NCBI GenBank assembly: GCA_945890485.1
Contig: CAMDCN010000010.1
Location: 186,001 to 250,000, forward strand
DNA length: 64,000 nt
Direction of reading: 5' to 3'
Origin: Candidatus Sulfopaludibacter sp. SbA3
GTDB taxonomy: Bacteria > Acidobacteriota > Terriglobia > Bryobacterales > Bryobacteraceae
This document shows, piece by piece, positions 1 through 64,000 of the stretch. The stretch's first letter is position 1. Every line of letters begins with the position of its first letter. Under the pieces are notes generated by a model. It did no database searches and was not told where the DNA came from. It was given only the letters and a program-made list of their open reading frames with translations. A program made the translations under genes and the position numbers.

Positions 1-1
1 C

Positions 2-766
2 AAGAAGCGCTATAAGGGCTTTTCGTGGGACGGCGACGAACAGCGGTTCGCGCGGGACAACGACTGGCTGGTAGAGTACCGGCGGCTTCTCGGCAAATCG
101 GTGCCGGCGGATTCGCCGGTGAAATTCCTGACGCGCATCGATTCCAGTTGGACGATGGAGGAACAGTTCAAGCGCCTGGAAAAGGTCGTGAACTTCTGGG
201 TGGTGGGTGAGGGGATGTTGAGCTGGTATCCGGGTTCGGCGGAGATGCTGCGGGCTCGTGGCGACCATATCTGGTCTTATGGCGGGACGCCGACGGTGGA
301 GAAGGCCGCTGCCATGATTACGCTGAATCCGCTGCGTTCGTGGGTGACGGGGGTGCAGGGGTTCGTGCGGTGGCAGACGGTGGATCCGGGGCCGGATCCT
401 TGGTTCGGGTTGGAGGGGGGCGGGGAGACGCTCGTCTATCCCGGCGACCGCTTCGGGATCGGGGAGCCGCTCGCGTGCATCCGGCTGAAGGTGCAGCGGA
501 ACTGTTTGCAGGATCTGGCACTTTTGGAGGAAAGCGCGGCGAAGGGGAATCGGGCGGCGGTAATGACGGAGGTGCTGAAGCGTTTCAACGGGACCACGGC
601 TGCCGATTGGCGGAATGCAGCGCCGCCGCTCGCGAAGACGCCGGTGCTGGAGTGGAACAATATAAACATCGGCGAGGCGTTGGCGCCGTTCGAGGCGAAA
701 TTCGCGAAGGTGCCGGCGGATGCCTGGCAACGGGTTCATGAGTACGCCGTTGGGGGTGGCCAATGA
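2..766 (+). CDS. DUF4091-like protein, C-terminal part (5' end outside window)
   Basis: The reading frame is open from the left edge, so only the C-terminal 254 or so residues are seen. The stretch 'GVQGFVRWQTVDPGPDPW' followed by an acidic/glycine loop, 'LVYPGDRFG' and 'ACIRLKVQRNCLQDLALLEE' matches the layout of the DUF4091 domain (W-rich strand, YPG motif, S/C-IRL..R.GL.D helix), which sits at the end of glycoside-hydrolase-like secreted proteins. Substrate cannot be told from this piece. The stop overlaps the next start as ATGA, so it is probably translationally coupled to the following gene. Confidence 0.6.
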   Translation, partial: KKRYKGFSWDGDEQRFARDNDWLVEYRRLLGKSVPADSPVKFLTRIDSSWTMEEQFKRLEKVVNFWVVGEGMLSWYPGSAEMLRARGDHIWSYGGTPTVEKAAAMITLNPLRSWVTGVQGFVRWQTVDPGPDPWFGLEGGGETLVYPGDRFGIGEPLACIRLKVQRNCLQDLALLEESAAKGNRAAVMTEVLKRFNGTTAADWRNAAPPLAKTPVLEWNNINIGEALAPFEAKFAKVPADAWQRVHEYAVGGGQ

Positions 767-1308
767 GGTTCCTAGTAATTGCCTTTGCTTTGATGAGCCC
801 CCTGCTCGCCCAGCGGGAGCAGGAGCTGGATGCGATTGCCAGGACGGCAAGCGTGATGGTGGATGGCGATGTCTGCCAGCGGATCGTCACGCCGCGGGCG
901 CTCGAGTTTATGCTGCGGAATCCATCGCCGGACCGATGGGCGGACGCGGACAACTACGACGTGAACGACGCGGCTTTTCTGGCGACCAAGAAGACGCTGA
1001 TGCGGCTGGCGATGTTGGCCGACTATCCGGTGGACGTGAATTTGTGGATGCCGATCAAGCCGGATACGGTGCATGTGGTGATTCGCAACCGGCATGAGAT
1101 GAGCCAGTTCTGGCCGTGGGGAAAGCTGTTTCAGCCAGCGCCGGCCCCGATGTTGGAGGTGCTGAAAACAGGCCGGCGGCAGACGGTGAAGGAGAAGCCT
1201 GGGTTTATCTCGGTGTTGGCTCCGGTGCGGAACAGTTTGGACGAGATTGTAGGATTGGTGGAGGTGGTGACGAAGGCGCCGCCGGATCTAAGGGAGAACG
1301 TCAAATGA
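763..1308 (+). CDS. Hypothetical secreted protein (181 aa)
   Basis: The N-terminus is a typical signal peptide (charged start, hydrophobic run, cleavage likely after the first 16 or so residues, 'LLAQ'). The mature part has no motif I can name. The last segment, 'ISVLAPVRNSLDEIVGLVEVVTK', resembles the 'xxxAPxxxxxGxxxGxxxV' strand pair of extracellular Cache/PAS-like sensor domains, but there is no transmembrane anchor or kinase attached. It is coupled to its neighbours on both sides by ATGA overlaps, so it belongs to a three-gene operon ending in a hydrolase. Function unknown. Confidence 0.7.
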   Translation: MRFLVIAFALMSPLLAQREQELDAIARTASVMVDGDVCQRIVTPRALEFMLRNPSPDRWADADNYDVNDAAFLATKKTLMRLAMLADYPVDVNLWMPIKPDTVHVVIRNRHEMSQFWPWGKLFQPAPAPMLEVLKTGRRQTVKEKPGFISVLAPVRNSLDEIVGLVEVVTKAPPDLRENVK

Positions 1309-2369
1309 ATCGCCGCCTTTTTCTCGTTGGCCTGCCGTTGCTGTCCTCGGCGCAGACCGCTTCGGCGGTGCCGCCGCTGCGGGGGCTGAGCCGAACGAAC
1401 CTGTTGGAGTATCGGGACGGAGGGGCGATTCGGATTGCCAAGAGCCGGCGGGAGTGGGAGGTGCGGCGGCGGGAAGCAATCGACGCGATGCACCAAGTAA
1501 CGGGTCCATTGCCGGGGAAGGAGAAGCGCTGTCCTTTAGTTGTGACGGTGCATGACGAGGCCGACATGGGCAGCTATGTGCGGCGGTCGATTTCGTATGC
1601 CGCGGAGCCGGGATCCCGGGTGACGGCGTATCTTTGTATTCCGAAGGCTGCTCTCGCGGGGAAGAAGGCTGCCGCGGTGCTGTGTCTGCATCCTACGGAC
1701 AATGTGGCGGGGTACAAGGTTGTGGTGGGACTGGGCGGGCGGCCGCATCGGCAATACGCTTCGGAGTTGGCGGAGCGCGGCTTCGTGACGATCTCGCCGA
1801 GTTATGTGCAGTTGGCGGAGTATCAGCCGGATGTGCGGAAGCTTGGCTACGAGAGCGGGACGATGAAGGCGATTTGGGACAACCTTCGCGCGCTGGATCT
1901 GCTTGATGGCTTGGCCCAGGTACGGAAGGGCAAGTATGCGGCGATTGGCCATTCGTTGGGCGGGCACAACGCGATCTATACGGCCGTGCATGATGAGCGG
2001 ATCCGGGTGGTGGTTTCGAGTTGCGGCTTCGATTCGTTTTTGGATTACTACGGCGGGAACATTAAGGGCTGGGTGCAGGAGCGGTACATGATGCGCATGG
2101 GGCGTTACGTGAGTGCGCCGCAGGATGTGCCGTTTGATTTTTATGAGTTGATCGCCGCCCTGGCGCCGCGTGCTGTTTTTGTGAACGCGCCGCTACGAGA
2201 TGCGAACTTCCGCCACGCGAGCGTGGACCGGATTCGGGATGCGGCGCTGCCTGTGTTTAAGCTGTACGGGGCGGAAGAGAGGCTGCGGGTGGAGCATCCG
2301 GACAGTGAGCATGATTTTCCGGATGTAGAGCGGTTTGCGGCCTACGAGTGGATTGCGCGGTATCTTTGA
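1305..2369 (+). CDS. Secreted alpha/beta hydrolase (dienelactone hydrolase/acetyl-xylan-esterase-like)
   Basis: I start this 354-residue protein at the ATG that overlaps the upstream stop. It begins 'MNRRLFLVGLPLLSSAQTASA', a clear export signal; an upstream in-frame start would lie inside the previous gene. The nucleophile elbow is GHSLGG with Ser at about residue 217, and a late 'SEHDFPD' supplies the catalytic His at about 336. 'AAAVLCLHPTDN' is the oxyanion-side strand. The family hydrolyses esters, lactones or acyl groups on sugars; the substrate here is unknown. It is the last gene of an operon with the DUF4091-like protein, which fits polysaccharide or glycoside processing. Confidence 0.75.
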   Translation: MNRRLFLVGLPLLSSAQTASAVPPLRGLSRTNLLEYRDGGAIRIAKSRREWEVRRREAIDAMHQVTGPLPGKEKRCPLVVTVHDEADMGSYVRRSISYAAEPGSRVTAYLCIPKAALAGKKAAAVLCLHPTDNVAGYKVVVGLGGRPHRQYASELAERGFVTISPSYVQLAEYQPDVRKLGYESGTMKAIWDNLRALDLLDGLAQVRKGKYAAIGHSLGGHNAIYTAVHDERIRVVVSSCGFDSFLDYYGGNIKGWVQERYMMRMGRYVSAPQDVPFDFYELIAALAPRAVFVNAPLRDANFRHASVDRIRDAALPVFKLYGAEERLRVEHPDSEHDFPDVERFAAYEWIARYL

Positions 2370-2405
2370 ACGTTTCCGGTGGACGCGCAGTCGGCGGAGC
2401 GTTAG

Positions 2406-2831
2406 GTGGTGGTTCGCGATCCGGAGGGTCGCGTGGCGGCTCGGCTGATGACGCGGGGCAAGATGACGGAACTGGTCTGCTACTCCGCCACCGGGGTTGA
2501 GGTGGCTACGTTGGGCGTGGACCGATTCAGCTCAATGCGTCAATTGCTCTTTCGGGAGCAGAAAGGTGAAGTGGTGGGCGGATGGGTGCATGGCCTTGAG
2601 GACGGGGCGGGGACGATCTATCTCGGCGATCACGATAAGCCGGCGCGGATTATATTGGGCGCCGACTATTCGGATATTGTGGGGGCGCCGCCCGAGCGAT
2701 GGGGCCTGCAGGTCCGGCCCGGCCCGGCGAGTCAAGCGGAGGCGAGGGCCGTGCGAGATTGGCAAACGGGCACGTGGACCGGGCGGGTTCGAGTGACTGA
2801 AGGGAGGCGTTCGGCGACCTTGATGCCGTAG
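2406..2831 (+). pseudogene. Hypothetical ORF, possibly 5'-truncated by a nonsense codon
   Basis: The 141-codon frame begins with a GTG directly after an in-frame TAG. Reading the same frame upstream of that TAG gives 'VDAQSAER*VVRDPEGRVAARL', which looks like one continuous beta-repeat strand pair (the 'lvvRDpeGrvrarL' type) interrupted by the stop. I see no good ribosome-binding site in front of the GTG. It lies between a hydrolase on the same strand and an amidohydrolase on the other. It may be a decayed gene or a spurious frame; no family is recognised. Confidence 0.35.
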
Positions 2832-2834
2832 TGT

Positions 2835-3782
2835 TTAGGCCAGTTGCGGCTGCCCGGGATCTCGACGGATCCACTTAAACGCGGGGATGGAATTCTTCCA
2901 GAAGAACTTCTCGGCGGCTCCAGGACTCTTGGCTGAGAAATACGAGCGGAAGATGTCAATTGCCGCTTTGTTGCGGCCGGCGTAGACGAGGTAGTCTTCG
3001 CCGAAGATGTCCCAGATGAAGTCCATGACGGGCTTATAGACGGCGGGGTCGAATGGCGTATTGCCGGCTGCGCGGGCGCGATGTAAGCCAGAGAGTTTGA
3101 CGAAGGCGTTCCTCTGGCGAAGGCCGCGGAGATGGCCGGCATAGGTCTTCAGCACCGCTGGGTCCGTGGGCAGGGCAAGGGCCTGGAGATGGCCGAGGAC
3201 AATGCGGAGGTTGGGGACCTGGTCAGTGAGACGGAGCGTGGCTTCGATCAGATCGAGGCGGGGGTTGGCGACTTCGAGAGTCAGGCCTGTTTGCGCGTAG
3301 GCCTTCATGTTTTCGATGAACAGAGGCTGGTGGATGGCGGTGACAAGGTCTTGCCCCTTCCAAACGTTGCCGTAGCGGATACCCAGGAATAGCTTGTTCC
3401 GGTGGTAGCGTTCGAGATACTCGCGGAACTGGGGGATGGTGGGGTCCAGGTTCCCGATCATGCCGGTGATGATGGGTTCCTTTTCGATCATCATCAGCAC
3501 CCAGAGATTGTCTTCGACCCAGGGGCTGGCCTCGACCTTGATACCGCCAACGATGCCGAGCGGGACCGCCGACTCGCGGTAGTGATGAGCGAGAAAGGGC
3601 GGGTTGTTGGGGGTGAAAGGAAACGGGGCGCCTTGGGGGCGGGTCTGGTCGTAGAGGTGGAAGTGGGTGTCGATGATGGGGATCGCGTCAGCGGGAGAAG
3701 CGGAGGCCGTGGCGACGGCGGCTGCGGCGGCGATCCAGGTGCGCCGGCTCAGGGAGGGATGAGAATGTTTCTCGTCGAGCAT
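2835..3782 (-). CDS. Tat-exported amidohydrolase (TIM-barrel, amidohydrolase_2 type)
   Basis: This 315-residue protein starts with 'SRRTWIAAAAAVATASASPADA', a twin-arginine-type signal. The mature protein opens with 'IPIIDTHFHLYDQ', the metal-binding HxH of the amidohydrolase_2 family (2-pyrone-4,6-dicarboxylate lactonase/decarboxylase relatives). A later 'LRIVLGHLQAL' has the conserved barrel His, and 'IFGEDYLVYAGRNKAA' stands where the family has its terminal 'fG.dr.mfgSDwP' strand. There the expected catalytic Asp is not obvious (Gly-Arg-Asn instead), so activity may be altered. It is a single gene facing right-strand neighbours. Confidence 0.75.
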   Translation of the reverse strand: MLDEKHSHPSLSRRTWIAAAAAVATASASPADAIPIIDTHFHLYDQTRPQGAPFPFTPNNPPFLAHHYRESAVPLGIVGGIKVEASPWVEDNLWVLMMIEKEPIITGMIGNLDPTIPQFREYLERYHRNKLFLGIRYGNVWKGQDLVTAIHQPLFIENMKAYAQTGLTLEVANPRLDLIEATLRLTDQVPNLRIVLGHLQALALPTDPAVLKTYAGHLRGLRQRNAFVKLSGLHRARAAGNTPFDPAVYKPVMDFIWDIFGEDYLVYAGRNKAAIDIFRSYFSAKSPGAAEKFFWKNSIPAFKWIRRDPGQPQLA

Positions 3783-3886
3783 GGGGAGGGAACTCCTTAT
3801 CGGTCCCTGATTCTATATCAAGTCCGGGGCGCGGCGGTTCGATGTAAACTCGGAGCAGACGGAAATCGGATCCGCACAGAAACTCC

Positions 3887-6241
3887 ATGAAGAGAATGGC
3901 TGGCTATCTCCGTACGCTCCCCATCGCGGCCTGCCTAACGGCGGTTTTGTCTGCTCAGACCGAGAGTCGCGAAGCCTTTGTGGGGCGGTATTGCCTGGGT
4001 TGTCATAGTGAGCGGGCCAAGGCCGGCGGCTTCGTGCTCGAAGGGGTTCCGCACGCCGATGCGTCGCTTCGTCCAGACGTCTGGGAGAAAGTTGCGAAAC
4101 GGGTTCGTGCGCGGGAAATGCCCCCAGCGGGGATGCCGCGCCCGCAGGAGGCTTCGGCTGCTGCTTTCCTCGGCGGATTGATCGGGGAGCTGGATCGTGG
4201 CGGACATCGCGCACCGTATGCCGGATCGCCGGTGATCCGGCGGCTGAATCGAACGGAGTATACGAACGCCGTCCGGGATCTGTTGCGCATTGAGCTGCCC
4301 TTGGACGCCGAACTTCCCCAGGACCAGACCGCGGCTGGTTTCGACAACATTGGCGATGCGCTTTCGATGTCGCCGCTGCTGCTGGAGCGATACCTGAACG
4401 TAGCCCGGCGGGTGAGCGCGCTCGCCACGGGCACGGGGGAGGCATCGCCCGTCGTGGAGATATTCCCCGCCACGGGGACGCAGGCGGTATGGCAGGGCGA
4501 AGGGATGCCGTTCGGTACCCGCGGTGGGATTCGTGTGACCCACTTTTTCCCGAAGGACGGGGACTACGATCTGCGGGCGTTTCTGGCAAAAGAGAGTCTG
4601 ACTCCGCTGGAAGGCGTTCGTTTCTTTCGCATGCGCCTGGCGAAGATGAAGGCCGGTTCGCATACGGTGGTGGTAACGTTCCCGGATGAGTATGCGGAGC
4701 GCGAAGGGCCGGTATTGAACGTGGGCGGGCCTGGGGGGGCGGCGCTTGGCGGCCCCTTGGACGTGCTCGGCAGCGCAGTGCGCCCAACGATTGAGTTCCG
4801 CGTGGATGGCCGCCGGGTGAAATTGTTCGAGATTGGCGGGATGACGGCGGGGGAGGCGGCGTTCGACGGCCTGCCCGGACCGCCTGTGTTGGGGCGAATT
4901 GAGATTGCCGGACCGTATAACGCGACCGGGCCGGGAGAGACGCCAAGCCGGGCTCGGATCTTCGTTTGCCGGCCTACGGCAGCCGAAGCGGACGAGGGCG
5001 ACTGCGCCAAACGGATCCTGACGCCTCTCGTGCGGAGAGCATTCCGGCGGAGCCTGACCCCCACGGACCTGAATCCCTTCCTCAAAACGTTCCGGGTTGC
5101 CCGCAGCGCGAACAAGCCCTTCGATGCCGCTATTGCGGCTGCGATCCGAGACGTTCTGCTCGCGCCGGACTTTCTATTCCGCCTGGAGTTTGATTCCACC
5201 CAAGGCGCGCCAGGCAGCGCCCAACCGGTGACGGAGTTCGAACTCGCCTCCCGGCTATCGTTCTTCCTCTGGAGCAGCATTCCTGACGACCAGTTGCTGG
5301 ATGCGGCGGCAGCCGGCAAACTACGTGACCCGAAGATGCTGGAGCGCGAAGTTCGCCGTATGCTCGCCGACGGGCGCTCCACCGCGGTGATGGACAATTT
5401 TGCCGCGCAGTGGCTCGGGCTCCGCGAGTTGGCCGGAGCGGCTCCCGATAAAGAGTTGTTTCCGGAGTTCGATGCCGCGCTCGCGGCTGGATTCCGAACA
5501 GAAACCCGTTTGTTCGTCAACAGCCTGATTCGCGAGAATCGCAGTGTCCTCGATCTCCTCCGCGCCGATTACACATACTTGGATGAGCGTCTGGCCGGTC
5601 ACTACGGGATAGCCGGGGTTACCGGGCCCGGCTTCCGCAGGGTGCCGCTCGATAGCGCCTCCGGCCGCGGCGGTCTGCTGACACACGGCAGTGTGCTGCT
5701 GCTGACTTCGCATTCCACGCGGACTTCGCCTGTCTTGCGGGGCAAATGGATTCTTGAGAATCTTCTGAATTCCCCGCCGCCCGCGCCGCCGGCCAACGTG
5801 CCTCCTCTCGAGGAGAAGGCGGGGGATGGGAGGAAGCTAACAGCACGCGAGCAAGTGGAGCGGCACCGGGCTAATCCCAGTTGCGCATCCTGCCATGACC
5901 GGATTGATCCGCTGGGATTCGCGCTTGAAAACTACGACGTGATTGGCCGTTGGCGGACGAAGGATGAGGGCGGACCGATCAATGCCTCCGCCAAGATGCT
6001 CGGTGGCACCGAGTTCACTGGCCCGCAGGGATTGAAGGGCATGCTGCTGGGCCGCGCCGATGAGTTCGTTCACGCCACCCTGGAGCGCCTGCTGACCTAT
6101 GCCCTGGGGCGCGAGTTGGACGCCCGGGATCAGCCCACGATTCGAACGATTTTACGCCAGACCGAAGCCGCTGAGTATCGCTTCCATGACTTGGTTCTTG
6201 CCATCGTGAGAAGCGCACCTTTTCAAATGAGACAGAAGTAG
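3887..6241 (+). CDS. DUF1592 family protein with planctomycete-cytochrome-like N-terminus
   Basis: This 784-residue secreted protein (signal about 1-24) has the usual multi-domain order. A CxxCH haem site 'CLGCH' lies near residue 38. A DUF1587 segment follows around 115-180 ('VIRRLNRTEYTNAVRDLL'), then a carbohydrate-binding-like middle. A DUF1595/DUF1592 part holds 'LASRLSFFLWSSIPDDQLL'. DUF1588 comes next, with a second CxxCH ('CASCH') and 'DRIDPLGFALENYD', and DUF1585 ends the protein. Such genes nearly always pair with DUF1552, as here 13 bases downstream. The role is thought to be periplasmic redox or polymer breakdown but is not established. Confidence 0.9.
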   Translation: MKRMAGYLRTLPIAACLTAVLSAQTESREAFVGRYCLGCHSERAKAGGFVLEGVPHADASLRPDVWEKVAKRVRAREMPPAGMPRPQEASAAAFLGGLIGELDRGGHRAPYAGSPVIRRLNRTEYTNAVRDLLRIELPLDAELPQDQTAAGFDNIGDALSMSPLLLERYLNVARRVSALATGTGEASPVVEIFPATGTQAVWQGEGMPFGTRGGIRVTHFFPKDGDYDLRAFLAKESLTPLEGVRFFRMRLAKMKAGSHTVVVTFPDEYAEREGPVLNVGGPGGAALGGPLDVLGSAVRPTIEFRVDGRRVKLFEIGGMTAGEAAFDGLPGPPVLGRIEIAGPYNATGPGETPSRARIFVCRPTAAEADEGDCAKRILTPLVRRAFRRSLTPTDLNPFLKTFRVARSANKPFDAAIAAAIRDVLLAPDFLFRLEFDSTQGAPGSAQPVTEFELASRLSFFLWSSIPDDQLLDAAAAGKLRDPKMLEREVRRMLADGRSTAVMDNFAAQWLGLRELAGAAPDKELFPEFDAALAAGFRTETRLFVNSLIRENRSVLDLLRADYTYLDERLAGHYGIAGVTGPGFRRVPLDSASGRGGLLTHGSVLLLTSHSTRTSPVLRGKWILENLLNSPPPAPPANVPPLEEKAGDGRKLTAREQVERHRANPSCASCHDRIDPLGFALENYDVIGRWRTKDEGGPINASAKMLGGTEFTGPQGLKGMLLGRADEFVHATLERLLTYALGRELDARDQPTIRTILRQTEAAEYRFHDLVLAIVRSAPFQMRQK

Positions 6242-6254
6242 GAGCGCTGAAACC

Positions 6255-7562
6255 ATGTTTATTCAGCAGAAGTATCTTCCCCGCCGCACGTTCTTGCGTG
6301 GTGCGGGGGTGTGCCTGGGACTTCCTTTGCTGGAAGCGATGGTCCCCGCGCTGACCGCCGAAAAACTGACCGCCGCCGCGCCAGTACGACGATTGGGTTT
6401 TGTGATCTACCCGTTGGGCGTAGATCAAGACCGTTGGCGGCCCAAGGGGGAAGGGACCAGCTATCAATTCAGCGAGGCGTTGGAGCCATTGGCGCCGCAT
6501 CGCGGAAAGATGGTGGTGATGAGCGGTCTCTCGTCGGACCCGGACCGGAGCAAGGCCGGGTTTCATGACCGGGCGCTGGCTTCCTTCCTCACCGGCGTGG
6601 AGCCGGCGAAGGGCAAGGTCCACGTCGGTATTTCGGTGGATCAATTGGCGGCGCGGACGTTAGGCAAAGATACGCAGTTTGCCTCGCTTGAGCTTTCGAC
6701 GGAGAACAACAATGGCGGCGCCGCGCATGTGGGCCCAGTGTTCAAGAGTGCTACGACGCCGCTGCCGTTTGAGTTCAATCCGCGGCGGCTGTTTGAGCGG
6801 CTGTTTGGAGAGGGGGGGCGTATCGATCCCGCCGCCGCCGCGGCCCGGGACGCGGCCGACCGGAGCAGCTTGGACAGTGTTACGGAGCGGATCACCGAAC
6901 TGAAGGCCAAGCTCGGCGCGGGCGACCGACGGAAGCTCGAGGAGTACGTCGAGTCCATCCGCGATGTGGAGCGGCGGATTCAGGTGGCGTCGCGGAAGCG
7001 TCCGACGGACCTGCCCGAAATGTCTCGTCCGGCGGGCGTGCCCGACTCCTGGCCGGAGCACGTGAAGCTGATGTTTGATTTGCAAACATTGGCCGTGCAG
7101 GCCGATCTGACGCGAGTGTGGACGTTCATGTATGCCCGGGAGGCGACGTCGATCAACTACCCGCACCTGGATATCTCGATGGGGCACCACGAGATCTCGC
7201 ACCATAATTTTGAGAAGGACAAGCTGGACGCACTTGCCAAGATCAACGTGGATCAGTCGCGGCTGTTCGCCTATTTCCTGAGCAAACTGGATTCAATCAA
7301 GGAGGGGAACTCCACCTTGCTGGACCACTCGTTGATTCTGTACGGGAGCAATCTGAGCGTGCCGACGTCACATAGTCAACGAGACTTGCCGATTATTCTT
7401 GCCGGTGGGGCCGCGGGCAGAATTGCCGGCGGACGGTATTTGAAGTTTCCGGGCGATGAGACGCCGCTGACAAATCTATACCTGACGATGCTCGACAAGG
7501 TGGGCGTGCCCACCGAGAAGTTGGGAGATAGCACTGGCCGGTTGAATCGGCTGGAGGTCTAG
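6255..7562 (+). CDS. DUF1552 family secreted protein
   Basis: This 435-residue protein begins with 'PRRTFLRGAGVCLGLPLLEAM', the near-invariant Tat signal of DUF1552 proteins. Family landmarks follow: 'VMSGLSSDPD' near residue 90, 'SVDQLAAR', and 'SINYPHLDISMGHHEISHHN' with clustered His around 300-315. The end, 'GSNLSVPTSHSQRDLPIILAG', resembles the sulfatase/DUF1501 fold. It follows the DUF1592 gene by 13 bases and precedes the ankyrin gene by 2, so the three are one operon. Biochemical function is not known for the family. Confidence 0.9.
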   Translation: MFIQQKYLPRRTFLRGAGVCLGLPLLEAMVPALTAEKLTAAAPVRRLGFVIYPLGVDQDRWRPKGEGTSYQFSEALEPLAPHRGKMVVMSGLSSDPDRSKAGFHDRALASFLTGVEPAKGKVHVGISVDQLAARTLGKDTQFASLELSTENNNGGAAHVGPVFKSATTPLPFEFNPRRLFERLFGEGGRIDPAAAAARDAADRSSLDSVTERITELKAKLGAGDRRKLEEYVESIRDVERRIQVASRKRPTDLPEMSRPAGVPDSWPEHVKLMFDLQTLAVQADLTRVWTFMYAREATSINYPHLDISMGHHEISHHNFEKDKLDALAKINVDQSRLFAYFLSKLDSIKEGNSTLLDHSLILYGSNLSVPTSHSQRDLPIILAGGAAGRIAGGRYLKFPGDETPLTNLYLTMLDKVGVPTEKLGDSTGRLNRLEV

Positions 7563-7564
7563 CG

Positions 7565-9241
7565 ATGAAGCGGTACGCAATCCCTGTCTTCCTGACCCTT
7601 TCGTTTGGGGCGGCGTTCGCGGCGGACGGCGGCGCCCTGCTGAATGCAGCGCGCGGCGACGATGGCGGTGGGGTCCGGCAACTCCTTGCGAAGGGAGCGG
7701 ATCCCAACGATCGGGAGAGCGACGGAACCACGCCGCTGGCGTGGGCGGCTGTGCGAGCCAACACGGAAATGGTGGCTCTGCTGCTGAAGGCGGGAGCGGA
7801 CCCCAATCGAACCAACGAAATCGGCATCGGCCCTTTGGCGCTTGCGATTGCCAACGGTTCGCTCTCGATTGTTGATCAACTATTGGCCGGTGGTGCGGAC
7901 CCCAATCTCGCTCGCGAGAATGGCGAAACGCCGCTGATGACCGCAGCGCGAATGGGCCGTGTGGACATGATGAAGCGGTTGCTGGCCAAGGGGGCCACCG
8001 TCAACGCACGGGACAAGAAGTTCGGCCAGACGGCGCTGATGTGGGCGGCAGGTCGTCCGGAGGCGGTGCGGCTACTGCTTGAGTATGGGGCTGACGTTCG
8101 AGCCACCACGAAGACCTGGGACGTGAAGTACACCATCTATCTGCCGACGACGGCGACGCTGGGCAAGACCGGGATTCCTTGGAACAACGAGGGCGACTAT
8201 ATCGCGAAGAAGGGCGGGCTGAACGCTTTGTTTTTTGCCGTACAGAAGAACGACCTGGAATCGACGCGGGCGTTGCTGGACGCCGGGTTGGATGCGAATT
8301 CAATGGCCGCTGACGGGACGACTCCGTTGCTGGCCGCGCTGTACAAATGGGACTCGCCCGCGGGTACGTTCGTCCCCGGCCGCGGCGCTCCGGCGACGGC
8401 GGGGAGTTCGCAGCGATTTCGTCCGGATCTGGCGTTGGCGGCATTGCTGCTTGATCGCGGGGCCTCGGTGAAGGTGGCCGACGGCGCGGGGTACACCCCG
8501 CTGCACGGCGCTGCCTTGGCGGTGGCGAAGGCTGCTCGCAGCGGGACGCGGCAGCGAGGCGCTTATGGCCAGACGGCGGCAGCGCTGGCGCTTGGCGCGG
8601 ATGACGGTAGCCTGGGCGCTTCGGACCTGCCGAATGCGCTGACCATTGTCCGGAGGCTGCTTGACGCGGGCGCAAATCCGAATCAGCAGACGGTGTATCC
8701 CACCGGAGGGCCGGCAGGGGATGTGCGGATCAATCCCGCTCCGCCGGGATCGTCCGCGATGCACATCGCCGCGAGTTCGGGGAGCGTGGATCTGGTGAAA
8801 GTTCTGGCCGACCGGGGCGGCAATCCGAATCTCGTCCGCAAGGATGGCCACACGCCGTTCTCTGTTGCTGTGCTCGCCGGGGACCTGCCGATCGTTCGGG
8901 AGCTGGTCGAGCGCGGGGCCGACGTTCGCGGACGGTGGAATCCGCAGGACAAGATCCCCGATCCGGTGGAGGCCATTACCTTGGCGCGGAAGGATCAGTC
9001 GATCCTGCATTTGGCGGCGATTCAGGGGCGGCCAGAACTGCTGGAGTTTCTGCATTCGAAAGGGGCGGCCCTGGACGCGAAGAATTCGATGGGCGAGACG
9101 CCAGTGGATCTGGCTGACCATCAGGAACGGTATCGGGAAGCGATTCAGAGGCAGGGGGCCGAAGGCGACCCGGAGAAGTTGAAACAGGTGGTGCGGAAGA
9201 CGGCGGGTTCGGATACGTTGAAGCGGCTGGCGGGCAGGTAG
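7565..9241 (+). CDS. Exported ankyrin-repeat protein
   Basis: After a cleavable signal (first 19 residues, ending 'AFAADG'), the 558-residue protein is a chain of about nine ankyrin repeats. Copies include 'DGTTPLAWAAVRANTEMVALLLKAG', 'NGETPLMTAARMGRVDMMKRLLAKG' and 'DGHTPFSVAVLAGDLPIVRELVERG'. Two inserts (about 175-215 and 300-390) interrupt the array. Ankyrin proteins bind other proteins; its place as third gene after the DUF1592 and DUF1552 genes suggests it scaffolds their periplasmic complex. That job is inference only. Confidence 0.88.
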   Translation: MKRYAIPVFLTLSFGAAFAADGGALLNAARGDDGGGVRQLLAKGADPNDRESDGTTPLAWAAVRANTEMVALLLKAGADPNRTNEIGIGPLALAIANGSLSIVDQLLAGGADPNLARENGETPLMTAARMGRVDMMKRLLAKGATVNARDKKFGQTALMWAAGRPEAVRLLLEYGADVRATTKTWDVKYTIYLPTTATLGKTGIPWNNEGDYIAKKGGLNALFFAVQKNDLESTRALLDAGLDANSMAADGTTPLLAALYKWDSPAGTFVPGRGAPATAGSSQRFRPDLALAALLLDRGASVKVADGAGYTPLHGAALAVAKAARSGTRQRGAYGQTAAALALGADDGSLGASDLPNALTIVRRLLDAGANPNQQTVYPTGGPAGDVRINPAPPGSSAMHIAASSGSVDLVKVLADRGGNPNLVRKDGHTPFSVAVLAGDLPIVRELVERGADVRGRWNPQDKIPDPVEAITLARKDQSILHLAAIQGRPELLEFLHSKGAALDAKNSMGETPVDLADHQERYREAIQRQGAEGDPEKLKQVVRKTAGSDTLKRLAGR

Positions 9242-9247
9242 GAGAGT

Positions 9248-9274
9248 GGCCGGCCCCCAGGGAGAGGGCCGGCC
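9248..9274. terminator. Hairpin between convergent genes
   Basis: A perfect 9-base-pair stem (GGCCGGCCC pairing with GGGCCGGCC, 9-base loop) sits between the ends of the ankyrin gene and the TonB receptor gene. There is no T-run after it on either strand, so it would be an atypical bidirectional terminator or only a structural stop. Confidence 0.45.
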
Positions 9275-9288
9275 GGCTAGTTGCGAGA

Positions 9289-12200
9289 CTACCAGAGCAG
9301 TTTCAGGGCAAACTGAGTCTGGCGTGGCGCGTTGGCGGTACCGGTGACACGGCCGAACTGGGCGTTGCCAACGGTGGTGTTCGGCGAGCCGAACACCGGG
9401 TGGTTGAGGGCGTTGAAGCTCTCTCCGCGGAGTTCGAGCGCGACGCGTTCGCCGACGATGTTGAACCGCTTGAAGACCGAGAGGTCGAGCAGTTCGACGA
9501 AGTCGCTGCGGAGGCTCGGGTGCATGCGGCCCATATTGCCGAAGGTGAACTGGGCCGGAAGGGTGAACGCACTGGTGTCGAACCAGCGGTCCAGGGTGGG
9601 GTTGTCGAGAGTGGCGTCCTTGCCGGTCGAGTCCGGGCGCTGGCCGCCGCCGAAAGATTGGCTGGTGTTTCCGGTGGTGAGCATCTGCAGGGGGGAGCCA
9701 CTGCTGAGAGTCATGATCCCGTTCACTTGCCATTGACCGAGGACTGCGTTCAGGAAACCGTTCCACTGGGTTCCATACTGCTTCCCTTTGCCGAACGGCA
9801 GTTCATAGGTGTAGCTGGTGACTAGCCGATGCCGGTAGTCGTACGGCGAAATGGAACGTTCGCAGGCGCGGCAGTTGAAGTTGCGGAAGCCGGCCGAATC
9901 CCAGGCGTTGTCGCCGCCGTCGGCGATGAGCTTCGACCAGGTATAGGCCACCACAGCGGAGCCGGCTTGGGAGAACCGTTTCTTAAAGCTGACCTGCAGG
10001 CTGTGGAAGTTCGAGTTGCCCCACGAGGTGCCCGCGAATGAGACGCCGGGGATGTGGGGATAGGGCGTGAGCAAGTGTCCGCGTTGAACCGTTCGGGTGG
10101 ACAGTGCGCCGACCTTGATGATTCCGAAGAACGGATTCGGCACCGTATCTAACAACCCGGCGTCAGGACGGATGAGCGAATCGGCCAACTGGTCCATCTG
10201 CCAGCCAAGCGGCAGGTGCGTGCCTTTGTTGCCGGCGTAGGCGACTTCGAGAACGGAGGTCTTTCCGAGATCCTGGCCGATGGAGAAGTTCCACTGCGCG
10301 TTGTTCGGTGTCGTCATGACGGAGGGAATTGGCGAGCCAACGCCCTGGCCGAGCGCGGCGAGGAGGCCGTTCGCCGATCCCTCCGGTTGCAGAACTCCAT
10401 TGGGGAACGGGTTGCGCAAGAGGTCGGTTGGCGTGACGCCGTCCACACTGGTAACCCACGGCGTGCTGGCCCGGAAGGGTGCAGTGCCGTAGTTGTTCGC
10501 TCCATACGGTGCTGTCGTGTAGAAGATGCCGCCGCCGGTCCGAATTACGGTGCCAGGGCGAATCTGGTAGGCGATGCCGATGCGGGGGGCGATCTTACCC
10601 CATTCGATACTCTTGAGATTGCGGCCCCGGTCGCCTTGATTGGCGAACGTCCAGCCTCCCTGCAGGTTCAAGCCGGTTTGCTGGCTGAGCGGACTCGGGG
10701 CGGAGGGATCGAAAACGGCGTAGCGATCATAGCGCTCGGTCAGGCCGGTTTCAAAGTCCCAACGGATGCCAAGGTTGAGCGTAAGCTTCCGGTTTACTTT
10801 CCAGTCGTCCTGGAGGTAGAAACCGAAGCTCTTGCTCTCCAGGGCCGGACGAATGCCGTGAACCTCACTACCACCGGCGCCGGTGCCCAGCAGGAACGAG
10901 GCAAAGCCGAAGCCCCCGGTGGCGGAGACAACGCGCGGGTCAGGGCCTTGCGTCATGGCGCGATTGAAGGTGAAATTCATGCTCCAGGGTGCCTGCATGT
11001 GGTTGATGAGGTTGCCGCGGATCTCCGTTCCGGTCTTGAGGGAGTGGCTGCCCAAGACTTTGGATAAAGTGCCGACGAAGGTGTGGGACTGGTTCGCCGA
11101 CCGGAAGTTCCAGTGGTGCAGCAGGCCTGGCATCGTCATCTCCTCGACACTGAACTCTGGAAACGCCAGCAGGTCCGCGCCGGTCTCGGTATAGGCGGGC
11201 AGGCCCAGGGTGGTGGGCCGGAAACCCTTGTGCCAGCTTCCGCGGTCGAGAATGGAGCGGGCAAAGCCGTAGCGGAGGCTCAGCAGCGTGGTGGAGTTGA
11301 TGGTCCAGCTATAGTCGAGGGCGGCGTTCTGTTGCCGTTCGTAATTCGAGTAGCAGCCGCCATCGGGGCATCCGGGGCCAGCCCACAGCTCCGGTTGGGA
11401 GTTCTGATTCTGGAAGATGGTGTAGCGGAAAAAGATGCGCTGGCTGTCGTTGAAGTTGTGGTCGACCTTGGTCGTGCCGCGGTTGACGTCAGTGGGGGCC
11501 TTGCCCTGAAAGAAGAAGTTGTTCTGTCCCGTGTTCGCTTGCCCGGGGAGGTTGGGCCTGGGTCCATAAAACTTCAGCACGTTCGCCGCCACCGGGTCGA
11601 TACGGGTGGCAGGAATTCGATTGCCGGGGAACACAGTACGGGTGAACTGTCCTGGCCGCGCCGGGTCGGGCGAGGTGGAGAACGGATCGTAGATGTTCCG
11701 GAGCGCTCCGGCGGCTGTGAGGGTTTTCGAGAAGTCGCCGCCCATTTGTTCGTCGGTGGGGAGGGTGAAGAACCGCGTTGCGGCCGACCGTTGCCGGCGG
11801 CCTTCGTAGACGGCGAACCAGAAGGTTTTGTTCTTGCCGTCGTAGACCTTGGGGATCACGAGCGGTCCGCCGGAACTGGCGCCGAACTCGTTCCGCTGGA
11901 ATGTAGCCAGTTTGGCGCCGCTGGCATTGGAGAACCAGCCGTTGGCGTCCATTTTGCTGTTGCGCAAGAATTCGAACGCGCTGCCATGGAGCGTGTTCGT
12001 GCCGCTCTTGGTGGCGATTGTCAGAATGCCGCCGCCGCTGCGGCCGTACTCCGCGCTGAAGGCGTTGGTTTGAATGCGGAACTCTTCCACGCCTTCCACC
12101 GAGGGCACCGCGCTGTTGGCGTTCATGTTGGCGGTATTGGCGTTCATGGTGACGGGCACGCCGTCCATCATGATTGCGTTGGAAGAATCGCGGCCTCCGT

Positions 12201-12768
12201 TTACGGTAAATCGGCCGATCGATTCGAAGCCTTCGCCGACGCCGCCATTCCCGCCGGCTGGACGAAATCCGAAAACTCCGGGGGTCAGGGCGGCCAATCC
12301 GTAGACGTTGCGGCCGTTAAGGGGGAGGTCGATGATTCGTTTGTTCTCGACGACGCCGCTTAGCGTGGCGCTGGTGGTGTCGATCGAGACGGCCCCCGTG
12401 GATACTGTCACCGACTCTGTGACAGCGCCCAACTGCAGAGGAATGCTGACTTCCGCTTTCTGCTGGGTGGCGATGGGAATGAGTTCAATCAGGTGCGCCC
12501 GGAATCCAGCTTTCTCTGCCCGGAGGCGGTAGCGGCCGGGGGGAAGGGGCGAAACAAGGAAGAACCCGGACTCATTGGAGGCGGAACGAAGGTTGACGTT
12601 CCGCTCGATATCCGTGACGACAATGCTGGCGCCGGCAATTGCCGCGCCGGAAGGGTCGGTGACAAGACCCGAAATCTGCCCGGCGACAGTCTGCGCTGTC
12701 AACGGTGGCGGGAGAAAGCAAACTGCCAATAACGCTCCCACGACGAAGTTGGAAATAGCGGTTCTCAT
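9289..12768 (-). CDS. Oar-like TonB-dependent outer-membrane receptor
   Basis: This 1159-residue protein has a signal peptide (about 1-25, 'LTAQ'). A carboxypeptidase-regulatory-like beta-sandwich follows ('GQISGLVTDPSGAAIAGASIVVTD', about 30-115), then a plug ('LPLNGRNVYGLAALTPGVFGF', 'VEEFRIQTNAFSAEYGRSGGGILTIATKSGTN'). The rest is a long beta-barrel ending in 'ALKLLW', whose last residue is aromatic as usual for barrel export. This is the expanded acidobacterial family that imports or binds large, probably glycan or peptide, substrates. It is monocistronic and divergent from a second receptor 126 bases away, so the two probably share a control region. Confidence 0.9.
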   Translation of the reverse strand: MRTAISNFVVGALLAVCFLPPPLTAQTVAGQISGLVTDPSGAAIAGASIVVTDIERNVNLRSASNESGFFLVSPLPPGRYRLRAEKAGFRAHLIELIPIATQQKAEVSIPLQLGAVTESVTVSTGAVSIDTTSATLSGVVENKRIIDLPLNGRNVYGLAALTPGVFGFRPAGGNGGVGEGFESIGRFTVNGGRDSSNAIMMDGVPVTMNANTANMNANSAVPSVEGVEEFRIQTNAFSAEYGRSGGGILTIATKSGTNTLHGSAFEFLRNSKMDANGWFSNASGAKLATFQRNEFGASSGGPLVIPKVYDGKNKTFWFAVYEGRRQRSAATRFFTLPTDEQMGGDFSKTLTAAGALRNIYDPFSTSPDPARPGQFTRTVFPGNRIPATRIDPVAANVLKFYGPRPNLPGQANTGQNNFFFQGKAPTDVNRGTTKVDHNFNDSQRIFFRYTIFQNQNSQPELWAGPGCPDGGCYSNYERQQNAALDYSWTINSTTLLSLRYGFARSILDRGSWHKGFRPTTLGLPAYTETGADLLAFPEFSVEEMTMPGLLHHWNFRSANQSHTFVGTLSKVLGSHSLKTGTEIRGNLINHMQAPWSMNFTFNRAMTQGPDPRVVSATGGFGFASFLLGTGAGGSEVHGIRPALESKSFGFYLQDDWKVNRKLTLNLGIRWDFETGLTERYDRYAVFDPSAPSPLSQQTGLNLQGGWTFANQGDRGRNLKSIEWGKIAPRIGIAYQIRPGTVIRTGGGIFYTTAPYGANNYGTAPFRASTPWVTSVDGVTPTDLLRNPFPNGVLQPEGSANGLLAALGQGVGSPIPSVMTTPNNAQWNFSIGQDLGKTSVLEVAYAGNKGTHLPLGWQMDQLADSLIRPDAGLLDTVPNPFFGIIKVGALSTRTVQRGHLLTPYPHIPGVSFAGTSWGNSNFHSLQVSFKKRFSQAGSAVVAYTWSKLIADGGDNAWDSAGFRNFNCRACERSISPYDYRHRLVTSYTYELPFGKGKQYGTQWNGFLNAVLGQWQVNGIMTLSSGSPLQMLTTGNTSQSFGGGQRPDSTGKDATLDNPTLDRWFDTSAFTLPAQFTFGNMGRMHPSLRSDFVELLDLSVFKRFNIVGERVALELRGESFNALNHPVFGSPNTTVGNAQFGRVTGTANAPRQTQFALKLLW

Positions 12769-12894
12769 GGTAATCCCCTGTGGAGTTGGACTTACGACCG
12801 GCGGGAAGCATATCCGAAGTCAGGGCCGAGTACAACGGGTAATGGCGGCTGGTTTAGGGTGTCGTGATAAAATGTCAGTGTCTTGAATACAGTA

Positions 12895-15800
12895 ATGTCC
12901 TTGCGCGTTACACTCCCACTCCTTCTCCTGCTTTCTCTGCGCCCAACTGCCATCGCCCAGTCGACGAAAGCGGATCTCCTGGGGGTAGTTCGCGACCCGG
13001 CGGGTTTACCGGTGACTTCCGCTCTCGTGAATCTACGGAACACCGCGACCGGTCTGACGTCTGCGCAGACATCGGGCATTGACGGCGGCTACCAGTTTTT
13101 CGCCCTGCCTCCCGGGGAGTACCAACTCACGGTTACGAAGTTGCGGTTTGCTCCACTGCAACGCGAGAGGATTCTGCTGCGTGTGGGAGACCGCCTGGCG
13201 CTGGACCTGAACCTGCAGTTGGGCGACGCGAGCCAAGCCGTGGAGGTGACGGATGCCCCGCCACTGCTACAGGCCACGCGGGGCACGGTGAGTTTCGTGG
13301 TGGAGCGGCGCAAGGTTGTGACCCTGCCACTCGATGGGCGAAACTTCGTGCCGCTGATTGCGCTGTCCCCCGGGGTGAGCTTGCCGCCGGGCAACCTGCT
13401 GCCGCGGATAAACGGTAGCCGTCCGCGCGTGAGCGAGTACATCTACGATGGCATCAGCGTGTTACAGCCGGAACCCGGTCAGGTCGCCTACTATCCGATC
13501 ATCGATGCGATTGAGGAATTCCGCGTGGAGACGAACAGCTACTCGGCCGAGTATGGACGGTCGAACGGGGGCGTGATCCTCGTGAACCAGAAGTCCGGCA
13601 CCAACGTCTGGCACGGCACGCTGTTCGAGTTCTTCCGGAACGAGAAGCTGAACGCTCAAAACCTGTTTGCCACGACCGGGGACAAGCCACGCTTTCGGCG
13701 GAATCAGTATGGGTTCGTAGTGGGCGGACCGCTGCAGAAGAACCAGACGTTTCTTTTCGCGGACTGGCAGGGGACGCGGCTGAACACGGGAGTGGTGCGG
13801 ACAAGTACGGTGCCGACAACCGCGCAGCGCGGCGGCGCTTTCGTCAATGCGGTTTTCGACCCTGCCACCACGCGGCGGTCCGAGGCGGGTTTCGCGCGGG
13901 ATCCGTTTCCGGGCAATGTCATTCCGGCGACGCGGTTCGACCGCGCGGCGCAGGCGGTGGTGGACCGCTATCCGGCCCCGAACGGATTCGGCGCGGCCGG
14001 GGCCGAGGCGACCGCGAACAACTATCGCCGGCAAGGAAACGACGACACGGCGGCGGAGCAGTTTGACCTGCGAGTGGATCGGTATCTGGGCGTTAATCAG
14101 CGCCTCTTCGGCCGCTACTCGTTCCTGCGCGACGACAGCCGGCCGTCGACCCCACTTCCCGACGGGAGCGGCAATCTGACCGCCGGGACGATCGGCGACA
14201 CAATCACGCGGGCTGACAGCGTGGTGGGGGAGCACACCTGGAATGTGGCGCCGACGGTGGTGAACCAGCTCCGTGCGGGCTACACGCGTCGACGGTTTTC
14301 GCGGAGTTCGTTGCGGTTGGGCAGGCCGGCGAGCGAGGCAACGCTGATTCCCAACATCCCGGCCTCTTCGTTTGCGGACGTCCTACCGACGTACGACATC
14401 GTTGGCCTGCAGCAACTGGGGCCGCCCGCGAGCGGGAACTCGAATTTCACTACCTCGGTGACGCAGTTGGTGGACAATGCCTCCTGGCTTCGAGGCGGGC
14501 ACAGTTTCAAGGCAGGAACGGATATTCGTCTGCAGACGCTCGATGTTCTGCAGCCGCCGAGTCCGACCGGAAACTTTCAGTTCACGGGTATCTTCACGGG
14601 GGCGCTGGCGCCTTCCGGTGCGGTCACCGGAGGGTCGGCGTTCGGGTCCTTCCTCCTGGGCCAAGTGGGCCGGTTCAGCCTGGATGCGCAACCGGAACTG
14701 CTGCAGCCGCGAGCGCGCATCGCGGAGTTCTTCCTTCAGGACGACTGGCGGGCCTCCCGCCGCCTGAGTCTGAATTTGGGTGTGCGCTATACGTTGAACT
14801 TTCCTTCGACGGTAGTGGGCGACCGCGGAGCGGTGTTCAATCTGGCGACGCAGCGGCTGGACTACCTCGGTGCGAACGGAGCGCCTTCGACGGCGCGCGA
14901 GTTGGAGAAGAAGAACTTTGCGCCTCGCGCCGGCTTGGCCTATTCGCTGAGGGAGTCTCTGGTTTTGCGCTCGGGCTACAGTTTGACGTGGATTGAGCAG
15001 GCAGGCATCACCACGCCGTTTACCACGCCGCTGTTTCCGTTCATCCAGACGTTAGGCCAGCAGACTCTGGACAACATCAACCCGGCTTTCGTCTTGTCGC
15101 AGGGCCCGGCGGTGCGAGTACAGCCGCTTGGCCCGGACGCGGGACTCGGGCAAGGTGTATTCGGCGTGCAGCGCGACAATGGCAGCGGCTATGCCCAGCA
15201 GTGGAACTTCAGCCTGCAGAAGACCTTCGGCTCCGACTGGAGCGTCGAGGCCGGATATCTGGGTTCGAAGTTGACCCGGCTCGGGGTTCCGGATGGGAAC
15301 CTGAATCAGTTGACGGTGGAACAGTTGGCGCTCGGGGCGCAGTTAACCCAAGCGGTGTCAAATCCGTTTCTGGGCCAGGTTCCGGCGAACAGTTCGTTGG
15401 GCGGCGCGACGATTCCGCGTGGTCAACTGCTGCGGCCTTTCCCCCGGTTTACGACCGTGGCGCTATACCGGAACAACGTGGGCCACTCGACCTATCACTC
15501 GTTTCAGGGGCGCCTGGAGAAACGGCTCTCGCGCGGGTTGACGTTCACGATGGCGTACACGTTTTCGCGATTGATTGACGATGCGGGAGCGGTGTTCGAC
15601 TCCGCTGTGCTGACGGGCCCGGTGGCGAACTTTCAGGCGGCGGATAGCTTTAACAAGCGGCTGGAGAAGGACGTCTCAACCGGCAACGTGCCGCACAACC
15701 TCTCGTTCGGATTCGTGTACGAGCTAGCGGGAGAAGGGCGCTGGCGGCGCGGCTGGCAAGTTGCGGGGATTGTGCGGGCCCAATCGGGAAGCCCGGTGGC

Positions 15801-16191
15801 GGTGACGCAGGCGACGAACTTGAATGCGTTCGCCGGGTTTGGCGTGCAGCGGCCGAACCGGGTAGCGGATCCGGCGCTGGCCGCGGAAGAGCGATCAACG
15901 GCGCGGTGGTTCAGGACGAGCGCCTTTGCCCAGGCGCCGCAATTCACGATCGGCAACAGTTCGCGGAACCCGGTGGTAGGGCCTGCTTACCGGACATTGG
16001 ATGCGATGATCGGGCGGACGTTCCGGCTGTCGGAGCGCCTGCGTGCGGAGTTCCGGGCGGAGGCGTTCAACGCGACGAATACGCCCCCGTTGGGCAATCC
16101 CAATGGCAGTTTCGGCAATCCGGCGTTCGGGACGATTACGACGGCATTGGATCCGCGGGTGTACGAATTGGTGGTTAAGCTACAATTCTGA
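12895..16191 (+). CDS. Oar-like TonB-dependent outer-membrane receptor
   Basis: I start at ATG 12895 ('MSLRVTLPLLLLLSLRPTAIAQ', a good signal peptide); a TTG 12 bases upstream is also in frame. The layout is the same as its divergent neighbour: a regulatory-like domain ('ADLLGVVRDPAGLPVTSALVNLRN'), a plug ('LPLDGRNFVPLIALSPGVSL', 'IEEFRVETNSYSAEYGRSNGGVILVNQKSGTN') and a barrel ending 'ELVVKLQF' at residue 1098. It is only distantly similar to the neighbouring receptor, so this is not a recent duplication. Five bases downstream begins an XRE/PBP regulator, which suggests that the substrate also acts as a signal. Confidence 0.9.
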   Translation: MSLRVTLPLLLLLSLRPTAIAQSTKADLLGVVRDPAGLPVTSALVNLRNTATGLTSAQTSGIDGGYQFFALPPGEYQLTVTKLRFAPLQRERILLRVGDRLALDLNLQLGDASQAVEVTDAPPLLQATRGTVSFVVERRKVVTLPLDGRNFVPLIALSPGVSLPPGNLLPRINGSRPRVSEYIYDGISVLQPEPGQVAYYPIIDAIEEFRVETNSYSAEYGRSNGGVILVNQKSGTNVWHGTLFEFFRNEKLNAQNLFATTGDKPRFRRNQYGFVVGGPLQKNQTFLFADWQGTRLNTGVVRTSTVPTTAQRGGAFVNAVFDPATTRRSEAGFARDPFPGNVIPATRFDRAAQAVVDRYPAPNGFGAAGAEATANNYRRQGNDDTAAEQFDLRVDRYLGVNQRLFGRYSFLRDDSRPSTPLPDGSGNLTAGTIGDTITRADSVVGEHTWNVAPTVVNQLRAGYTRRRFSRSSLRLGRPASEATLIPNIPASSFADVLPTYDIVGLQQLGPPASGNSNFTTSVTQLVDNASWLRGGHSFKAGTDIRLQTLDVLQPPSPTGNFQFTGIFTGALAPSGAVTGGSAFGSFLLGQVGRFSLDAQPELLQPRARIAEFFLQDDWRASRRLSLNLGVRYTLNFPSTVVGDRGAVFNLATQRLDYLGANGAPSTARELEKKNFAPRAGLAYSLRESLVLRSGYSLTWIEQAGITTPFTTPLFPFIQTLGQQTLDNINPAFVLSQGPAVRVQPLGPDAGLGQGVFGVQRDNGSGYAQQWNFSLQKTFGSDWSVEAGYLGSKLTRLGVPDGNLNQLTVEQLALGAQLTQAVSNPFLGQVPANSSLGGATIPRGQLLRPFPRFTTVALYRNNVGHSTYHSFQGRLEKRLSRGLTFTMAYTFSRLIDDAGAVFDSAVLTGPVANFQAADSFNKRLEKDVSTGNVPHNLSFGFVYELAGEGRWRRGWQVAGIVRAQSGSPVAVTQATNLNAFAGFGVQRPNRVADPALAAEERSTARWFRTSAFAQAPQFTIGNSSRNPVVGPAYRTLDAMIGRTFRLSERLRAEFRAEAFNATNTPPLGNPNGSFGNPAFGTITTALDPRVYELVVKLQF

Positions 16192-16196
16192 GGGTC

Positions 16197-17318
16197 ATGG
16201 ATTCCAGCATTCAGAACCAGTTGAGCGCCGTGCGACGCAGCCGGGGACTCGCGGCAGCGGAGCTGGCCAAGCGGGTGGGCGTCAGCCGGCAGACGATCTA
16301 CGCGATTGAATCTGGGACGTATATGCCGAACACGGAAGTGACGCTCCGTCTGGCCAGGGCGCTGGAGGCGCCGGTGGAAGAGATATTTTCCTTAAACCCG
16401 GAACCATCGGCGCCGCCGGAGGCACTACCGGCCGAGGTACTGAGCGCGGTTTCCGTGGGGAAGGGGCAAGCGGTGCGGGTTTGTCTGGTCGGGACACACC
16501 GGGTGTGCATCCCGGTGAACGCGGCTCCGTACTATCTGCCGGAGGCCGACGGCGTGGTGGCGAAGGTGGGGCGGACCCCGGGGAAAGGGGACGTCGTCGT
16601 GTTCGCACCGGAAGAGGGCAGCGGGAAAAGGCTCGTGCTGGCGGGCTGTGACCCGGCAATTGGCTTGGTCGCCCGCATGGTGGAACGGAACGGGGGCGTA
16701 GAGATTGTTTCGGCGGCAGCCTCCAGCAAGTTGGCGTTAGCGTGGCTGAAAGAGGGCAAGGTCAACATTGCCGGCACTCATCTAGAGGATGCCGCAAGTG
16801 GCGAGTTCAACCTGCCGTATCTGCGTAGCGAGTTTCCGGGAGAGGACTTTGCCGTCGTGAGTTTCGCACGTTGGGAAGAGGGATTCGTCGTGGCACCGGG
16901 AAATCCGAAGGGAATCCGGAAGGTGGAAGACCTCGCCAAACGGACGGTGCGGTTTGTGAATCGAGAGGCGGGGTCGGGTAGCCGGGCGCTATTGGACCGG
17001 CTCTTGGGGGCCGCCGGTGTTCCGCCGGGAAAGGTGTCTGGGTATAAGCGGCTGGCCTATGGGCATTTGGCGGTGGCGTATCTGGTGCTGACGGGTGAGG
17101 CGGACTGCTGCGTGGCCACCCGTTCGGCCGCGCAGACGTTTCAGCTTGATTTTGTGCCGCTACAGAGTGAGCGCTACGATTTCGTGATGCGAAGACAAAT
17201 GATGGAGACGCCAGCGGCGCAGATCTTTCTGGACGTCCTGCAGCGTGCTGCGCTGCGCCGCAAGCTCGAGGTCTTGGCGGGCTACGACACGGCGCAGACA
17301 GGGGCCGTTCTGGCCTAG
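16197..17318 (+). CDS. XRE-type regulator fused to a periplasmic-binding-protein-like domain
   Basis: Residues about 7-62 are a Cro/CI-type helix-turn-helix ('LSAVRRSRGLAAAELAKRVGVSRQTIYAIESGTYMP'). From about 165 to 370 comes a substrate-binding fold of the PBP-like (PF12727) group seen on molybdopterin/molybdate regulators. It has 'HLEDAASGEFNLPYL', 'FVVAPGNPKGIRKVEDLAKRTVRFVNREAGSGSRALLD' and 'YGHLAVAYLVLTGEADCCVA'. The protein has no signal, so it is cytoplasmic and would sense a small ligand, possibly an oxyanion or cofactor precursor. It is five bases after the TonB receptor gene and probably co-transcribed with it. Confidence 0.85.
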   Translation: MDSSIQNQLSAVRRSRGLAAAELAKRVGVSRQTIYAIESGTYMPNTEVTLRLARALEAPVEEIFSLNPEPSAPPEALPAEVLSAVSVGKGQAVRVCLVGTHRVCIPVNAAPYYLPEADGVVAKVGRTPGKGDVVVFAPEEGSGKRLVLAGCDPAIGLVARMVERNGGVEIVSAAASSKLALAWLKEGKVNIAGTHLEDAASGEFNLPYLRSEFPGEDFAVVSFARWEEGFVVAPGNPKGIRKVEDLAKRTVRFVNREAGSGSRALLDRLLGAAGVPPGKVSGYKRLAYGHLAVAYLVLTGEADCCVATRSAAQTFQLDFVPLQSERYDFVMRRQMMETPAAQIFLDVLQRAALRRKLEVLAGYDTAQTGAVLA

Positions 17319-17372
17319 GATGGGCGAAAGGGAGGGGTCATGGTATCCTAAACCTTTATTTCTGAGGGTTCC

Positions 17373-19535
17373 ATGCCACTTCTCCGCTACGAAACGAAGA
17401 GCGGCATAGCGGTTACCCGGAACCTGAGCAAGGCCCCTTATAAGAAGGGCCTCCGTAGTCTGCTTCAGGATCTGGACCGTTATCGCGGCTTCTATCTTTC
17501 CTCGGGATACGAGTATCCCGGGCGGTATTCTCGATGGGATATTGCATCGATGAAACCGCCCCTGGAAGTCGTGGCTTGGGGACGGAAGGTTGAGTTCCGG
17601 GCACTGAACCAGCGCGGAACCGTGATTTGCCAGATGTTTGGCCGCGTCCTGGCCGACCATCCGCATTGGGAATCGTTTTCCGCCACCGCGGCTGGGCTCA
17701 GCGGCACGCTGAAGCCTCTGCCGGAGTTCTTCCCGGAAGAGGAACGGTCGAAGCAGCCGTCTGTATTCTCCATTCTGCGGGCGATCGTCGAAGAGTTCCG
17801 GCATCCGGACGATTCGAAGCTCTCGTTTGTCGGCGCGTTCGGCTACGATCTGCTGTTTCAGTTTGACCCGATCCAACTGCGCCTGGAGCGTGGCGACCGT
17901 AAAGATCTGCACCTCTTCTTCTGCGACGACATCTTCTACATGGACCGCAAGAAAGAGGTGATCGAGCGCTACCGCTACGAATTCTCCTACGAAGAGTTGA
18001 CGACGGCTGGGTTGCCGGCGGAGGCGGATCGGGTTTCGAAGCCGCCGGTATTGCCGCCCGCTCCGGTGACGAGCAACCACACACCGGCCGAGTACATGGC
18101 GAACGTGGAAAAGGTCCGGGCGCGGATGAAGGTGGGCGACTACTACGAAGTCGTGCTGCGGCAGACCTTCTCGACGCCCTATGCCGAGAAGCCGTCAGTG
18201 CTCTTTAACCGGATCCAACAGGCAAGCCCATCGCCGTACGAGTTCCTGCTCCAGTTGGGCGAGGAGCAGTTGATCGGCGCAAGCCCGGAGATGTTTGTCC
18301 GCGTGGAGGGGCCGCGCGTCGAAACCTGCCCGATTTCGGGCACGGCGCGGCGGACGGGCGACCCGATGGCGGATGCCGAGGCGATCAAAAATCTGTTGAG
18401 TTCGGCCAAGGAAGAGAGCGAGTTGACGATGTGTACGGACGTCGACCGCAACGACAAGTCGCGGGTCTGCGTGCCGGGGACGGTGCAGGTGATCGGGCGG
18501 CGGCTGATCGAGAGCTACGCGGGGTTGTTCCACACGGTGGATCATGTCGAGGGCCTGCTGATGCCGGGCTTCGACGCGATCGACGCCTTCCTTTCGCACA
18601 TGTGGGCGGTTACGCTGATCGGTGCGCCGAAAAAGGCCGCCTCGCAGGAGATTGAGAACCTGGAGAAAGACGCCCGCGGCTGGTACGGCGGAGCGATCGG
18701 AATGCTGTCGCTGAACGGGGACATCAACACCGGGATCACGATTCGGACGGTTCATTTAAAGGACGGTCTGGCTTCGTACTCGGCCGGGGCGACTTTGCTC
18801 TATGACTCCGACCCGGCGAGCGAGGAGCAGGAGACGCAAATCAAGGCCACCGGATTCTTTCGGGCCTTAGCGATGGGCAAGCCGGTAAAGCGGGTGGCGG
18901 AAGAGTCGGCCCGTGTGGGTGAGGGGCTGAAGTTGCTGCTGGTCGACAACGACGACTGCTTTGTACTGACGCTAGCAAACTATGCGCGGCAGACGGGGGC
19001 AGAGGTGGTGACCTACCGGGCCGGGATTTCGGAAGCCAAGATCGAGGAGATTGACCCGGACCTGATTCTGGTTTCGCCGGGGCCGGGGCGGCCGGAGGAT
19101 TTCGGCGTGCCCGCGCTCGTGCGTTTTGCCGCGAGCGCCGGGTATCCGGTGTTGGGCGTGTGCTTGGGTTTGCAAGGAATTGTCGAAGCGTTTGGCGGCG
19201 AGCTGGGTGTGCTGGATTATCCAATGCATGGCAAACCGTCACTCGTGCGGCATGGTGGCGCTGGGTGCTTTGCAGGGCTGGCGGATCCGCTCAAGGTGGG
19301 CCGGTATCATTCGCTCTACGCGTTGCCGGAGAAGTTGCCAGATTGCCTGGAGGTGACGGCGCGGAGCGAGGACGGCATCATTATGGGGGTACGTCATAAA
19401 GAGTTGCCTATCGAGGCCGTGCAGTTCCATCCGGAGTCGATCTTGACGATGGAGGAGAAGGCCGGGGTGCGGATGATCGAAAACATGGTCCGCATTCACG
19501 GACGGGCGAAAAGCCGACGACTGGTGACAGGGTGA
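17373..19535 (+). CDS. trpEG: Anthranilate synthase, fused TrpE-TrpG
   Basis: Component I fills about residues 1-510: 'TPAEYMANVEKVRARMKVGDYYEVVLRQTF', 'GASPEMFVRVEGPRVETCPISGTARR' and 'SELTMCTDVDRNDKSRVC' are chorismate-binding motifs. Component II (glutamine amidotransferase class I) fills about 522-720, with the nucleophile Cys near 597 in 'VLGVCLGLQGI' and 'AVQFHPESIL' carrying the His/Glu. The enzyme converts chorismate and glutamine to anthranilate, the first step to tryptophan. The single-chain form of about 720 residues is known from rhizobia and some other bacteria. No trp leader peptide or attenuator is visible in the short upstream gap, and no other trp genes are nearby. Confidence 0.93.
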   Translation: MPLLRYETKSGIAVTRNLSKAPYKKGLRSLLQDLDRYRGFYLSSGYEYPGRYSRWDIASMKPPLEVVAWGRKVEFRALNQRGTVICQMFGRVLADHPHWESFSATAAGLSGTLKPLPEFFPEEERSKQPSVFSILRAIVEEFRHPDDSKLSFVGAFGYDLLFQFDPIQLRLERGDRKDLHLFFCDDIFYMDRKKEVIERYRYEFSYEELTTAGLPAEADRVSKPPVLPPAPVTSNHTPAEYMANVEKVRARMKVGDYYEVVLRQTFSTPYAEKPSVLFNRIQQASPSPYEFLLQLGEEQLIGASPEMFVRVEGPRVETCPISGTARRTGDPMADAEAIKNLLSSAKEESELTMCTDVDRNDKSRVCVPGTVQVIGRRLIESYAGLFHTVDHVEGLLMPGFDAIDAFLSHMWAVTLIGAPKKAASQEIENLEKDARGWYGGAIGMLSLNGDINTGITIRTVHLKDGLASYSAGATLLYDSDPASEEQETQIKATGFFRALAMGKPVKRVAEESARVGEGLKLLLVDNDDCFVLTLANYARQTGAEVVTYRAGISEAKIEEIDPDLILVSPGPGRPEDFGVPALVRFAASAGYPVLGVCLGLQGIVEAFGGELGVLDYPMHGKPSLVRHGGAGCFAGLADPLKVGRYHSLYALPEKLPDCLEVTARSEDGIIMGVRHKELPIEAVQFHPESILTMEEKAGVRMIENMVRIHGRAKSRRLVTG

Positions 19536-19882
19536 AGACGAAGATCGCGATTTTCGCGGCGACGGCCGGCATAGCGGCGTTCTTCGCCATCGACTTTTGC
19601 AATTTGGTGTACCAGTGCGGCTGTCAGGGCGTTCTAGGGGCTGGGGCGGCGCACTGCAATATCAACGATCACCACGCGGCGAAGCACTGCCCGTGGTGTA
19701 CGCATGGCGGCGTGGGATTTGTGGTGGCGATGGTGCCTGTGTTCATGGCCCAAGGGTGGCTGGCGTTCACGAAACGGCCGCTTGGCTGGGCCCAGAGGCT
19801 GCTGGGCGGGTGGTTAGCCTTCCCGCTTCTAGGGGGAATCGGGGCGCTACTAGTAGGAATTGGCCAAGGGTACTGGGACTAA
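19532..19882 (+). CDS. Small Cys/His-rich membrane protein
   Basis: This 116-residue protein uses a GTG start that overlaps the trpEG stop. It has three probable membrane helices (about 5-22, 58-76, 88-112). Between the first two lies a loop dense in possible metal or haem ligands: Cys 23, 29, 31, 42, 53 and 56 (the last two as CPWC) and His 41, 47, 48, 52 and 58. A CxxC of this kind may be a redox or metal site. I do not recognise a family. It heads a run of tightly spaced genes that leads into hpnE. Confidence 0.65.
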   Translation: MKTKIAIFAATAGIAAFFAIDFCNLVYQCGCQGVLGAGAAHCNINDHHAAKHCPWCTHGGVGFVVAMVPVFMAQGWLAFTKRPLGWAQRLLGGWLAFPLLGGIGALLVGIGQGYWD

Positions 19883-19943
19883 CCGCTATTGCCGTTCTGC
19901 AACTCTCGCTCTATGCTGAGTACTGTAGACCCCTGGACCCCTC

Positions 19944-20054
19944 ATGAATCTCTCAGACGCCATTTACGTGATTTCCCTTATGATTGTGATTTGGATGGCG
20001 ATTGAGATGAGTGGCGGTGACGGCGGAAAGCGGTCGCGCCAACCTATTCATTGA
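19944..20054 (+). CDS. 36-residue single-helix membrane peptide
   Basis: A short frame reads MNLSDAIYVISLMIVIWMAI, then a polar, basic tail ('EMSGGDGGKRSRQPIH'). This is one hydrophobic helix followed by a positively charged end, the shape of a small membrane protein with its tail in the cytoplasm. Its stop codon overlaps the hpnE start (TGATG), a classic translational coupling arrangement, which is the main reason to believe it is real. No homology can be claimed. Confidence 0.5.
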   Translation: MNLSDAIYVISLMIVIWMAIEMSGGDGGKRSRQPIH

Positions 20055-21370
20055 TGGCAGCAGACGTTATTGTCATTGGCGGTGGCGTTGCCGGGCTAGC
20101 GGCCACGGCGGCATTGGGTAGGGCTGGCTGGCGGGTGGAGTTGTTGGAGGCGAGGCCCCATCTGGGAGGCCGGGCGACATCGTACGCCTTGCCGAACTCC
20201 GGTGTAATTGATAATTGCCAGCATATTCTGCTGCGCTGTTGTGTGAATCTGCTCGATTTTTATGAGCGGATGGGCGTGACTGATAGGGTGGAATTCGGGA
20301 AGGATATTCCTTTTGTCGAACCCGGTGGACGGGTCAGCCATTTTCAGCGGGGAGCCCTGCCCGCGCCGCTGCACTTCACGGAATCGTTTCTGCGTATGAG
20401 CTTTCTCTCGTGGGCGGATAAGGTTTGTGTAGCACGGGGATTTCTGGCGATTTTGTGGGAAAGAGGGCGTCGAGAAGATCTCGAGGAGATCTCGATGCTC
20501 GACTGGCTGCGCGAGAAAGGGCAATCGCCGAGCGCGATTGAGCGGTTCTGGCGCCAAGTGCTGGTGAGCGCGATCAACGAGGAGTTGGATCGGATGGCGG
20601 CGATCCACGGCTTCCAGGTTTTCTGGCTTGGATTTCTGGCTTCGTCGACCTCATACGAGATGGGAGTGCCTACCGTACCGTTGGGGGAGTTGTACACCTC
20701 TGGGGCGTGGGATAAGATGCCGAACGTCTCGATTCGACTGCGGCAACCGGTGGAGCGAGTACTAGTCTCGGACGGGGTAGCGCGAGGGGTCGTGGTGAAC
20801 GGCGAGGAGCGGGCCGCGAAGGTGGTGGTGTCGGCGGTGCCGTTTGAGAAGGCGGCGGCGCTCGCTCCGGAGGCCGGAATTGACGTGAGCGCGTTTACGC
20901 ACTCATCGATTACGGGCATTCACTTCTGGTTCGACCGGCCCGTGACGGCGCTACCTTACGGGACGCTGCTCGACCGGAATCTGCAGTGGTTCTTTTCTAA
21001 AGACGGCGGCCGGTATTTGCAACTGGTCGTGAGTGCCTCGAAGCCATGGCTAAAACTGCCGCGCCAGGAAGTGATAGATCTGGCGCTCGCGGAGCTGGCG
21101 GAATACCTGCCCGGCGTTCGGGCGGCGAGGCTCGAGAACGCGCAGGTAGTTAAAGAGGCACGGGCGACCTATAGCGCCTTGCCGGGACTGGGGAAACACC
21201 GTCCGGGGAATCGCACGAAATTGGGCAATTTTGTTTTGGCGGGCGACTGGACGCGCACCGGGTGGCCTTCAACGATGGAGGGGGCGGCGCGGAGCGGGTA
21301 CATGGCGGCGGAAGTTGTTACGGAAATGCTCGGCAAGCCGGAGCGGTTTCTGCTTCCCGATATCGCATAA
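20054..21370 (+). CDS. hpnE: Hydroxysqualene dehydroxylase (squalene-associated FAD enzyme)
   Basis: The 438-residue protein begins with a dinucleotide-binding fold 'DVIVIGGGVAGLAATAALGRAGWRVELLEARPHLGGRA'. It continues with 'NCQHILLRCCVNLLDFYERMG', and ends with 'FVLAGDWTRTGWPSTMEGAARSGYMAAEVV', the C-terminal FAD-contact motif of the HpnE/phytoene-desaturase group. HpnE reduces hydroxysqualene to squalene for hopanoid synthesis. ATG 20054 is preferred to the TTG three bases earlier because of the TGATG overlap with the upstream peptide. hpnC and hpnD are not in the window. Confidence 0.88.
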   Translation: MAADVIVIGGGVAGLAATAALGRAGWRVELLEARPHLGGRATSYALPNSGVIDNCQHILLRCCVNLLDFYERMGVTDRVEFGKDIPFVEPGGRVSHFQRGALPAPLHFTESFLRMSFLSWADKVCVARGFLAILWERGRREDLEEISMLDWLREKGQSPSAIERFWRQVLVSAINEELDRMAAIHGFQVFWLGFLASSTSYEMGVPTVPLGELYTSGAWDKMPNVSIRLRQPVERVLVSDGVARGVVVNGEERAAKVVVSAVPFEKAAALAPEAGIDVSAFTHSSITGIHFWFDRPVTALPYGTLLDRNLQWFFSKDGGRYLQLVVSASKPWLKLPRQEVIDLALAELAEYLPGVRAARLENAQVVKEARATYSALPGLGKHRPGNRTKLGNFVLAGDWTRTGWPSTMEGAARSGYMAAEVVTEMLGKPERFLLPDIA

Positions 21371-21753
21371 TGGAAATTATGATGTTGCGACGCGTTCTAC
21401 TTGTGACTTTGCTGGCGTTACCGGTTTGGGCCGATCCGCCAATGACGCGGCTCCGTGTGGAGGTTCGCAAGGCGTTGAACGATAAGCCGGTGGAGCGGGC
21501 GAGCGTAATTGTCCGTTTCGTCGAAGGCCGGAGCGCCCTGAAATTGGGCAAGAAGATCATGACTTCGTACCAATTGAAGACGAACCAGGAAGGCGTGGCG
21601 ATGATTCCGCCCATTCCTCAGGGGAAGATTCAGGTGCAGATCATCGCGAAAGGCCTGCAAACCTTCGGCGAGATTTTTGACGTAGCCGAAGAAGAGAAGA
21701 CGGTCGAGATCAAATTGAAAGATCCGCAGCCGCAGCACTCGGTGCACCAATGA
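21370..21753 (+). CDS. Small secreted protein with a regulatory-like beta-sandwich
   Basis: The start ATG overlaps the hpnE stop (TAATG). A signal peptide ('LRRVLLVTLLALPVWAD') is followed by about 100 residues that fit a carboxypeptidase-regulatory-like/CnaB-type fold: 'TRLRVEVRKALNDKPVERASVIVRF' then 'LKTNQEGVAMIPPIPQGKIQVQIIAKGLQTFGEIFDV' and an acidic-basic C-terminal strand. The protein is 127 residues long. Periplasmic or surface adhesion role is possible but not shown. It is coupled to the next gene by an ATGA overlap. Confidence 0.7.
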   Translation: MEIMMLRRVLLVTLLALPVWADPPMTRLRVEVRKALNDKPVERASVIVRFVEGRSALKLGKKIMTSYQLKTNQEGVAMIPPIPQGKIQVQIIAKGLQTFGEIFDVAEEEKTVEIKLKDPQPQHSVHQ

Positions 21754-22214
21754 TGTTGGCATCGCTGCTCGAATCGACCATTGACCGGGAGCTGCAATAC
21801 CTCCGCGGATTAAGCGCGACTCAGGCGGCGCAGGCACCGAAGCCCGGGGCTTGGTCGCCCAAACAGGAATTGGGGCACTTAGTGGATTCCGCGGCGAACA
21901 ACCACATGCGAATTGTCCGGGCGGCTCTCGAAGGGTCGTACACAGGGCCGACTTACGCCCAGGATGCCTGGGTGGAGATCCATGGATATCAGACGATGCC
22001 ATGGATGGAACTGATCGACCTTTGGTATGACCAGAACCGGCTGTTGATCCACTTGATCAAGCGAATTCCGACGGACAAGCTGGAGAGCCCCTGCACGATT
22101 GGCGATGGGGCTCCAGTGGGCCTTTCGGCATTGATCGGCGATTATGTGCTGCATATGCAGCACCATCTGGATCACCTGCTGGCGCGGGAAACCGTTACTC
22201 GGTATCCACAATAG
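21750..22214 (+). CDS. DinB-like four-helix-bundle protein
   Basis: This 154-residue protein has the DinB_2 pattern. 'WSPKQELGHLVDSAANNHMRIV' carries the first metal-binding His (about 43), and 'DYVLHMQHHLDHLLA' near the end carries the closing His cluster. Members of this superfamily bind a divalent metal and include thiol-S-transferases. The specific reaction here is unknown. It is the last gene of the run starting after trpEG, and its end overlaps the end of the convergent ridA-like gene by 20 bases. Confidence 0.78.
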   Translation: MMLASLLESTIDRELQYLRGLSATQAAQAPKPGAWSPKQELGHLVDSAANNHMRIVRAALEGSYTGPTYAQDAWVEIHGYQTMPWMELIDLWYDQNRLLIHLIKRIPTDKLESPCTIGDGAPVGLSALIGDYVLHMQHHLDHLLARETVTRYPQ

Positions 22215-22578
22215 CGATACATTCGATTTCGACGCGAGAGTCGCGGGGCAGGCGGGCGACTTCGACAGTGGAACGGGCCGGTGGGTTCGTTTCGAAGAAA
22301 CTCGCGTAGACGGCGTTCATGGCGGAGAACTCGCCGAGGTCCTTCAGGAAAACCGTAGTTTTCACGACGCGGGGGAGTGAGGAGCCGCAGGCTTCGAGGA
22401 CGGCGGCCATGTTGGTGAGGACGCGCTCGGTTTGTACGGTGATGTCGCCTTCGACGATTTCGCCGGTGCTGGGGTCGAGGGGGATCTGGCCGGAGAGGTA
22501 GGCCATGCCGTGGTGGACGATAGCCTGAGAATAGGGGCCGATGGCGCGCGGCGCGGAAGGGGTGGCAATGATCTTCAT
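22195..22578 (-). CDS. RidA-family enamine/imine deaminase
   Basis: 127-residue protein starting 'MKIIATPSAPRAIGPYSQAIVHHGMAYLSGQIPLDP', the hallmark N-terminus of the RidA/YjgF family. The catalytic Arg is in the 'PPARSTVEVARLPRDSRVEIECIAI' stretch near residue 105. The enzyme hydrolyses reactive enamine/imine intermediates from PLP enzymes. The start is set by the MKII motif, five bases after the pyrD stop, so it is the second gene of a pyrD-ridA operon. It may protect against 2-aminoacrylate or carbamoyl-type stress. Confidence 0.9.
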   Translation of the reverse strand: MKIIATPSAPRAIGPYSQAIVHHGMAYLSGQIPLDPSTGEIVEGDITVQTERVLTNMAAVLEACGSSLPRVVKTTVFLKDLGEFSAMNAVYASFFETNPPARSTVEVARLPRDSRVEIECIAIVDTE

Positions 22579-22583
22579 CGGTA

Positions 22584-23507
22584 CTAGTTTGGCATCTTGA
22601 GGGTTCCCGTGAGGTCCGCGACGCGGTCGATCTTCTCGTCGCGAAGGAACTGATCGAGTTCGCGGGCGATGCGAAGGGGAGCGGAGGGATCCCAAAAGGT
22701 CGCCGTGCCGACCTGGACGGCGGTGGCGCCGGCGATGAGGAACTCAGCGGCATCGACGCCGGAGGCGACGCCCCCCAGGCCAAGGACAGGAATCTTGACG
22801 GCTTTTGCCGCTTCGTAGACGAGACGGAGTGCGATGGGCTTAATCGCCGGGCCGGAGAGGCCGCCGTAGCCGTTGCCGATGCGGGGGCGGCGGGTCTTTG
22901 CGTCGATGGCGAGGGAGACGAAGGTGTTGACGAGGCTGAGGGCGTCAGCGCCCGCGGATTCCGCAGCCTGGGCGACGGGTTCGATCTTGGCGACGTTGGG
23001 GGATAGTTTGATGATGAGGGGGCGTTTAGTGAGAGGGCGTAGGCGGGCGACGAGGTCGCCGAGAAGGGCGGGGTCGGAGGAGAAGAAGATGCCGCCGTGT
23101 TTGGTGTTGGGGCAGGAGACGTTCAGCTCATAGGCGGCCAGGCCTTCGTGGTCTTCGAGGGTGCGGATGACCTCTTCGTAGTCTTCGGGTGCGTAGCCGA
23201 AGACGTTAGCGATGATGGGGGTTTGGTATTGGCGGAGGGCGGGGAGCTTTTCGGTTGCGAAGGCGCGGGCGCCGATGTTCTGGAGTCCGATGGAGTTGAT
23301 CATGCCGGCTTCGGCTTCAAAGATACGGGGAGGCTTGTTGCCATCCATGGGTTGACGGGAGAGGCCTTTGACGACGATGGCGCCGATGGCGTTGAGGTCG
23401 AGGAGAGAAGCGAACTCGATGCCATAGGCGAAAGTGCCGGAGGCAGCGATGATCGGATTTTTTAGTCGGATTCCGCAGAAAGTGGTCGATAAGCGCGTAG
23501 AGGGCAT
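22584..23507 (-). CDS. pyrD: Dihydroorotate dehydrogenase, class 1B catalytic subunit
   Basis: The protein is 307 residues from ATG 23507 (a TTG 12 bases upstream is possible). FMN-barrel motifs are complete: '[15 protein letters not shown]', '[13 protein letters not shown]', '[20 protein letters not shown]' with the Cys base characteristic of class 1B, 'IIKLSPNV', '[21 protein letters not shown]' and '[30 protein letters not shown]'. It oxidises dihydroorotate to orotate in pyrimidine synthesis. Class 1B enzymes need a PyrK electron-transfer subunit; none is adjacent. Confidence 0.93.
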
Positions 23508-23564
23508 TGGAAAGGCCAAACTTCCACAGTATCAGTACCATCGATTGCGCCGGGGTCAGCGAAG

Positions 23565-25610
23565 GTGACCCGCGAACTAAGGTCTACACCGGATAGGTCC
23601 ATCTCGGTGTTTCGTGGAAGCTGGTTTAGAAGGGACAGTATCGCCAAAGTGGAACCCAAAATCCAACGGACGCAGCCGGCGAAGTATCGCTCACTTGGCA
23701 CCAAATTCTTTCTGTTTACAGCAGGAATGATGGCTTGGCTCGTTTTGGTGGTGGTGGCGTACGACCAAATTAACGGGACTCTGAGTCTGGGGAAGAGCGC
23801 GATTCTCCTGGGTGTTGCGTTGGTGATTGCGACGCTGGTGGTGCAGGTGACGATGCGGCTGTTGGTGAAGCCGATCCAAACCCTGGAGCAGGGGCTGGTG
23901 GCGGTGGGGCAGGGCCATCTGCGACCCATCCGGTACCGGAAGTCGGGAGACGAGGTGGAGTTCCTGGCGCGGAGCTTCAACGAGATGATCGGGATGCTGA
24001 GCAAGCAGCGGTCTGAGTTGGAGCAGCATCAGGAGCTACTGGAGCAGCGGATCCGGCAGCGGACGGAGGCGCTCGAAGAGGCGATGCAGCACGCCTTGGC
24101 GGCGAGCCGGGCGAAAAGTGAGTTTCTGGCGAACATGTCGCACGAACTGCGAACGCCAATGAATGGGTTTCTCGGGATGATCGAGTTGGTGCTGGATAGC
24201 CCGTTGACGGCGGAGCAGCGGGAGCAATTGGAGACCGCGCAGCGGAGCGCGCTTTCGCTGCTGCAACTGCTGAACGACATTCTCGATCTGTCGAAGATTG
24301 AATCCGGCCGGATGGTGCTGGAGCAGATTCCGTTCAACCTGCGGCTTTTGGTCCGCGATTGTGTGAAAGCGCACGGGGCGAAGGCGGCGCAGAAGGGTGT
24401 GCGGCTGGTGATGGACATGCCGCTCGATTTACCGAGCCAGTTTGTGGGTGATCCACTGCGGGTGCGCCAGATTCTGCACAATCTGTTGAGCAACGCCGTG
24501 AAGTTCACGAATGCCGGGCAGATTACGGTTGGCGTGACCGCGCATGCGCGGGAGCGGACGGGCCTGCTCGATTTGGTTTTGAGTGTAGCGGATACCGGAA
24601 TGGGGATCCCGGAAGAGAAGCTGCCGCTGATTTTTGAGAAGTTTACTCAGGCGGATGGGAGCATCACCCGGCGATTTGGCGGCACGGGGCTGGGGCTGGC
24701 CATTACCAAGAAGCTGGCGGAGATTCACGGTGGCAACGTAACCGTATCGAGCCGGGTGGGCGTGGGTAGCCAGTTTCAGGTGATGTTGAAGCTTCGGGCT
24801 GCTGAGAAGTCGGCCGCTGCGGAGAGCCTCGCCCCAGCCGGCACGGCGATTGAACGGACGGGGCGGATCCTGGTAGTCGAAGACAACCTGGTAAACCAGA
24901 AGGTGTTGCAGGGCTTGTTGAAGAAGCGGGGCTATGTTTGCGGGATCGCCAACGACGGGGCCCAGGCGTTGCAGGTGTTGGCGGGCGGGACTTTCGATCT
25001 CGTGCTGATGGATGTGCAGATGCCGGTGATGGATGGCCTTGAAACGACACGGCAGATTCGGCAGAGCGAGCGCTGGTGGCAACTTCCTGTGATTGCGATG
25101 ACCGCCCATGCGATGAGCGGCGACCGGGAACGGTGTTTAGCCGCCGGCATGGACGCCTACCTCACGAAGCCGATCAATTCGCGCGAGTTGTTCCAGACGT
25201 TGGATAGCTACATGGTCGCCGTCAGCGGCGATGCGAAGGCGCAGCGGGGTGGGCCGGACGAGGCTCCGTTGCTCGATCCCCGATTCACGTCGAGCTTCCT
25301 GCCCGATGGCACGAACATCGTTGACAACATGGTGCGCCTGTTCCTGCAGTTGGCGCCGGAACGGCTGGAACGGATGCAGCAGGCCGTGAAGGGGAACGAA
25401 ATCGCGGTGATCGCGACAGAGGCCCGGCAGGTGCAATCGGCGGCGAAGTCGATTGCGGCGAGCCTGGTGGCTGACCGGGCACGGCGTCTCGAAGATGCGG
25501 CCACGGCGCGGGATCAACTCGCCATCCGCCACTCGCTGCTACTGCTCGAAAGTGAGATTGCCCGGCTCAGCCGGCACAATGAGCAGGCGCTAGCTCGGAC
25601 AGCGCAGTAA
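23565..25610 (+). CDS. Membrane hybrid sensor histidine kinase with receiver and degenerate HPt-like tail
   Basis: The 681-residue kinase starts at GTG 23565. Two membrane helices (about 47-70, 78-100) have almost no periplasmic loop between them. A HAMP-like linker follows, then HisKA with phospho-acceptor His at about 193 ('NMSHELRTP'). HATPase_c has the N box '[11 protein letters not shown]' and 'GTGLGLAI', and a receiver domain has Asp at about 483 ('[13 protein letters not shown]'). The last 110 residues look like an HPt helix bundle, but the expected His is Arg ('[12 protein letters not shown]', about 621). Signal probably membrane-internal or cytoplasmic. No cognate regulator gene is adjacent. 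Confidence 0.9.
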
Positions 25611-26970
25611 TTCGTTCCCACAGCGCGTCAATATCGGCTTGGGTAGTGGCCAGATTGCCGATGGCGACCCGGAGCGTGAATTCGCCGCGAAGAATAGTCT
25701 GGGAGATAAAGAAGTCGCCGCTGCGATTGATCTCGGCGGCGATCCAACGATTTTCGGCCTCTGGAGCCAGCTTGCGGAAGCAGACCGTCGAGAACGGGGC
25801 GGGGGCCGCGAGTTCGAAGCGGGAATCGGCTTCGACGTACCGGCGAAGAGATTGCGCCAGGTCGATCTGCCGGCGCAGTTCCTCGATAAACCCTTGGCGG
25901 CCGAAATAGCGAAGAACGAACCAGAGCTTCAGTCCGCGAAAGCGGCGGCCGAGGGGGATGCCGTAGTCCATGAGGTTGACGGCGCGTGGGTCGGCGCTGG
26001 TGCGCAGATACTCCGGGGTGACGGAGAAAGCGCGGCGGAGGATTTCGGGGAAACGCGTGTAGAAGGCGCTGCAATCGACGGGCACGAAAAGCCACTTGTG
26101 GGGGTTGACGACATAGGAGTGGGCCCGCTCGGCGCCCCGAATCAGGGGTTGGAACTCCGGTAGGAGCAAAGCGGCGCCGGCATAGGCAGCGTCGATATGG
26201 ACCCAGATATTGTGGGGTTCGGCGATGGCAACAATCTCGCTGAGAGGGTCGACACTGGTGGTTGAGGTGCTGCCCAGCGTGGAGACGATGGCGCACGGTG
26301 TGTGGCCGGCGGCGAGGTCGTCGGCGATGGCCTGCCGAAGCAGTGCCGGTTCGAGGCGAAACTCGGCGTCGGAAGGGATCTTGACGAGGTTATCGAGGCC
26401 GATCCCAACGCCGATGGCGGCCTTGTCGACGCTGGAGTGGGCTTGATCGGAGCAATACACCCGGAGGCGCTTGGTGAGCCCGAGGCGGCGGGAGTCCGGA
26501 TTCGCCATTTCCCGGGCAGCGGCGAGGGCATGGAGTGTACTGATGGAGGCGGTGTCGAAAATCTGGCCGAAGTAGTCATCCGGCAGGCCGGACCATTGGC
26601 GAAGCCAGGCGAGAGCAACCTGTTCGAGTTCGGAGACGGCGGGGGTTGCAGCCCAGTTCAGGCCGTTCGAATTCAACGCTGCGGCGAGCATCTCCGCGAG
26701 GACGCCCGGTACGGAGCCCGTGGATGAGAAGTAGTTGAAAAAACGGGGATGGTTCCAGTGGCCAATGGCAGGCAGGATCTGCGTTTCGAAATCGGCGAGC
26801 AACTGGGCGAGGGGCTCGCCGATTTCTGGGCCATGGGTGGGAAGACGGTCGATCAGATCGCCCGGGTTCATCCGGGGGGTGACCGGATAGCGGCGGGAGT
26901 TAGCGAGGTAGTCGGCGATCCATTCGATTGCCTGACGAGCCACCGGGCGGAAGGATTCGACGTCGTGCAT
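25567..26970 (-). CDS. PLP-dependent group II decarboxylase (aromatic-amino-acid-type)
   Basis: The 467-residue enzyme has '[30 protein letters not shown]', '[12 protein letters not shown]', '[18 protein letters not shown]' with the cofactor Asp, and '[10 protein letters not shown]' with the Schiff-base Lys at about 292. These are typical of aromatic-L-amino-acid/tyrosine/tryptophan decarboxylases. It releases CO2 from an L-amino acid to give an amine; substrate not determinable by eye. The last 44 bases overlap the 3' end of the kinase gene on the other strand. It is seven bases downstream of a dapA-family gene and probably co-transcribed with it. Confidence 0.88.
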
Positions 26971-26976
26971 AGTCTC

Positions 26977-27882
26977 CTAGATCGATTGGAGGTCCTGTCG
27001 CATGGCTTCGAGCCAGCCCGGGAACCATGCGCGGAAGAGTTCGCGATGGCGCAGAAGGTCTGGGCCGAGGCGGGTAGGAGCCAAAGCGGAGGGGAAGCCG
27101 CGCAGGGCCAGAGCTTCCTGGACGCCGAGTGGAGTCGGCAGCGGGTCGATCTTTTCAATGAATTCGACAAGTCGTTGGGCGAGACGGGCCTGAGCGGCCG
27201 TATTGCCGATGGTGACGGCGCGGTCCAGGCCGACGATGAGGTCGGGAACGGCGCACGCGCAGCCGGAAATGACACCGTCGCAAAGGTGACGGCGGGCCGC
27301 GAGAATGGAATCGTTGCCGATGAGGAGGGTGAAGCGCTGGCGCTCACGCTGTGCGGCGAGGGCGGCGAACATATCCAGGTTGCCACTCGAATCCTTGATG
27401 CCGGCGAAGCGCCCCGTGGCGAGGATTTCGCAGGCGGTGGCGGGTTCGAGGCCGTTGGTGAAGAACGGGAGATTGTAAAGGAACGTGGGCGGAAGGTCCG
27501 CCGCGGAGTCAGCGAAACGGAGATAGAACTCGCGCAGTTCCTGCTGTTTGTAACGGAAGAAGTGCGGGGGCATCAGCAGAAGCCCCGCCGCGCCGTTGGC
27601 GGCCGCATCGCGCGCGAGAGTCAGCGCCCCTTCGAGCGTCGAATGGGATACGTTTACCAACAGAGGGACCCGGCTGCGCCGGATGGCCATGTGGGCAAAG
27701 CGCATCCTTTCCTCAACGTCAAAATGAATAAATTCGCCGGTGGCGCCGAGCAGGGCGATGCCGGTAACACCGTGGCCGACCAAAAAGTCGATAATATCGA
27801 GGGCGGGACCAATGTCGATGGTATGGCCGGCTGGCCGGCGGACGGTGACGAGAGCGGCGAGCGGGCCTTGAATGTGGGTCAT
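26977..27882 (-). CDS. Dihydrodipicolinate synthase/N-acetylneuraminate lyase family protein
   Basis: The 301-residue TIM barrel has 'GATGEFIHFDVEERM' (GTTGE-type substrate loop), 'FLYNLPFFTNG' with the conserved Tyr, and 'FAGIKDSSGN' with the Schiff-base Lys at about 163. Such enzymes do aldol additions or cleavages with pyruvate or glyoxylate. The neighbouring gene is a PLP decarboxylase and not a lysine-pathway gene, so a sugar-acid or hydroxy-acid lyase role is more likely than lysine synthesis. That is inference from context. Confidence 0.85.
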   Translation of the reverse strand: MTHIQGPLAALVTVRRPAGHTIDIGPALDIIDFLVGHGVTGIALLGATGEFIHFDVEERMRFAHMAIRRSRVPLLVNVSHSTLEGALTLARDAAANGAAGLLLMPPHFFRYKQQELREFYLRFADSAADLPPTFLYNLPFFTNGLEPATACEILATGRFAGIKDSSGNLDMFAALAAQRERQRFTLLIGNDSILAARRHLCDGVISGCACAVPDLIVGLDRAVTIGNTAAQARLAQRLVEFIEKIDPLPTPLGVQEALALRGFPSALAPTRLGPDLLRHRELFRAWFPGWLEAMRQDLQSI

Positions 27883-27979
27883 AGTCTAAAGATCTGGAAC
27901 TTCATTTTAACTCTGGACCAGCCGGCGAAGTTTACCAAAATTGCGGACTACGAAACTTACAGTTCGCGCGTCTGTGAGC

Positions 27980-28894
27980 ATGATGTTGACTTCATTCAAA
28001 CTAGGATGGTTTGCGCTGGCACTGACTTTGCCGGCTGCTGCGGCGGACTACTTCCCCTTGGCCGTGGGGAACCAATGGATTTATCGTGCTGACGGGGCGT
28101 TGGGTAAAGAGACGGTAGTCGCGGAGGTCCGGGGAACCGAGGAGGTGGCCGGGCAGCAATACTTTGTCTACCAGGGCATTGACGGACAGACCGTACGATT
28201 GCGCCTAAACGATCAGGGTCAACTGATACTGTTACGAACGGACGGCACCGAGGGTTTGTGGGCGGATTTTACAGCGGACCGGTACGAGGCAAACTTTGAA
28301 CAATGCACCGGTGCCGCGACGGTGGAGGCACGGGATTCTAAGATCGAGTTAGGGAAAAGGACATTCACCGATGGTCTGACGGTTCGCTACAGCCCGGCCT
28401 CTTGTGCTGATGCCGGAATCACCCGGGAAGCCTTTGTTCCGGGAGTGGGGCTGGCGGAGCGGGAGGTGACCACGTTTGGCGGGCCGCGGATTTACCGTTT
28501 GACGTACGCGCGCGTGGGAGGCCTGGCGCTGTTCGGCGGGGCGGAGCATTCGTTCCGGCTGAGTCTGGATCGGTTGGTCTATGAGCGGGAGTTTGAATTC
28601 AATGCGCGGATGACCCTTGAGAATTCAACCGGCCAGCCGCTAAACCTTCAGTTCAGCAGTGGACAGACCTTCGATGTGTACATAAAAGACGCGCGGGGAA
28701 ACCGAGTGTACACGTGGTCGGCGACACGCCTCTTCATCGCCGTAATGCGCGAAGAGACTGTAGAAGGGGAGAAAAACTGGACGGCGACGGACCGGTTACG
28801 GCTCGAGCCGGGCGACTACACGATGGAAGCCGTGCTAACAACGGTGGGCGGGAAAGCCTATTCGGCAACCGTTCCGTTGACGGTCGCGCCCTGA
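27980..28894 (+). CDS. Secreted protein with C-terminal BsuPI-like domain
   Basis: I choose ATG 27980 because it directly precedes a signal peptide ('FKLGWFALALTLPAAAADY'); a TTG 39 bases upstream gives an unlikely extension. The first half ('YFPLAVGNQWIYRADG') is a lipoprotein-like beta domain common in Acidobacteriota. The last 110 residues ('MTLENSTGQPLNLQFSSGQTFDVYIKDARGNRVYTWS', then 'LRLEPGDYTMEAVLTTVGG') match the BsuPI intracellular-proteinase-inhibitor fold, here in an exported protein. It is a single gene between divergent and rpsT blocks. Confidence 0.78.
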   Translation: MMLTSFKLGWFALALTLPAAAADYFPLAVGNQWIYRADGALGKETVVAEVRGTEEVAGQQYFVYQGIDGQTVRLRLNDQGQLILLRTDGTEGLWADFTADRYEANFEQCTGAATVEARDSKIELGKRTFTDGLTVRYSPASCADAGITREAFVPGVGLAEREVTTFGGPRIYRLTYARVGGLALFGGAEHSFRLSLDRLVYEREFEFNARMTLENSTGQPLNLQFSSGQTFDVYIKDARGNRVYTWSATRLFIAVMREETVEGEKNWTATDRLRLEPGDYTMEAVLTTVGGKAYSATVPLTVAP

Positions 28895-28943
28895 GTTGCT
28901 AACATCAAGAGGGAAAGTTCTGTAAGGATTGGTATTTCTGTAA

Positions 28944-29210
28944 ATGGCAAATCATGTTTCGGCTTTGAAGCGGGTCCGCGTTACCGAAAAGCGCACCGAG
29001 ATCAACCGGATGCGTAAATCCCGCCTCCGCACCGCCATCAAGCGCGTGCGCAAGCTGATCGCTAGCAAGGACGCCAACGGCGCCGTCGCGGTCCTCCCGT
29101 CGGTTTTCTCCATCGTTGACCGCTCCGCCAAGTGGGGCATCATCAAGAAGAACACTGCCGCCCGCTACAAGTCCCGCGTTTCGGCTCACGTTAAGAAATT
29201 AGCGGCGTAG
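28944..29210 (+). CDS. rpsT: 30S ribosomal protein S20
   Basis: 88 residues, rich in Lys/Arg, with the standard S20 pattern '[37 protein letters not shown]' and the C-terminal '[22 protein letters not shown]'. It binds 16S rRNA in the body of the 30S subunit. It stands alone, as rpsT usually does. Confidence 0.97.
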
Positions 29211-29225
29211 GCCGGTCATCGACCT

Positions 29226-29283
29226 GCTAAAAAATTAGCTTTACTTGTTTGCATGCCTGTGCTAAAAAATTAGCACAGGCATG
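29226..29283 (+). promoter_or_regulatory. Predicted BlaI operator: two GCTAAAAAATTAGC sites, one in a 14-bp-arm palindrome
   Basis: The 14-mer GCTAAAAAATTAGC occurs at 29226-29239 and again at 29261-29274. The second copy lies in a perfect inverted repeat with 14-base arms (29252-29265 and 29270-29283) and a 4-base centre. The start codon of the blaI-like gene is the last three bases of the right arm. BlaI/MecI repressors bind dyads upstream of their own operons, so self-repression is the natural reading. With the operator running into the start codon, the mRNA may be leaderless or very short-leadered. Confidence 0.65.
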
Positions 29284-29673
29284 TTGCATTCTCACCCCTC
29301 CTTAAGCCGCCGCGAACGTCAGATATTGGACGTTTTGTATCGTCTGGGTCAGGCCACCGCCCAACAGGTTCTTGCTGCACTGCCGGATTCGCCGAGCTAC
29401 TCGGCGGTTCGTACCCATCTCCGCATATTAGAGGAGAAAGGGCACATCCGGCATTCCGAGGACGGGCCGCGGTATCTGTTCCATCCCGCCGTCGAGCCGG
29501 AAACGGCGCGGCGCTCTGCGTTGACGCATCTCCTCAATACGTTTTTCGATGGATCGCCCGCCCGGGCGGCCGCCGCGTTGCTTGACGACGGGGCGGCGAA
29601 GCTATCCACCGAAGAACTCGACCGTCTCCAAGCCCTCATCAACAAAGCCCGCCAGGAAGGACCTTCCCAATGA
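29281..29673 (+). CDS. BlaI/MecI/CopY-family repressor
   Basis: This 130-residue protein has a winged helix over about residues 8-75: 'LSRRERQILDVLYRLGQATAQQVLAALPDSPSYSAVRTHLRILEEKGHIRHSEDGPRYLFHP', typical of the penicillinase-repressor family. A short dimerisation tail follows. These repressors are inactivated when the partner BlaR1 protease is triggered. Its stop overlaps the start of the BlaR1-like gene (ATGA), and a strong palindrome covers its own start codon. Confidence 0.92.
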   Translation: MLHSHPSLSRRERQILDVLYRLGQATAQQVLAALPDSPSYSAVRTHLRILEEKGHIRHSEDGPRYLFHPAVEPETARRSALTHLLNTFFDGSPARAAAALLDDGAAKLSTEELDRLQALINKARQEGPSQ

Positions 29674-31016
29674 AACTTCTCTATCTCTCCGCTTTGGCGG
29701 CGACCGCGCCTTTGGCTTTGGCCGCCCTACTGCATCTCCTGATTCAGCGAGCCGCGATTCGGCACGCGATCTGGACCGTGGCGCTGGCCGCCACCTTGAT
29801 CTTGCCGGTGTGGCTACGTTGGCGCCCAGCGGCTGTGCCAACGGTCGCGGCGCTGCCAACCGCCGTGGTGACGACTCCAGAGACGACGATCACCGTGCGT
29901 CCGGACGCCCCGATGGACTGGCTTCCGATGGCCTATGGTCTCGGTGTGGCGCTGGTCTTGCTACGTCAGGGGATGAGTCTGCTGACGTTGCGTCGGTTGC
30001 GCCGGAACGGGCGGCAGATCGCGGCGGGTGTCTTCGCCAGCGCCGAGGTGACGATCCCGCTGACGTACGGTTTCGCCCGGCCGGTAATTCTCGTGCCGGA
30101 AGGGCCGGTAAGTACCCGCGTTTTGGCGCATGAGCGGTGCCATGTTGAGCGGGGCGACCTTTGGGCGAGCGCCGTGGGAACTGTAGCGACTGCGGTCTAT
30201 TGGTTTCATCCGCTGGTTTGGTGGTCGGCGGCGCAGCAGCGGCGAGAGGCGGAATTTGCCGTGGACGACGCGATGGTGCTTGAAGGCAATGCTCCGGAGT
30301 ACGCACAAGAGTTGTTGTCCGTGGCGCGGAGGACGTCGACTTCCCATAGCGCGGCACTGGGAGCGGGAAGCGATCTGGAACCGCGGGTGCGGGCAATTCT
30401 CGATTCGTCGCGGGATCGCCGGCCGGCTCGTCGGCGGGTGTGGGTTTCGTTAGCGTTGCTGTTCGCGGCGCCGCTCCTGTTGGTGGCCCAAGCGCCGGTG
30501 CTGAGCGGCACCGTGTTCAATGCGGCTTATGCCGAGATCAAGCTGATGCAGGGAAGTGAGGAGCGAGCGCGGACCAGCGCCGGCGGCGATGGCGAATACT
30601 CGTTTCGCGGTTTGACGGCCGGGGAGTACAGCGTGGTCGTGAACGGGCGACGCCTGTTTGATGTAACGCTGGGCGATTCGCCGCAGGTGTTGGATGTGCA
30701 CTACCGGGAAGACGCCGCAGGGCCGGGGATCAAAGTGGGAGGAAACCTGATGAGCTCGAAGCTGCTGAAGAAAGTCCCGCCCGTGTATCCCCAGTCGATG
30801 AAGGCGCAGCGCATACAAGGCTCCGTACAGTTACAGGTGCAGGTCGATAAACTCGGCAACGTTGCTTCCGCCGACGTGATTGCGACGCCCCATGCCGACC
30901 TGACTGAATCCGCGCTCACCGCCGTAAGGCAGTGGGTGTATCAGCCGACATTGCTGAACGGAAATCCGGTGGAGGTGCGGACGGTGGTGCGGGTGAACTA
31001 CACGCTCATGCCGTAA
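29670..31016 (+). CDS. BlaR1-like M56 metallopeptidase with TonB C-terminal domain
   Basis: The 448-residue protein starts with membrane helices (about 5-50 and 90-110). The M56 zinc site is 'HERCH' at about 154-158 with the downstream acid in 'REAEFAVDDAMVL'. A further helix lies near 268-283, then a carboxypeptidase-regulatory-like segment ('ERARTSAGGDGEYSFRGLTAGEYSVVV'), and a TonB C-terminal domain to the end ('PPVYPQSMKAQRIQGSVQLQVQV', 'VRVNYTLMP'). The penicillin-binding sensor domain of classical BlaR1 is missing, so the inducing signal is unlikely to be a beta-lactam. The end overlaps holA by 11 bases, tail to tail. Confidence 0.88.
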   Translation: MKLLYLSALAATAPLALAALLHLLIQRAAIRHAIWTVALAATLILPVWLRWRPAAVPTVAALPTAVVTTPETTITVRPDAPMDWLPMAYGLGVALVLLRQGMSLLTLRRLRRNGRQIAAGVFASAEVTIPLTYGFARPVILVPEGPVSTRVLAHERCHVERGDLWASAVGTVATAVYWFHPLVWWSAAQQRREAEFAVDDAMVLEGNAPEYAQELLSVARRTSTSHSAALGAGSDLEPRVRAILDSSRDRRPARRRVWVSLALLFAAPLLLVAQAPVLSGTVFNAAYAEIKLMQGSEERARTSAGGDGEYSFRGLTAGEYSVVVNGRRLFDVTLGDSPQVLDVHYREDAAGPGIKVGGNLMSSKLLKKVPPVYPQSMKAQRIQGSVQLQVQVDKLGNVASADVIATPHADLTESALTAVRQWVYQPTLLNGNPVEVRTVVRVNYTLMP

Positions 31017-32052
31017 GGGAGAGGATCAACTGTTCCATGATGATCCGGTCATCCGGGCGGATGTCGCGAAGACCGCGATCCGCCCGGAACAGCCCCTGGA
31101 CGGCGGTCCGCATCTGGGGCAGCGTAAACGCCTGAGCCGTTTGCGCCACTTGTTCGGCGCGCGCCTTCCACATGGGGACGCCCTGGCGGGAGAAGTACTG
31201 CTGGATCTGAGCAGCCCCGGCGAGGCGCGCCTCCTTGGCCGTAATCGCCATCCGGAACTGCCCGGCGAGAAAGCTCAACGCAAGCGGGAGATACTCGCCT
31301 TCGCGGACGAGGGTATCGAGTACTTCGAGGGCAGCCCGACGGTCGCGGCGCCCCATCGCGGCAACGAGCGCAAAGATCGTTGATTCCCGGGCGTCGGGCA
31401 CCATCTTCTGGATCTGATCGACGCTGATGGGGCCGCCCTCCCCGGTGAGCAGGCCCAGCTTCTCAATTTCGATGGCAATGCGCGTCGAGTTGTTGCCGGT
31501 GGCTTCGACGAGAAGTTCCATGGCATCCGATGTGAGGCGGAGCCCAGCGTCGCGAGCGAGGAGTTGGGCGAGGGCTCTGGCCTCGAGAGGACTGGGGTGG
31601 GGGAACTCGACCTGACCGCCGAGGCAGCCGTAGTACTTTTGAACGCGTTCGATTTTGGCCTTGTCGTCGCCATCGAACTCAAAGCGGCCGCACTGCAGGA
31701 TGACGATGACGCCGGGCGGCGGATTCTTCAGATAGCGGGCAACGGGGGTCGCGCCGCCTTCAGTGTCCTTTCCGCGGGGCAGGGCGACTTCCGCCGAGGT
31801 GATCCATACGACGCGTTTTGTGGCGAACAAGGAGTAGGAGCAGGCATCGTCCATGGCGTCCGAGAGCGAGGTCTCGTCGAGGTCGAGCCGGGTGAGCCCT
31901 TGCTCCCGCTCTTCGCCCTCGGCCAGCCAATACTCGACCAGAGCGCGGCGACACTGGTCCCGGCGGTAGGCATCCGGGCCTATGAAGAGGTAGGCTGGCA
32001 GCAGGCGGCCGAGCTTGATCTGCGTGAGAAACTGATCCGGGGTCAGTGCCAT
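31006..32052 (-). CDS. holA: DNA polymerase III subunit delta
   Basis: The 348-residue protein has the HolA fold: 'LPAYLFIGPDAYRRDQCRRAL' at the N-terminus, 'ATKRVVWITSAEVAL', 'GVIVILQCGRFE', and the C-terminal collar ('AAMGRRDRRAALEVLDTLVREGEYLPLALSFLAGQFRMAI'). Delta opens the beta clamp in the clamp loader. It is last in an operon with psd, pssA, an Asd-like gene and lptE; lptE-holA adjacency is widely conserved. Confidence 0.9.
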   Translation of the reverse strand: MALTPDQFLTQIKLGRLLPAYLFIGPDAYRRDQCRRALVEYWLAEGEEREQGLTRLDLDETSLSDAMDDACSYSLFATKRVVWITSAEVALPRGKDTEGGATPVARYLKNPPPGVIVILQCGRFEFDGDDKAKIERVQKYYGCLGGQVEFPHPSPLEARALAQLLARDAGLRLTSDAMELLVEATGNNSTRIAIEIEKLGLLTGEGGPISVDQIQKMVPDARESTIFALVAAMGRRDRRAALEVLDTLVREGEYLPLALSFLAGQFRMAITAKEARLAGAAQIQQYFSRQGVPMWKARAEQVAQTAQAFTLPQMRTAVQGLFRADRGLRDIRPDDRIIMEQLILSLTA

Positions 32053-32067
32053 TTAGAATCCTGCCAT

Positions 32068-32577
32068 TTAGAACCCGGAAAGCACCGCACTGACGACCGA
32101 ACGGGCCACGTCGCGACTCAGGCGTTCAAGAGCGGTTTCGGACTCTTCAAAATATTGGGCCTGGTCAATGGAGATTTCATAGCGCTCACGAACCTCCATA
32201 TTGGGGCGGGTGAAGAGCAGCTTGCCGGAGGCGCGATCCGTCATGTTTAACTGCAGCATGACGGAGATCTGCACGCCGGCGGCGCGGCCGGTGACCTGGT
32301 CGACGACGGTGGGATAGGCGGTGTAGTTCAACACGGATCCGCTGAGGGTGGCGTCGGCATCATTGGGATCGGCAACGATCTGATACCGGGTACGGGTGAG
32401 GAACTCGCGACTGATGGCGCTGCCGAGGCGGTCGGAGATTTTGTAGCGGGTGGTGAGATTGCCGAACGTCGGAATCGCGATAGTCTTGACGGTCTTCGGC
32501 AGCAGGTCGGCTTTGCCCCCGACGTGGTAGCCACATCCGGCAAGTCCAAGTGCGCTGAGCAGGGCGCGCCGCTTCAC
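32068..32577 (-). CDS. lptE: LPS-assembly lipoprotein LptE
   Basis: This 169-residue lipoprotein has a lipobox 'LGLAGC' with the lipidated Cys at 15, followed directly by 'GYHVGGKADLLPKTVKTIAIPTFGNLTTRY', the typical LptE opening. LptE plugs the LptD barrel and helps place LPS on the cell surface, so this supports a diderm cell. The start overlaps the upstream stop as ATGA, and holA follows 15 bases after. Confidence 0.88.
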   Translation of the reverse strand: MKRRALLSALGLAGCGYHVGGKADLLPKTVKTIAIPTFGNLTTRYKISDRLGSAISREFLTRTRYQIVADPNDADATLSGSVLNYTAYPTVVDQVTGRAAGVQISVMLQLNMTDRASGKLLFTRPNMEVRERYEISIDQAQYFEESETALERLSRDVARSVVSAVLSGF

Positions 32578-33581
32578 AATAACTCCCGGACAACGTCCAC
32601 GGCGAGCTCGGCCGAAAGTTGGTGGTTATCGGCGGCGAGCCAGAACCAGCAGGCGCGGCTGTCATTGTGGTCCACCTCGACGGCACCGACCGCATAGCCG
32701 GACTGGCCGGCCATATTGACGTTGTTGGGCGGATCGAGGTCCTCGGTGCGAAGGTCCGCGCCCTCTTCCTTCAGGTGATCGAGCAAAGTGGCGAGCTTGA
32801 CGCTGGTCGCGAACTCGACCCACAACGAGATGGCGTAGCCATGGAACACCGGGGCCTGCACCAGGCGGAGCGAGGGCATCGGCACGGCGCCATCGATGGC
32901 GAGGAGCGAGGCCAGATCGCGCTCGATGCGCTTCTCACGCCCGGCCCAGCCGATGGTGGATTCTTCGCCGGGCCGGGCGATGAGATTGAAGGCCACCTGC
33001 TCGCCGAAGACATCCTTTGGAAGCGGCTTGAAGGTGAAGAGGCCGATGGCTTGCCGTTGCAGTTCGTTGATGGCCCGCAGACCGCTCATGCTGGCGGGTT
33101 CAAAAACAGTCGCGACGGCGCGGCGGACCGGTTGACCCTGGTGGAGTTGCGTAAGAAAGTGGGCGAGGAGGTACGAAGCGGGGTGGGGAATGGAGTGGAC
33201 GACCCCGGCCTCCGGTGGCTTCGTTTCGAAAAACGGGGCACGCACGCGGGACTCGGGCTGAGTGGCGAGTTCGCCGGTGAGATCGACGACGGCGGCGCGG
33301 CCCTGATGCTTTTGCACTAGGGTGAACGCAGCGCGCGCTTCTTCTGAGCCGCCACTGAGCACGATGACTTTGGCGGAGGCGATCTGGTCGCCGTCGAGCG
33401 CCTGGATCACTTCGGGTTCGTCGTCGTCGTCGCTGGCGGGCGCGGCGATGATCGCGCTAACCCCTTCGCCGGCCGCGGTTAGCGTCAGGTGGGCCTTCAG
33501 CTTCGCGTCTTCGAAACGAGCCTGGAAGTCCTTGCCGACCAGTGACTCGCCGCCGAGCAGGAGAACGATAGGCTTAACCAA
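32574..33581 (-). CDS. Degenerate aspartate-semialdehyde-dehydrogenase-like protein (Asd/ArgC dimerisation domain)
   Basis: The 335-residue frame starts at TTG 33581, which overlaps the pssA stop by 8 bases; a longer start would lie inside pssA. The fold follows ASADH: an N-terminal 'IVLLLGGESLVGKDF' instead of the GATGxVG dinucleotide loop, then 'AAVVDLTGEL', then 'SIPHPASYLL' where real ASADHs have 'NPNCST'. The catalytic Cys is thus Ala (about 135). 'VQAPVFHGYAISLWVEF' replaces 'RVPVxxGHSxxVxVE', losing the Arg and His. It is probably not an enzyme of that kind. Its place between pssA and lptE suggests an envelope role. Confidence 0.72.
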   Translation of the reverse strand: MVKPIVLLLGGESLVGKDFQARFEDAKLKAHLTLTAAGEGVSAIIAAPASDDDDEPEVIQALDGDQIASAKVIVLSGGSEEARAAFTLVQKHQGRAAVVDLTGELATQPESRVRAPFFETKPPEAGVVHSIPHPASYLLAHFLTQLHQGQPVRRAVATVFEPASMSGLRAINELQRQAIGLFTFKPLPKDVFGEQVAFNLIARPGEESTIGWAGREKRIERDLASLLAIDGAVPMPSLRLVQAPVFHGYAISLWVEFATSVKLATLLDHLKEEGADLRTEDLDPPNNVNMAGQSGYAVGAVEVDHNDSRACWFWLAADNHQLSAELAVDVVRELL

Positions 33582-34479
33582 TTTGGTGCTCCGGGGTGGG
33601 GCTGGCCGCGTGGGGTTTGCGCTGCAGCAGACCGCCGATGCGGACAACGATGCCGCTGCCGGTATAGGCGATGCCCATGGCAAGCAATACCTGTTGCGAG
33701 AAGTTGAAGATCAGGAAAATCATGGCGCCGAGCGTGATGACACTCCGGAAGGAGCGGGGGCTCATCAGGTTGAAGTCCTTAAAGCTCCGATAGCGCCATG
33801 TGCTGACCATGAGAAAAGAGAGCAGGCCGATGAGGGTCATCCAGGCCACCGCCGCCACCCAGTGGCGAAGCGGATAGGAGTTGGCGGCATAGACCACGGC
33901 GGCCAACATTCCGGCGGCGGCCGGGATGGGAAGTCCGACGAAGTACTTCCGATCCGGGCGGCCCGGGTTCTTGGGGACCGGGTTCACCTGCACGTTGAAG
34001 CGGGCGAGGCGCGAAGCTCCGCAAAGGAGGAAGACAAAGGTGAAGAAATAGCCGGCTCGTTCGAGGGGCACGCGCATATCGATATCCGGCAGCAGGGACC
34101 AATCGATGAAGAGAATGCCCCACGTGAAGGCGAGAACTCCGGGTGCGAGGCCGAAGGAGATGACATCGGCGAGCGAATCCATCTCGCGGCCAAAATCGCT
34201 GACGGTGTTGGTCATGCGGGCGATGCGGCCGTCGAGTCCGTCGACAAATACGGAGATGCCGATCATGATGGCGGCGAGTTCAAAGTGGTCACGGGCTGCT
34301 TCGGAGGCGCCCATGGCGGTATCGATAGCGCCGCGGAACGACTCCATAATGGCGAGGAAGCCGAGGAGCAGGTTGCCCGCGGTGAACATCGTAGGGAGCG
34401 CATACGCCGCCCGGCGCGGACGACGGTCCGGTGATTTCGGATCAATCAAACGCTCAGATAAATTCAACCGGGGCATCAT
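33574..34479 (-). CDS. pssA: CDP-diacylglycerol--serine O-phosphatidyltransferase
   Basis: The 301-residue integral membrane protein contains the CDP-alcohol phosphatidyltransferase motif DGxxAR(x8)GxxxDxxxD at 'DGRIARMTNTVSDFGREMDSLAD', preceded by 'FVDGLD'. Several membrane helices follow. It makes phosphatidylserine from CDP-diacylglycerol and serine, and the adjacent psd converts that to phosphatidylethanolamine. It overlaps psd by 4 bases upstream and the Asd-like gene by 8 downstream. Confidence 0.93.
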   Translation of the reverse strand: MMPRLNLSERLIDPKSPDRRPRRAAYALPTMFTAGNLLLGFLAIMESFRGAIDTAMGASEAARDHFELAAIMIGISVFVDGLDGRIARMTNTVSDFGREMDSLADVISFGLAPGVLAFTWGILFIDWSLLPDIDMRVPLERAGYFFTFVFLLCGASRLARFNVQVNPVPKNPGRPDRKYFVGLPIPAAAGMLAAVVYAANSYPLRHWVAAVAWMTLIGLLSFLMVSTWRYRSFKDFNLMSPRSFRSVITLGAMIFLIFNFSQQVLLAMGIAYTGSGIVVRIGGLLQRKPHAASPTPEHQIG

Positions 34480-35075
34480 TTCCTTCTCGCGATGATGGAC
34501 GACGCGGCAGAGACGCGCTCACCCACCTTTACTGTAAGCTCCCACTCGGGACCGAACCACACGTCCACGCGCGAGCCGAACTTGATGTAGCCCATTCGTT
34601 CGCCAGCGGAAAGCACGTCGCCTGGCTTTTTGTAGCAAATGATGCGGCGGGCGATGAGGCCGGCGATCTGGCTGAAGGAGACGCGGACGCCATCGGGCGC
34701 CTCGACAACCATGGTGTTCATCTCGTTGTCGGTGGACGCTTCGTCCTTGCTGGCCACGAGGAACTTGCCGGTTTGATACTTCACATCGACCACCTTGCCG
34801 GCGATCGGGGTGCGGTTGACGTGGACGTCGAAGACATTCAAGAAGATGCTGAGGCGAGTCTTGCCGTTAATCTGCTTGATCAGCGTGACCTTGCCATCGG
34901 CAGGGGAGACAGCGACGGGTCCCGTAGGCACCTCGCGTTCCGGGTCGCGGAAGAACCACAGGCAAAACATCGCCAGAATGACGAAGGGAATCGCCATCCA
35001 GGGGCGGGTAAGGTAGCCAGCCAACGCTCCGCCGGCGAGCAGACCGAGCGCATAGTAAATTCCGTCAATGACCAT
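34476..35075 (-). CDS. psd: Phosphatidylserine decarboxylase proenzyme (short, archaeal-type)
   Basis: The 199-residue protein starts at ATG 35075 ('MVIDGIYYALGLLAGG'), where a membrane helix begins. 'FFRDPERE' and 'VSPADGKV' are family motifs, 'SIFLNVFDVHVNRTPIAG' holds the active-site His, and 'GYIKFGSRVDVWF' is the self-cleavage site, where the Ser becomes the pyruvoyl group (FGSR in place of LGST). It heads the five-gene operon and faces the M28 peptidase gene 33 bases away. Confidence 0.92.
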   Translation of the reverse strand: MVIDGIYYALGLLAGGALAGYLTRPWMAIPFVILAMFCLWFFRDPEREVPTGPVAVSPADGKVTLIKQINGKTRLSIFLNVFDVHVNRTPIAGKVVDVKYQTGKFLVASKDEASTDNEMNTMVVEAPDGVRVSFSQIAGLIARRIICYKKPGDVLSAGERMGYIKFGSRVDVWFGPEWELTVKVGERVSAASSIIARRK

Positions 35076-35108
35076 AGTGTCTAATCTGCTATTTTCGCAG
35101 ATAACGCC

Positions 35109-36449
35109 ATGCGTCTCTATCTCCCACTTTTTCTTGCCTTGTCGCTGCACGCGCAAGCGCCGCTGAAATCACTGAATCCTAAAGTGGAAAAGATCGTTTC
35201 GGGGGTTTCCACGGAAAGGATCGCGGCCACCTTGCAGCGTCTGGAAGCATTCGGCACACGGAATATCTTCTCGTCCCAAGAGCATCCGACTCGCGGCGTG
35301 GGGGCGGCGTACCGGTGGATCGCCGAAGAGATGAAGAGCTATAGCCCTCGGCTGCAGGTATCTCTCGACGAGCACGAGTTGAAGAAAGCAGCGCGCGTGT
35401 TCCGCGATGTGAAGATCGTGAACGTGGTGGCCGTGCTTCCGGGAACGACGCAAAAGGACCGGCACATCATCATCAGCGGCCACTACGATTCGCTGCATAT
35501 CGTGCGGAAGAAAGTGGGGGAACTGGAGCAGATGGACCAGGAGGCAACGGTGGCGGCTGATGCGCCGGGCGTGTCCGACGACGGGTCCGGAACGGCGGCG
35601 GTGATGGAGTTGGCCCGGGTGATGAGCCAGTTCGAGTTTGAAAAAACCATCGTGTTCATCGCGTTTGCCGGAGAGGAGTATGGCTTGTTGGGGGCCAATC
35701 AGTACGCCAAGCGGGCCAAGGAACAGAAGATGGTAATTGATGCCGTTCTAAATAACGACATTATCGGCAATGATATGGCCGGCAATGGAAGGGCGGCGAA
35801 CTCGTCAGTGCGGCTGTTTTCGGAGGATCCGATTGATTCGCCTTCGCGCACGCTCGCCCGCTACGTGAAAGAGGTGGGTGAGCGGTATGTGCCGTCGATG
35901 ACAGTGAACACGGTGTTTCGCGCCGACCGGTTTGGCCGGGGTGGCGACCATACGCCGTTCGACCGGATCGGATATCCAGCGGTCCGGTTCACGACGCCCA
36001 GCGAGTTTTACGCCAATCAGCACACGGGTTCGGATACGTTCGCCAACGCGTCGCCCGCGTATGCGGCGCGGGTGACCCAGGTGAATGGCGCGGTGGCGGC
36101 GGCCCTGGCGTGGGCGCCACCGGCCCCGGATGTGATGACGAAGACCCGGTCCGTGACGAGTGGAGAAGAGATTGAGGGGCCGAACCTCAGCCGCGGCAAG
36201 AGCGGCTACGACGCTTTTCTGAAATGGAAAGAGGTGGGCGACGTCACCGACCTGGCGGGCTTCTCGATTGTACGGCGCGATTCGACGGCGCCCTACTGGG
36301 AGAAGGAGCAGTTCATTGGCATCGGCAAGGAGTTCCGGTTGGTGGATGTGTCGGTGGACGATATCGTGCTGGGAGTGAAGGCGGTGGACCGGGAAGGGAA
36401 CGAGAGCCCGGTTTCGGTTTACCGGATTGTGCCGCGCAAGTTACCCTAG
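35109..36449 (+). CDS. Secreted M28-family metallopeptidase
   Basis: The 446-residue protein has a signal peptide (about 1-16). It carries the two-zinc aminopeptidase motifs: 'HIIISGHYDSLH' (His about 125, Asp 127), 'GVSDDGSGTAAVMELAR' (Asp about 157), 'FAGEEYGLLGA' (Glu about 189-190), and later 'NQHTGSDT' with the last zinc His. A C-terminal fibronectin-III-like strand set begins near 350 ('LAGFSIVRRDSTAPYWE', 'VKAVDREGNESPVSVYRIV'). It would trim peptides in the periplasm or outside the cell. Confidence 0.9.
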   Translation: MRLYLPLFLALSLHAQAPLKSLNPKVEKIVSGVSTERIAATLQRLEAFGTRNIFSSQEHPTRGVGAAYRWIAEEMKSYSPRLQVSLDEHELKKAARVFRDVKIVNVVAVLPGTTQKDRHIIISGHYDSLHIVRKKVGELEQMDQEATVAADAPGVSDDGSGTAAVMELARVMSQFEFEKTIVFIAFAGEEYGLLGANQYAKRAKEQKMVIDAVLNNDIIGNDMAGNGRAANSSVRLFSEDPIDSPSRTLARYVKEVGERYVPSMTVNTVFRADRFGRGGDHTPFDRIGYPAVRFTTPSEFYANQHTGSDTFANASPAYAARVTQVNGAVAAALAWAPPAPDVMTKTRSVTSGEEIEGPNLSRGKSGYDAFLKWKEVGDVTDLAGFSIVRRDSTAPYWEKEQFIGIGKEFRLVDVSVDDIVLGVKAVDREGNESPVSVYRIVPRKLP

Positions 36450-36456
36450 GCGTATC

Positions 36457-36999
36457 ATGCTTTCTCGCCGGGATTTCGCGACGGTAGCGGCGGCGCTGTG
36501 GGCGGAGGCGGTGGCCTCGGCGCAGCAGCATCACCATGAGTTGGCCCCGCAGGTGGCGGCGGCTACGCCCGCTTTCTTTACGGTGAAAGAGCGGGAGATC
36601 CTATACCGGCTGACGGACTTGATCGTGCCGGCCGATGAGCGCAGCGGCGGAGCGGTGGCGGCCAACGTGTCGCAGTACATCGAGACCGTCGTGTTCCACG
36701 CTCAGAAACCATTGCAGACCGCTTGGCGGACCGGCTTGCGTCCATACGTTGGCGCGGCCGATCCGCTGGCGCTCTTGACGGCTGCGTCAAAAAATGAGTT
36801 CCGGCCGCGGACGTCGGCGGAACGGTTCTTCGTGATGCTGAAAGACGCGTGTGTCGATGGGTTTTATACTTCGCGGGAGGGGATCGTGAAGGAGCTTGGA
36901 TACAAGGGGTACACGTTCCTGCGGGAGTTCCCCGGCGCCGAGCCAGCGGACCTGCAGGCCCCAGCGGGCTACCAACCGCTGCTGCGGCAGAGGAGCTAG
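36457..36999 (+). CDS. Gluconate 2-dehydrogenase subunit 3 family protein
   Basis: The 180-residue protein starts at ATG 36457 with 'LSRRDFATVAAALWAEAVASAQ', a Tat signal. The mature part has 'LTDLIVPADERSGGAVAANVSQYIETVV' and 'DACVDGFYTSREGIVKELGYKGYTFLREFPGA', typical of the small subunit of membrane-bound gluconate/sorbitol dehydrogenases. This subunit carries the folded flavoprotein partner across the membrane on its Tat signal. The flavoprotein gene follows after four bases. Confidence 0.9.
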   Translation: MLSRRDFATVAAALWAEAVASAQQHHHELAPQVAAATPAFFTVKEREILYRLTDLIVPADERSGGAVAANVSQYIETVVFHAQKPLQTAWRTGLRPYVGAADPLALLTAASKNEFRPRTSAERFFVMLKDACVDGFYTSREGIVKELGYKGYTFLREFPGAEPADLQAPAGYQPLLRQRS

Positions 37000-37003
37000 G
37001 ACG

Positions 37004-38623
37004 ATGGCGAAAACCTACGACGTGTGCATCATCGGCTCCGGCGCTGCCGGCGGCATGACCGCGCACGTGTTGACGCAGGCGGGCCTGGACGTGGCGATGC
37101 TGGAGGCGGGTCCGCGGCGCGATCCGGCGGAATTGCCGGTGCATCGGGTCCGGCGCTGGAACCTGCCGAAGCGGGGCATCCGGGGCGACTACTTTCAGGA
37201 GTATCTCGAAGAGACGAAGTTCCTGATTGATGACAAGAAGGAGCCGTACGGGTGGGCTGGGGATGACTATTTTCAGTTCGTGCGCGTGCGTGCGGTCGGC
37301 GGAAAGAGCCTGTTCTGGGCGGGGGTGACGCCGCGCTTGGGGGTCGAAGAGTTTCAGCCGTTGGACGATCACGATACGCGGTGGCCAATTACATATGAAG
37401 AAGTGGCGCCGTGGTACGACAAGGTGGAAGCGCTGATTGGTGTTTCGTCGTCGGGGAAGCCGCTAGGAGCATTTCCGCTGAACAATGGCTTGCCGTCGCT
37501 GAAGCCAAAGGCGGCGGAGTTGGAGTTTGCCAAAGTGGCGGGGAAGTTGGGGAAGGGGTTGGAGATGATCCCGATCCCGAAAGCGATCTTGACGAAGGAC
37601 CACAATGGGCGGCCGGCTTGCCACTATTGCGGGCCGTGCTGGGTAGGGTGCGACAGCGGGTCGAAGTTCGACTCGTTGCGAGTGTTTGTGAACGCGGCGG
37701 AGAAGACGGGCAAGTTGACGCTCTTGCCGGGTTCGAGGGTCCGTTCGATTGAACTCGACAAAGAAGGACGGGCCAGTAAGGCGCACTACTACGACGTTGC
37801 CAACAAGACGTGGAAGGAATTGCAGGCGAAGCAATTCGTGATGGCGGCCGGGTGTGTGGAGTCGGCGCATATTCTGTTGAACTCGAAGATTGCGAACTCG
37901 TCGGGGCTGGTGGGGCGGTACTTATCGGAGCACATGTATGCGTCGATTGGCGGTCACTTGCCGCAGTTGATGGGGCGCGCGGTGACGAACGAGGACGGCA
38001 ACGGGGCACACAGCTTTATTCCGGATCTGACGAAGAACTGGCGGGGGAAGAAGTTCGTGCGGGGGTATCAGATCTTCCCCGGCGGCGGCACGGGCGAAAC
38101 GACGTTTGTGGGGAAGTCGCTACCGGGGTTCGGCCAGCAGTGGAAGAAAAACATTCGGGACTACTACACGGCGGGTGCGTCGGTGTTGTTTCAGGGTGAG
38201 GTGTTGCCGTATCGGGACAACCGGATTGAAGTGGATGAGACGTTGCAGGACGACGCGGGGATTCCGGGTGTCCGCTTCCACTTCAGCTACCGGGAGAACG
38301 AGAAGGCGATGTTTGCGGACATGATGGAGACGGGTGAGCAGTTGATGAAGGCGGCGGGGGCGGAGTATTTTCCGCCGAAGAACCCGAAGTGGATGCCGTA
38401 TGGGCATTCGATCCACTACGTAGGGACGGCGCGGATGGGGAAGGACCCGAAGGCGTCGGTGACGGACCCGTTTGGGCAGTCGCACGATGTGCCGAATCTG
38501 TTCGTGCATGACGCCGGGATCTTCGTGACGGCGGGGAATCAGAATCCTACGTTGACGATTCTGGCGCTGGCCATGCGAGGAAGTGAGCGGATAGTGGAGC
38601 GGTGGAAGCGGCGGGAAGTTTAG
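37004..38623 (+). CDS. GMC-family FAD oxidoreductase (gluconate dehydrogenase-like large subunit)
   Basis: The 539-residue flavoprotein begins 'TYDVCIIGSGAAGGMTAHVLTQAGLDVAMLEAG', an FAD-binding fold with GxGxxGG. A Cys cluster 'CHYCGPCWVGCDSGSK' lies near 205. The C-terminal GMC domain has the catalytic His in 'HSIHYVGTARMG' and the Asn in 'AGNQNPTLTILALAMRGSERI'. It has no signal of its own and is expected to ride on the Tat signal of the small subunit. It would oxidise a sugar or polyol in the periplasm. The cytochrome c subunit usual for this enzyme is not in the window. Confidence 0.9.
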   Translation: MAKTYDVCIIGSGAAGGMTAHVLTQAGLDVAMLEAGPRRDPAELPVHRVRRWNLPKRGIRGDYFQEYLEETKFLIDDKKEPYGWAGDDYFQFVRVRAVGGKSLFWAGVTPRLGVEEFQPLDDHDTRWPITYEEVAPWYDKVEALIGVSSSGKPLGAFPLNNGLPSLKPKAAELEFAKVAGKLGKGLEMIPIPKAILTKDHNGRPACHYCGPCWVGCDSGSKFDSLRVFVNAAEKTGKLTLLPGSRVRSIELDKEGRASKAHYYDVANKTWKELQAKQFVMAAGCVESAHILLNSKIANSSGLVGRYLSEHMYASIGGHLPQLMGRAVTNEDGNGAHSFIPDLTKNWRGKKFVRGYQIFPGGGTGETTFVGKSLPGFGQQWKKNIRDYYTAGASVLFQGEVLPYRDNRIEVDETLQDDAGIPGVRFHFSYRENEKAMFADMMETGEQLMKAAGAEYFPPKNPKWMPYGHSIHYVGTARMGKDPKASVTDPFGQSHDVPNLFVHDAGIFVTAGNQNPTLTILALAMRGSERIVERWKRREV

Positions 38624-39414
38624 TGCGTAAACTCCTCCCGACCATAAAATACTTGCTCGAAGTGGAAGTCCACGTCTACGCCTTTTCGATTGCCGCGAAC
38701 GTGCTGCTGTCTCTCTTCCCGTTTCTGCTCGTGCTGATCTGGTGTACGCGCTTGGTCGGCTGGGTTGCGGCCGAAGAGTCCGTCTTTGTCGCGATGAGCG
38801 ACCTGTTTGGCCCGGAGGTGGAAAAGCAACTCCGCGTCGGAATCGGCTGGATCCCCAACCGATTTTCGAACTTCAGCTACACCTCTATTCTTCTTCTCCT
38901 TTTCACCGCGAACGGAATATTCGAGCCGTTGGAGGTCGCGTTGAACCGCGCGTGGGGCATCACGGAAAATCGCAGCTACTTCAAGAATCAACTGATCTCG
39001 ATGGGCCTGATTTTCGCGTGCGGGTCCCTGGCGATCCTCTCCATCGCGCTCTCGGCTCTCAATCGCGAATACTACGCCTCGGCAGGGGCGCTCGCGGGGG
39101 TCCTCGCCCCAATCTATGGCAAGCTCGCCGCAGTACCGGTTACGATGGCGAGCCTCTTCCTGGTCTACTGGATCCTGCCGAATCGGAAGATCCCGGCTTC
39201 GCGCGTTGTGCCGACAGCGATCACAATCGGCTTGGCCCTCGAAGCGTTGAAGTATACGCTGAAGTACATCTGGCCTTGGTTTTTGCGAAAGCTGCAAATT
39301 GAATACGGTCCCTTCTATTGGGCCGTCATCATAGTACTTGTAAGTTTTTTGGCGAGTATGATCGTTTTGGCAGGCGCCGAGTGGTCGGCGCGTTCGCGCG
39401 AAGAGAACAGTTGA
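38623..39414 (+). CDS. YihY/BrkB-family inner-membrane protein
   Basis: I start at GTG 38623, which overlaps the preceding stop (TAGTG), giving 'MRKLLPTIKYLLEVEVHVYAFSIAANVLLSLFPFLLVL'. Six probable membrane helices fill the 263 residues. Motifs of the family include 'ALNRAWGITENRSYFKNQLISMG' and 'YWILPNRKIPASRVVPTAITIGLALEALKYTLKYIWPWF'. The family was once called ribonuclease BN by mistake; function is unknown. Confidence 0.85.
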   Translation: MRKLLPTIKYLLEVEVHVYAFSIAANVLLSLFPFLLVLIWCTRLVGWVAAEESVFVAMSDLFGPEVEKQLRVGIGWIPNRFSNFSYTSILLLLFTANGIFEPLEVALNRAWGITENRSYFKNQLISMGLIFACGSLAILSIALSALNREYYASAGALAGVLAPIYGKLAAVPVTMASLFLVYWILPNRKIPASRVVPTAITIGLALEALKYTLKYIWPWFLRKLQIEYGPFYWAVIIVLVSFLASMIVLAGAEWSARSREENS

Positions 39415-39446
39415 ATATAATGGTGAGTTCGTAGAGAGGTGATTCC

Positions 39447-40865
39447 ATGGCTGATGGCAACGAACAGAAGAACGAGATTTCGCGTCGCGACGCGGTGAAG
39501 ACGGCTGCAGCAGGGGCTGCCGTGGCGGCTGGCATGATTACCGGCGCGCCCTGGATTCAGAAGGTGAAGGCGGCGAACGACCAGATTCAACTCGGGATCA
39601 TCGGTACTGGCGGCCGCGGCTACTACCACATCACCCACCTCAACAAGCTCGATGGCGCGAAGCTCGTCGCGGCCTGTGACATCTTTCAGCCGAACCTCGA
39701 CAAGGCCGTCAATGGATCGAAGGACAAGCCCAAGGGCTACAAGGACTACCGCGAAGTCCTGTCGAACAAAGACGTCGACGCGGTAATCGTTTCGACTCCA
39801 CTCTACATGCACTTCCCCGTGACGCGCGACGCGCTGTTGGCGGGAAAGCACGTGTTCTGCGAGAAGTCGCTGGTGCATTCGGCGGAAGAGGTCCATGCGC
39901 TGCGGAAGATGGTCAACGAACGGCCGAAGCAAGTGCTGCAGGTTGGTTTGCAGCGCCGGTACAGCCGCTTCTACCAGACGGCGAAACAGATGGTGGAGAA
40001 AGGGCTCATCGGCGACGTGACCAACGTCTATGCCCAGTGGCATCGGAACCTGATCAACGTCCCCAGCGCGACCTGGACGATGAAGAAGAACGACCCGCGC
40101 GGCGAGGACGCCAACTGGAGATTGCTGCGGAAGTACTCCGGCGGCTTGGTAGCGGAACTGGGTTCGCACCAGATGGACATCGCCGACTGGATGTTCGGAT
40201 CGCACTTTGAGTTCGTGAGCGGCGTAGGCGGCATCGACTACTTCAAAGACGGCCGCGACGTTTATGACTCGGTTCAGTTGATCTTCCGGTATCCGAAGGG
40301 CCAACGGCTGATGGCCAGCTATATCTCGACGAATCAACATTGCGCCTTGTTCGGTGGTCAGCGCGCGCAGTTCGGCGAGTGCATTATGGGAACGCAGGGC
40401 ACGATTCACATCACGGTGGGCACGGACGATGAGCCCGCGTTGGGAATGTGGTACCGCGAGCCGGCGAAGAAGGTTCCGGATCCGGGGACCGCGAAGGCGG
40501 CTGTCGCCAGCGCCTCGCTCGCTTCGACGGGCAAGGGTTCGCGCCCCCTGCCGATTTTGCTGAGCAAGGACGAGATCACCGAGCAGGACAGCTTCATGAC
40601 ACGCGAATTGAAGTTCGCCAAGCGCTGGCTGTATGCCAAGGGCGTCATGGTTCCGGAAGAAGACCGGAATCCCGTGGACCAGCAGTTTATCGAGTTCTTC
40701 GAATGTTGCCGGACTCTGGCAAAGCCGAAGGCGGATCTGGAGATTGGGCTGAACGACTCCTCGGCCGTGATTCTCTCGAATCTGGCGATGGACGAGAGCC
40801 GGCGAGTCTACGCATCCGAGCTCGACAAGATGGGCACTGGCGAGGCCGCGAAGAAGAAGGCTTAA
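39447..40865 (+). CDS. Tat-exported Gfo/Idh/MocA-family oxidoreductase
   Basis: 472 residues. 'SRRDAVKTAAAGAAVAAGMITGAPW' is a Tat signal. The NAD(P)-binding fold follows: 'IQLGIIGTGGRGYYHITHLNKLDGAKLVAACDIF', then 'VDAVIVSTPLYMHFPVTRDALLAGKHVFCEKSL' with the conserved EKP-type Lys (here EKS). The C-terminal domain has 'SGGLVAELGSHQMDIADWMFG'. Exported members are common in Acidobacteriota and Planctomycetes and act on sugars or glycosides with tightly bound cofactor. No partner gene is adjacent. Confidence 0.88.
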   Translation: MADGNEQKNEISRRDAVKTAAAGAAVAAGMITGAPWIQKVKAANDQIQLGIIGTGGRGYYHITHLNKLDGAKLVAACDIFQPNLDKAVNGSKDKPKGYKDYREVLSNKDVDAVIVSTPLYMHFPVTRDALLAGKHVFCEKSLVHSAEEVHALRKMVNERPKQVLQVGLQRRYSRFYQTAKQMVEKGLIGDVTNVYAQWHRNLINVPSATWTMKKNDPRGEDANWRLLRKYSGGLVAELGSHQMDIADWMFGSHFEFVSGVGGIDYFKDGRDVYDSVQLIFRYPKGQRLMASYISTNQHCALFGGQRAQFGECIMGTQGTIHITVGTDDEPALGMWYREPAKKVPDPGTAKAAVASASLASTGKGSRPLPILLSKDEITEQDSFMTRELKFAKRWLYAKGVMVPEEDRNPVDQQFIEFFECCRTLAKPKADLEIGLNDSSAVILSNLAMDESRRVYASELDKMGTGEAAKKKA

Positions 40866-40907
40866 CAAAGCACGGCTGTGGGCGGCGCCGTCCATCGCGT
40901 TACAATA

Positions 40908-41762
40908 ATGACGGTGCCCCCAGAAGAAGACTCCATCGGCGTCGAGGCAGGAACAGCGCCTCACGCCCCCACTTGGCAACGCGTGCAACTGGCGCGCCAT
41001 CCGAAGCGCCCGCATACGCTGGATTACATCGAGCGTTTGATTACCGGCTTCCAGGAAATCCACGGCGATCGCTCGTTCGGCGACGATGCGGCAATCGTTT
41101 GCGGATACGGGTTCTTTGAAGGGTCACCGATTATGGTGATTGGTCACCAGAAGGGCCGGGATACCAAGCAGAAGCTGAAGCGCAATTTTGCCATGCCAAA
41201 GCCAGAAGGTTACCGGAAGGCGTTGCGCTGCATGGAGCTGGCTGCCAAGTTCAATCGACCGATCGTTTGCCTCCTTGACACCCCGGGTGCCTACCCGGGA
41301 ATTGATGCCGAAGAGCGCGGGCAGGCCGAGGCGATTGCCGTGAACTTGCGGGAGATGACCCGGTTGGGCGTACCGGTCATCTCAATTGTTATTGGTGAGG
41401 GTGGCTCCGGAGGAGCGCTGGCGCTGGGCGTCGCGAACCGGGTCTACATGTTGGAAAATTCGATCTACAGCGTGATCAGCCCCGAATCGTGCGCCGCGAT
41501 TATTTGGCGGGATGCGGGAAAGGCCGAATTGGCCGCTGCGGCGCTGCGTCTGACCTCACGGGACTTATTGGACTTAAAGTTGATTGACGGGGTGATTCCG
41601 GAACCTCCCGGCGGGGCGCAGGAGAATTGGGACTTGTCCGCGGAGTTCCTGGCCACTACGTTGCGGTCAGCCCTGGCGGATTTGCAGAAGCTGAGTTCCT
41701 CCGAGTTGATGGACCATCGATATGAGAAATTCCGCCAGATGGCGAATTTCTTCGAGGAATAG
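40908..41762 (+). CDS. accA: Acetyl-CoA carboxylase carboxyltransferase subunit alpha
   Basis: 284 residues from ATG 40908. '[38 protein letters not shown]', '[31 protein letters not shown]', '[29 protein letters not shown]' and '[31 protein letters not shown]' are all standard AccA motifs. It carries out the carboxyl transfer to acetyl-CoA that starts fatty-acid synthesis, with AccD, which is not here. It overlaps the following small gene by one base. Confidence 0.95.
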
Positions 41763-42037
41763 TGAAAAACCGCACCGGATTAATTATTGCGGGCGTGGCG
41801 ATTGCCGTGATTGGATTGATGATTTATTCATCGATGGACTTGGCTGGGTATCGGGTGGAAGTTTGTAAGGAGTTTCAGGGCCGTACCGCGTGCCGTACCG
41901 CATCTGGAGCAAATCGTGAGGCGGCGTTGCGTACGGCCTCCGATAACGCCTGTGCTTTGATCAGTTCGGGGATGACGGATTCGATCGCTTGCCAGGGAAC
42001 CAATCCAACTTCTGTTAAGTGGCTGAAAGGTAACTAA
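41762..42037 (+). CDS. Small membrane-anchored protein with Cys residues
   Basis: 91 residues from a GTG that shares a base with the accA stop. One N-terminal membrane helix ('TGLIIAGVAIAVIGLMIYSSM') is followed by a short polar domain with 'VEVCKEFQGRTACRTASG', 'NACALISSGMTDSIACQGTNP': four Cys that could form two disulfides outside the membrane. No family recognised. It may be co-transcribed with accA. Confidence 0.65.
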   Translation: MKNRTGLIIAGVAIAVIGLMIYSSMDLAGYRVEVCKEFQGRTACRTASGANREAALRTASDNACALISSGMTDSIACQGTNPTSVKWLKGN

Positions 42038-42139
42038 CAAATCCAGTTACCTCAGAGCTCGCCGGAACGTCTTCTTCAGTGAAAAACTTGAACTTTCCGG
42101 CCTGCTCCTCCGTCTGATTCTCTCAGGAGCCTTTTACAC

Positions 42140-43561
42140 GTGAAAAAATGGAAGATAGCCGTCGGGGTTGGCCTGCTGCTAGCCATCTCCGGCGGCATCT
42201 ACGCGAGTTTGCAGTGGAGCAAGAAAGGGATTGTAACGGTCCAGACCGGGCGCGTTGTGCGACAGGATCTGACTTCGTTGGTGACTGCCTCAGGGGAAGT
42301 GAAACCCCGGAACTATATCAATATTGGCAGTAACGCGCAAGGGCCGGCTCGGATCACCGACATCCTCGTGAAGGAGGGCGATCGCGTCCGAAAAGGGCAG
42401 GCATTGGCAAAATTGGAGAGCGTGCAGCCGGAAGCTGACGTGGCCGCCCAGCGTGCGACGGTCACCTCAACGCAGGCCGATTCGGCCGCTGCGGAAGCGA
42501 GCTTGAAAGCGCAGGACAGCAATCTGCGGACGCTGGAAGCCTCGATTGAGCGGTCGAAGGCTGACCTGACGCGTGCGAAGCTTGATTTCGATCGGGCGCA
42601 GCTTTTGCTCAAAGAGGGGTTGGTTTCCCGGCAGGATTTTGACACGCGGCGAGCGGCAGTGCAGTCAGGTGAGGCCACAGTGCGTGAGTCGGAAGCGCGG
42701 TTGGCGCAGGCGAAGGCGCAGATTGAGCAGTTTCGCGCGAGCCTGTCGGCCGCGCAACGGCGGATTACGGTGAGCGAAGCGAATTTGCGCCGGGCGACCG
42801 ACGTGCTGAACCGGACGCAGTCGACGTCGCCGATTGATGGCGTGGTGACCAATCTGCCTGTACGAGTTGGCGAGACCGTGGTGCCGGGTATTCAGAACTC
42901 GTCAGCTTCACTGATCATGACCATCGCCGACATGTCGATCATCACTGCCGAAGTGAAGGTTGACGAGACGGACATTGTGAACGTAAAGCTGGATCAACTG
43001 GCCGACGTGACAGTGGACGCGATGCCGGGCCGCTCGTTTAAGGGTCATGTGATCGAGATTGGCAATACGGCGATTTTGCGGTCCACTGGTTTGGCCGCAT
43101 CGCAGTCGGCGATTTCGAGTCAGGAAGCGAAAGATTTTAAGGTGGTGATCGCGCTCGATAACCCTCCGGATGAGATGCGTCCCGGGCTGAGTTGCACGGC
43201 GAAGATCATCACGGCTACCCGTCAGAAACCTGTAACGATCCCGATTCAGGCTCTGACGGTTCGGCAAAAGGGTGACCTGGAAGCGAGGAAAGAAGGCGAG
43301 AAGGAGCCCGAACTGCCGACGGATCCCGCCGCGCTGCGAGCCCGCAAGGAAGAGATTCAGGGTGTTTTCGTCGTTCAAGGCGAGAAGGCCGTCTTCAAGA
43401 AAGTCGAAACCGGGATTACCGGCATCACCGATATTGAGGTCCTCGGTGGTCTAAACGAGGGCGAAGAAATCATCACTGGCAGCTACAAGGTCATCCGGAC
43501 GCTGCGCAACGAAGCCAAGATCAAGGTGGACAACAAGTCCCCCGTCAAGGCAGAATCATAA
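42140..43561 (+). CDS. MacA/HlyD-type periplasmic adaptor
   Basis: 473 residues from GTG 42140. It has a membrane anchor ('[17 protein letters not shown]'), a barrel-sandwich half ('[44 protein letters not shown]') and a long alpha-hairpin (about 95-215, full of Ala/Arg/Glu heptads). The returning lipoyl half is '[23 protein letters not shown]', then come beta-barrel and membrane-proximal domains. Such adaptors link an ABC or RND pump to an outer-membrane channel. A MacB-like ATPase follows 19 bases after, but no permease does. Confidence 0.9.
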
Positions 43562-43580
43562 GGAAGTTTCATTTATACCC

Positions 43581-44324
43581 ATGGCACAAGCAGCGGAAGC
43601 ATCGGCTCAGGCGCGCGGCGAACAACTGCGGCGCGACGGCGTCATCATTCGGACTTACGGTCTCTGGAAGACCTACCAGATGGGCGACCAGACCATCAAC
43701 GCCGTTTCTGGCGTTGATATGGAGATCCGTAAAGGTGAATACGTCGCCATCATGGGACCTTCCGGGTCGGGCAAGTCGACGTTGATGAATCTGATCGGGT
43801 GCCTGGATACGCCGAGTACGGGCGATTATTTCATCAACGGATCGCTTGTTAGCTCGATGAACGACGACCAGTTGGCGCACATTCGCAACAAGGAAGTGGG
43901 CTTCGTCTTCCAGACGTTCAACCTGCTATCGCGTGCTACCGCGCTGCACAACGTCGAGTTGCCCCTGATTTATGCTGGCGTTCCCGCGGACCAGCGTATC
44001 GAGCGCGCCAAGCTGGCCCTCCGGCAGGTGGACCTCGAGAAGCGCATGTACCATAAGCCGAACGAACTGTCCGGCGGTCAGCGCCAGCGTGTGGCAATCG
44101 CTCGCGCTCTGGTTACGAATCCTTCCATCCTGCTGGCGGACGAGCCGACGGGTGCATTGGACTCGGCGACCGGTGTGGAAATCATGGCGCTATTCGAGCG
44201 CCTGTATCAGCAGGGCAACACGATCGTACTCGTCACGCACGAACACGACATTGCGATGCATGCTCACCGGATCATTTTTCTCCGTGACGGCAAGATTGAA
44301 CGGGACGAGCCCGTTAAGCACTAG
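43581..44324 (+). CDS. MacB/LolD-type ABC transporter ATP-binding protein
   Basis: 247 residues. It has the Walker A 'GPSGSGKST' (about 59-67), '[23 protein letters not shown]' Q-loop region, signature '[15 protein letters not shown]', Walker B '[12 protein letters not shown]' and the switch '[17 protein letters not shown]'. It belongs to the group that powers MacAB and LolCDE. In MacB the permease is fused or adjacent; here the next gene is an unrelated LysR regulator, so the permease must be encoded elsewhere or lost. Confidence 0.92.
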
Positions 44325-44410
44325 GGCTGGGAAGCGAGGGGAGGGCCTGGATTCGCTGGCGGTGTGACTAGGGCGGAAGGCGAAGTCGTGCGGGGAGAGG
44401 TAAGCGATAG

Positions 44411-45283
44411 ATGGACTTGCAGCAACTTCGATACTTCCTCGCGGTTGCCCGGACGGGCAGTTTCATCCGGGCTGCGGAGGAAGAGAACGTAGCGCAGCCT
44501 TCGCTGTCTCAGCAGATCAAACGTCTGGAGTCGGACTTAAAGATTCCCGTGTTTGATCGATTGGGTCGGGGGGTAAAGTTGACCCGATTTGGCGAGGCTC
44601 TGCTGCCCCGGGCCGAAGAGATTCTTCGGCAAGTGACCGAGACGGAGAAGTTGTTGGGTAGTATGCAGGAGGTCGACTGCGGGCGATTGACTGTGGGAGT
44701 GATTCCCACGGTGTTGCCGTACTCGATGGCGCGTCCGATGGCGGATTTTCGCCGGCAGTATCCACGGGTGGAGTTGGAAGTTCGGGAGTCGACGACTGAG
44801 AAATTGATTGAGGGGTTGCGTGGTGGGCTGGTGGATCTGGCGATTGTGGCCCTGCCGATTAAGCAGCCGGAGATTGTGTGCAGCGAGTTGTTTCGCGAGC
44901 CCTTGCTGGTGGCGATACCCCGGGATCATCCTTTGGGTGGGGGGAAGGCGTTGGCGCTGCCCCAGTTACTGGGTGAGAAGATGTTGTTGCTGCGGGAGGG
45001 CCATTGCCTGCGAGACGACGTATTGACGGTATGCAGTCGGGCGAAGGTGCAGTTCCGTCAGATCTTTGAGAGTGACCATTTGGCGAGTATATTTTCGTTG
45101 GTGGCGAACGGATTCGGGGTGAGTATTGTGCCGGGAATGGCGGCGTCCGAGGCGCGGGATTGCCAGTTGGTGCCGCTGGAGCCGAGGGCGGTTCGACGGA
45201 TCGGCTATGCTCAGGCGCGGGGGCATCATGTGCTGCCGGTGCAGAAACGATTCATAGAGTTCCTGCGGAGACGGGACTGGTGA
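44411..45283 (+). CDS. LysR-family transcriptional regulator (OxyR-like effector domain)
   Basis: 290 residues. The winged helix is 'MDLQQLRYFLAVARTGSFIRAAEEENVAQPSLSQQIKRLESDLKIPVFDRLGRGVKLT'. The effector domain has 'RLTVGVIPTVLPYSMARPMADFRRQYPRVELEVRE' and a Cys in 'LLREGHCLRDDVLTVC', positions that recall the peroxide-sensing Cys pair of OxyR (199/208), spaced 9 apart here. A redox-sensing role is possible but not proven. It is the last chromosomal gene before the tRNA and the integrated element. Confidence 0.88.
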   Translation: MDLQQLRYFLAVARTGSFIRAAEEENVAQPSLSQQIKRLESDLKIPVFDRLGRGVKLTRFGEALLPRAEEILRQVTETEKLLGSMQEVDCGRLTVGVIPTVLPYSMARPMADFRRQYPRVELEVRESTTEKLIEGLRGGLVDLAIVALPIKQPEIVCSELFREPLLVAIPRDHPLGGGKALALPQLLGEKMLLLREGHCLRDDVLTVCSRAKVQFRQIFESDHLASIFSLVANGFGVSIVPGMAASEARDCQLVPLEPRAVRRIGYAQARGHHVLPVQKRFIEFLRRRDW

Positions 45284-45306
45284 GGTATCATAGAGATTGC
45301 TTCTGA

Positions 45307-45381
<75 letters not shown>

Positions 45382-45529
45382 TCTTTTCAACAACTTGGGA
45401 ACATTCCTAGGAACCCTCGTTACTGCGATTACTGCTTTTTCTCTTCCCTGTCCTCTTTTGGCCGTTTAGACCCCTCACATTTGCCATAGTTTTGGAGCAC
45501 GGCGGAACTTGCACGCGCCCCGGAATCGT

Positions 45530-46630
45530 CTACTGGACGAGGTTCGTTTCCAAGCGTCGAACGGCAGCCAAGCGGTCTTCAAAACTGCTGATTGCGTATT
45601 CGTTCTCGTTAACGTTCACCGTGTTGCCCATTTGGGCGGAACGGGTGTGAGCATCGACACCTGCCTGCTTTGATAGCGTGGCAAAGGTGCGGCGCATGAC
45701 TTGAAAGGTTGCCCAGTCCAACCCGATCGCTTTCAACTTCGGCTGCATGTTGCGCAGCCAGACGTTGTTGCGCCAGATTGGCGTATTGTTCTCGGTCGAG
45801 AAAAGCCATGCTTCGGGGTTGGTGGTTCCGACCTCCTGCAGCCAGGCTGAAAGCAGAGTTAAGGTGCCCTGCGACAGCGCGACTTGCCGGTAGGAACGTT
45901 TCGTCTTTGGGGTGTCGATCAGGCCTCGGTAGAGGCGCCGCCGAACCCAGACGGAACTGCCGTCCACATCACCAACTTGCAAAGCGAGGATCTCACCCGG
46001 TCGCATTCCTTCCGAGGTAGCGAGGCGGGCGATTAGCTTCTCTCGGAGATCCAATGCTCCGATCAATTGCGCGGCTTCCTCGCTGGTCAAGACTCTGCGT
46101 GGCTGGCTAGGCTGGCATTGTCTCGGAGTGTAGAGCGCGGTCGCCGGGTTGCGGTCGACGACGCCTTCACTCATTGCGAGTTCGAAAATGGATCGGAGCC
46201 GAAACCGAAGATGCGCCACCATGCTGGTGGCGTGGGTCGTGGCCTTGGAGTCGAGGAGCTTTTGAAGGGCACCTCGGGTGATCTCTGTCATAAGGATGGA
46301 CCCCAGATCGGGCACGAGGTTAGCCGTGAGCCGATTCTCCTCGGTGGCCGCAGTGGACGGTTTCCATTTGCGGCGGTAGACAGGCAGATAAATGACTTCG
46401 ATGAACTGGCCGAATGTGTAGATCGGCGTCACCAGTTGTCCTGCCTGCAAGTTCTGGGGGTAAAGAATCTCGGCCAGCTTCGCCTCGGCTTCGGGTCTGC
46501 TTACCTTGCTGCAGAGTCCGAGTTCCTTGGATCGTGGCTTTCCATCCTCCCGCCATTGGGCATACCAGTAGTTCTTCCCATTCCGTTTTCGCGGCTTCAA
46601 ACTGCCGCGTTGGAATCGCTTTCGACGCAT
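45530..46630 (-). CDS. Tyrosine-type integrase/recombinase
   Basis: I start at ATG 46630 ('MRRKRFQRGSLKPRKRNGKNYWYAQWREDGKPRSKELG'), giving 366 residues; the open frame extends far upstream only through the xis region. The catalytic domain shows Arg I at about 210 ('SEGMRPGEILAL'), a Lys in 'TPKTKRSYRQV', box II 'FQVMRRTFATLSKQAG' with Arg 313, and Tyr 345 in 'NENEYA'. The usual box II His is Gln 310 and the usual LGH His is Asn 336. It ends 148 bases from the tRNA and would integrate and excise the element. Confidence 0.9.
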   Translation of the reverse strand: MRRKRFQRGSLKPRKRNGKNYWYAQWREDGKPRSKELGLCSKVSRPEAEAKLAEILYPQNLQAGQLVTPIYTFGQFIEVIYLPVYRRKWKPSTAATEENRLTANLVPDLGSILMTEITRGALQKLLDSKATTHATSMVAHLRFRLRSIFELAMSEGVVDRNPATALYTPRQCQPSQPRRVLTSEEAAQLIGALDLREKLIARLATSEGMRPGEILALQVGDVDGSSVWVRRRLYRGLIDTPKTKRSYRQVALSQGTLTLLSAWLQEVGTTNPEAWLFSTENNTPIWRNNVWLRNMQPKLKAIGLDWATFQVMRRTFATLSKQAGVDAHTRSAQMGNTVNVNENEYAISSFEDRLAAVRRLETNLVQ

Positions 46631-46683
46631 AGATTGTTCCTCTTCTTGCGTCCATGGCGGAGAATCCTGACATGCCTCTGAGG

Positions 46684-46890
46684 CTAGCACCTCTCTTTGT
46701 TCGCCTCCAACCACTGGTCCAGCCACTCCCGGCGGACCAGTTTCCTTCGGCCCATCGAGATGTGGCTGAGCCGGGGTATCCCGGGGATCTTCCCGTTGAT
46801 TACGTTGGCGACGTGCGTCTTCGAACATCGGAGGAGGGACGCCACGTCGCGGATGGTGAGTACCGCTTGAGGCTCTGGCGGGTTTTGCAT
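46684..46890 (-). CDS. Excisionase-like helix-turn-helix protein
   Basis: 68 residues with a MerR/AlpA-like winged helix: 'VLTIRDVASLLRCSKTHVANVINGKIPGIPRLSHISMGRRKLVRREWLDQWLEA'. Small proteins of this type beside an integrase usually act as recombination directionality factors. It lies 53 bases before the integrase start and 9 bases after traB, apparently in the same transcript. Confidence 0.78.
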   Translation of the reverse strand: MQNPPEPQAVLTIRDVASLLRCSKTHVANVINGKIPGIPRLSHISMGRRKLVRREWLDQWLEANKERC

Positions 46891-46899
46891 TTGTGCACC

Positions 46900-47937
46900 T
46901 CATAGGTTTACGGCCGAAACATAGGGGATACCGAACAGACGGGACCATGCTTGGAGGCAGGCCTCCTGCGCGGCGGGGATGTAGGTGTCTTTGGTCCAGG
47001 TGGCATTTGAGATTCCGACGATCAGAGTTGGGCTTTCGAGGGCGGAGTGGACCATGGGCCAGACGAGCAGTTGCTCGTAGCAGATTAGGAGGGCTAGTCG
47101 ATGTTGACCGACGTTGAGGGTTCCGGGGCCGGTAAGGTTTAGCGGGACGCCGTCGGCTGGCCCGAATGGCTTCCACATGCCTACTGGGATTGGGATTCGC
47201 TGATCGAATCGGTTGGCTGGGCTAGCGCCGATTAGGAGGACGGAGTTGTTGAATTCGTCGGAGCCGGGGATCGGTCGGCCGGCGCCGATGAGGACGGTCC
47301 GTTTAGCGGTCTTCAGTTGATTGATGGTGTCGGTCCAGTAGACTTCTGTCGCTTCTGTCCAACGGCGAACCGCGCCCTCCGGGAGAATTGTGAGAGACGC
47401 GGTCGAATTGTGGACTGCTTGTCGGGAGGATTCTTCCTTCAGGAAGGTGTCCCGGGAATCGGCAGTGTTGAGGGCTTTGATCTCCTGCGGTTGGGCTGGA
47501 GGAACATATAAGAGGTTGGTGGCGAGGATTGCGGCAGCGATGGTTTTGGGGTGGACGGGCCAGATCGCTTCGGTGAGTGCGGTTGCAACTAAGCCGGCTA
47601 GACCGGTTCCTGGGTAGAGGAGTCCGGCGGCGGTTAGCGGCGAGGCCCAACCGATAATTCCGATCGGTGGAATCGCCGAGAGGAAGAGGGCTGACGGAAT
47701 TCGCCAGAAGCGTTGAGCAGAGTCTTCGTTCCAGAGAACGATCCACGGTGCGGTGAGGACGGCCGATGCGGTGATCAAAAGTCCGAGGCCGGCGGCAGGG
47801 TCTTCGGTTATCCATGGGATCGGGGCGGAGGCAGCGGCGAAATACGTGAATGCGGCGACGGCGGCCCGGGTGCGAGTTCGTTGGCGGAACACGATCCACG
47901 GCATGAATGCGGAGAGTGCTATCCACGCAGGAGCCAT
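46900..47937 (-). CDS. traB: TraB-like conjugal transfer protein (membrane nitrilase/N-acyltransferase-like)
   Basis: 345 residues. The first 145 hold several membrane helices; the rest is a nitrilase-superfamily domain with the Glu-Lys-Cys triad visible as 'LTILPEGA' (Glu 187), 'VGMWKPFGP' (Lys 256) and 'LLICYEQL' (Cys 286). This is the structure of TraB from Ti and IncP-like transfer regions, related to apolipoprotein N-acyltransferase. Its exact reaction is unknown. It overlaps the traF end by 19 bases. Confidence 0.78.
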   Translation of the reverse strand: MAPAWIALSAFMPWIVFRQRTRTRAAVAAFTYFAAASAPIPWITEDPAAGLGLLITASAVLTAPWIVLWNEDSAQRFWRIPSALFLSAIPPIGIIGWASPLTAAGLLYPGTGLAGLVATALTEAIWPVHPKTIAAAILATNLLYVPPAQPQEIKALNTADSRDTFLKEESSRQAVHNSTASLTILPEGAVRRWTEATEVYWTDTINQLKTAKRTVLIGAGRPIPGSDEFNNSVLLIGASPANRFDQRIPIPVGMWKPFGPADGVPLNLTGPGTLNVGQHRLALLICYEQLLVWPMVHSALESPTLIVGISNATWTKDTYIPAAQEACLQAWSRLFGIPYVSAVNL

Positions 47938-48461
47938 AGTGGGCGAAGCCTCCTGCGGATTTGGCTGGTGTGAATTGGTCCCATGTATCGCGAGTCATAG
48001 CTGCCGGCGTTATAAGTCGAGGCGACCCAGACGGTTCCAGGTTCTACGCCGTAAAGGCCGGGCGGCCAGGGTTCGAGCGGCCTGCCGCTGGCGTCGTACG
48101 GGATTGGATACGTCTTTCGGAGGAGGTGTCCGTTGACGCTGATTCCTTCGGGGCCGACGATGACCAAGTCGCCGGGGCGGGCGACTATGGGCTTCAATAG
48201 CGGAACGGTCCCATCGGGGCACGCGAAGCCGGGGGTGCGGTAGCTTCGCGAAGCGGACTCGGAAGCGAATGGCTCGGCGGGGCAGAATTCGATGAGGTCC
48301 GCGTTGGGTTCGTTCGTCGTCACGTACAGGCCAAGCGGGAGGCTGTAGCTGGTGTTGATGCGGATTCCGAACTGCATGGCCAGCGCGGATGCCAGGGCTA
48401 CCGCGAACGCTGGCGTCCCGATGGCAAGGGCGAGCGTTTTATGACGGCCAGACGGCGGCAT
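47919..48461 (-). CDS. traF: TraF-type S26 signal peptidase (pilin maturation)
   Basis: 180 residues with one N-terminal membrane helix. The S26 Ser/Lys dyad is Ser 40 in 'NTSYSLPLGLYV' and Lys 90 in 'LLKPIVARPGD'; 'SYDSRYMGPI' is the closing family motif. In IncP plasmids TraF cuts and circularises the TrbC pilin, whose gene is found here at 62.1 kb. It overlaps ssb by 23 bases and traB by 19. Confidence 0.88.
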   Translation of the reverse strand: MPPSGRHKTLALAIGTPAFAVALASALAMQFGIRINTSYSLPLGLYVTTNEPNADLIEFCPAEPFASESASRSYRTPGFACPDGTVPLLKPIVARPGDLVIVGPEGISVNGHLLRKTYPIPYDASGRPLEPWPPGLYGVEPGTVWVASTYNAGSYDSRYMGPIHTSQIRRRLRPLWLLRG

Positions 48462-48855
48462 CGCTTTCGACCTCCTTGGTGGTCTCGTCCATCTGTGGCG
48501 CGTTGTCCTCGGGGGCCTCTTTGGTTGTTCGCGGCTTGGCGATCAGGTAGACGCTGCGGGCGATGATTTCGTAGATCGTCCGCGCACTGCCGTCCTTAGG
48601 CGTGAATTTGCGGGTCTGGAGGGTGCCCTCGACGAAGACGTTCTCGCCCTTCTCGTAGGTGATGGCGATGTCGGCCAGGTCTCCGTAGAAGACGAGGTTG
48701 TGCCAGTTGGTGTGTTCCTGGGATTGGTTGTTGCGGTCGGTGTACCGGTAGCTTTCGGCCATCCGGACGTTGGCGACGGGCATCCCCGAAGGCATGTAGC
48801 GGACTTGCGGTTTGTCGGCGAGGTAGCCTGCCAATTCGATGCGGTTCTTTTGCAT
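48439..48855 (-). CDS. ssb: Single-stranded DNA-binding protein (first copy on the element)
   Basis: 138 residues from ATG 48855 ('MQKNRIELAGYLADKPQVRYMPSGMPVANVRMAE'). OB-fold landmarks follow: 'HTNWHNLVFYGDLADIAITYEKGENVFVEGTLQTRKF' and 'YEIIARSVYLI'. The acidic tail ends 'AAVWPS' instead of the usual DDDIPF, so it may not recruit the standard chromosomal SSB partners. It sits between traG and traF and probably coats the entering strand in new hosts. Confidence 0.9.
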   Translation of the reverse strand: MQKNRIELAGYLADKPQVRYMPSGMPVANVRMAESYRYTDRNNQSQEHTNWHNLVFYGDLADIAITYEKGENVFVEGTLQTRKFTPKDGSARTIYEIIARSVYLIAKPRTTKEAPEDNAPQMDETTKEVESDAAVWPS

Positions 48856-48856
48856 G

Positions 48857-50935
48857 TCAGTCCTTCCTTTCCTCCTCGTGAAGATCCATGTCGAGCTGTT
48901 CAATGAAGCCGGGCTTGGTGGGCAGTCGGCCGTTCAACTCGGTGACGAAGGCAGCTTCCATTGGCGATTGGGGAACGAACTCCGGACGGCTGATGACGTT
49001 GCGGGTTCGATCCGGGGGCAGTTGCGGTTCGATGCCGGCTTCTCCGATCGCCACAAACTTTGTCGGCGGGGGAATGGCGGCTCGTTGTTTGAGAACAGGG
49101 TCGGTGAAGTAGAGAATCTGGGTTCCGTAGATAGGGTGTTGGCCGCTGACGAAGATCAGCATGTCGCCGGGGGCGGTGATGCGCTCGGTGGCGCCTTCGC
49201 CGGACTTCAGCGGGGGCCTCAGGCGCATGACTTCGTCTGGCGTGACGAGGGGACGTTCGACCTGGTCGACGGTGGCGCTCATATGGTTGGCGATGGGCGC
49301 GAGGCGGGAGCCGGAGAAGTTGAAGGTCGCCTTCTGGATTGTCTTCGTGCCGGTCATCTTGGAAAGCAGTTCGGCGGTGTCGAACTGGTTGGGTGCGTAG
49401 GCGGCGCGGACGTGGCAATTCGAAACGATGCTTTCGTTGGGGCCGTATTCGTCGACGATCTGGCGGATATCTTGCGTGATGAGATAGGCCTTGAGGCCAT
49501 AGCCGGCCATGTAGGAGAGAGCGTCGGCGAAGATCTCCATTCGCTTGAGCGAGGGGAATTCGTCGATCATGAAGAGCAGCCGGTGGCGGTTGCGCTTCTG
49601 AGCGGCGCCTTCGAAGTCCATGCGCTCGGTGAGTCGGTTGACGATCATGGTGAAGATCAGCCGGATGAGCGGGCGCAGGCGGATTTTGTCCGATGGAGGG
49701 ACGACGAGGTAGAGGGAGACGGGTCGGGTGTGGTTGACGAGGTCGTTGATGGTGAAGTCGCTGGCGGCGGTGTTCTTGGCGACGAGCGGATCACTGTACA
49801 GCGTCAATGCGGTCTTCGCGGTTGATAGGACGCCGGAGAAGTCTTTGTCTTCTTTGTCGAGCATCTCGCGGACCTTCTCGCGGACTACAGGATGGGTAGT
49901 AGTTCGTTCTCCATCGGGCGTCATCCATTGATGGGTTCTTTGGGGATCGTGGGGAAAATTCTCCAGTTCGTTGAGGGTGTCGCGGAAGCTCTGGCCGGAC
50001 TTGGTAAAGGTTGCGGCGAGGTTGCCGAGGCTGGCCTCGCGGCCTGCGGCTGCGGCGGCGTAGCAGACGTGGAGGATCATTCCGGTCGTAATCGATGCCG
50101 CGGCGTCCTGCCAGTAGCGCTCCATCGGGCTGTCCTCGCCGGTGCGGACGATCATGTCGGCGACGTTCTGCGCGTCGGACACGTCGCGGGGTGTGCCGAT
50201 GCGGACTTCGGCGAGGGGATTGAAACGGGAGCCGTTGGCCACTTCGACGGGGGAGAACTTGAAGCAGAGGTGGCCGGCCTTGGCGCGGAACCCAGCGGTG
50301 CGGGCCCAGTTCTCGCCCTTGATGTCGTAGACGACGGCGGATTCGGACCAGGCGAGGAGAGTCGGGATGACGAGGCCGACGCCCTTGCCGCTGCGGGTTG
50401 GGGCGAAGGCGAGGACGTGTTCGGGGCCGTTGTGCCGGAGGTAGTGGAGATGGCGCGTGGTGGGATCGAGCCAGCCGCCGACGTAGACTCCCTGGTGGGC
50501 GTTGAGGAGGCCGGTAGATTGGATGTCGCCGGCACTGGCCCAGCGGGCGGAGCCGTGCAGGTCTTCGGTGTTGGCGGAGAGCCGACGGGCACGGCGGAGG
50601 TTAAGGCCGTAGACGATCAAGACTGTCACGGCGGAGCCGACGACCACGATTAACGCTCCGGCCAAGAGGGGCTGCTTCACTTGGAGGTTGGTGGTGTTGC
50701 TGTGCTGGATGAGCCAGAGGGCCCAGGCGGTGGGCTGATAGATGGCGTGGCCGGAGTGGACGAGAATGGGCTGGCCGAGTGCGGGTTGGTATCGGAATTG
50801 GTGGGCGATGAATTGCGTGGCGGCGACGTTCACCGTTGCGAGGAGGGCGAGCCCGGTCAGCATCGCCGACCAGTTGTAGCCGCCGACGAAGCCGGGGTCG
50901 GTGGGCGTCCTGTATACCTTTGGCTCGCGTGGCAT
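48857..50935 (-). CDS. traG: Type IV coupling protein TraG/VirD4
   Basis: 692 residues. Two or three N-terminal membrane helices (about 20-45, 65-80, 88-112) precede the ATPase with Walker A 'APTRSGKGVGLVIPTLL' (about 178-190) and Walker B 'LLFMIDEFPSLKRM'. 'GYGLKAYLITQDIRQIVDEYG' and 'HVRAAYAPNQFDTAELLSKMTG' are coupling-protein motifs. It brings the relaxase-DNA complex to the secretion channel. The stop is one base from the ssb start. Confidence 0.94.
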   Translation of the reverse strand: MPREPKVYRTPTDPGFVGGYNWSAMLTGLALLATVNVAATQFIAHQFRYQPALGQPILVHSGHAIYQPTAWALWLIQHSNTTNLQVKQPLLAGALIVVVGSAVTVLIVYGLNLRRARRLSANTEDLHGSARWASAGDIQSTGLLNAHQGVYVGGWLDPTTRHLHYLRHNGPEHVLAFAPTRSGKGVGLVIPTLLAWSESAVVYDIKGENWARTAGFRAKAGHLCFKFSPVEVANGSRFNPLAEVRIGTPRDVSDAQNVADMIVRTGEDSPMERYWQDAAASITTGMILHVCYAAAAAGREASLGNLAATFTKSGQSFRDTLNELENFPHDPQRTHQWMTPDGERTTTHPVVREKVREMLDKEDKDFSGVLSTAKTALTLYSDPLVAKNTAASDFTINDLVNHTRPVSLYLVVPPSDKIRLRPLIRLIFTMIVNRLTERMDFEGAAQKRNRHRLLFMIDEFPSLKRMEIFADALSYMAGYGLKAYLITQDIRQIVDEYGPNESIVSNCHVRAAYAPNQFDTAELLSKMTGTKTIQKATFNFSGSRLAPIANHMSATVDQVERPLVTPDEVMRLRPPLKSGEGATERITAPGDMLIFVSGQHPIYGTQILYFTDPVLKQRAAIPPPTKFVAIGEAGIEPQLPPDRTRNVISRPEFVPQSPMEAAFVTELNGRLPTKPGFIEQLDMDLHEEERKD

Positions 50936-50945
50936 TGGTGGGTTC

Positions 50946-52343
50946 TCAGCGCGCTAGCGCGTGGGACCGTTGCCGGTCCTGGTTCGGTCTGAGTTGGGCG
51001 ACTTGGTTGGAGTAGGCGACGAGCACGTTTTGCGCCCGATTGGCTGGACCGGGCAGCAGATGCTTTTCGTGCGCCACGGCGCTTTTGGCGCTGAGCCGTT
51101 GGATGATGTGGTGGTCCGTCTCGCCAATCAGTTCGCCGCGGTACTTGCCGGAGCCGGTGTCGGCTGTGTAGGTGCGGGCCTGGTCGCCCATGATCTTGCG
51201 GGTGAGCGCTTCGGCATCGGCGAAAGATTCCTTGATGGCTTCGTCGCCGGGTGGACGGCGGCCGTCGACCTCGCCGTCGAGAATCTTCTCGGCTTGGAGC
51301 TTGGCCATGCCTCGCGAGGCTACCGGTTCGCGGCGTTCGGTGGCGGTCTCTTTCTCTGTGATGGCAACGGCGGCGTTGCCGCGTTCGAAGGCAGCTACGT
51401 GCTCGGATGTTTCGGTTCGGAGCTGTTTCCCCCGCTCGAGATCTAGCAGGTAATCCGCGGCGCGGTGAGCATCTTTGGCGGCGCGGAAGATTTCATTCTT
51501 GTCCTCGCTGAGCGCTTTGATCCAGGACTGGACGTAGGCTGCGTGCTGCTCGGGGTTGTGCGGGATGCCGCGCTCGGCGGTGAGGAAGACGCTGGTCAGT
51601 TCGGCGCGGAGTTCCTCCTTGGCGTAGTTGGGATCGCCGAAACGGTAGCTTTCGTTGAGGGTTTGGCGATTCAGGCGGTCGGGATGGCCGCTCCAGTGGG
51701 CGAGTTCGTGGAGGGCGGTTCCGTAGTAGTCGGCGGCGGTCTTGAAGGCGGCGCTTGGGGGGAGATGGATGTTGTCGGTAGATCGGCTGTAGAAGGCTCG
51801 GTCGTTCTGGTCGTGGATGATTTTCGCTCCGGAGTTGTGGAGGATCGATTCGCCGGTCTCGACGACCTCCCATTCAGTGCGCTGCTTGGGTACGTATGGG
51901 GTGATGCCATCGATTTGGTTGGCGTTGAAGACCGTAAAGACTCGGCGGAGTGGACCTCGGTAGTCGCCGCTTTTGGCTTCGGCTTCCGGACGTTCTGCGG
52001 GGGCGTCGCCCCTCTTGCCCTCTTCGCCAAATTGCCAGAACTCGATTTGAGTTCCCTTCTCGCCGGCGCGAACTTGCCAGCCGTTGGCGGCGGCCTGCTT
52101 GTAGGTCAGCCAACGTGGATCGTCGAAGCCCTTTTGCGTTCCGACGGCCATCAGGTGCAAGGCATTGCCGCCGCGGTAGTTCTTCTCGGTGGTTGGGTTG
52201 ACGGGAAGTTGGAGCGAACCTGGCTCCCAGGGCTTTTGCCAGGGCGCGGTCCCCTTCTCCAACATTTCGATGATTTGATCGGTGACTTCTTTGCGGAAGT
52301 CGCGTTTTGCTGGGGCTTCGTTCTGCGTGGAGTCATCGGCCAC
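50946..52343 (-). CDS. ArdC-like antirestriction protein (ssDNA-binding domain plus zincin)
   Basis: 465 residues from GTG 52343, which is preceded by a good ribosome site (AAGGA). An N-terminal ssDNA-binding domain ('EVTDQIIEMLEKGTAPWQKPWEPG', 'NYRGGNALHLM', 'GWQVRAGEKGTQIEFWQF') is followed by a metallopeptidase-like domain with HELAH at about 212-216. The C-terminal third is unassigned. ArdC-type proteins protect incoming DNA from restriction; TraC1-like primases share the N-terminal domain. It is near the front of the left operon, right for early expression in a recipient. Confidence 0.88.
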   Translation of the reverse strand: MADDSTQNEAPAKRDFRKEVTDQIIEMLEKGTAPWQKPWEPGSLQLPVNPTTEKNYRGGNALHLMAVGTQKGFDDPRWLTYKQAAANGWQVRAGEKGTQIEFWQFGEEGKRGDAPAERPEAEAKSGDYRGPLRRVFTVFNANQIDGITPYVPKQRTEWEVVETGESILHNSGAKIIHDQNDRAFYSRSTDNIHLPPSAAFKTAADYYGTALHELAHWSGHPDRLNRQTLNESYRFGDPNYAKEELRAELTSVFLTAERGIPHNPEQHAAYVQSWIKALSEDKNEIFRAAKDAHRAADYLLDLERGKQLRTETSEHVAAFERGNAAVAITEKETATERREPVASRGMAKLQAEKILDGEVDGRRPPGDEAIKESFADAEALTRKIMGDQARTYTADTGSGKYRGELIGETDHHIIQRLSAKSAVAHEKHLLPGPANRAQNVLVAYSNQVAQLRPNQDRQRSHALAR

Positions 52344-52346
52344 GGG

Positions 52347-52478
52347 TCACATCCTTTCGTCGAAGTCGGGTTCTGGTTGTTCGTCTTCGAAGCCGGAGCC
52401 GAATAGCTCCTGGGTACCGTTGTCTTGGCGTTGCTCGGGTAATGGATCAACGGCTGGCTGTTTTGTTGTCTCTTGCAT
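52347..52478 (-). CDS. 43-residue acidic peptide at the head of the ardC operon
   Basis: A short frame begins 'MQETTKQPAVDPLPEQRQDN' and ends 'FEDEQPEPDFDERM'. Its stop lies four bases before the ardC GTG, and the ardC ribosome-binding site is inside its last codons, so translation of the two is probably coupled. It is the first frame after the predicted promoter/operator. Highly acidic and disordered-looking. It could be a small protein (DNA mimic-like charge) or just a leader. Confidence 0.5.
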   Translation of the reverse strand: MQETTKQPAVDPLPEQRQDNGTQELFGSGFEDEQPEPDFDERM

Positions 52479-52484
52479 ATGCTG

Positions 52485-52541
52485 TCTAGCATGTACAGGC
52501 TAGCACGAGGTTAGTATGGCTGCAGCTTGCGCTCTTGTCAA
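52485..52541 (-). promoter_or_regulatory. Promoter and GCTAGC operator of the ardC-to-int operon
   Basis: Read on the minus strand, TTGACA (52536-52541), a 17-base spacer and CATACT (52513-52518) form a good sigma-70 promoter. Just downstream, 52485-52504 holds two CTAGC centres 14 bases apart sharing a TGTACA core. The same arrangement recurs at 60977-60996. The position at the start of transcription fits a repressor site. Confidence 0.65.
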
Positions 52542-52990
52542 GATGACATTGGCGACGGTGCATACCAGGCGGGATCGGCTTTGGGGGCGAGGTACGAGAA
52601 CGTTGTCGGCAACACCTTCCGCGGATAGCGGGAAGGGGGAAAAGCAGTCCATTAGCGGGGATGAAGCGACAAACCTCAGTTGCCAACGATTCCGACTGAA
52701 CGCCTGCCAATGGTCAGAATTGAACTTCACGGACGATTAGAGTCGTTTCACCTCCCGGACAGTGGTAAAGGCTTGAACCGATGCGCACTCAGTAGACTCC
52801 CTCGATCCCGCCTCGGCGGGTATTCAGAATGGCAAGGTCGATATCGGTTGGGAAATGCCCGCTCAATGGTGCCGCGTGCAGCAGGTCCGTCGACAACTTC
52901 CAGATCGCCGACCAGCTGGACACGATTCGTAAGCGCTGCGCCGTTTAGCGGGAGTTATTTCCAATTACACTAAAGCGACGGGCCCTTGCG
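52542..52990. other. Gap without a recognisable gene
   Basis: About 450 bases between the ardC promoter and the small plus-strand gene at 52991. Short open frames exist on both strands (for example 52680-52973) but none has a ribosome site, family motif or convincing composition. The stretch is less GC-rich than its surroundings and may be remnants of decayed cargo. Confidence 0.4.
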
Positions 52991-53395
52991 ATGACGCGAC
53001 TACTGGACAAACTGAAATCTTGGTGGGCATCCCGGAGACCGCAGGACCTCTCCAAGCGTTTGCCCATCGAGTGGGATGACAATGTGGTTCGGGTAAAGAT
53101 GATGGATTCGCTCTCCAAGGACTGGAATCAGGAGTTCTTCTGGGGCGCAGTGACGAGGGTATGCTTCAGCGACGGGGGCATATCGATGTCGGACATGGTG
53201 TTTCTTGACGTTCAAGGACGAGAGAAGCCCGCTGTTGTACCAACTGAAGCGCGGGGCGGACCAGAATTCATGGCTGAGCTCCTTAGGCGAGGTCTTCTTC
53301 CGCAAGATTTATTCAAGAAAGCGGTCAGTTCATCGGACGGCGGCACCTATTGTTGGCCCCCAGACGAAGGCAAGCGCGACCTCCGCAACAGATAG
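52991..53395 (+). CDS. Hypothetical protein (134 aa), element cargo
   Basis: The frame reads like a soluble globular protein: 'WDDNVVRVKMMDSLSKDWNQEFFWGAVTRVCFSDGGISMSDMVFLDV' then 'EFMAELLRRGLLPQDLFKKAVSS'. The pattern of an aromatic-rich strand, 'D.vfLdv', and a C-terminal helix recalls small immunity-type proteins, but no named family can be claimed. It is alone on its strand between two minus-strand transfer operons, a usual place for cargo, and its base composition is less GC-rich than the tra genes. Confidence 0.55.
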   Translation: MTRLLDKLKSWWASRRPQDLSKRLPIEWDDNVVRVKMMDSLSKDWNQEFFWGAVTRVCFSDGGISMSDMVFLDVQGREKPAVVPTEARGGPEFMAELLRRGLLPQDLFKKAVSSSDGGTYCWPPDEGKRDLRNR

Positions 53396-53595
53396 ATCGC
53401 GCAAAGTCGCGCAGTGTTGAGCTATTCATCCCAGGTCACGCGCGATCTGGAAGTTGGCGGGTACCAAGTCGTGTAGTGGGAAGCTGAAGTTCTGAACGGA
53501 TCCTCCGGCATTCTGAAGTTGAACGGAAACGGCCTTTGGGTGAAATTCATCTATTACGGTCTAAAGTGAACGACCCCTAACTTGCATAAAGGTGT

Positions 53596-54582
53596 TCAAC
53601 GACGGGATGCCGCGGTAGTGTATTGGGCGTCTCGTTGGTAGCCGCGGTGAGATTCCGACTTGTAGGCTAGGCTGCGTTGGGGAGCACTCTGAAGCTGGAG
53701 GCAGCGAAGTGTCTGGTGAAAATCTACTGACACTGACCATCGGTTCTGTGAACGCGGTGCCGCGAGGTCCAGTTTCGCCAAGAAGTGGAGGCGCGCGGCT
53801 AGGTGATGAGCGGGAAGTTGGCGGAGGCCAGATCTGGTAGTCTGTTGGAGTTCCAGTTCGGCAGCCTCCCCGTTAGTCGGAATCATACGTTTTTGAATCT
53901 CACGGTCGAGGGAAGTCACGTGGAGAGCGTTGATTTCGCGGCGCGCTGTTTCGATGTCGTCGTTGATTGTGCGGAAGCCGAGTTGTTCGGTACAGAGGTC
54001 TTCGGCGTGGCTGCGAATGGTGTGTTTGATGACGTCGCGGGGGAGGCGGAGGTTGCCGGCGGGGGTGATGCCGCGGATGGCTACGTGGACGTGGGGATGG
54101 CCAGTGTTGAAGTGGGCGACGGCGACCCATTCGAGGTCGGCGTTTAGGTCTTGCGATAGGCGGGTTATCAGGTCGCGGGTGTGTTTCTTCAGGTCCAGGC
54201 GCTCGCCGAACTCCGGGGAGACGATCATCTTGAAGAGTCGTCGTTCGCCGGATCTCTGCCACCCGGCTAGCGTTGATGGGATCGCGATTTCGTCGCTGGT
54301 CATGTTGAAGCCGACGCCGTCGGCGTTGGCGCTCTCCCGCGCGATGTAGCGGCCGTGGGCGGCCCATTGGCCGCGGACGTGGTTCGGCGAATACGTTACG
54401 CGGATGGCGCAGCGCTGTTTGTAGGGCTTACGGGGACGGATGGCGGCCGGTGCGGAACTGCGGATGCTCGTCATCCGGGCGATGCGCATTAGGCCTTTAA
54501 AGGCGCTGGACCAGGATTTGCTCTCGTCGCGGACGAACTTCGGGCGCCGGGGGCGGAGTTTGATCTGCTCTTCGTCAGGCAT
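53596..54582 (-). CDS. VirD2-type relaxase, short at the C-terminus
   Basis: 328 residues. 'AIRVTYSPNHVRGQWAAHGRYIARESA' carries the probable strand-cleaving Tyr (about 79), and 'VAVAHFNTGHPHVHVAIRG' is the three-His metal motif (His 162, 164 and 166 region). After about 240, 'LRQLPAHHLAARLHFLAKLDLAA' and 'WSVSVDFHQTLRCLQ' match the start of the DUF3363 part of this relaxase family, but the protein then ends, where relatives go on for hundreds of residues. It may be a natural short form or a truncation. The first 8 bases overlap the accessory gene. Confidence 0.82.
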   Translation of the reverse strand: MPDEEQIKLRPRRPKFVRDESKSWSSAFKGLMRIARMTSIRSSAPAAIRPRKPYKQRCAIRVTYSPNHVRGQWAAHGRYIARESANADGVGFNMTSDEIAIPSTLAGWQRSGERRLFKMIVSPEFGERLDLKKHTRDLITRLSQDLNADLEWVAVAHFNTGHPHVHVAIRGITPAGNLRLPRDVIKHTIRSHAEDLCTEQLGFRTINDDIETARREINALHVTSLDREIQKRMIPTNGEAAELELQQTTRSGLRQLPAHHLAARLHFLAKLDLAAPRSQNRWSVSVDFHQTLRCLQLQSAPQRSLAYKSESHRGYQRDAQYTTAASRR

Positions 54583-54997
54583 TGGGGTCTCCTTTCAGAA
54601 CGTCGAGGAGGGCGGAGCGGGCGTCGCCGGTCATGTTTTGGGCTACGGAGAGCATGAATCGCTCGTAGCGGAGTTTGGCTCGGCGCTTGGTCGCGTCGAG
54701 CACTTCGGCCTGTGGCTCTGGGGTGCAGGTCAGATAGAGGCGGACCAGGCTGTCGGTTAGGGCGAAGAGGGCCTGGTTGGCGTTGTGGAGCCGGCGCATC
54801 TCTTTCGCCACGCGGTCGATGCTGCTGGCGACGGCGGTTTCCAGTTGATCGTGTTGCTGGGCGTTCCGGGTGTCCTCGTCGAGAAGGGCGCGGAAGTAGG
54901 CAGAGATCGAATCGTAGCCACGGGCTTGGGCGGCCTTGCGGGCGGCGGCGAGATGGTCGGGGCGGATCTGCAGTTCGAAACGCTGCGTCTTCGGCAT
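54575..54997 (-). CDS. Ribbon-helix-helix relaxosome accessory protein (MobC/TraJ role)
   Basis: 140 residues from ATG 54997. 'TQRFELQIRPDHLAAARKAAQARGYDSISAYFRALLDED' is a ribbon-helix-helix DNA-binding motif; a long helical tail follows. Small RHH proteins directly before the relaxase bind oriT and load the relaxase. It is divergent from traK across the presumed oriT. Confidence 0.75.
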   Translation of the reverse strand: MPKTQRFELQIRPDHLAAARKAAQARGYDSISAYFRALLDEDTRNAQQHDQLETAVASSIDRVAKEMRRLHNANQALFALTDSLVRLYLTCTPEPQAEVLDATKRRAKLRYERFMLSVAQNMTGDARSALLDVLKGDPNA

Positions 54998-55013
54998 ACG
55001 GGTACTTCCCGGG

Positions 55014-55069
55014 TAGCAGGCTAGCCTGCACCGTATGGGTATAGTACGGCAAACATGTGAGATAGGCAA
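55014..55069 (-). promoter_or_regulatory. Promoter and GCTAGC operator of the relaxase operon
   Basis: On the minus strand, TTGCCT (55064-55069), 17 bases and TACTAT (55041-55046) form a promoter. Directly downstream, 55016-55029 is a perfect 14-base palindrome GCAGGCTAGCCTGC, the most symmetric example of the element's shared operator motif. Confidence 0.65.
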
Positions 55070-55200
55070 GAAAAACCGCCACGCGACCCGGATTCCCCTT
55101 TATGTTCCACTATCACCTGTTTTGCCGGATTTTCAGGGGTTGGGAGCGGACGGGTTGGAAGTTCTTGGAATTCGTTAGAAGAACTTGGAATTTCTTAGAA
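55070..55200. other. Probable oriT region with 20-base direct repeats
   Basis: This gap lies exactly between the relaxase/accessory operon and traKLM, where IncP plasmids have oriT. 55161-55180 and 55181-55200 are tandem 20-base units agreeing at 16 of 20 positions (shared core CTTGGAATT...TTAGAA). They may be binding sites for TraK or the accessory protein. A nick site could not be identified with confidence. Confidence 0.5.
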
Positions 55201-55222
55201 CCTGTACAGGCTAGCTTGTAAT
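55201..55222 (+). promoter_or_regulatory. GCTAGC operator upstream of traKLM
   Basis: 55206-55221 reads TACAGGCTAGCTTGTA, a 16-base palindrome with one mismatched pair, overlapping the perfect 10-mer CCTGTACAGG (55201-55210). A weak promoter (TTAGAA, 16 bases, TGTAAT) would place the operator in the spacer. It precedes traK by about 45 bases. Confidence 0.55.
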
Positions 55223-55264
55223 TGTTTGGAATCTGCTGTAAATGTTTAGACAGACGTGTCGCCG

Positions 55265-55642
55265 ATGCCGAAGACTGACGAATTGCCGCGATTGGCTGAA
55301 TTGGCCGCCGAGGTCCCTGCGAGGCGGGTGGGGTTGATCCGCCATTTGTGGCCGTCGATCCGGGCTTGTCTCGATGCGGGGCATTCGGTTCGGGCGATAC
55401 AGGCTCGGTTGCAGGCGGATGGCGTCGCGATCCCGTACTCGACGCTGTGTTGGGCGATTGCGAACTTGCGGAAGTCGGGGACGGCGAATGAGAGATCCGC
55501 GCCGCCGAAGGCTGGGGAAAAGATGACGAACGGGCCGGCGGGGAGTGATCCGCTGGGCAATTTGCATCGTGCCGCGAGGAACCGGCCGGGTTTCGACTAT
55601 AGCGGGACGATGTCGGACGAGGAATTGTTTGGGAAGAAATGA
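55265..55642 (+). CDS. traK: TraK-like oriT-binding protein
   Basis: 125 residues from ATG 55265 (GTG 55256 is an alternative). 'GLIRHLWPSIRACLDAGHSVRAIQARLQADGVAIPYSTLCWAIANLRKSG' is the helix-turn-helix-like core of IncP TraK proteins, followed by a Pro/Gly-rich tail. Position next to oriT and before traL and traM supports the call. It would bend or wrap oriT DNA. The stop overlaps an ATG that is not the preferred traL start. Confidence 0.65.
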   Translation: MPKTDELPRLAELAAEVPARRVGLIRHLWPSIRACLDAGHSVRAIQARLQADGVAIPYSTLCWAIANLRKSGTANERSAPPKAGEKMTNGPAGSDPLGNLHRAARNRPGFDYSGTMSDEELFGKK

Positions 55643-55653
55643 GGAGACGAAAG

Positions 55654-56412
55654 ATGGCTGGAGCGAAAGCGAATGGGGTTGAGTTTGACGGTGAGATCCA
55701 CTTCTCGCTGCAGGGGAAGGGGGGAGTCGGCAAGAGTTTGGCCGCCTCGTTGTTGGCGCAGTACTTCCGGCACCGGCGGAGCATTCCGGTGCGGTGCATT
55801 GATACGGACCCGGTGAATCAGACGTTCTCCCAGTATCGGGAACTGGGGGCGGACCGGATGGAGTTGTTGCGGGATGGCTCGGTTGACCAGCGGGCGTTCG
55901 ATGGGTTGATGGAGAGCTTGTTGACGCAGCCGGGCACATTCATCGTGGACAACGGGGCTTCGACGTTCATTCCTCTGTGGAACTACATGCTAGAGAACAA
56001 TGCGATGGCGATGCTGAAGGAGTCGCGGCGGAAGCTGTATGTGCATTGCGTGATTACGGGTGGGCAGGCGCTGGCGGATACGTTGAGCGGGTTTGCCCGG
56101 CTGGCGCAGACGTCGGAGGATCAGAACATTGTGCTGTGGATCAATGAGTATTTTGGGCGGATTGAACGGGAGGGGCGGCAGTTGCATGAGATGCCGGTGT
56201 ATTTGGAGAACGCTGGGCGGGTGCTGGGGTCGGTGGTGATTCCGCGGCGGAATCAGGATACGTTTGGGCGGGACATGGAGGACGTGATCACGCGGAAGCT
56301 GACGCTGCAGGAGGCGATTGACTCGGCGGGGTTTTCGATCATGATGCGGCAACGATTGAAGGTGATGCAGCGGGAGTTGTTCGACCAGTTGGACGGGCTG
56401 TCGTTTCAATAG
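55654..56412 (+). CDS. traL: TraL-like ParA/MinD-family ATPase
   Basis: 252 residues from ATG 55654, chosen because a GAGGAG ribosome site precedes it. The deviant Walker A is GKGGVGKS (21-28), and 'CIDTDPVNQTFSQYRELGAD' and 'TFIVDNGASTFIPLWNYML' are Walker A'/B regions. The protein matches the TraL of IncP-like systems, an ATPase of uncertain role near the relaxosome. Confidence 0.82.
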   Translation: MAGAKANGVEFDGEIHFSLQGKGGVGKSLAASLLAQYFRHRRSIPVRCIDTDPVNQTFSQYRELGADRMELLRDGSVDQRAFDGLMESLLTQPGTFIVDNGASTFIPLWNYMLENNAMAMLKESRRKLYVHCVITGGQALADTLSGFARLAQTSEDQNIVLWINEYFGRIEREGRQLHEMPVYLENAGRVLGSVVIPRRNQDTFGRDMEDVITRKLTLQEAIDSAGFSIMMRQRLKVMQRELFDQLDGLSFQ

Positions 56413-56415
56413 GCC

Positions 56416-56733
56416 ATGGATATCAACCGATTGATGGCGGAGGCGGTGGCGCGGCATGGGGTGAAGCTGGACGCGCATGATCCGGCGATGGTGATTGTGA
56501 CGCTGAACCGGCTGATGTTGGAGGAGGCGGTTTGCGGGGTGGCCGATGAGATCCGTAAGGCGGCGAAGGAGTTTGATGCCGCGGGCGAGCGGATGCAGAA
56601 GGGGGTTGGGGTGGCGGTGGCTCGGGAGGTTGCGCGGGCGGGGAGCGGGGTGGCTTGGCCTTCTCGCATGCTGGGCTGGCGGTGGGTTGGGTTGGCGTTT
56701 TTGTTGGGATTTGTCGCTGGGAGGTTGGTATGA
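56416..56733 (+). CDS. traM: TraM-like conjugal transfer protein
   Basis: 105 residues. A helical N-terminal part ('MDINRLMAEAVARHGVKLDAHDPAMVIVTLNRLMLEEAV') is followed by a C-terminal membrane helix ('WVGLAFLLGFVAGRLV'), as in IncP TraM. It sits three bases after traL and its stop overlaps the next start (ATGA). Confidence 0.7.
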   Translation: MDINRLMAEAVARHGVKLDAHDPAMVIVTLNRLMLEEAVCGVADEIRKAAKEFDAAGERMQKGVGVAVAREVARAGSGVAWPSRMLGWRWVGLAFLLGFVAGRLV

Positions 56734-56888
56734 GATTTCGTGATTGGGTTTGTGTTTATTTGGGGATGGGTGAGTCGTTCACGGGGTGGGCGGTGTTGCT
56801 GTTTTACGGGGCGGCTTGGGTCGTTGGGGTGGTAGCGCTTGGGTTGGTGGCGGTGCTGGCATTAGCGATGGCGGTCCATCGGGGTTGA
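56730..56888 (+). CDS. 52-residue membrane peptide
   Basis: Starts at the ATG overlapping the traM stop. 'MRFRDWVCVYLGMGESFTG' is followed by one or two hydrophobic helices ('WAVLLFYGAAWVVGVVALGLVAVLALAMAV'). No family recognised. The coupling to traM argues that it is translated. Confidence 0.55.
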   Translation: MRFRDWVCVYLGMGESFTGWAVLLFYGAAWVVGVVALGLVAVLALAMAVHRG

Positions 56889-56922
56889 GGCGGAGTGGTT
56901 GCTCCGCCTCGTTCGGAAAGCC

Positions 56923-57354
56923 TTAGGCGACTTTCCGGCGGACGGATTCCGGCAGGGTTTCGAAGGGGATGGTCTTCGACGCGCGGACCATCTGGCTCCA
57001 GTGGATGACCTTTTGTGTGGGAAGGCCGAGGAGGGTGGCGAGTTCGTCGGGCGTTGGATTTTCGGACAGCGTTGGGATGGCGTCGCAACGCTTCTGGAAT
57101 TGGCGGACCGCGCGGGGAAGCGGGTCGAGTTGGCGGAGATAGTCGAGCATGGCTCCGCGGATGCGGTGCTCGGCGAGGGTCCTCAGCTTGAGGTTTCGGG
57201 CGGGGTCGAAGCGGTCGACGGCGCCGATGAGGCCGATGGTGCCGGCGGAGATGAGGTCGTCGAGTTCGACCTGCGGGCAGCGCCGATGGAGTTTGCGGGC
57301 GAGCAGTTCCACTTGGGGAAGATGATCGAGGATGAGTTGGTCGCGGTTGGCCAT
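56923..57354 (-). CDS. Sigma-70 family factor with regions 2 and 3 only
   Basis: 143 residues. Region 2 is clear: 'VELDDLISAGTIGLIGAVDRFDPARNLKLRTLAEHRIRGAMLDYLRQLDPLPRAVR', closest to the FliA/WhiG/SigF group. Region 3 follows ('PTPDELATLLGLPTQKVIHWSQM'). Then the protein ends; region 4, which reads the -35 box, is absent, while relatives are 230-260 residues. No continuation is seen in another frame downstream. It lies 15 bases after the second ssb and is convergent with the traM block. Confidence 0.82.
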   Translation of the reverse strand: MANRDQLILDHLPQVELLARKLHRRCPQVELDDLISAGTIGLIGAVDRFDPARNLKLRTLAEHRIRGAMLDYLRQLDPLPRAVRQFQKRCDAIPTLSENPTPDELATLLGLPTQKVIHWSQMVRASKTIPFETLPESVRRKVA

Positions 57355-57369
57355 GGCAGGATCGGCCGC

Positions 57370-57714
57370 TTACGCGGCCACCTCCTGCTTGGGGGAGCGG
57401 TCCAGGCGGTTGATGCGCTGGACGCGGATCTCGGTAACGTGCTTGGTGGAGCCGTCCTTGGCGGTGTACTGGCGGGTGTTGAGTTCGCCGGTGATGTTGA
57501 GATGGGCGCCCTTGGTGAGGGTGGCGGCGTATTCAGCTAGGCGGCCGAAGACGACGAGGCGGTGCCAGGTGGTTTGCGATTGGCGTTCGCCGGATTCGCG
57601 GTCTTTCCAGGTGCGCTGGGTGGCCAGCGAGAGGGTTGTGAGAGTGGAGTCGTTGCGGGTGGTGCGGGTTTCGGCGTCGCTGCCGAGGTAACCAATTAGA
57701 GTCACGTTGTTCAT
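57370..57714 (-). CDS. ssb: Single-stranded DNA-binding protein (second copy)
   Basis: 114 residues from ATG 57714 with a GGAG ribosome site. 'MNNVTLIGYLGSDAETRTT', 'TTWHRLVVFGRLAEYAATLTKGAHLNITGELNTRQY' and 'VTEIRVQRINRL' are the OB-fold strands. There is no acidic tail, so it binds ssDNA but probably lacks the protein-recruiting tip. It differs clearly from the 48.4 kb copy. Confidence 0.9.
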   Translation of the reverse strand: MNNVTLIGYLGSDAETRTTRNDSTLTTLSLATQRTWKDRESGERQSQTTWHRLVVFGRLAEYAATLTKGAHLNITGELNTRQYTAKDGSTKHVTEIRVQRINRLDRSPKQEVAA

Positions 57715-58205
57715 TGCTATCTCCTTCTGCCTCCGTCTCTTGATCGGGGCACCCAAAAGCGAGCGGGGGCGCTCCCAAGGGAGGGGGAGTGCTTTGTTGG
57801 GGGGACCGGGCGGATTCCGGTGAGTGGTAGCGAACGGACCGGGAGGCGGAATCCGGCTGGGGGAGCCGAAAAAGCAGAACGGAGCCGAGCGCCGGGCGCG
57901 GCTAGGCGATAGCCGTTAAGCGAAGCGGTGCCCGATCAGGGGCGGGGGCGAGGAGGCAATCGGACTTGTGACCTAAGTCCTTGGAGAACTGCCGGAACTA
58001 GATGTCTCCAGCTACATGAGCCGCGGCGGCCCGGAACGGAGAGGCTGAACGCGCATCGATAACCTCGCTCCTCATTGGCAAATGGTGTGCTGCGCTTCTG
58101 ATACCAGGGGAGAGGCGAAAACCGAGACTCTCCGATGAGATCTCCAGGTCCCATGTGCCATGTACACGCAATTGATCGATACAATTGGTGGAATTCGAAA
58201 CCCCC
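57715..58205. other. GC-rich structured gap without a gene
   Basis: About 490 bases. The left half is G-rich with inverted repeats: CGGATTCCG (57811-57819) pairs with CGGAATCCG (57847-57855), and CGGCTA/TAGCCG (57899-57915) makes a 6-base-pair hairpin with a 5-base loop. The right half is of lower GC and resembles the cargo that follows. It may hold an untranslated leader for ssb, a small RNA or a replication signal; no promoter stands out. Confidence 0.4.
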
Positions 58206-59072
58206 ATGATTCAGCTGCCCCCTCAACCGCCGGTAGGGTCACAACCTCATCCATTCGCTGCATTAATGCAACGCCTGGGCGAGACCTTTACCGTGAGCGA
58301 TGTTATGGTTCCGCTGGCCGAAATTGCATCGGTAAATCCGTCAGATCGGTATGCAGTTGATCGCATTGTGAGAGAGAAGAAGTACTCGGTCGTTCCCGCG
58401 TCCGTGGATTCACTACACTTCCCTTATGTGTTTTGGACCGAGCATCACGCGAATAGCGATAGAGCGATCACGGATCGGCGGGATACGAATCTGTCCGATC
58501 ACATTCCGGACTCGACGCCGCTTGCCGAGGCATTCTATCTCTTCGACTCGCGCGAGTGGTACTTTGCAATACGAGCAAATCGCGTTTCCGGGCTCATTAC
58601 TTATTGGGCGTTTAACAGCCGTGAGTTTCGGGTTCAGCTCTATGCGGGATTGAGCAGAGTGGAAGAGCTCTCTCGGGATCTTCTCGCTGGAGATAAGTGT
58701 GGCGTGGATAGTGAACACGGGTTACGCCTTTCGCCCGCAGTTATCCAGAAGGCACGCGAGCGCTTCGAATTCGTCCGACAGGAAATGGGCGGTAATCGCT
58801 TTGTCGATGAATTGCAGTTCCACCACGTTCATGAGGCGCTACGGAAGCACCAACCGTGGTTTGAGTTTCTGCAGGCGCGGCTTGCCCCCACAATCAGCAA
58901 AGCGGACTACGAGCGTGAGTTTAATTTCACCGAATTTCGTGACGCCGTCATGCACGGCAGGACATTGTTTCCTACTTACAGGGCATTCAAGTCTGGGACT
59001 GGCACGGTACGGAGGATAGGCGAGCTGATCGATCACCTCCATGCCTACATCGCTATTCGGAAGGCAGCATGA
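58206..59072 (+). CDS. CBS-domain-pair protein with unknown C-terminal domain (cargo)
   Basis: 288 residues from ATG 58206. About 29-85 and 97-150 look like paired CBS motifs ('FTVSDVMVPLAEIASVNPSDRYAVDRIVREKKYSVVP' and 'LSDHIPDSTPLAEAFYLFDSREWYFAIRANRVSGLITYWAFNS'). CBS pairs bind adenine nucleotides. The C-terminal half ('RLSPAVIQKARERFEFVRQE', 'FNFTEFRDAVMHGRTLFPTYRAF', 'IGELIDHLHAYI') is helical and unassigned; its 'FRDAVMHGR' is like the RxxxxH or N-H-R patterns of HEPN-type helical domains. Base use is unlike the tra genes, suggesting separate acquisition. Confidence 0.6.
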   Translation: MIQLPPQPPVGSQPHPFAALMQRLGETFTVSDVMVPLAEIASVNPSDRYAVDRIVREKKYSVVPASVDSLHFPYVFWTEHHANSDRAITDRRDTNLSDHIPDSTPLAEAFYLFDSREWYFAIRANRVSGLITYWAFNSREFRVQLYAGLSRVEELSRDLLAGDKCGVDSEHGLRLSPAVIQKARERFEFVRQEMGGNRFVDELQFHHVHEALRKHQPWFEFLQARLAPTISKADYEREFNFTEFRDAVMHGRTLFPTYRAFKSGTGTVRRIGELIDHLHAYIAIRKAA

Positions 59073-59179
59073 CTTCAGCTAGGTGTGCCCGGCCCTGCGC
59101 CGAAACACCTAGGGCGAGGGGCTAACCTGATGGCGGTGAGGACCAAGAACGGTCTCAAACGTAAGCCCACTCTCTGCGG

Positions 59180-59956
59180 TTATGCCACCAATTCCAAAAG
59201 ATCTCCGATGGCCCGAATTCCGGTGTCGGATACTTCTAGAACCTCGGTTGTGAGTGGATGCGGCGCAGAACTGAATTCCTCAATTACCGTCGCTGCAACC
59301 TGACGGTCGATACCTGCCGTCTGCGCCGACCACATGAAGAGAAAGTCTCGATCCGGGATAGCTGCGTGGATTGGCCAGCCGATCTGCGCCTCCACCGCCA
59401 ATCTCAGGTTCGGCGCAAACAGCAAGGGAGCCTTAAATGGAAGTGAAGTTTCAAAGTATCCGAGCCGCCCGGACTCGAGTTCCTGGAACTTTAGCGTCGA
59501 CTCTTGAATGGCCGCGGCTAGATTCGCGTTGGCTGCCTCCGTGATGTCTCCAATCATCACGCCCCAGTCCGACAGCATATCTGCATCTATCCATGTAAGC
59601 GTTCCGGCAGAATCGTCGAGCAGGGCGGGCACACGATCAACCCGGTCCGTCACAGAAATTCTGAACTCCGATGGTTCAGCGAAGTCATTTAGCTCGAAGG
59701 AGTGCAAAACCTGACCTCGCGCAGTCTCCCATTGAGGACATTCCACTTGCGGTATGGATAGAACCAGATCAGCAAATCGGTCGATCCCCGCCCCGTCACC
59801 GTCTGCGATGTATTGGCGCTCTAGATTCTCCAGCGAGACCAGCAGTGTAGATCCATTCGAGTGAATTTCAAACCGGTTTGAGGTCTGGTCGTACGCGAAC
59901 GTCACGCCGCGTCGGCGTAACACAACTTGAAAAAGCTCCGCAACGGACGTTTTCAT
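59180..59956 (-). CDS. DUF1444-like protein (cargo)
   Basis: 258 residues from ATG 59956 (TTG 59986 also in frame). 'GVTFAYDQTSNRFEIHSNGSTLLVSLENLERQY', 'LSDWGVMIGDITEAANANLAAAI' and 'LRLAVEAQIGWPIHAAIPDRDFLFMW' follow the pattern of DUF1444/YtpQ proteins (sequence: early beta strands, 'wgls.eel...A..NL', 'vvaiPdRd.Ll'). The function of that family is unknown. It is convergent with the CBS gene and lies apart from the primase. Confidence 0.55.
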   Translation of the reverse strand: MKTSVAELFQVVLRRRGVTFAYDQTSNRFEIHSNGSTLLVSLENLERQYIADGDGAGIDRFADLVLSIPQVECPQWETARGQVLHSFELNDFAEPSEFRISVTDRVDRVPALLDDSAGTLTWIDADMLSDWGVMIGDITEAANANLAAAIQESTLKFQELESGRLGYFETSLPFKAPLLFAPNLRLAVEAQIGWPIHAAIPDRDFLFMWSAQTAGIDRQVAATVIEEFSSAPHPLTTEVLEVSDTGIRAIGDLLELVA

Positions 59957-60061
59957 CAAGGCTAGTATTTCATGGATCTCGGGCAAGGTGGCCCCGTTGG
60001 ACCAGAAGGCGATGCTACTGAGCCGATGCGCGTGATCGTCATCAAGCCGGGCGGTCGTCCA

Positions 60062-60928
60062 TCAGCGTCTACTGATTATTCTCTCGGCTTTCGCAATTGT
60101 CCTGGTGGTGTAGTCATTTTGCCGACTTTCAATGCCCTTCTTGGAGAGATCGCGGGACTTGATCGCCGTGGCGATGGCGTCAATGGTACCTCCGCGGGCT
60201 AAGGCATAGATGGAATAGGCAAGATCAATTCGGTTCCCGTCACCGCCATACTCCGACCTCGCTCGAAAGTCCTCGATCGTGAGCAACGGACCACAAAGGC
60301 GTGAATCGTTGGGTGCTGAGACGCCCGCTGCAGATTTCACGTCGATTAGCGCAGCAACGATGCCGAGCAATTCCGTCCTTCGAGCAAATTGCTCACCCAG
60401 AGAGCGTTCCGTCAGATGCACGTATGGGAAAGTTCCTCTTTCATCACGATATTTCTCCTTACGGTTTGTGAAGCCGGCCAACCTTCCGAAGTGGCGCCAG
60501 TCCGCGGCGCCTTTGTCGCCGCCGAACTTCTCAGCGAGGGCGCGGGCGGCGAGTGTGGAAAGACGCTGCGGAAGGACCTGTCCATGGTTGAGCCAGGCCT
60601 GAAAATTACCGGGTGAGGTTTCGACAACGAGCGCCGGCGTGTAGCCTTCGGTCTTCATTCGTTCGATGGCGTCGGCAGTGAGGTCGTCGACCATGCTGAG
60701 GTGGTGCTCGCCATTGGGGCGGATGTAGATGTTGCGGCCTTGGCTGTTTTGGTATCGGAGCCAGGGAACAGACTTCAGCAGAGTGGCGCGGTCCCAGGTG
60801 CGGGGGAGCATTTCGGGCTCGCGGGGGTCGGAGTCAGGGGTGTGTGGTTTGAAGAGGCCGATCTCGTAGACTTCGCAGCCCATGGCGGCAATTTGCTGTT
60901 CGACGGCGATTAGGGTGCGGTTCTTCAT
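60062..60928 (-). CDS. RepB-like DNA primase
   Basis: 288 residues. 'IYIRPNGEHHLSMVDDLTADAIERMKTEGYTPALVVETSPGNFQAWLNH' and 'GDKGAADWRHFGRLAGFTNRKEKY' are the core motifs of the RepB-like/relaxase-associated primase domain found on mobile elements. It would prime second-strand synthesis after transfer. It shares its upstream region with trbB, read in the other direction. The last 80 residues are helical and of unknown role. Confidence 0.82.
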   Translation of the reverse strand: MKNRTLIAVEQQIAAMGCEVYEIGLFKPHTPDSDPREPEMLPRTWDRATLLKSVPWLRYQNSQGRNIYIRPNGEHHLSMVDDLTADAIERMKTEGYTPALVVETSPGNFQAWLNHGQVLPQRLSTLAARALAEKFGGDKGAADWRHFGRLAGFTNRKEKYRDERGTFPYVHLTERSLGEQFARRTELLGIVAALIDVKSAAGVSAPNDSRLCGPLLTIEDFRARSEYGGDGNRIDLAYSIYALARGGTIDAIATAIKSRDLSKKGIESRQNDYTTRTIAKAERIISRR

Positions 60929-60937
60929 CTTTTCTCC

Positions 60938-61010
60938 TTGACGCCCGATGCAAGTTCGGGAATAATCGTCTGCATAGCTAGCTTGTACAGGCTGGCTGTG
61001 CGCTTGTCAA
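60938..61010. promoter_or_regulatory. Divergent primase/trb promoters with a double GCTAGC operator
   Basis: Plus strand, toward trbB: TTGACG (60938-60943), 17 bases, AATAAT (60961-60966). Minus strand, toward the primase: TTGACA (61005-61010), 17 bases, TACAAG (60982-60987). Between them, GCTAGC (60977-60982) and GCTGGC (60991-60996), 14 bases apart around TTGTACAG, repeat the layout seen before ardC. The minus promoter also shares the TTGACAAG start with the ardC promoter. Confidence 0.7.
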
Positions 61011-61026
61011 GGCTGGAGTTTTGAAA

Positions 61027-62070
61027 ATGTTGGTTCCCACCACTTCTCCGCTTCCGATCAACGACCGGGGACAATCTGCCCGGCTGGACGCGAAGCTGCG
61101 CCGAGAGTTGGGGGAGACGGTCCTGCGCGCATTGGCTGATGAGCGGACGGAAGACTTGGTCCTGAACCCGGACTCCCGGCTCTGGGTGAAGCGGCAGGGT
61201 GAGGGGTTCCAATGCATCGGGGAAATGCCCGCCGCACAGGCGCAGACGGCGATGGGAACTATAGCGGCGCAGAAGGGAACGGTGATCAACCACGACCGTC
61301 CCATCTTGGAAACGGAGCTGCCAATCGATGGCAGCCGCTTTGAAGGACTCATGCCGCCGGTGGTTAGCCGGCCGATCTTTGCAATCCGTCAACGGCCCAG
61401 GCGGATCTTCACTCTCGATGACTATGAGCAGGCGGGAATACTCAGTGATTCGCAGGACGCTCTGAATAAGCGTCGGTGGCGGACTGGGTTTGCGGATCTG
61501 GTTCGGGGACTATCCCACGCCGAAGTGATCCGCGCCGCCATTGCGGAGAAAAAGAACATTCTCATTGTCGGCTCCACCGGCTCCGGGAAGACGACGCTGG
61601 TGAACGCGATTCTGGAGACGCTGGCGAAGCTGGCTCCGGCGGATCGGGTGATCTCGATTGAAGACACGATCGAGCTCCAATGCCCGGTCGAGAACTACGT
61701 AGACCTGAGGGCGGTTGGTAACGTGACGATGCTCGATTGCCTGCGGGCCTGTATGCGGCTTAAGCCGACGCGTATTGTGGTTGGCGAAGTCCGCGGGGCG
61801 GAAGCCCACGTGATGCTGAAGGCGTGGAACACGGGGCACCCCGGCGGTGCAGCGACGGTTCATGCGAACGACGCGCTTAGCGGCCTGGTGCGTCTTGAAA
61901 GTCTTGTGGCGGAGGCTACGGCCGCGCCGATGCAGTCGTTGATTGCGGAGGCGGTGGACCTGGTGGTCTTCATTGACGAGGAAGCAGACCTGGCGGCTGG
62001 CCGCAAGGTTCGGCAACTGCTGCTGGTGAACGGGTACGAGAACGGACAGTACTCGGTGGAATTTCTCTAA
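61027..62070 (+). CDS. trbB: TrbB-type conjugative transfer ATPase (VirB11 family)
   Basis: 347 residues from ATG 61027. Walker A 'GSTGSGKTT' (about 182-190), 'VISIEDTIELQ' (Asp box), 'MRLKPTRIVVGEVRGAEAHVMLKAWNTGHPGGAATVHAND' (Walker B and His box). It is the hexameric motor of the mating-pair apparatus and the first gene of the trb operon. Confidence 0.94.
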   Translation: MLVPTTSPLPINDRGQSARLDAKLRRELGETVLRALADERTEDLVLNPDSRLWVKRQGEGFQCIGEMPAAQAQTAMGTIAAQKGTVINHDRPILETELPIDGSRFEGLMPPVVSRPIFAIRQRPRRIFTLDDYEQAGILSDSQDALNKRRWRTGFADLVRGLSHAEVIRAAIAEKKNILIVGSTGSGKTTLVNAILETLAKLAPADRVISIEDTIELQCPVENYVDLRAVGNVTMLDCLRACMRLKPTRIVVGEVRGAEAHVMLKAWNTGHPGGAATVHANDALSGLVRLESLVAEATAAPMQSLIAEAVDLVVFIDEEADLAAGRKVRQLLLVNGYENGQYSVEFL

Positions 62071-62091
62071 ACCAAGGGAAGGAAGGATGCG

Positions 62092-62424
62092 ATGAGAATC
62101 TCTGATCGTGGTTGGACAAGGACTTGGCTATTGATGGGCCTGCTGTTTGTCGCGACGCAACTCGCTTGGGCGGGCGGCGGTGGCGGTGGTGGCTTGCCAT
62201 GGGAGACGCCGCTGAACCGGGTGGCGCAGTCGATGACTGGCCCGGTGGCGCTTTCGATTTCCTTGATCGCGCTGATGGTGGCCGGCGGGACGCTGGTGTT
62301 TGGCGGGGAGCTGAGCGAATTCGCTCGGCGGTCCTGCGTGGCGGTGCTGGCGATTGCGTTCCTGGTGCTGGGTGCGGGCTTTATGACGACGCTGTTCGGT
62401 GTTGGCGGCGCGGTGGTCCTGTAG
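62092..62424 (+). CDS. trbC: TrbC/VirB2-type pilin precursor
   Basis: 110 residues with a long signal ('WTRTWLLMGLLFVATQLAWAGGG') and two membrane helices ('VALSISLIALMVAGGTLVF', 'CVAVLAIAFLVLGAGFMTTLF'), as in cyclic-type conjugative pilins. A GGAAGG ribosome site precedes it. TraF at 47.9 kb is the probable processing peptidase. Confidence 0.9.
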   Translation: MRISDRGWTRTWLLMGLLFVATQLAWAGGGGGGGLPWETPLNRVAQSMTGPVALSISLIALMVAGGTLVFGGELSEFARRSCVAVLAIAFLVLGAGFMTTLFGVGGAVVL

Positions 62425-62431
62425 GAGTTCC

Positions 62432-62743
62432 ATGGAGAAGCCGCGCGAGATCGTGATCCATCAATCCGCCAACCGCCCGCACTTGCTGATGGGCGGGGAT
62501 CGGGAGCTCGTTCTGTTTGCGGCTTTGCTTTCGGCGATGTTGGTCTTTGCGTTGGTGACATGGTGGGGCGTCGTGGCGGGGATCACGCTATGGATTCTTG
62601 CTGTGGCGGTGCTTTCCCGGATGGGGCGTTCGGACCCGCTGCTACGGCAGGTTTACCTACGCCATATCCAGTACCGGCCGTTCTACTTGGCGAAGGGATC
62701 GCTGGGCCGGGAGACGGCCGCGATTCCGAGGCAGTGGAGGTAA
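62432..62743 (+). CDS. trbD: TrbD/VirB3-type protein
   Basis: 103 residues from ATG 62432. 'IVIHQSANRPHLLMGGDRELVLFAALLSAMLVFALVTWWGVVAGITLWILAVAVLSRMGRSDPLLRQVYLRHIQYRPFY' shows the TrbD pattern: 'GGdRel', paired membrane helices and an 'R.DP' segment. It belongs to the mating-pair complex, next to TrbE. Confidence 0.9.
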   Translation: MEKPREIVIHQSANRPHLLMGGDRELVLFAALLSAMLVFALVTWWGVVAGITLWILAVAVLSRMGRSDPLLRQVYLRHIQYRPFYLAKGSLGRETAAIPRQWR

Positions 62744-62745
62744 GG

Positions 62746-64000
62746 ATGAAACTCGCTGAACATCGCTCGCGCGTGCAGGGGCTGGCGGATCTGCTGCTCT
62801 ACGACTCGATGGTGGATGACGGGGTGTTGCTGCTGCAGGATGGGGCGATGCTGGCGGCTTGGTCGTTCCGGGGGCCGGACATGGCGTCGGCGACGCATTC
62901 GGAGATGGGGGCGTTGAGTGCGCGGTTGAATTCTGTTCTGCGGCTGGGCAGTGGATGGATGATTCAGTGCGATGCGATTCGGTCGATGGCGCCGGAGTAT
63001 CCGCCGGTGGGTGCGTTTCCGGACGCTGTGACCAAGCTGATTGATGATGAGCGGCGCCAGCAGTTCACGTTCGAGGGTTCGCACTATGAGAGCGACTACT
63101 ATGTCGCGCTGACCTACCTTCCGCCGGAGGAGAGCGAGGAGCGGGTGAAGGGGTGGATGTTCGATGGGCGGAAGGAGTGGAAGTCGAGCGCGTTGCGGGC
63201 GCTGGACTACTTCAAGGGGCGGGTGAGCGGTTTTGACGACATCTTTGGTTCGTTGTTTCAGGCGAAGCGATTGGCCGGTGGGCGGAATGGCGATGAGCTG
63301 TTGCGCTATGTGCACCGGTGCGTTGCGGCGGTGGACCATCCGATTCGGCTTCCGCAGGTGCCGAGCTATCTAAACGATGTGCTTTCGTCGCGGGATTTTG
63401 TGGGTGGGATGAATCCGCAGATTGGGCGGAAACACATCCGGGTGATCGCGATTGACGGCTTTCCGCGGGTGAGCTATCCCGGGATTCTGGGTGCGCTGGA
63501 TGCGCTGGCGATTGAGTATCGTTGGCACACGCGCGCCATTCTGTTGGAGCCTGAGGAGGCGCGCGGGTTGCTGGATCGCACGCGGCGGAAGTGGCGGGCG
63601 AAGATTCGCGGGTGGAAGGATCAGTTGCTGCGGACGGAGACGGGACCGGTGAACCTGTTCGCGCAGGAGATGGCCGTGGACGCCGAGGAAGCAATGGGCG
63701 TGGCTAGTAGCGGCGATGTGCAGTTCTGCGTGTACAACACGGTGATCCTCTGTTTTCATGAGCGGGAAGAGTCGGTGGAAGAGTCCGCGGCGCTGGTGGT
63801 GAAGACGGTGCAGAACCTGGGGTTCTCGTGCCGCGTGGAGAGCGTGAATGCTGTGGAAGCCTGGCGGGGGAGTTTGCCGGGCGATGGATATCGGAACGTG
63901 CGGCGGGTGATTCTGCATACGCTGAATCTGGCGGACATGATGCCGATCACGGCCGTGTGGGCGGGGGAGCGGAAGAACCCGTCGCCGCTGATGCCGGCGG
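62746..64000 (+). CDS. trbE: TrbE/VirB4-type ATPase, N-terminal part (3' end outside window)
   Basis: The frame starts two bases after trbD with an overlapping ribosome site (TAAGG) and stays open to the window edge, about 418 codons. The N-terminal 'LADLLLYDSMVDDGVLLLQDGAMLAAWSFRGPDMASATHSE' is the CagE/TrbE/VirB domain. 'IRVIAIDGFPRVSYPGILGALDALAIEYRWHTRAILLEPEEA' and 'LGFSCRVESVNAVEAWRGSLPGDGYRNVRR' continue it. The Walker motifs lie further right, outside the window. Confidence 0.93.
   Translation, partial: MKLAEHRSRVQGLADLLLYDSMVDDGVLLLQDGAMLAAWSFRGPDMASATHSEMGALSARLNSVLRLGSGWMIQCDAIRSMAPEYPPVGAFPDAVTKLIDDERRQQFTFEGSHYESDYYVALTYLPPEESEERVKGWMFDGRKEWKSSALRALDYFKGRVSGFDDIFGSLFQAKRLAGGRNGDELLRYVHRCVAAVDHPIRLPQVPSYLNDVLSSRDFVGGMNPQIGRKHIRVIAIDGFPRVSYPGILGALDALAIEYRWHTRAILLEPEEARGLLDRTRRKWRAKIRGWKDQLLRTETGPVNLFAQEMAVDAEEAMGVASSGDVQFCVYNTVILCFHEREESVEESAALVVKTVQNLGFSCRVESVNAVEAWRGSLPGDGYRNVRRVILHTLNLADMMPITAVWAGERKNPSPLMPA

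Follow-up and report, generated by a model that had tools for sequence, protein, structure and literature searches.

Transfer of the IncP plasmid RP4 is controlled by TrbA together with KorA and KorB, the operator of KorA being GTTTAGCTAAAC. ArtA, encoded by the S. aureus plasmid pSK41, is a ribbon-helix-helix master repressor of conjugation genes that acts at several sites, its own promoter among them (excerpt of PMC6540685). In P. aeruginosa, the integrative conjugative element PAPI-1 has a ribbon-helix-helix master regulator, TprA, which is an activator that works with NdpA2 against silencing by MvaT (available part of PMC8565334). MobC of the IncU plasmid RA3 is a ribbon-helix-helix autorepressor of the mobC-relaxase operon beside oriT, and the part of the report available places its operator at its own promoter, not across the whole transfer region (PMC4175270). 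Finally, TraY of F carries two ribbon-helix-helix units in a single chain (excerpt of PMC12117103) and acts at oriT in the relaxosome; our literature search found no paper on TraY autoregulation. For acidobacteria, we found no control circuit for conjugation described in the open-access literature, in so far as its texts were available.

The window analysed here, a stretch of 64,000 nucleotides, covers part of a proposed integrative conjugative element of a soil acidobacterium, whose tra/trb genes are RP4-like. Four palindromic sites lie at its transfer promoters, and we consider it likely that they are the operators of one element-encoded master repressor, RhhB. With ArtA (pSK41) and TrbA (RP4) as precedents, this kind of circuit is already known, and the variant is new. 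The sites and their positions fit a global transfer repressor of the ArtA kind, with predicted binding and repression. However, ArtA forms a dimer whose chains (54 residues, 3gxq) each contribute one unit, whereas RhhB has two in its model, and pSK41 is a Gram-positive plasmid with six ArtA sites, whereas the operator here is a different one and rhhB follows an RP4-like trb run. With respect to RP4, the sites at rhhA-relaxase, traK and trbB occupy the same positions as in the TrbA circuit, but trbA precedes trbB in RP4 while rhhB is found after trbI and, unlike with TrbA, ardC and the primase gene share the site. The analogy with IncP KorA/TrbA circuits drawn in the original prediction, together with its remark that the KorA site is another sequence, holds in that TrbA is a precedent; the circuit itself is not the IncP one, as its operator differs from that of KorA and its candidate regulator is a ribbon-helix-helix protein. 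In this regard, no relatives of TrbA, KorA or KorB appeared among 20 element proteins scanned with Pfam. The features of the window are as follows, with the names traK, traL and traM given by position and analogy.

50946-52478, reverse strand: ArdC gene (50946-52343) and small ORF (52151-52478), the first genes of their run (Pfam)
52480-52509: doubled operator 5' of the ardC run, with CTAG cores at 52486-52489 and 52500-52503 and the dyad TGTACA at 52492-52497
52513-52541, reverse strand: ardC promoter, TTGACA-17-CATACT, its -10 box followed by the operator after 3 bp; passes the consensus-scan cut-off
53596-54997, reverse strand: rhhA (54575-54997) and relaxase gene (53596-54582)
55015-55030: rhhA-relaxase operator, 18 bp 5' of the rhhA ATG
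55041-55069, reverse strand: rhhA promoter, TTGCCT-17-TACTAT; below the cut-off
55099-55112, forward strand: oriT-like core TTTATGTTCCACTA, conserved, between rhhA and traK
55205-55220: traK operator TACAGGCTAGCTTGTA, a 16/16 match overlapping the traK -35 box
55216-55244, forward strand: traK promoter, TTGTAA-17-TAAATG; below the cut-off
55256-56733, forward strand: traK-like (55256-55642), ParA-like traL (55639-56412) and traM-like (56416-56733) genes
60938-60966, forward strand: trb promoter, TTGACG-17-AATAAT; passes the cut-off
60972-61001: doubled operator in the primase/trbB gap, on two divergent promoters
60982-61010, reverse strand: primase promoter, TTGACA-17-TACAAG, its -10 box within the operator; below the cut-off
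61021-64000, forward strand: first part of the trb run, from trbB (61021-62070), truncated at the edge of the window

All four predicted sites are present, including the perfect 14-mer palindrome GCAGGCTAGCCTGC (55016-55029) of the rhhA-relaxase operator, whose second half is weaker and lies in the adjoining CGTATGGGTATA. The claim that two sites are doubled was likewise confirmed: at about 52480-52509 and 60972-61001 the CTAG/CTGG centres are exactly 14 bp apart, and a two-fold axis at the intervening TGTACA relates the halves. The predicted coverage of the ardC-int, relaxase, traKLM and primase/trb units also stands, with sites at all these promoters. Regarding the claimed overlap with promoters of 17-base spacing, the four sites sit on five promoters, every one with a 17-bp spacer, but only the ardC and trb pairs pass the consensus scan, which returned 7 pairs where 3.0 are expected. 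The operators of ardC, rhhA and trb come directly 3' of the -10 box and lie over the likely start site or beyond it, and the site at 60972-61001 both follows the trb -10 box and covers that of the divergent primase promoter.

That these palindromes arise by chance has next to no probability. By itself, GCTAGC has 14 copies in the window, of which 10 are outside the four sites, and loose genome matches are no commoner than reversed controls, as chance would have it; exact matches, clustering and conservation in relatives contradict it. With up to 3 mismatches, TACARGCTAGCYTGTA has 3 matches against 0.04 expected from shuffles (one of them, at 55398, inside traK), and CTAGCNTGTACANGCTNGC has 6 matches in three places against 0.19. 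The own genome, 97% complete at 7.13 Mb, has the doubled pattern without mismatch only at the two doubled sites, the 16-mer without mismatch only at 55205, and exact TACAGGCTAGC in two places, both at these sites. Frequent occurrence elsewhere, which would have spoken against the original prediction, was thus not found for exact matches, and loose ones show no enrichment: TACAGGCTAGC with 1 mismatch has 29 further genome matches, 4 at these sites, and the reversed controls outnumber the real patterns for TACAGGCTAGC (41+28 vs 16+15), the 16-mer (48 vs 23 per strand) and the doubled pattern (22+15 vs 16+15). The signal is in the exact matches and their clustering. One genome look-alike with 2 mismatches, C27:32032 (AACAGGCTAGCCAGTA), was set aside from 140 bp of its surrounding sequence.

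Within the element, ArdC is followed 3' by TraG, SSB, a TraF-like peptidase and an integrase (Pfam), and their orientation suggests that ardC-traG-ssb-traF-int form one operon. RhhA is predicted to be a single ribbon-helix-helix protein with a long helical C-terminus, MobC-like, and 20 of 30 relaxase loci have an exact copy of the oriT-like TATGTTCCACTA. A tyrosine integrase gene (45530-47176) adjoins a tRNA-Gly gene (45307-45381); as far as the end of the contig (93,125), 45290-45520 showed no exact repeat of at least 14 bp.

The original prediction saw no repressor in the window and looked for a small HTH gene with the same site to its right. Both points bear out in part or whole: the trb run continues beyond the window up to trbI and is followed by rhhB, a small gene with a weak site in front, but of the ribbon-helix-helix and not the HTH class.

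C10:256835-256850 (L021:6835-6850): weak operator TACCGTAATGCCTGTA, 29 bp 5' of rhhB
C10:256880-257269 (L021:6880-7269): rhhB, 129 residues (protein P0001), next gene after trbI, 6.9 kb beyond the right-hand edge of the window

RhhB is most likely the missing regulator. Its structural model (pLDDT = 78) has two beta-alpha-alpha units, E31-39 H40-49 H55-66 and E81-90 H91-104 H108-122. Searched with Foldseek, the model returned F-relaxosome chains at ranks 1-9 (probability 0.99-1.00, TM 0.48-0.54, E 0.011-0.060, no match below E 0.001), at 12-16% identity to the fold matches; these chains would be TraY, judging by the three-TraY train described in the portion of PMC12117103 available. By sequence, RHH_1 of Pfam is found in 17 of 24 family members at E <=0.1 (best 4.6e-05), while P0001 itself has Arc and RHH_1 below the Pfam cut-off and no NCBIfam match; a profile search gave no TraY chain among 8 PDB sequences to E = 1. 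These findings place RhhB in the ribbon-helix-helix (MetJ/Arc/CopG) superfamily, with putative DNA contact, and as a modelled TraY-type tandem of two units per chain. F TraY acts at oriT, whereas the sites proposed for RhhB are five places over 18 kb.

Relatives were gathered through a relaxase search (25 of 399 genomes, own included) and a family-wide RhhB search (30 of 237, own included), phylum-wide samples having given 2 of 297 genomes with RhhA (own included) and, with RhhB, 1 of 396, the own one. RhhA and TraK had no relatives in the plasmid collection, nor RhhB in viral contigs. The same sites stand at the same promoters in all eight same-family elements with readable promoters and RhhB at least 63% identical. 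The doubled ardC operator is kept 5' of the same gene in G447a, G447b, G418 and G861b, and the primase/trbB operator in G684, G861a, G861b, G681b, G800, G631c, G447a and G418. Overall, 21 of 25 orthologous promoters score at least 13/16, the other four only 11-12, against 0.0066 for a random 110-bp window of the same elements; these 25 held one rhhB promoter (G418), and with 12 others from relatives the count is 21 of 37. With a matrix built from relatives only, the four window promoters take ranks 1-4 in 93,125 bp, a partly circular ranking in that the training consensus was drawn in part from the window. Of 19 elements in which both genes were found, 17 have rhhB no more than about 210 bp from trbI; in G418 rhhB is displaced by 5.8 kb and has its own doubled operator (13/16).

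A putative operator is located at RhhB's own promoter, to judge by its sequence. It scores 11/16 in this element and near kin, is letter-identical in 8 of 14 members, and among the 14 type-I-like members the scores are one 13/16, two 12, nine 11, one 10 and one 8, where at least 11 is reached by about 4.7% of random windows. G818 (RhhB 65%) has no recognisable site 5' of rhhB (8/16). In one relative, G447c, RhhB (84%) stands by itself, as the 40 kb examined hold no further mapped transfer gene; L155 (42%) was left out of the analysis.

Elements with a diverged RhhB have other palindromes at these promoters, TACCRTCTAGAYGGTA (type II). In 30 kb of G861c this word has only three matches of at least 13, 5' of rhhB (16/16), at the traK-position gene and at trbB, and it is perfect at rhhB in G861c, G783 and G681d; G672 has ACACCGTACGGTGT at rhhA and traK. 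RhhB co-varies with the operator: its between-type distance, relative to deep within-type-I distance, is 2.05 (G672) and 2.60 (G861c), against 0.87-1.29 for 12 other genes (G672) and 0.97-1.52 for 11 (G861c), and RhhB alone of 13 genes shows at least twofold divergence between operator types versus within. Comparing type I with other elements across 19 genes, RhhB has the widest margin on both measures together (+14.1 identity points, +0.17 normalised bits); the relaxase also separates the types on both, by a hair (+1.6, +0.01), and rhhA, traK and traL on one. This comparison excludes G447c, G628, G804, G789, G818 and G775, as well as G447b, G681c, G681d, G684b and pACPOL3, which lack a visible transfer promoter on the stretch or belong to fragmented elements. 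As for trbL, it passes the identity measure only since the coverage rule dropped G861b, and fails the other.

On the second beta strand of RhhB, all 15 members with an identity of 60% or more share RDTT[IV][ST], where the six of the second type have PEVNMFM and G672 has EETCLML. It is tempting, if rather doubtful, to see RhhB as a modular single-chain regulator in which two unequal strands read half-elements that are likewise unequal, with strand 1 reading the conserved TAC/GTA and strand 2 the switching half, so that joint change of strand 2 and five operators insulates the transfer circuits of related co-resident elements, perhaps with a relaxosome or partition role. The RhhB tree is poorly resolved, and we found no conflict in which the operator follows RhhB against the trb genes: the trb-gene tree groups type I as one clade with full support, because of which operator type is inseparable from common ancestry by topology, and the argument from divergence rates is a weaker one.

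RhhA, a MobC/TraJ-like relaxosome auxiliary, or the TraK-like protein might instead bind the sites and autoregulate the transfer genes, RhhB being otherwise engaged. RhhA, predicted to be of the ribbon-helix-helix class, has its gene 18 bp away from one site and beside oriT, and MobC of RA3 autoregulates mobC-nic from a comparable place (in the part of PMC4175270 at hand). We nevertheless regard this as unlikely: at the same operator the RhhA beta-strand letters vary (RFELQIR, QFNMVMD, NFSILFD, RLEVKLP) whereas those of RhhB are fixed, RhhA scarcely separates the operator types (-1.3 identity points, +0.03 bits; TraK -1.6, +0.05), its between/within ratio is 1.05 (G672) and 1.52 (G861c), and the sites also occur at trb, ardC and rhhB.

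Host proteins commonly control mobile elements, and no regulator is encoded within the window, as would suit a chromosomal host regulator recognising the sites. Perfect sites are nowhere else in the own genome, however, and genome G861 houses elements of both type I and type II with an RhhB of the corresponding type in each, which makes host control very improbable indeed.

The sites could instead form a distributed centromere, with RhhB as a ParG/omega-like partition protein acting with ParA-like TraL and promoter control secondary. KorB of RP4 is both a partition protein and a repressor, and among PDB sequences ParG matches the RhhB profile best (E 0.0027). Distant relatives of RhhB (38%; pACPOL1 37.5%) are encoded on two Acidisarcina plasmids, of which pACPOL1 has a more centromere-like arrangement of eight GCTAGC in 313 bp between genes, with two 79%-identical 108-nt repeats. 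This cluster led us to raise the partition reading slightly, to a still small probability, and to lower that of RhhB as master repressor by as little. Against partition, the own element has its sites singly or in pairs, each associated with a promoter, across 8.5 kb; the own-genome scans gave no cluster of perfect sites; of the element stretches, G418 alone has three GCTAGC within 350 bp; rhhB is not adjacent to traL; and the pACPOL1 repeat word, GGCTAGCC[AG]CATAGC, lacks the TGTAC half. On 40-kb stretches, the best type I match of pACPOL1 is 12/16, and pACPOL3 has two of 13/16, away from mapped genes.

Taken together, conservation at the relatives' promoters supports the shared-operator part of the single-repressor regulon originally predicted, and repression by RhhB is what we infer from site position. 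RhhB, with two units in one chain like F TraY, would be produced from the gene after trbI and bind alternating CTAG and TGTAC half-elements at the ardC-int, rhhA-relaxase, traKLM, primase and trb promoters, blocking RNA polymerase once RhhB had built up sufficiently, and more weakly at its own promoter. A fresh recipient would be devoid of RhhB, leaving the transfer promoters open for a time in a pulse on entry, until RhhB, encoded at the end of the trb run, closed the circuit. RhhB might bind these sites and yet activate the transfer promoters, as does TprA, the Arc-like ribbon-helix-helix main activator of PAPI-1 (excerpt of PMC8565334); we hold this to be quite unlikely, as operators after the -10 box (ardC, rhhA, trb) or covering the -10 or -35 box (primase, traK) are in polymerase-blocking positions.

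For transfer control in a soil acidobacterium's mobile element, a likely protein and its sites are now named. In G663, an element of another type, the gap between the primase gene and trbB holds a sequence that matches the type I word at 13/16 and lacks the GCTAGC core. Operator types that occur naturally with matched RhhB variants, some of them within one genome, form a ready set for studying DNA choice by tandem ribbon-helix-helix proteins and the separation of switches among mobile elements.

The four GCTAGC-centred palindromes originally noted at transfer promoters are all found in the window; two of them are doubled, their centres lying 14 bp from each other. When doubled, as in CATAGCTAGCTTGTACATGCTGGCTATG at trb of the relative G684, the site has TGTACA as a two-fold axis between two CTAG cores, so that CTAG and TGTAC take turns along the operator at 7-bp intervals. 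This array recurs at traK in the other phase (CTTGTACAAGCTAGCTTGTA in the G684 copy), and GCTAGC-Y-TGTAC, or something near it, is the common unit at most sites. Promoters with 17-base spacers are present at each site; three of the five fall under the cut-off of a simple consensus scan, which returned 7 promoter-like pairs vs 3.0 expected. At ardC, rhhA and trb the operator comes after the -10 box, at the primase promoter (divergent from trb) it covers this box, and at traK it overlaps the -35 box. Beside the traK operator, TTGGAA/TTAGAA direct repeats spaced by about 10-11 bp (window 55155-55201), replaced by different repeats in other elements, are perhaps sites of the TraK-like protein.

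Two operator patterns gave 3 and 6 matches in the window vs 0.04 and 0.19 expected from shuffled windows. Regarding the concern that the motif might be as frequent elsewhere, in the whole 7.13-Mb genome both the doubled pattern and the 16-mer operator word are matched perfectly at the window sites only, but loose matches show no genome-wide enrichment, reversed control patterns giving more hits than the real patterns. With up to three mismatches the 16-mer occurs at 23 places genome-wide, 3 of them in the window and one of these inside traK. The case for operators rests on exactness, clustering and conservation. Inside traK lies the look-alike TACAGGCTCGGTTGCA (window 55398-55413); a similar word is kept in G447a and G684 (12 of 16), perhaps only through the protein code.

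A single repressor, not in the window, had been predicted, and a candidate gene does lie to the right of the window on the same contig (C10), preceded by a putative site of its own:

C10:256880-257269, rhhB, directly after trbI, encoding RhhB (P0001, 129 residues)
C10:256835-256850, predicted weak operator of rhhB, TACCGTAATGCCTGTA, 11 of 16

The distance between rhhB and trbI is at most about 210 bp in 17 of the 19 elements where both genes were found, the exceptions being G870 (about 0.5 kb) and G418 (5.8 kb). The C-terminus of RhhB gives an Arc/RHH match under threshold in Pfam; across its family, RHH_1 matches were obtained for 17 of 24 members. The AlphaFold2 model contains two beta-alpha-alpha units (pLDDT 78, pTM 0.65). 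In Foldseek, F relaxosome chains take ranks 1-9, single-chain Arc rank 15 and Arc rank 31; since none of the nine relaxosome matches (E 0.011-0.060, probability 0.99-1.00) has E below 0.001, the fold match rests on probability and topology. A PDB sequence search gave ParG as best match (E 0.0027). F TraY is described in PMC12117103 as a monomer whose single chain holds a whole ribbon-helix-helix dimer.

About 4.7% of random windows of 110 bp reach a score of 11 of 16, so by itself the site upstream of rhhB would be unremarkable. Eight of 14 type-I-like members (type I being the operator type of the window), however, share the word letter for letter: G000, G628, G800, G804, G681b, G684, G861a and G789. 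Looser forms occur in others, G818 has no recognisable site upstream of rhhB, and G418, with its displaced rhhB, has a doubled operator there. A lone rhhB (84%) was also seen at G447:C3:2609045 (stretch L085), where 40 kb hold no further mapped transfer gene and the upstream site is looser (11 of 16); it is possibly a remnant, which could repress incoming elements.

Regarding conservation, the relaxase search was positive in 25 of 399 genomes of the class and the RhhB search in 30 of 237 of the family, own genome counted in each; scanning named genomes separately yielded 21 loci, labelled mostly as Acidobacteria, Bryobacterales or Bryobacteraceae MAGs. All eight elements with RhhB at least 63% identical and visible transfer promoters (G447a, G684, G418, G861a, G861b, G800, G681b and G631c) carry type I operators at the same promoters, within reach of each contig, and so do G631s and G447b, whose stretches end short of any rhhB. 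Across 10 stretches from 7 genomes, 21 of 25 promoters score at least 13 of 16, the lower ones being trb of G447a and G418 (12) and rhhA of G684 and G418 (11); the list included one rhhB promoter, adding 12 others from relatives makes it 21 of 37, and, as related promoters, they do not count as independent events. In G418 the operator core is kept and the flanks have diverged. With a symmetrised matrix from the 25 promoters, whose training words were chosen by a consensus taken partly from the window, the window's four promoters take ranks 1 to 4 over 93,125 bp, with ranks 6 and 7 going to the second halves of the doubled sites.

The GCTAGC type is absent from elements whose RhhB is under 50% identical; G663 does have a match scoring 13 of 16, in which the GCTAGC core is missing. 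Over 30 kb of G861c, three places match the palindrome TACCRTCTAGAYGGTA (type II) at 13 of 16 or better: 5' of rhhB (16), 5' of the gene at the traK position (15) and 5' of trbB (13). Its rhhB site recurs in G783 and G681d, and 14-of-16 forms occur at rhhB or rhhA-relaxase genes of G802, G684b and G746; G672 carries ACACCGTACGGTGT, a third type, at rhhA and traK. The word thus differs between types, but the design stays. Genome G861 holds three related conjugative elements (L113/L114, L115/L116, L125/L126), two of type I and one of type II, which speaks against a host regulator. In the primase-trbB gap of G663 and G869 (L121, L132), the words TACAGTCTTGACTGTA and GGTGATGTCAAGACATCACC may represent a fourth operator type; the second RhhB strand there reads [RK]DTT.R.

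Among 19 genes compared, type I stands apart from other elements in RhhB by +14.1 points of identity and +0.17 normalised bits; the gap is a hair's breadth for the relaxase (+1.6 points, +0.01 bits), shows in bits alone for rhhA, traK and traL (+0.02 to +0.05), and in identity alone for trbL. The ratio of mean RhhB distance between operator types to deep distance within type I is 2.05 for G672 and 2.60 for G861c, vs 0.87-1.29 (12 genes) and 0.97-1.52 (11 genes, TraK left out) for other genes. The second RhhB strand is near constant inside a type and differs between types, the first varying less between them; in parallel, operators keep TAC/GTA and often CTAG across types while the middle bases change. 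RhhA strand letters differ among elements sharing one operator. As a counterpoint, a quick-method tree of five trb proteins likewise groups type I with full support, so that topology cannot part operator type from ancestry; the RhhB tree is weakly resolved.

These findings most likely reflect a negative feedback circuit, in which RhhB, encoded 3' of trbI, would block the promoters of ardC-int, rhhA-relaxase, traKLM, primase and trb and, more weakly, its own; upon entry into a cell without RhhB, the transfer promoters would open for a time. In this regard, RP4 TrbA acts on traJp, traKp and trbBp according to PMC7314908, so that RP4 offers a precedent for the pulse and the promoter set, as does ArtA of pSK41 (PMC6540685) for a ribbon-helix-helix master repressor. 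By analogy with TprA (PMC8565334), which serves as a warning, an RhhB-like regulator could instead be an activator; the site positions favour repression. Neither the master-repressor idea nor the fold is new; our literature search returned nothing on the RhhB family or its operator, on a single-chain ribbon-helix-helix form in that role, or on a series of matched RhhB/operator types.

A lead against a pure transfer role comes from the sequence of the Acidisarcina plasmid pACPOL1, which encodes a distant RhhB (37.5%). In a gene-free stretch of the plasmid, L028:16933-17267, GCTAGC occurs eight times within 313 bp, inside or flanking a pair of 108-nt repeats that are 79% identical, and the distant rhhB is about 2.7 kb away; this array, with the word GGCTAGCC[AG]CATAGC, looks more iteron- or centromere-like than promoter-like.

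No right end of the element was found up to the contig end. The tRNA-Gly(CCC) gene at window 45307-45381 adjoins the integrase, as a matching stretch does in G418, and is a probable attachment site. At 328 residues the relaxase (window 53596-54582) is short, the open frame being about 460-490 long in many elements of greater distance; since the open frames of G447 and G684 are likewise short (326 and 331), this appears to be a clade feature rather than a fresh truncation. Between rhhA and traK lies a further feature, probably the nic region:

Window 55099-55112, oriT-like core, TTTATGTTCCACTA

Exact copies of the word TATGTTCCACTA were found at 20 of 30 relaxase loci, including loci of differing operator type.
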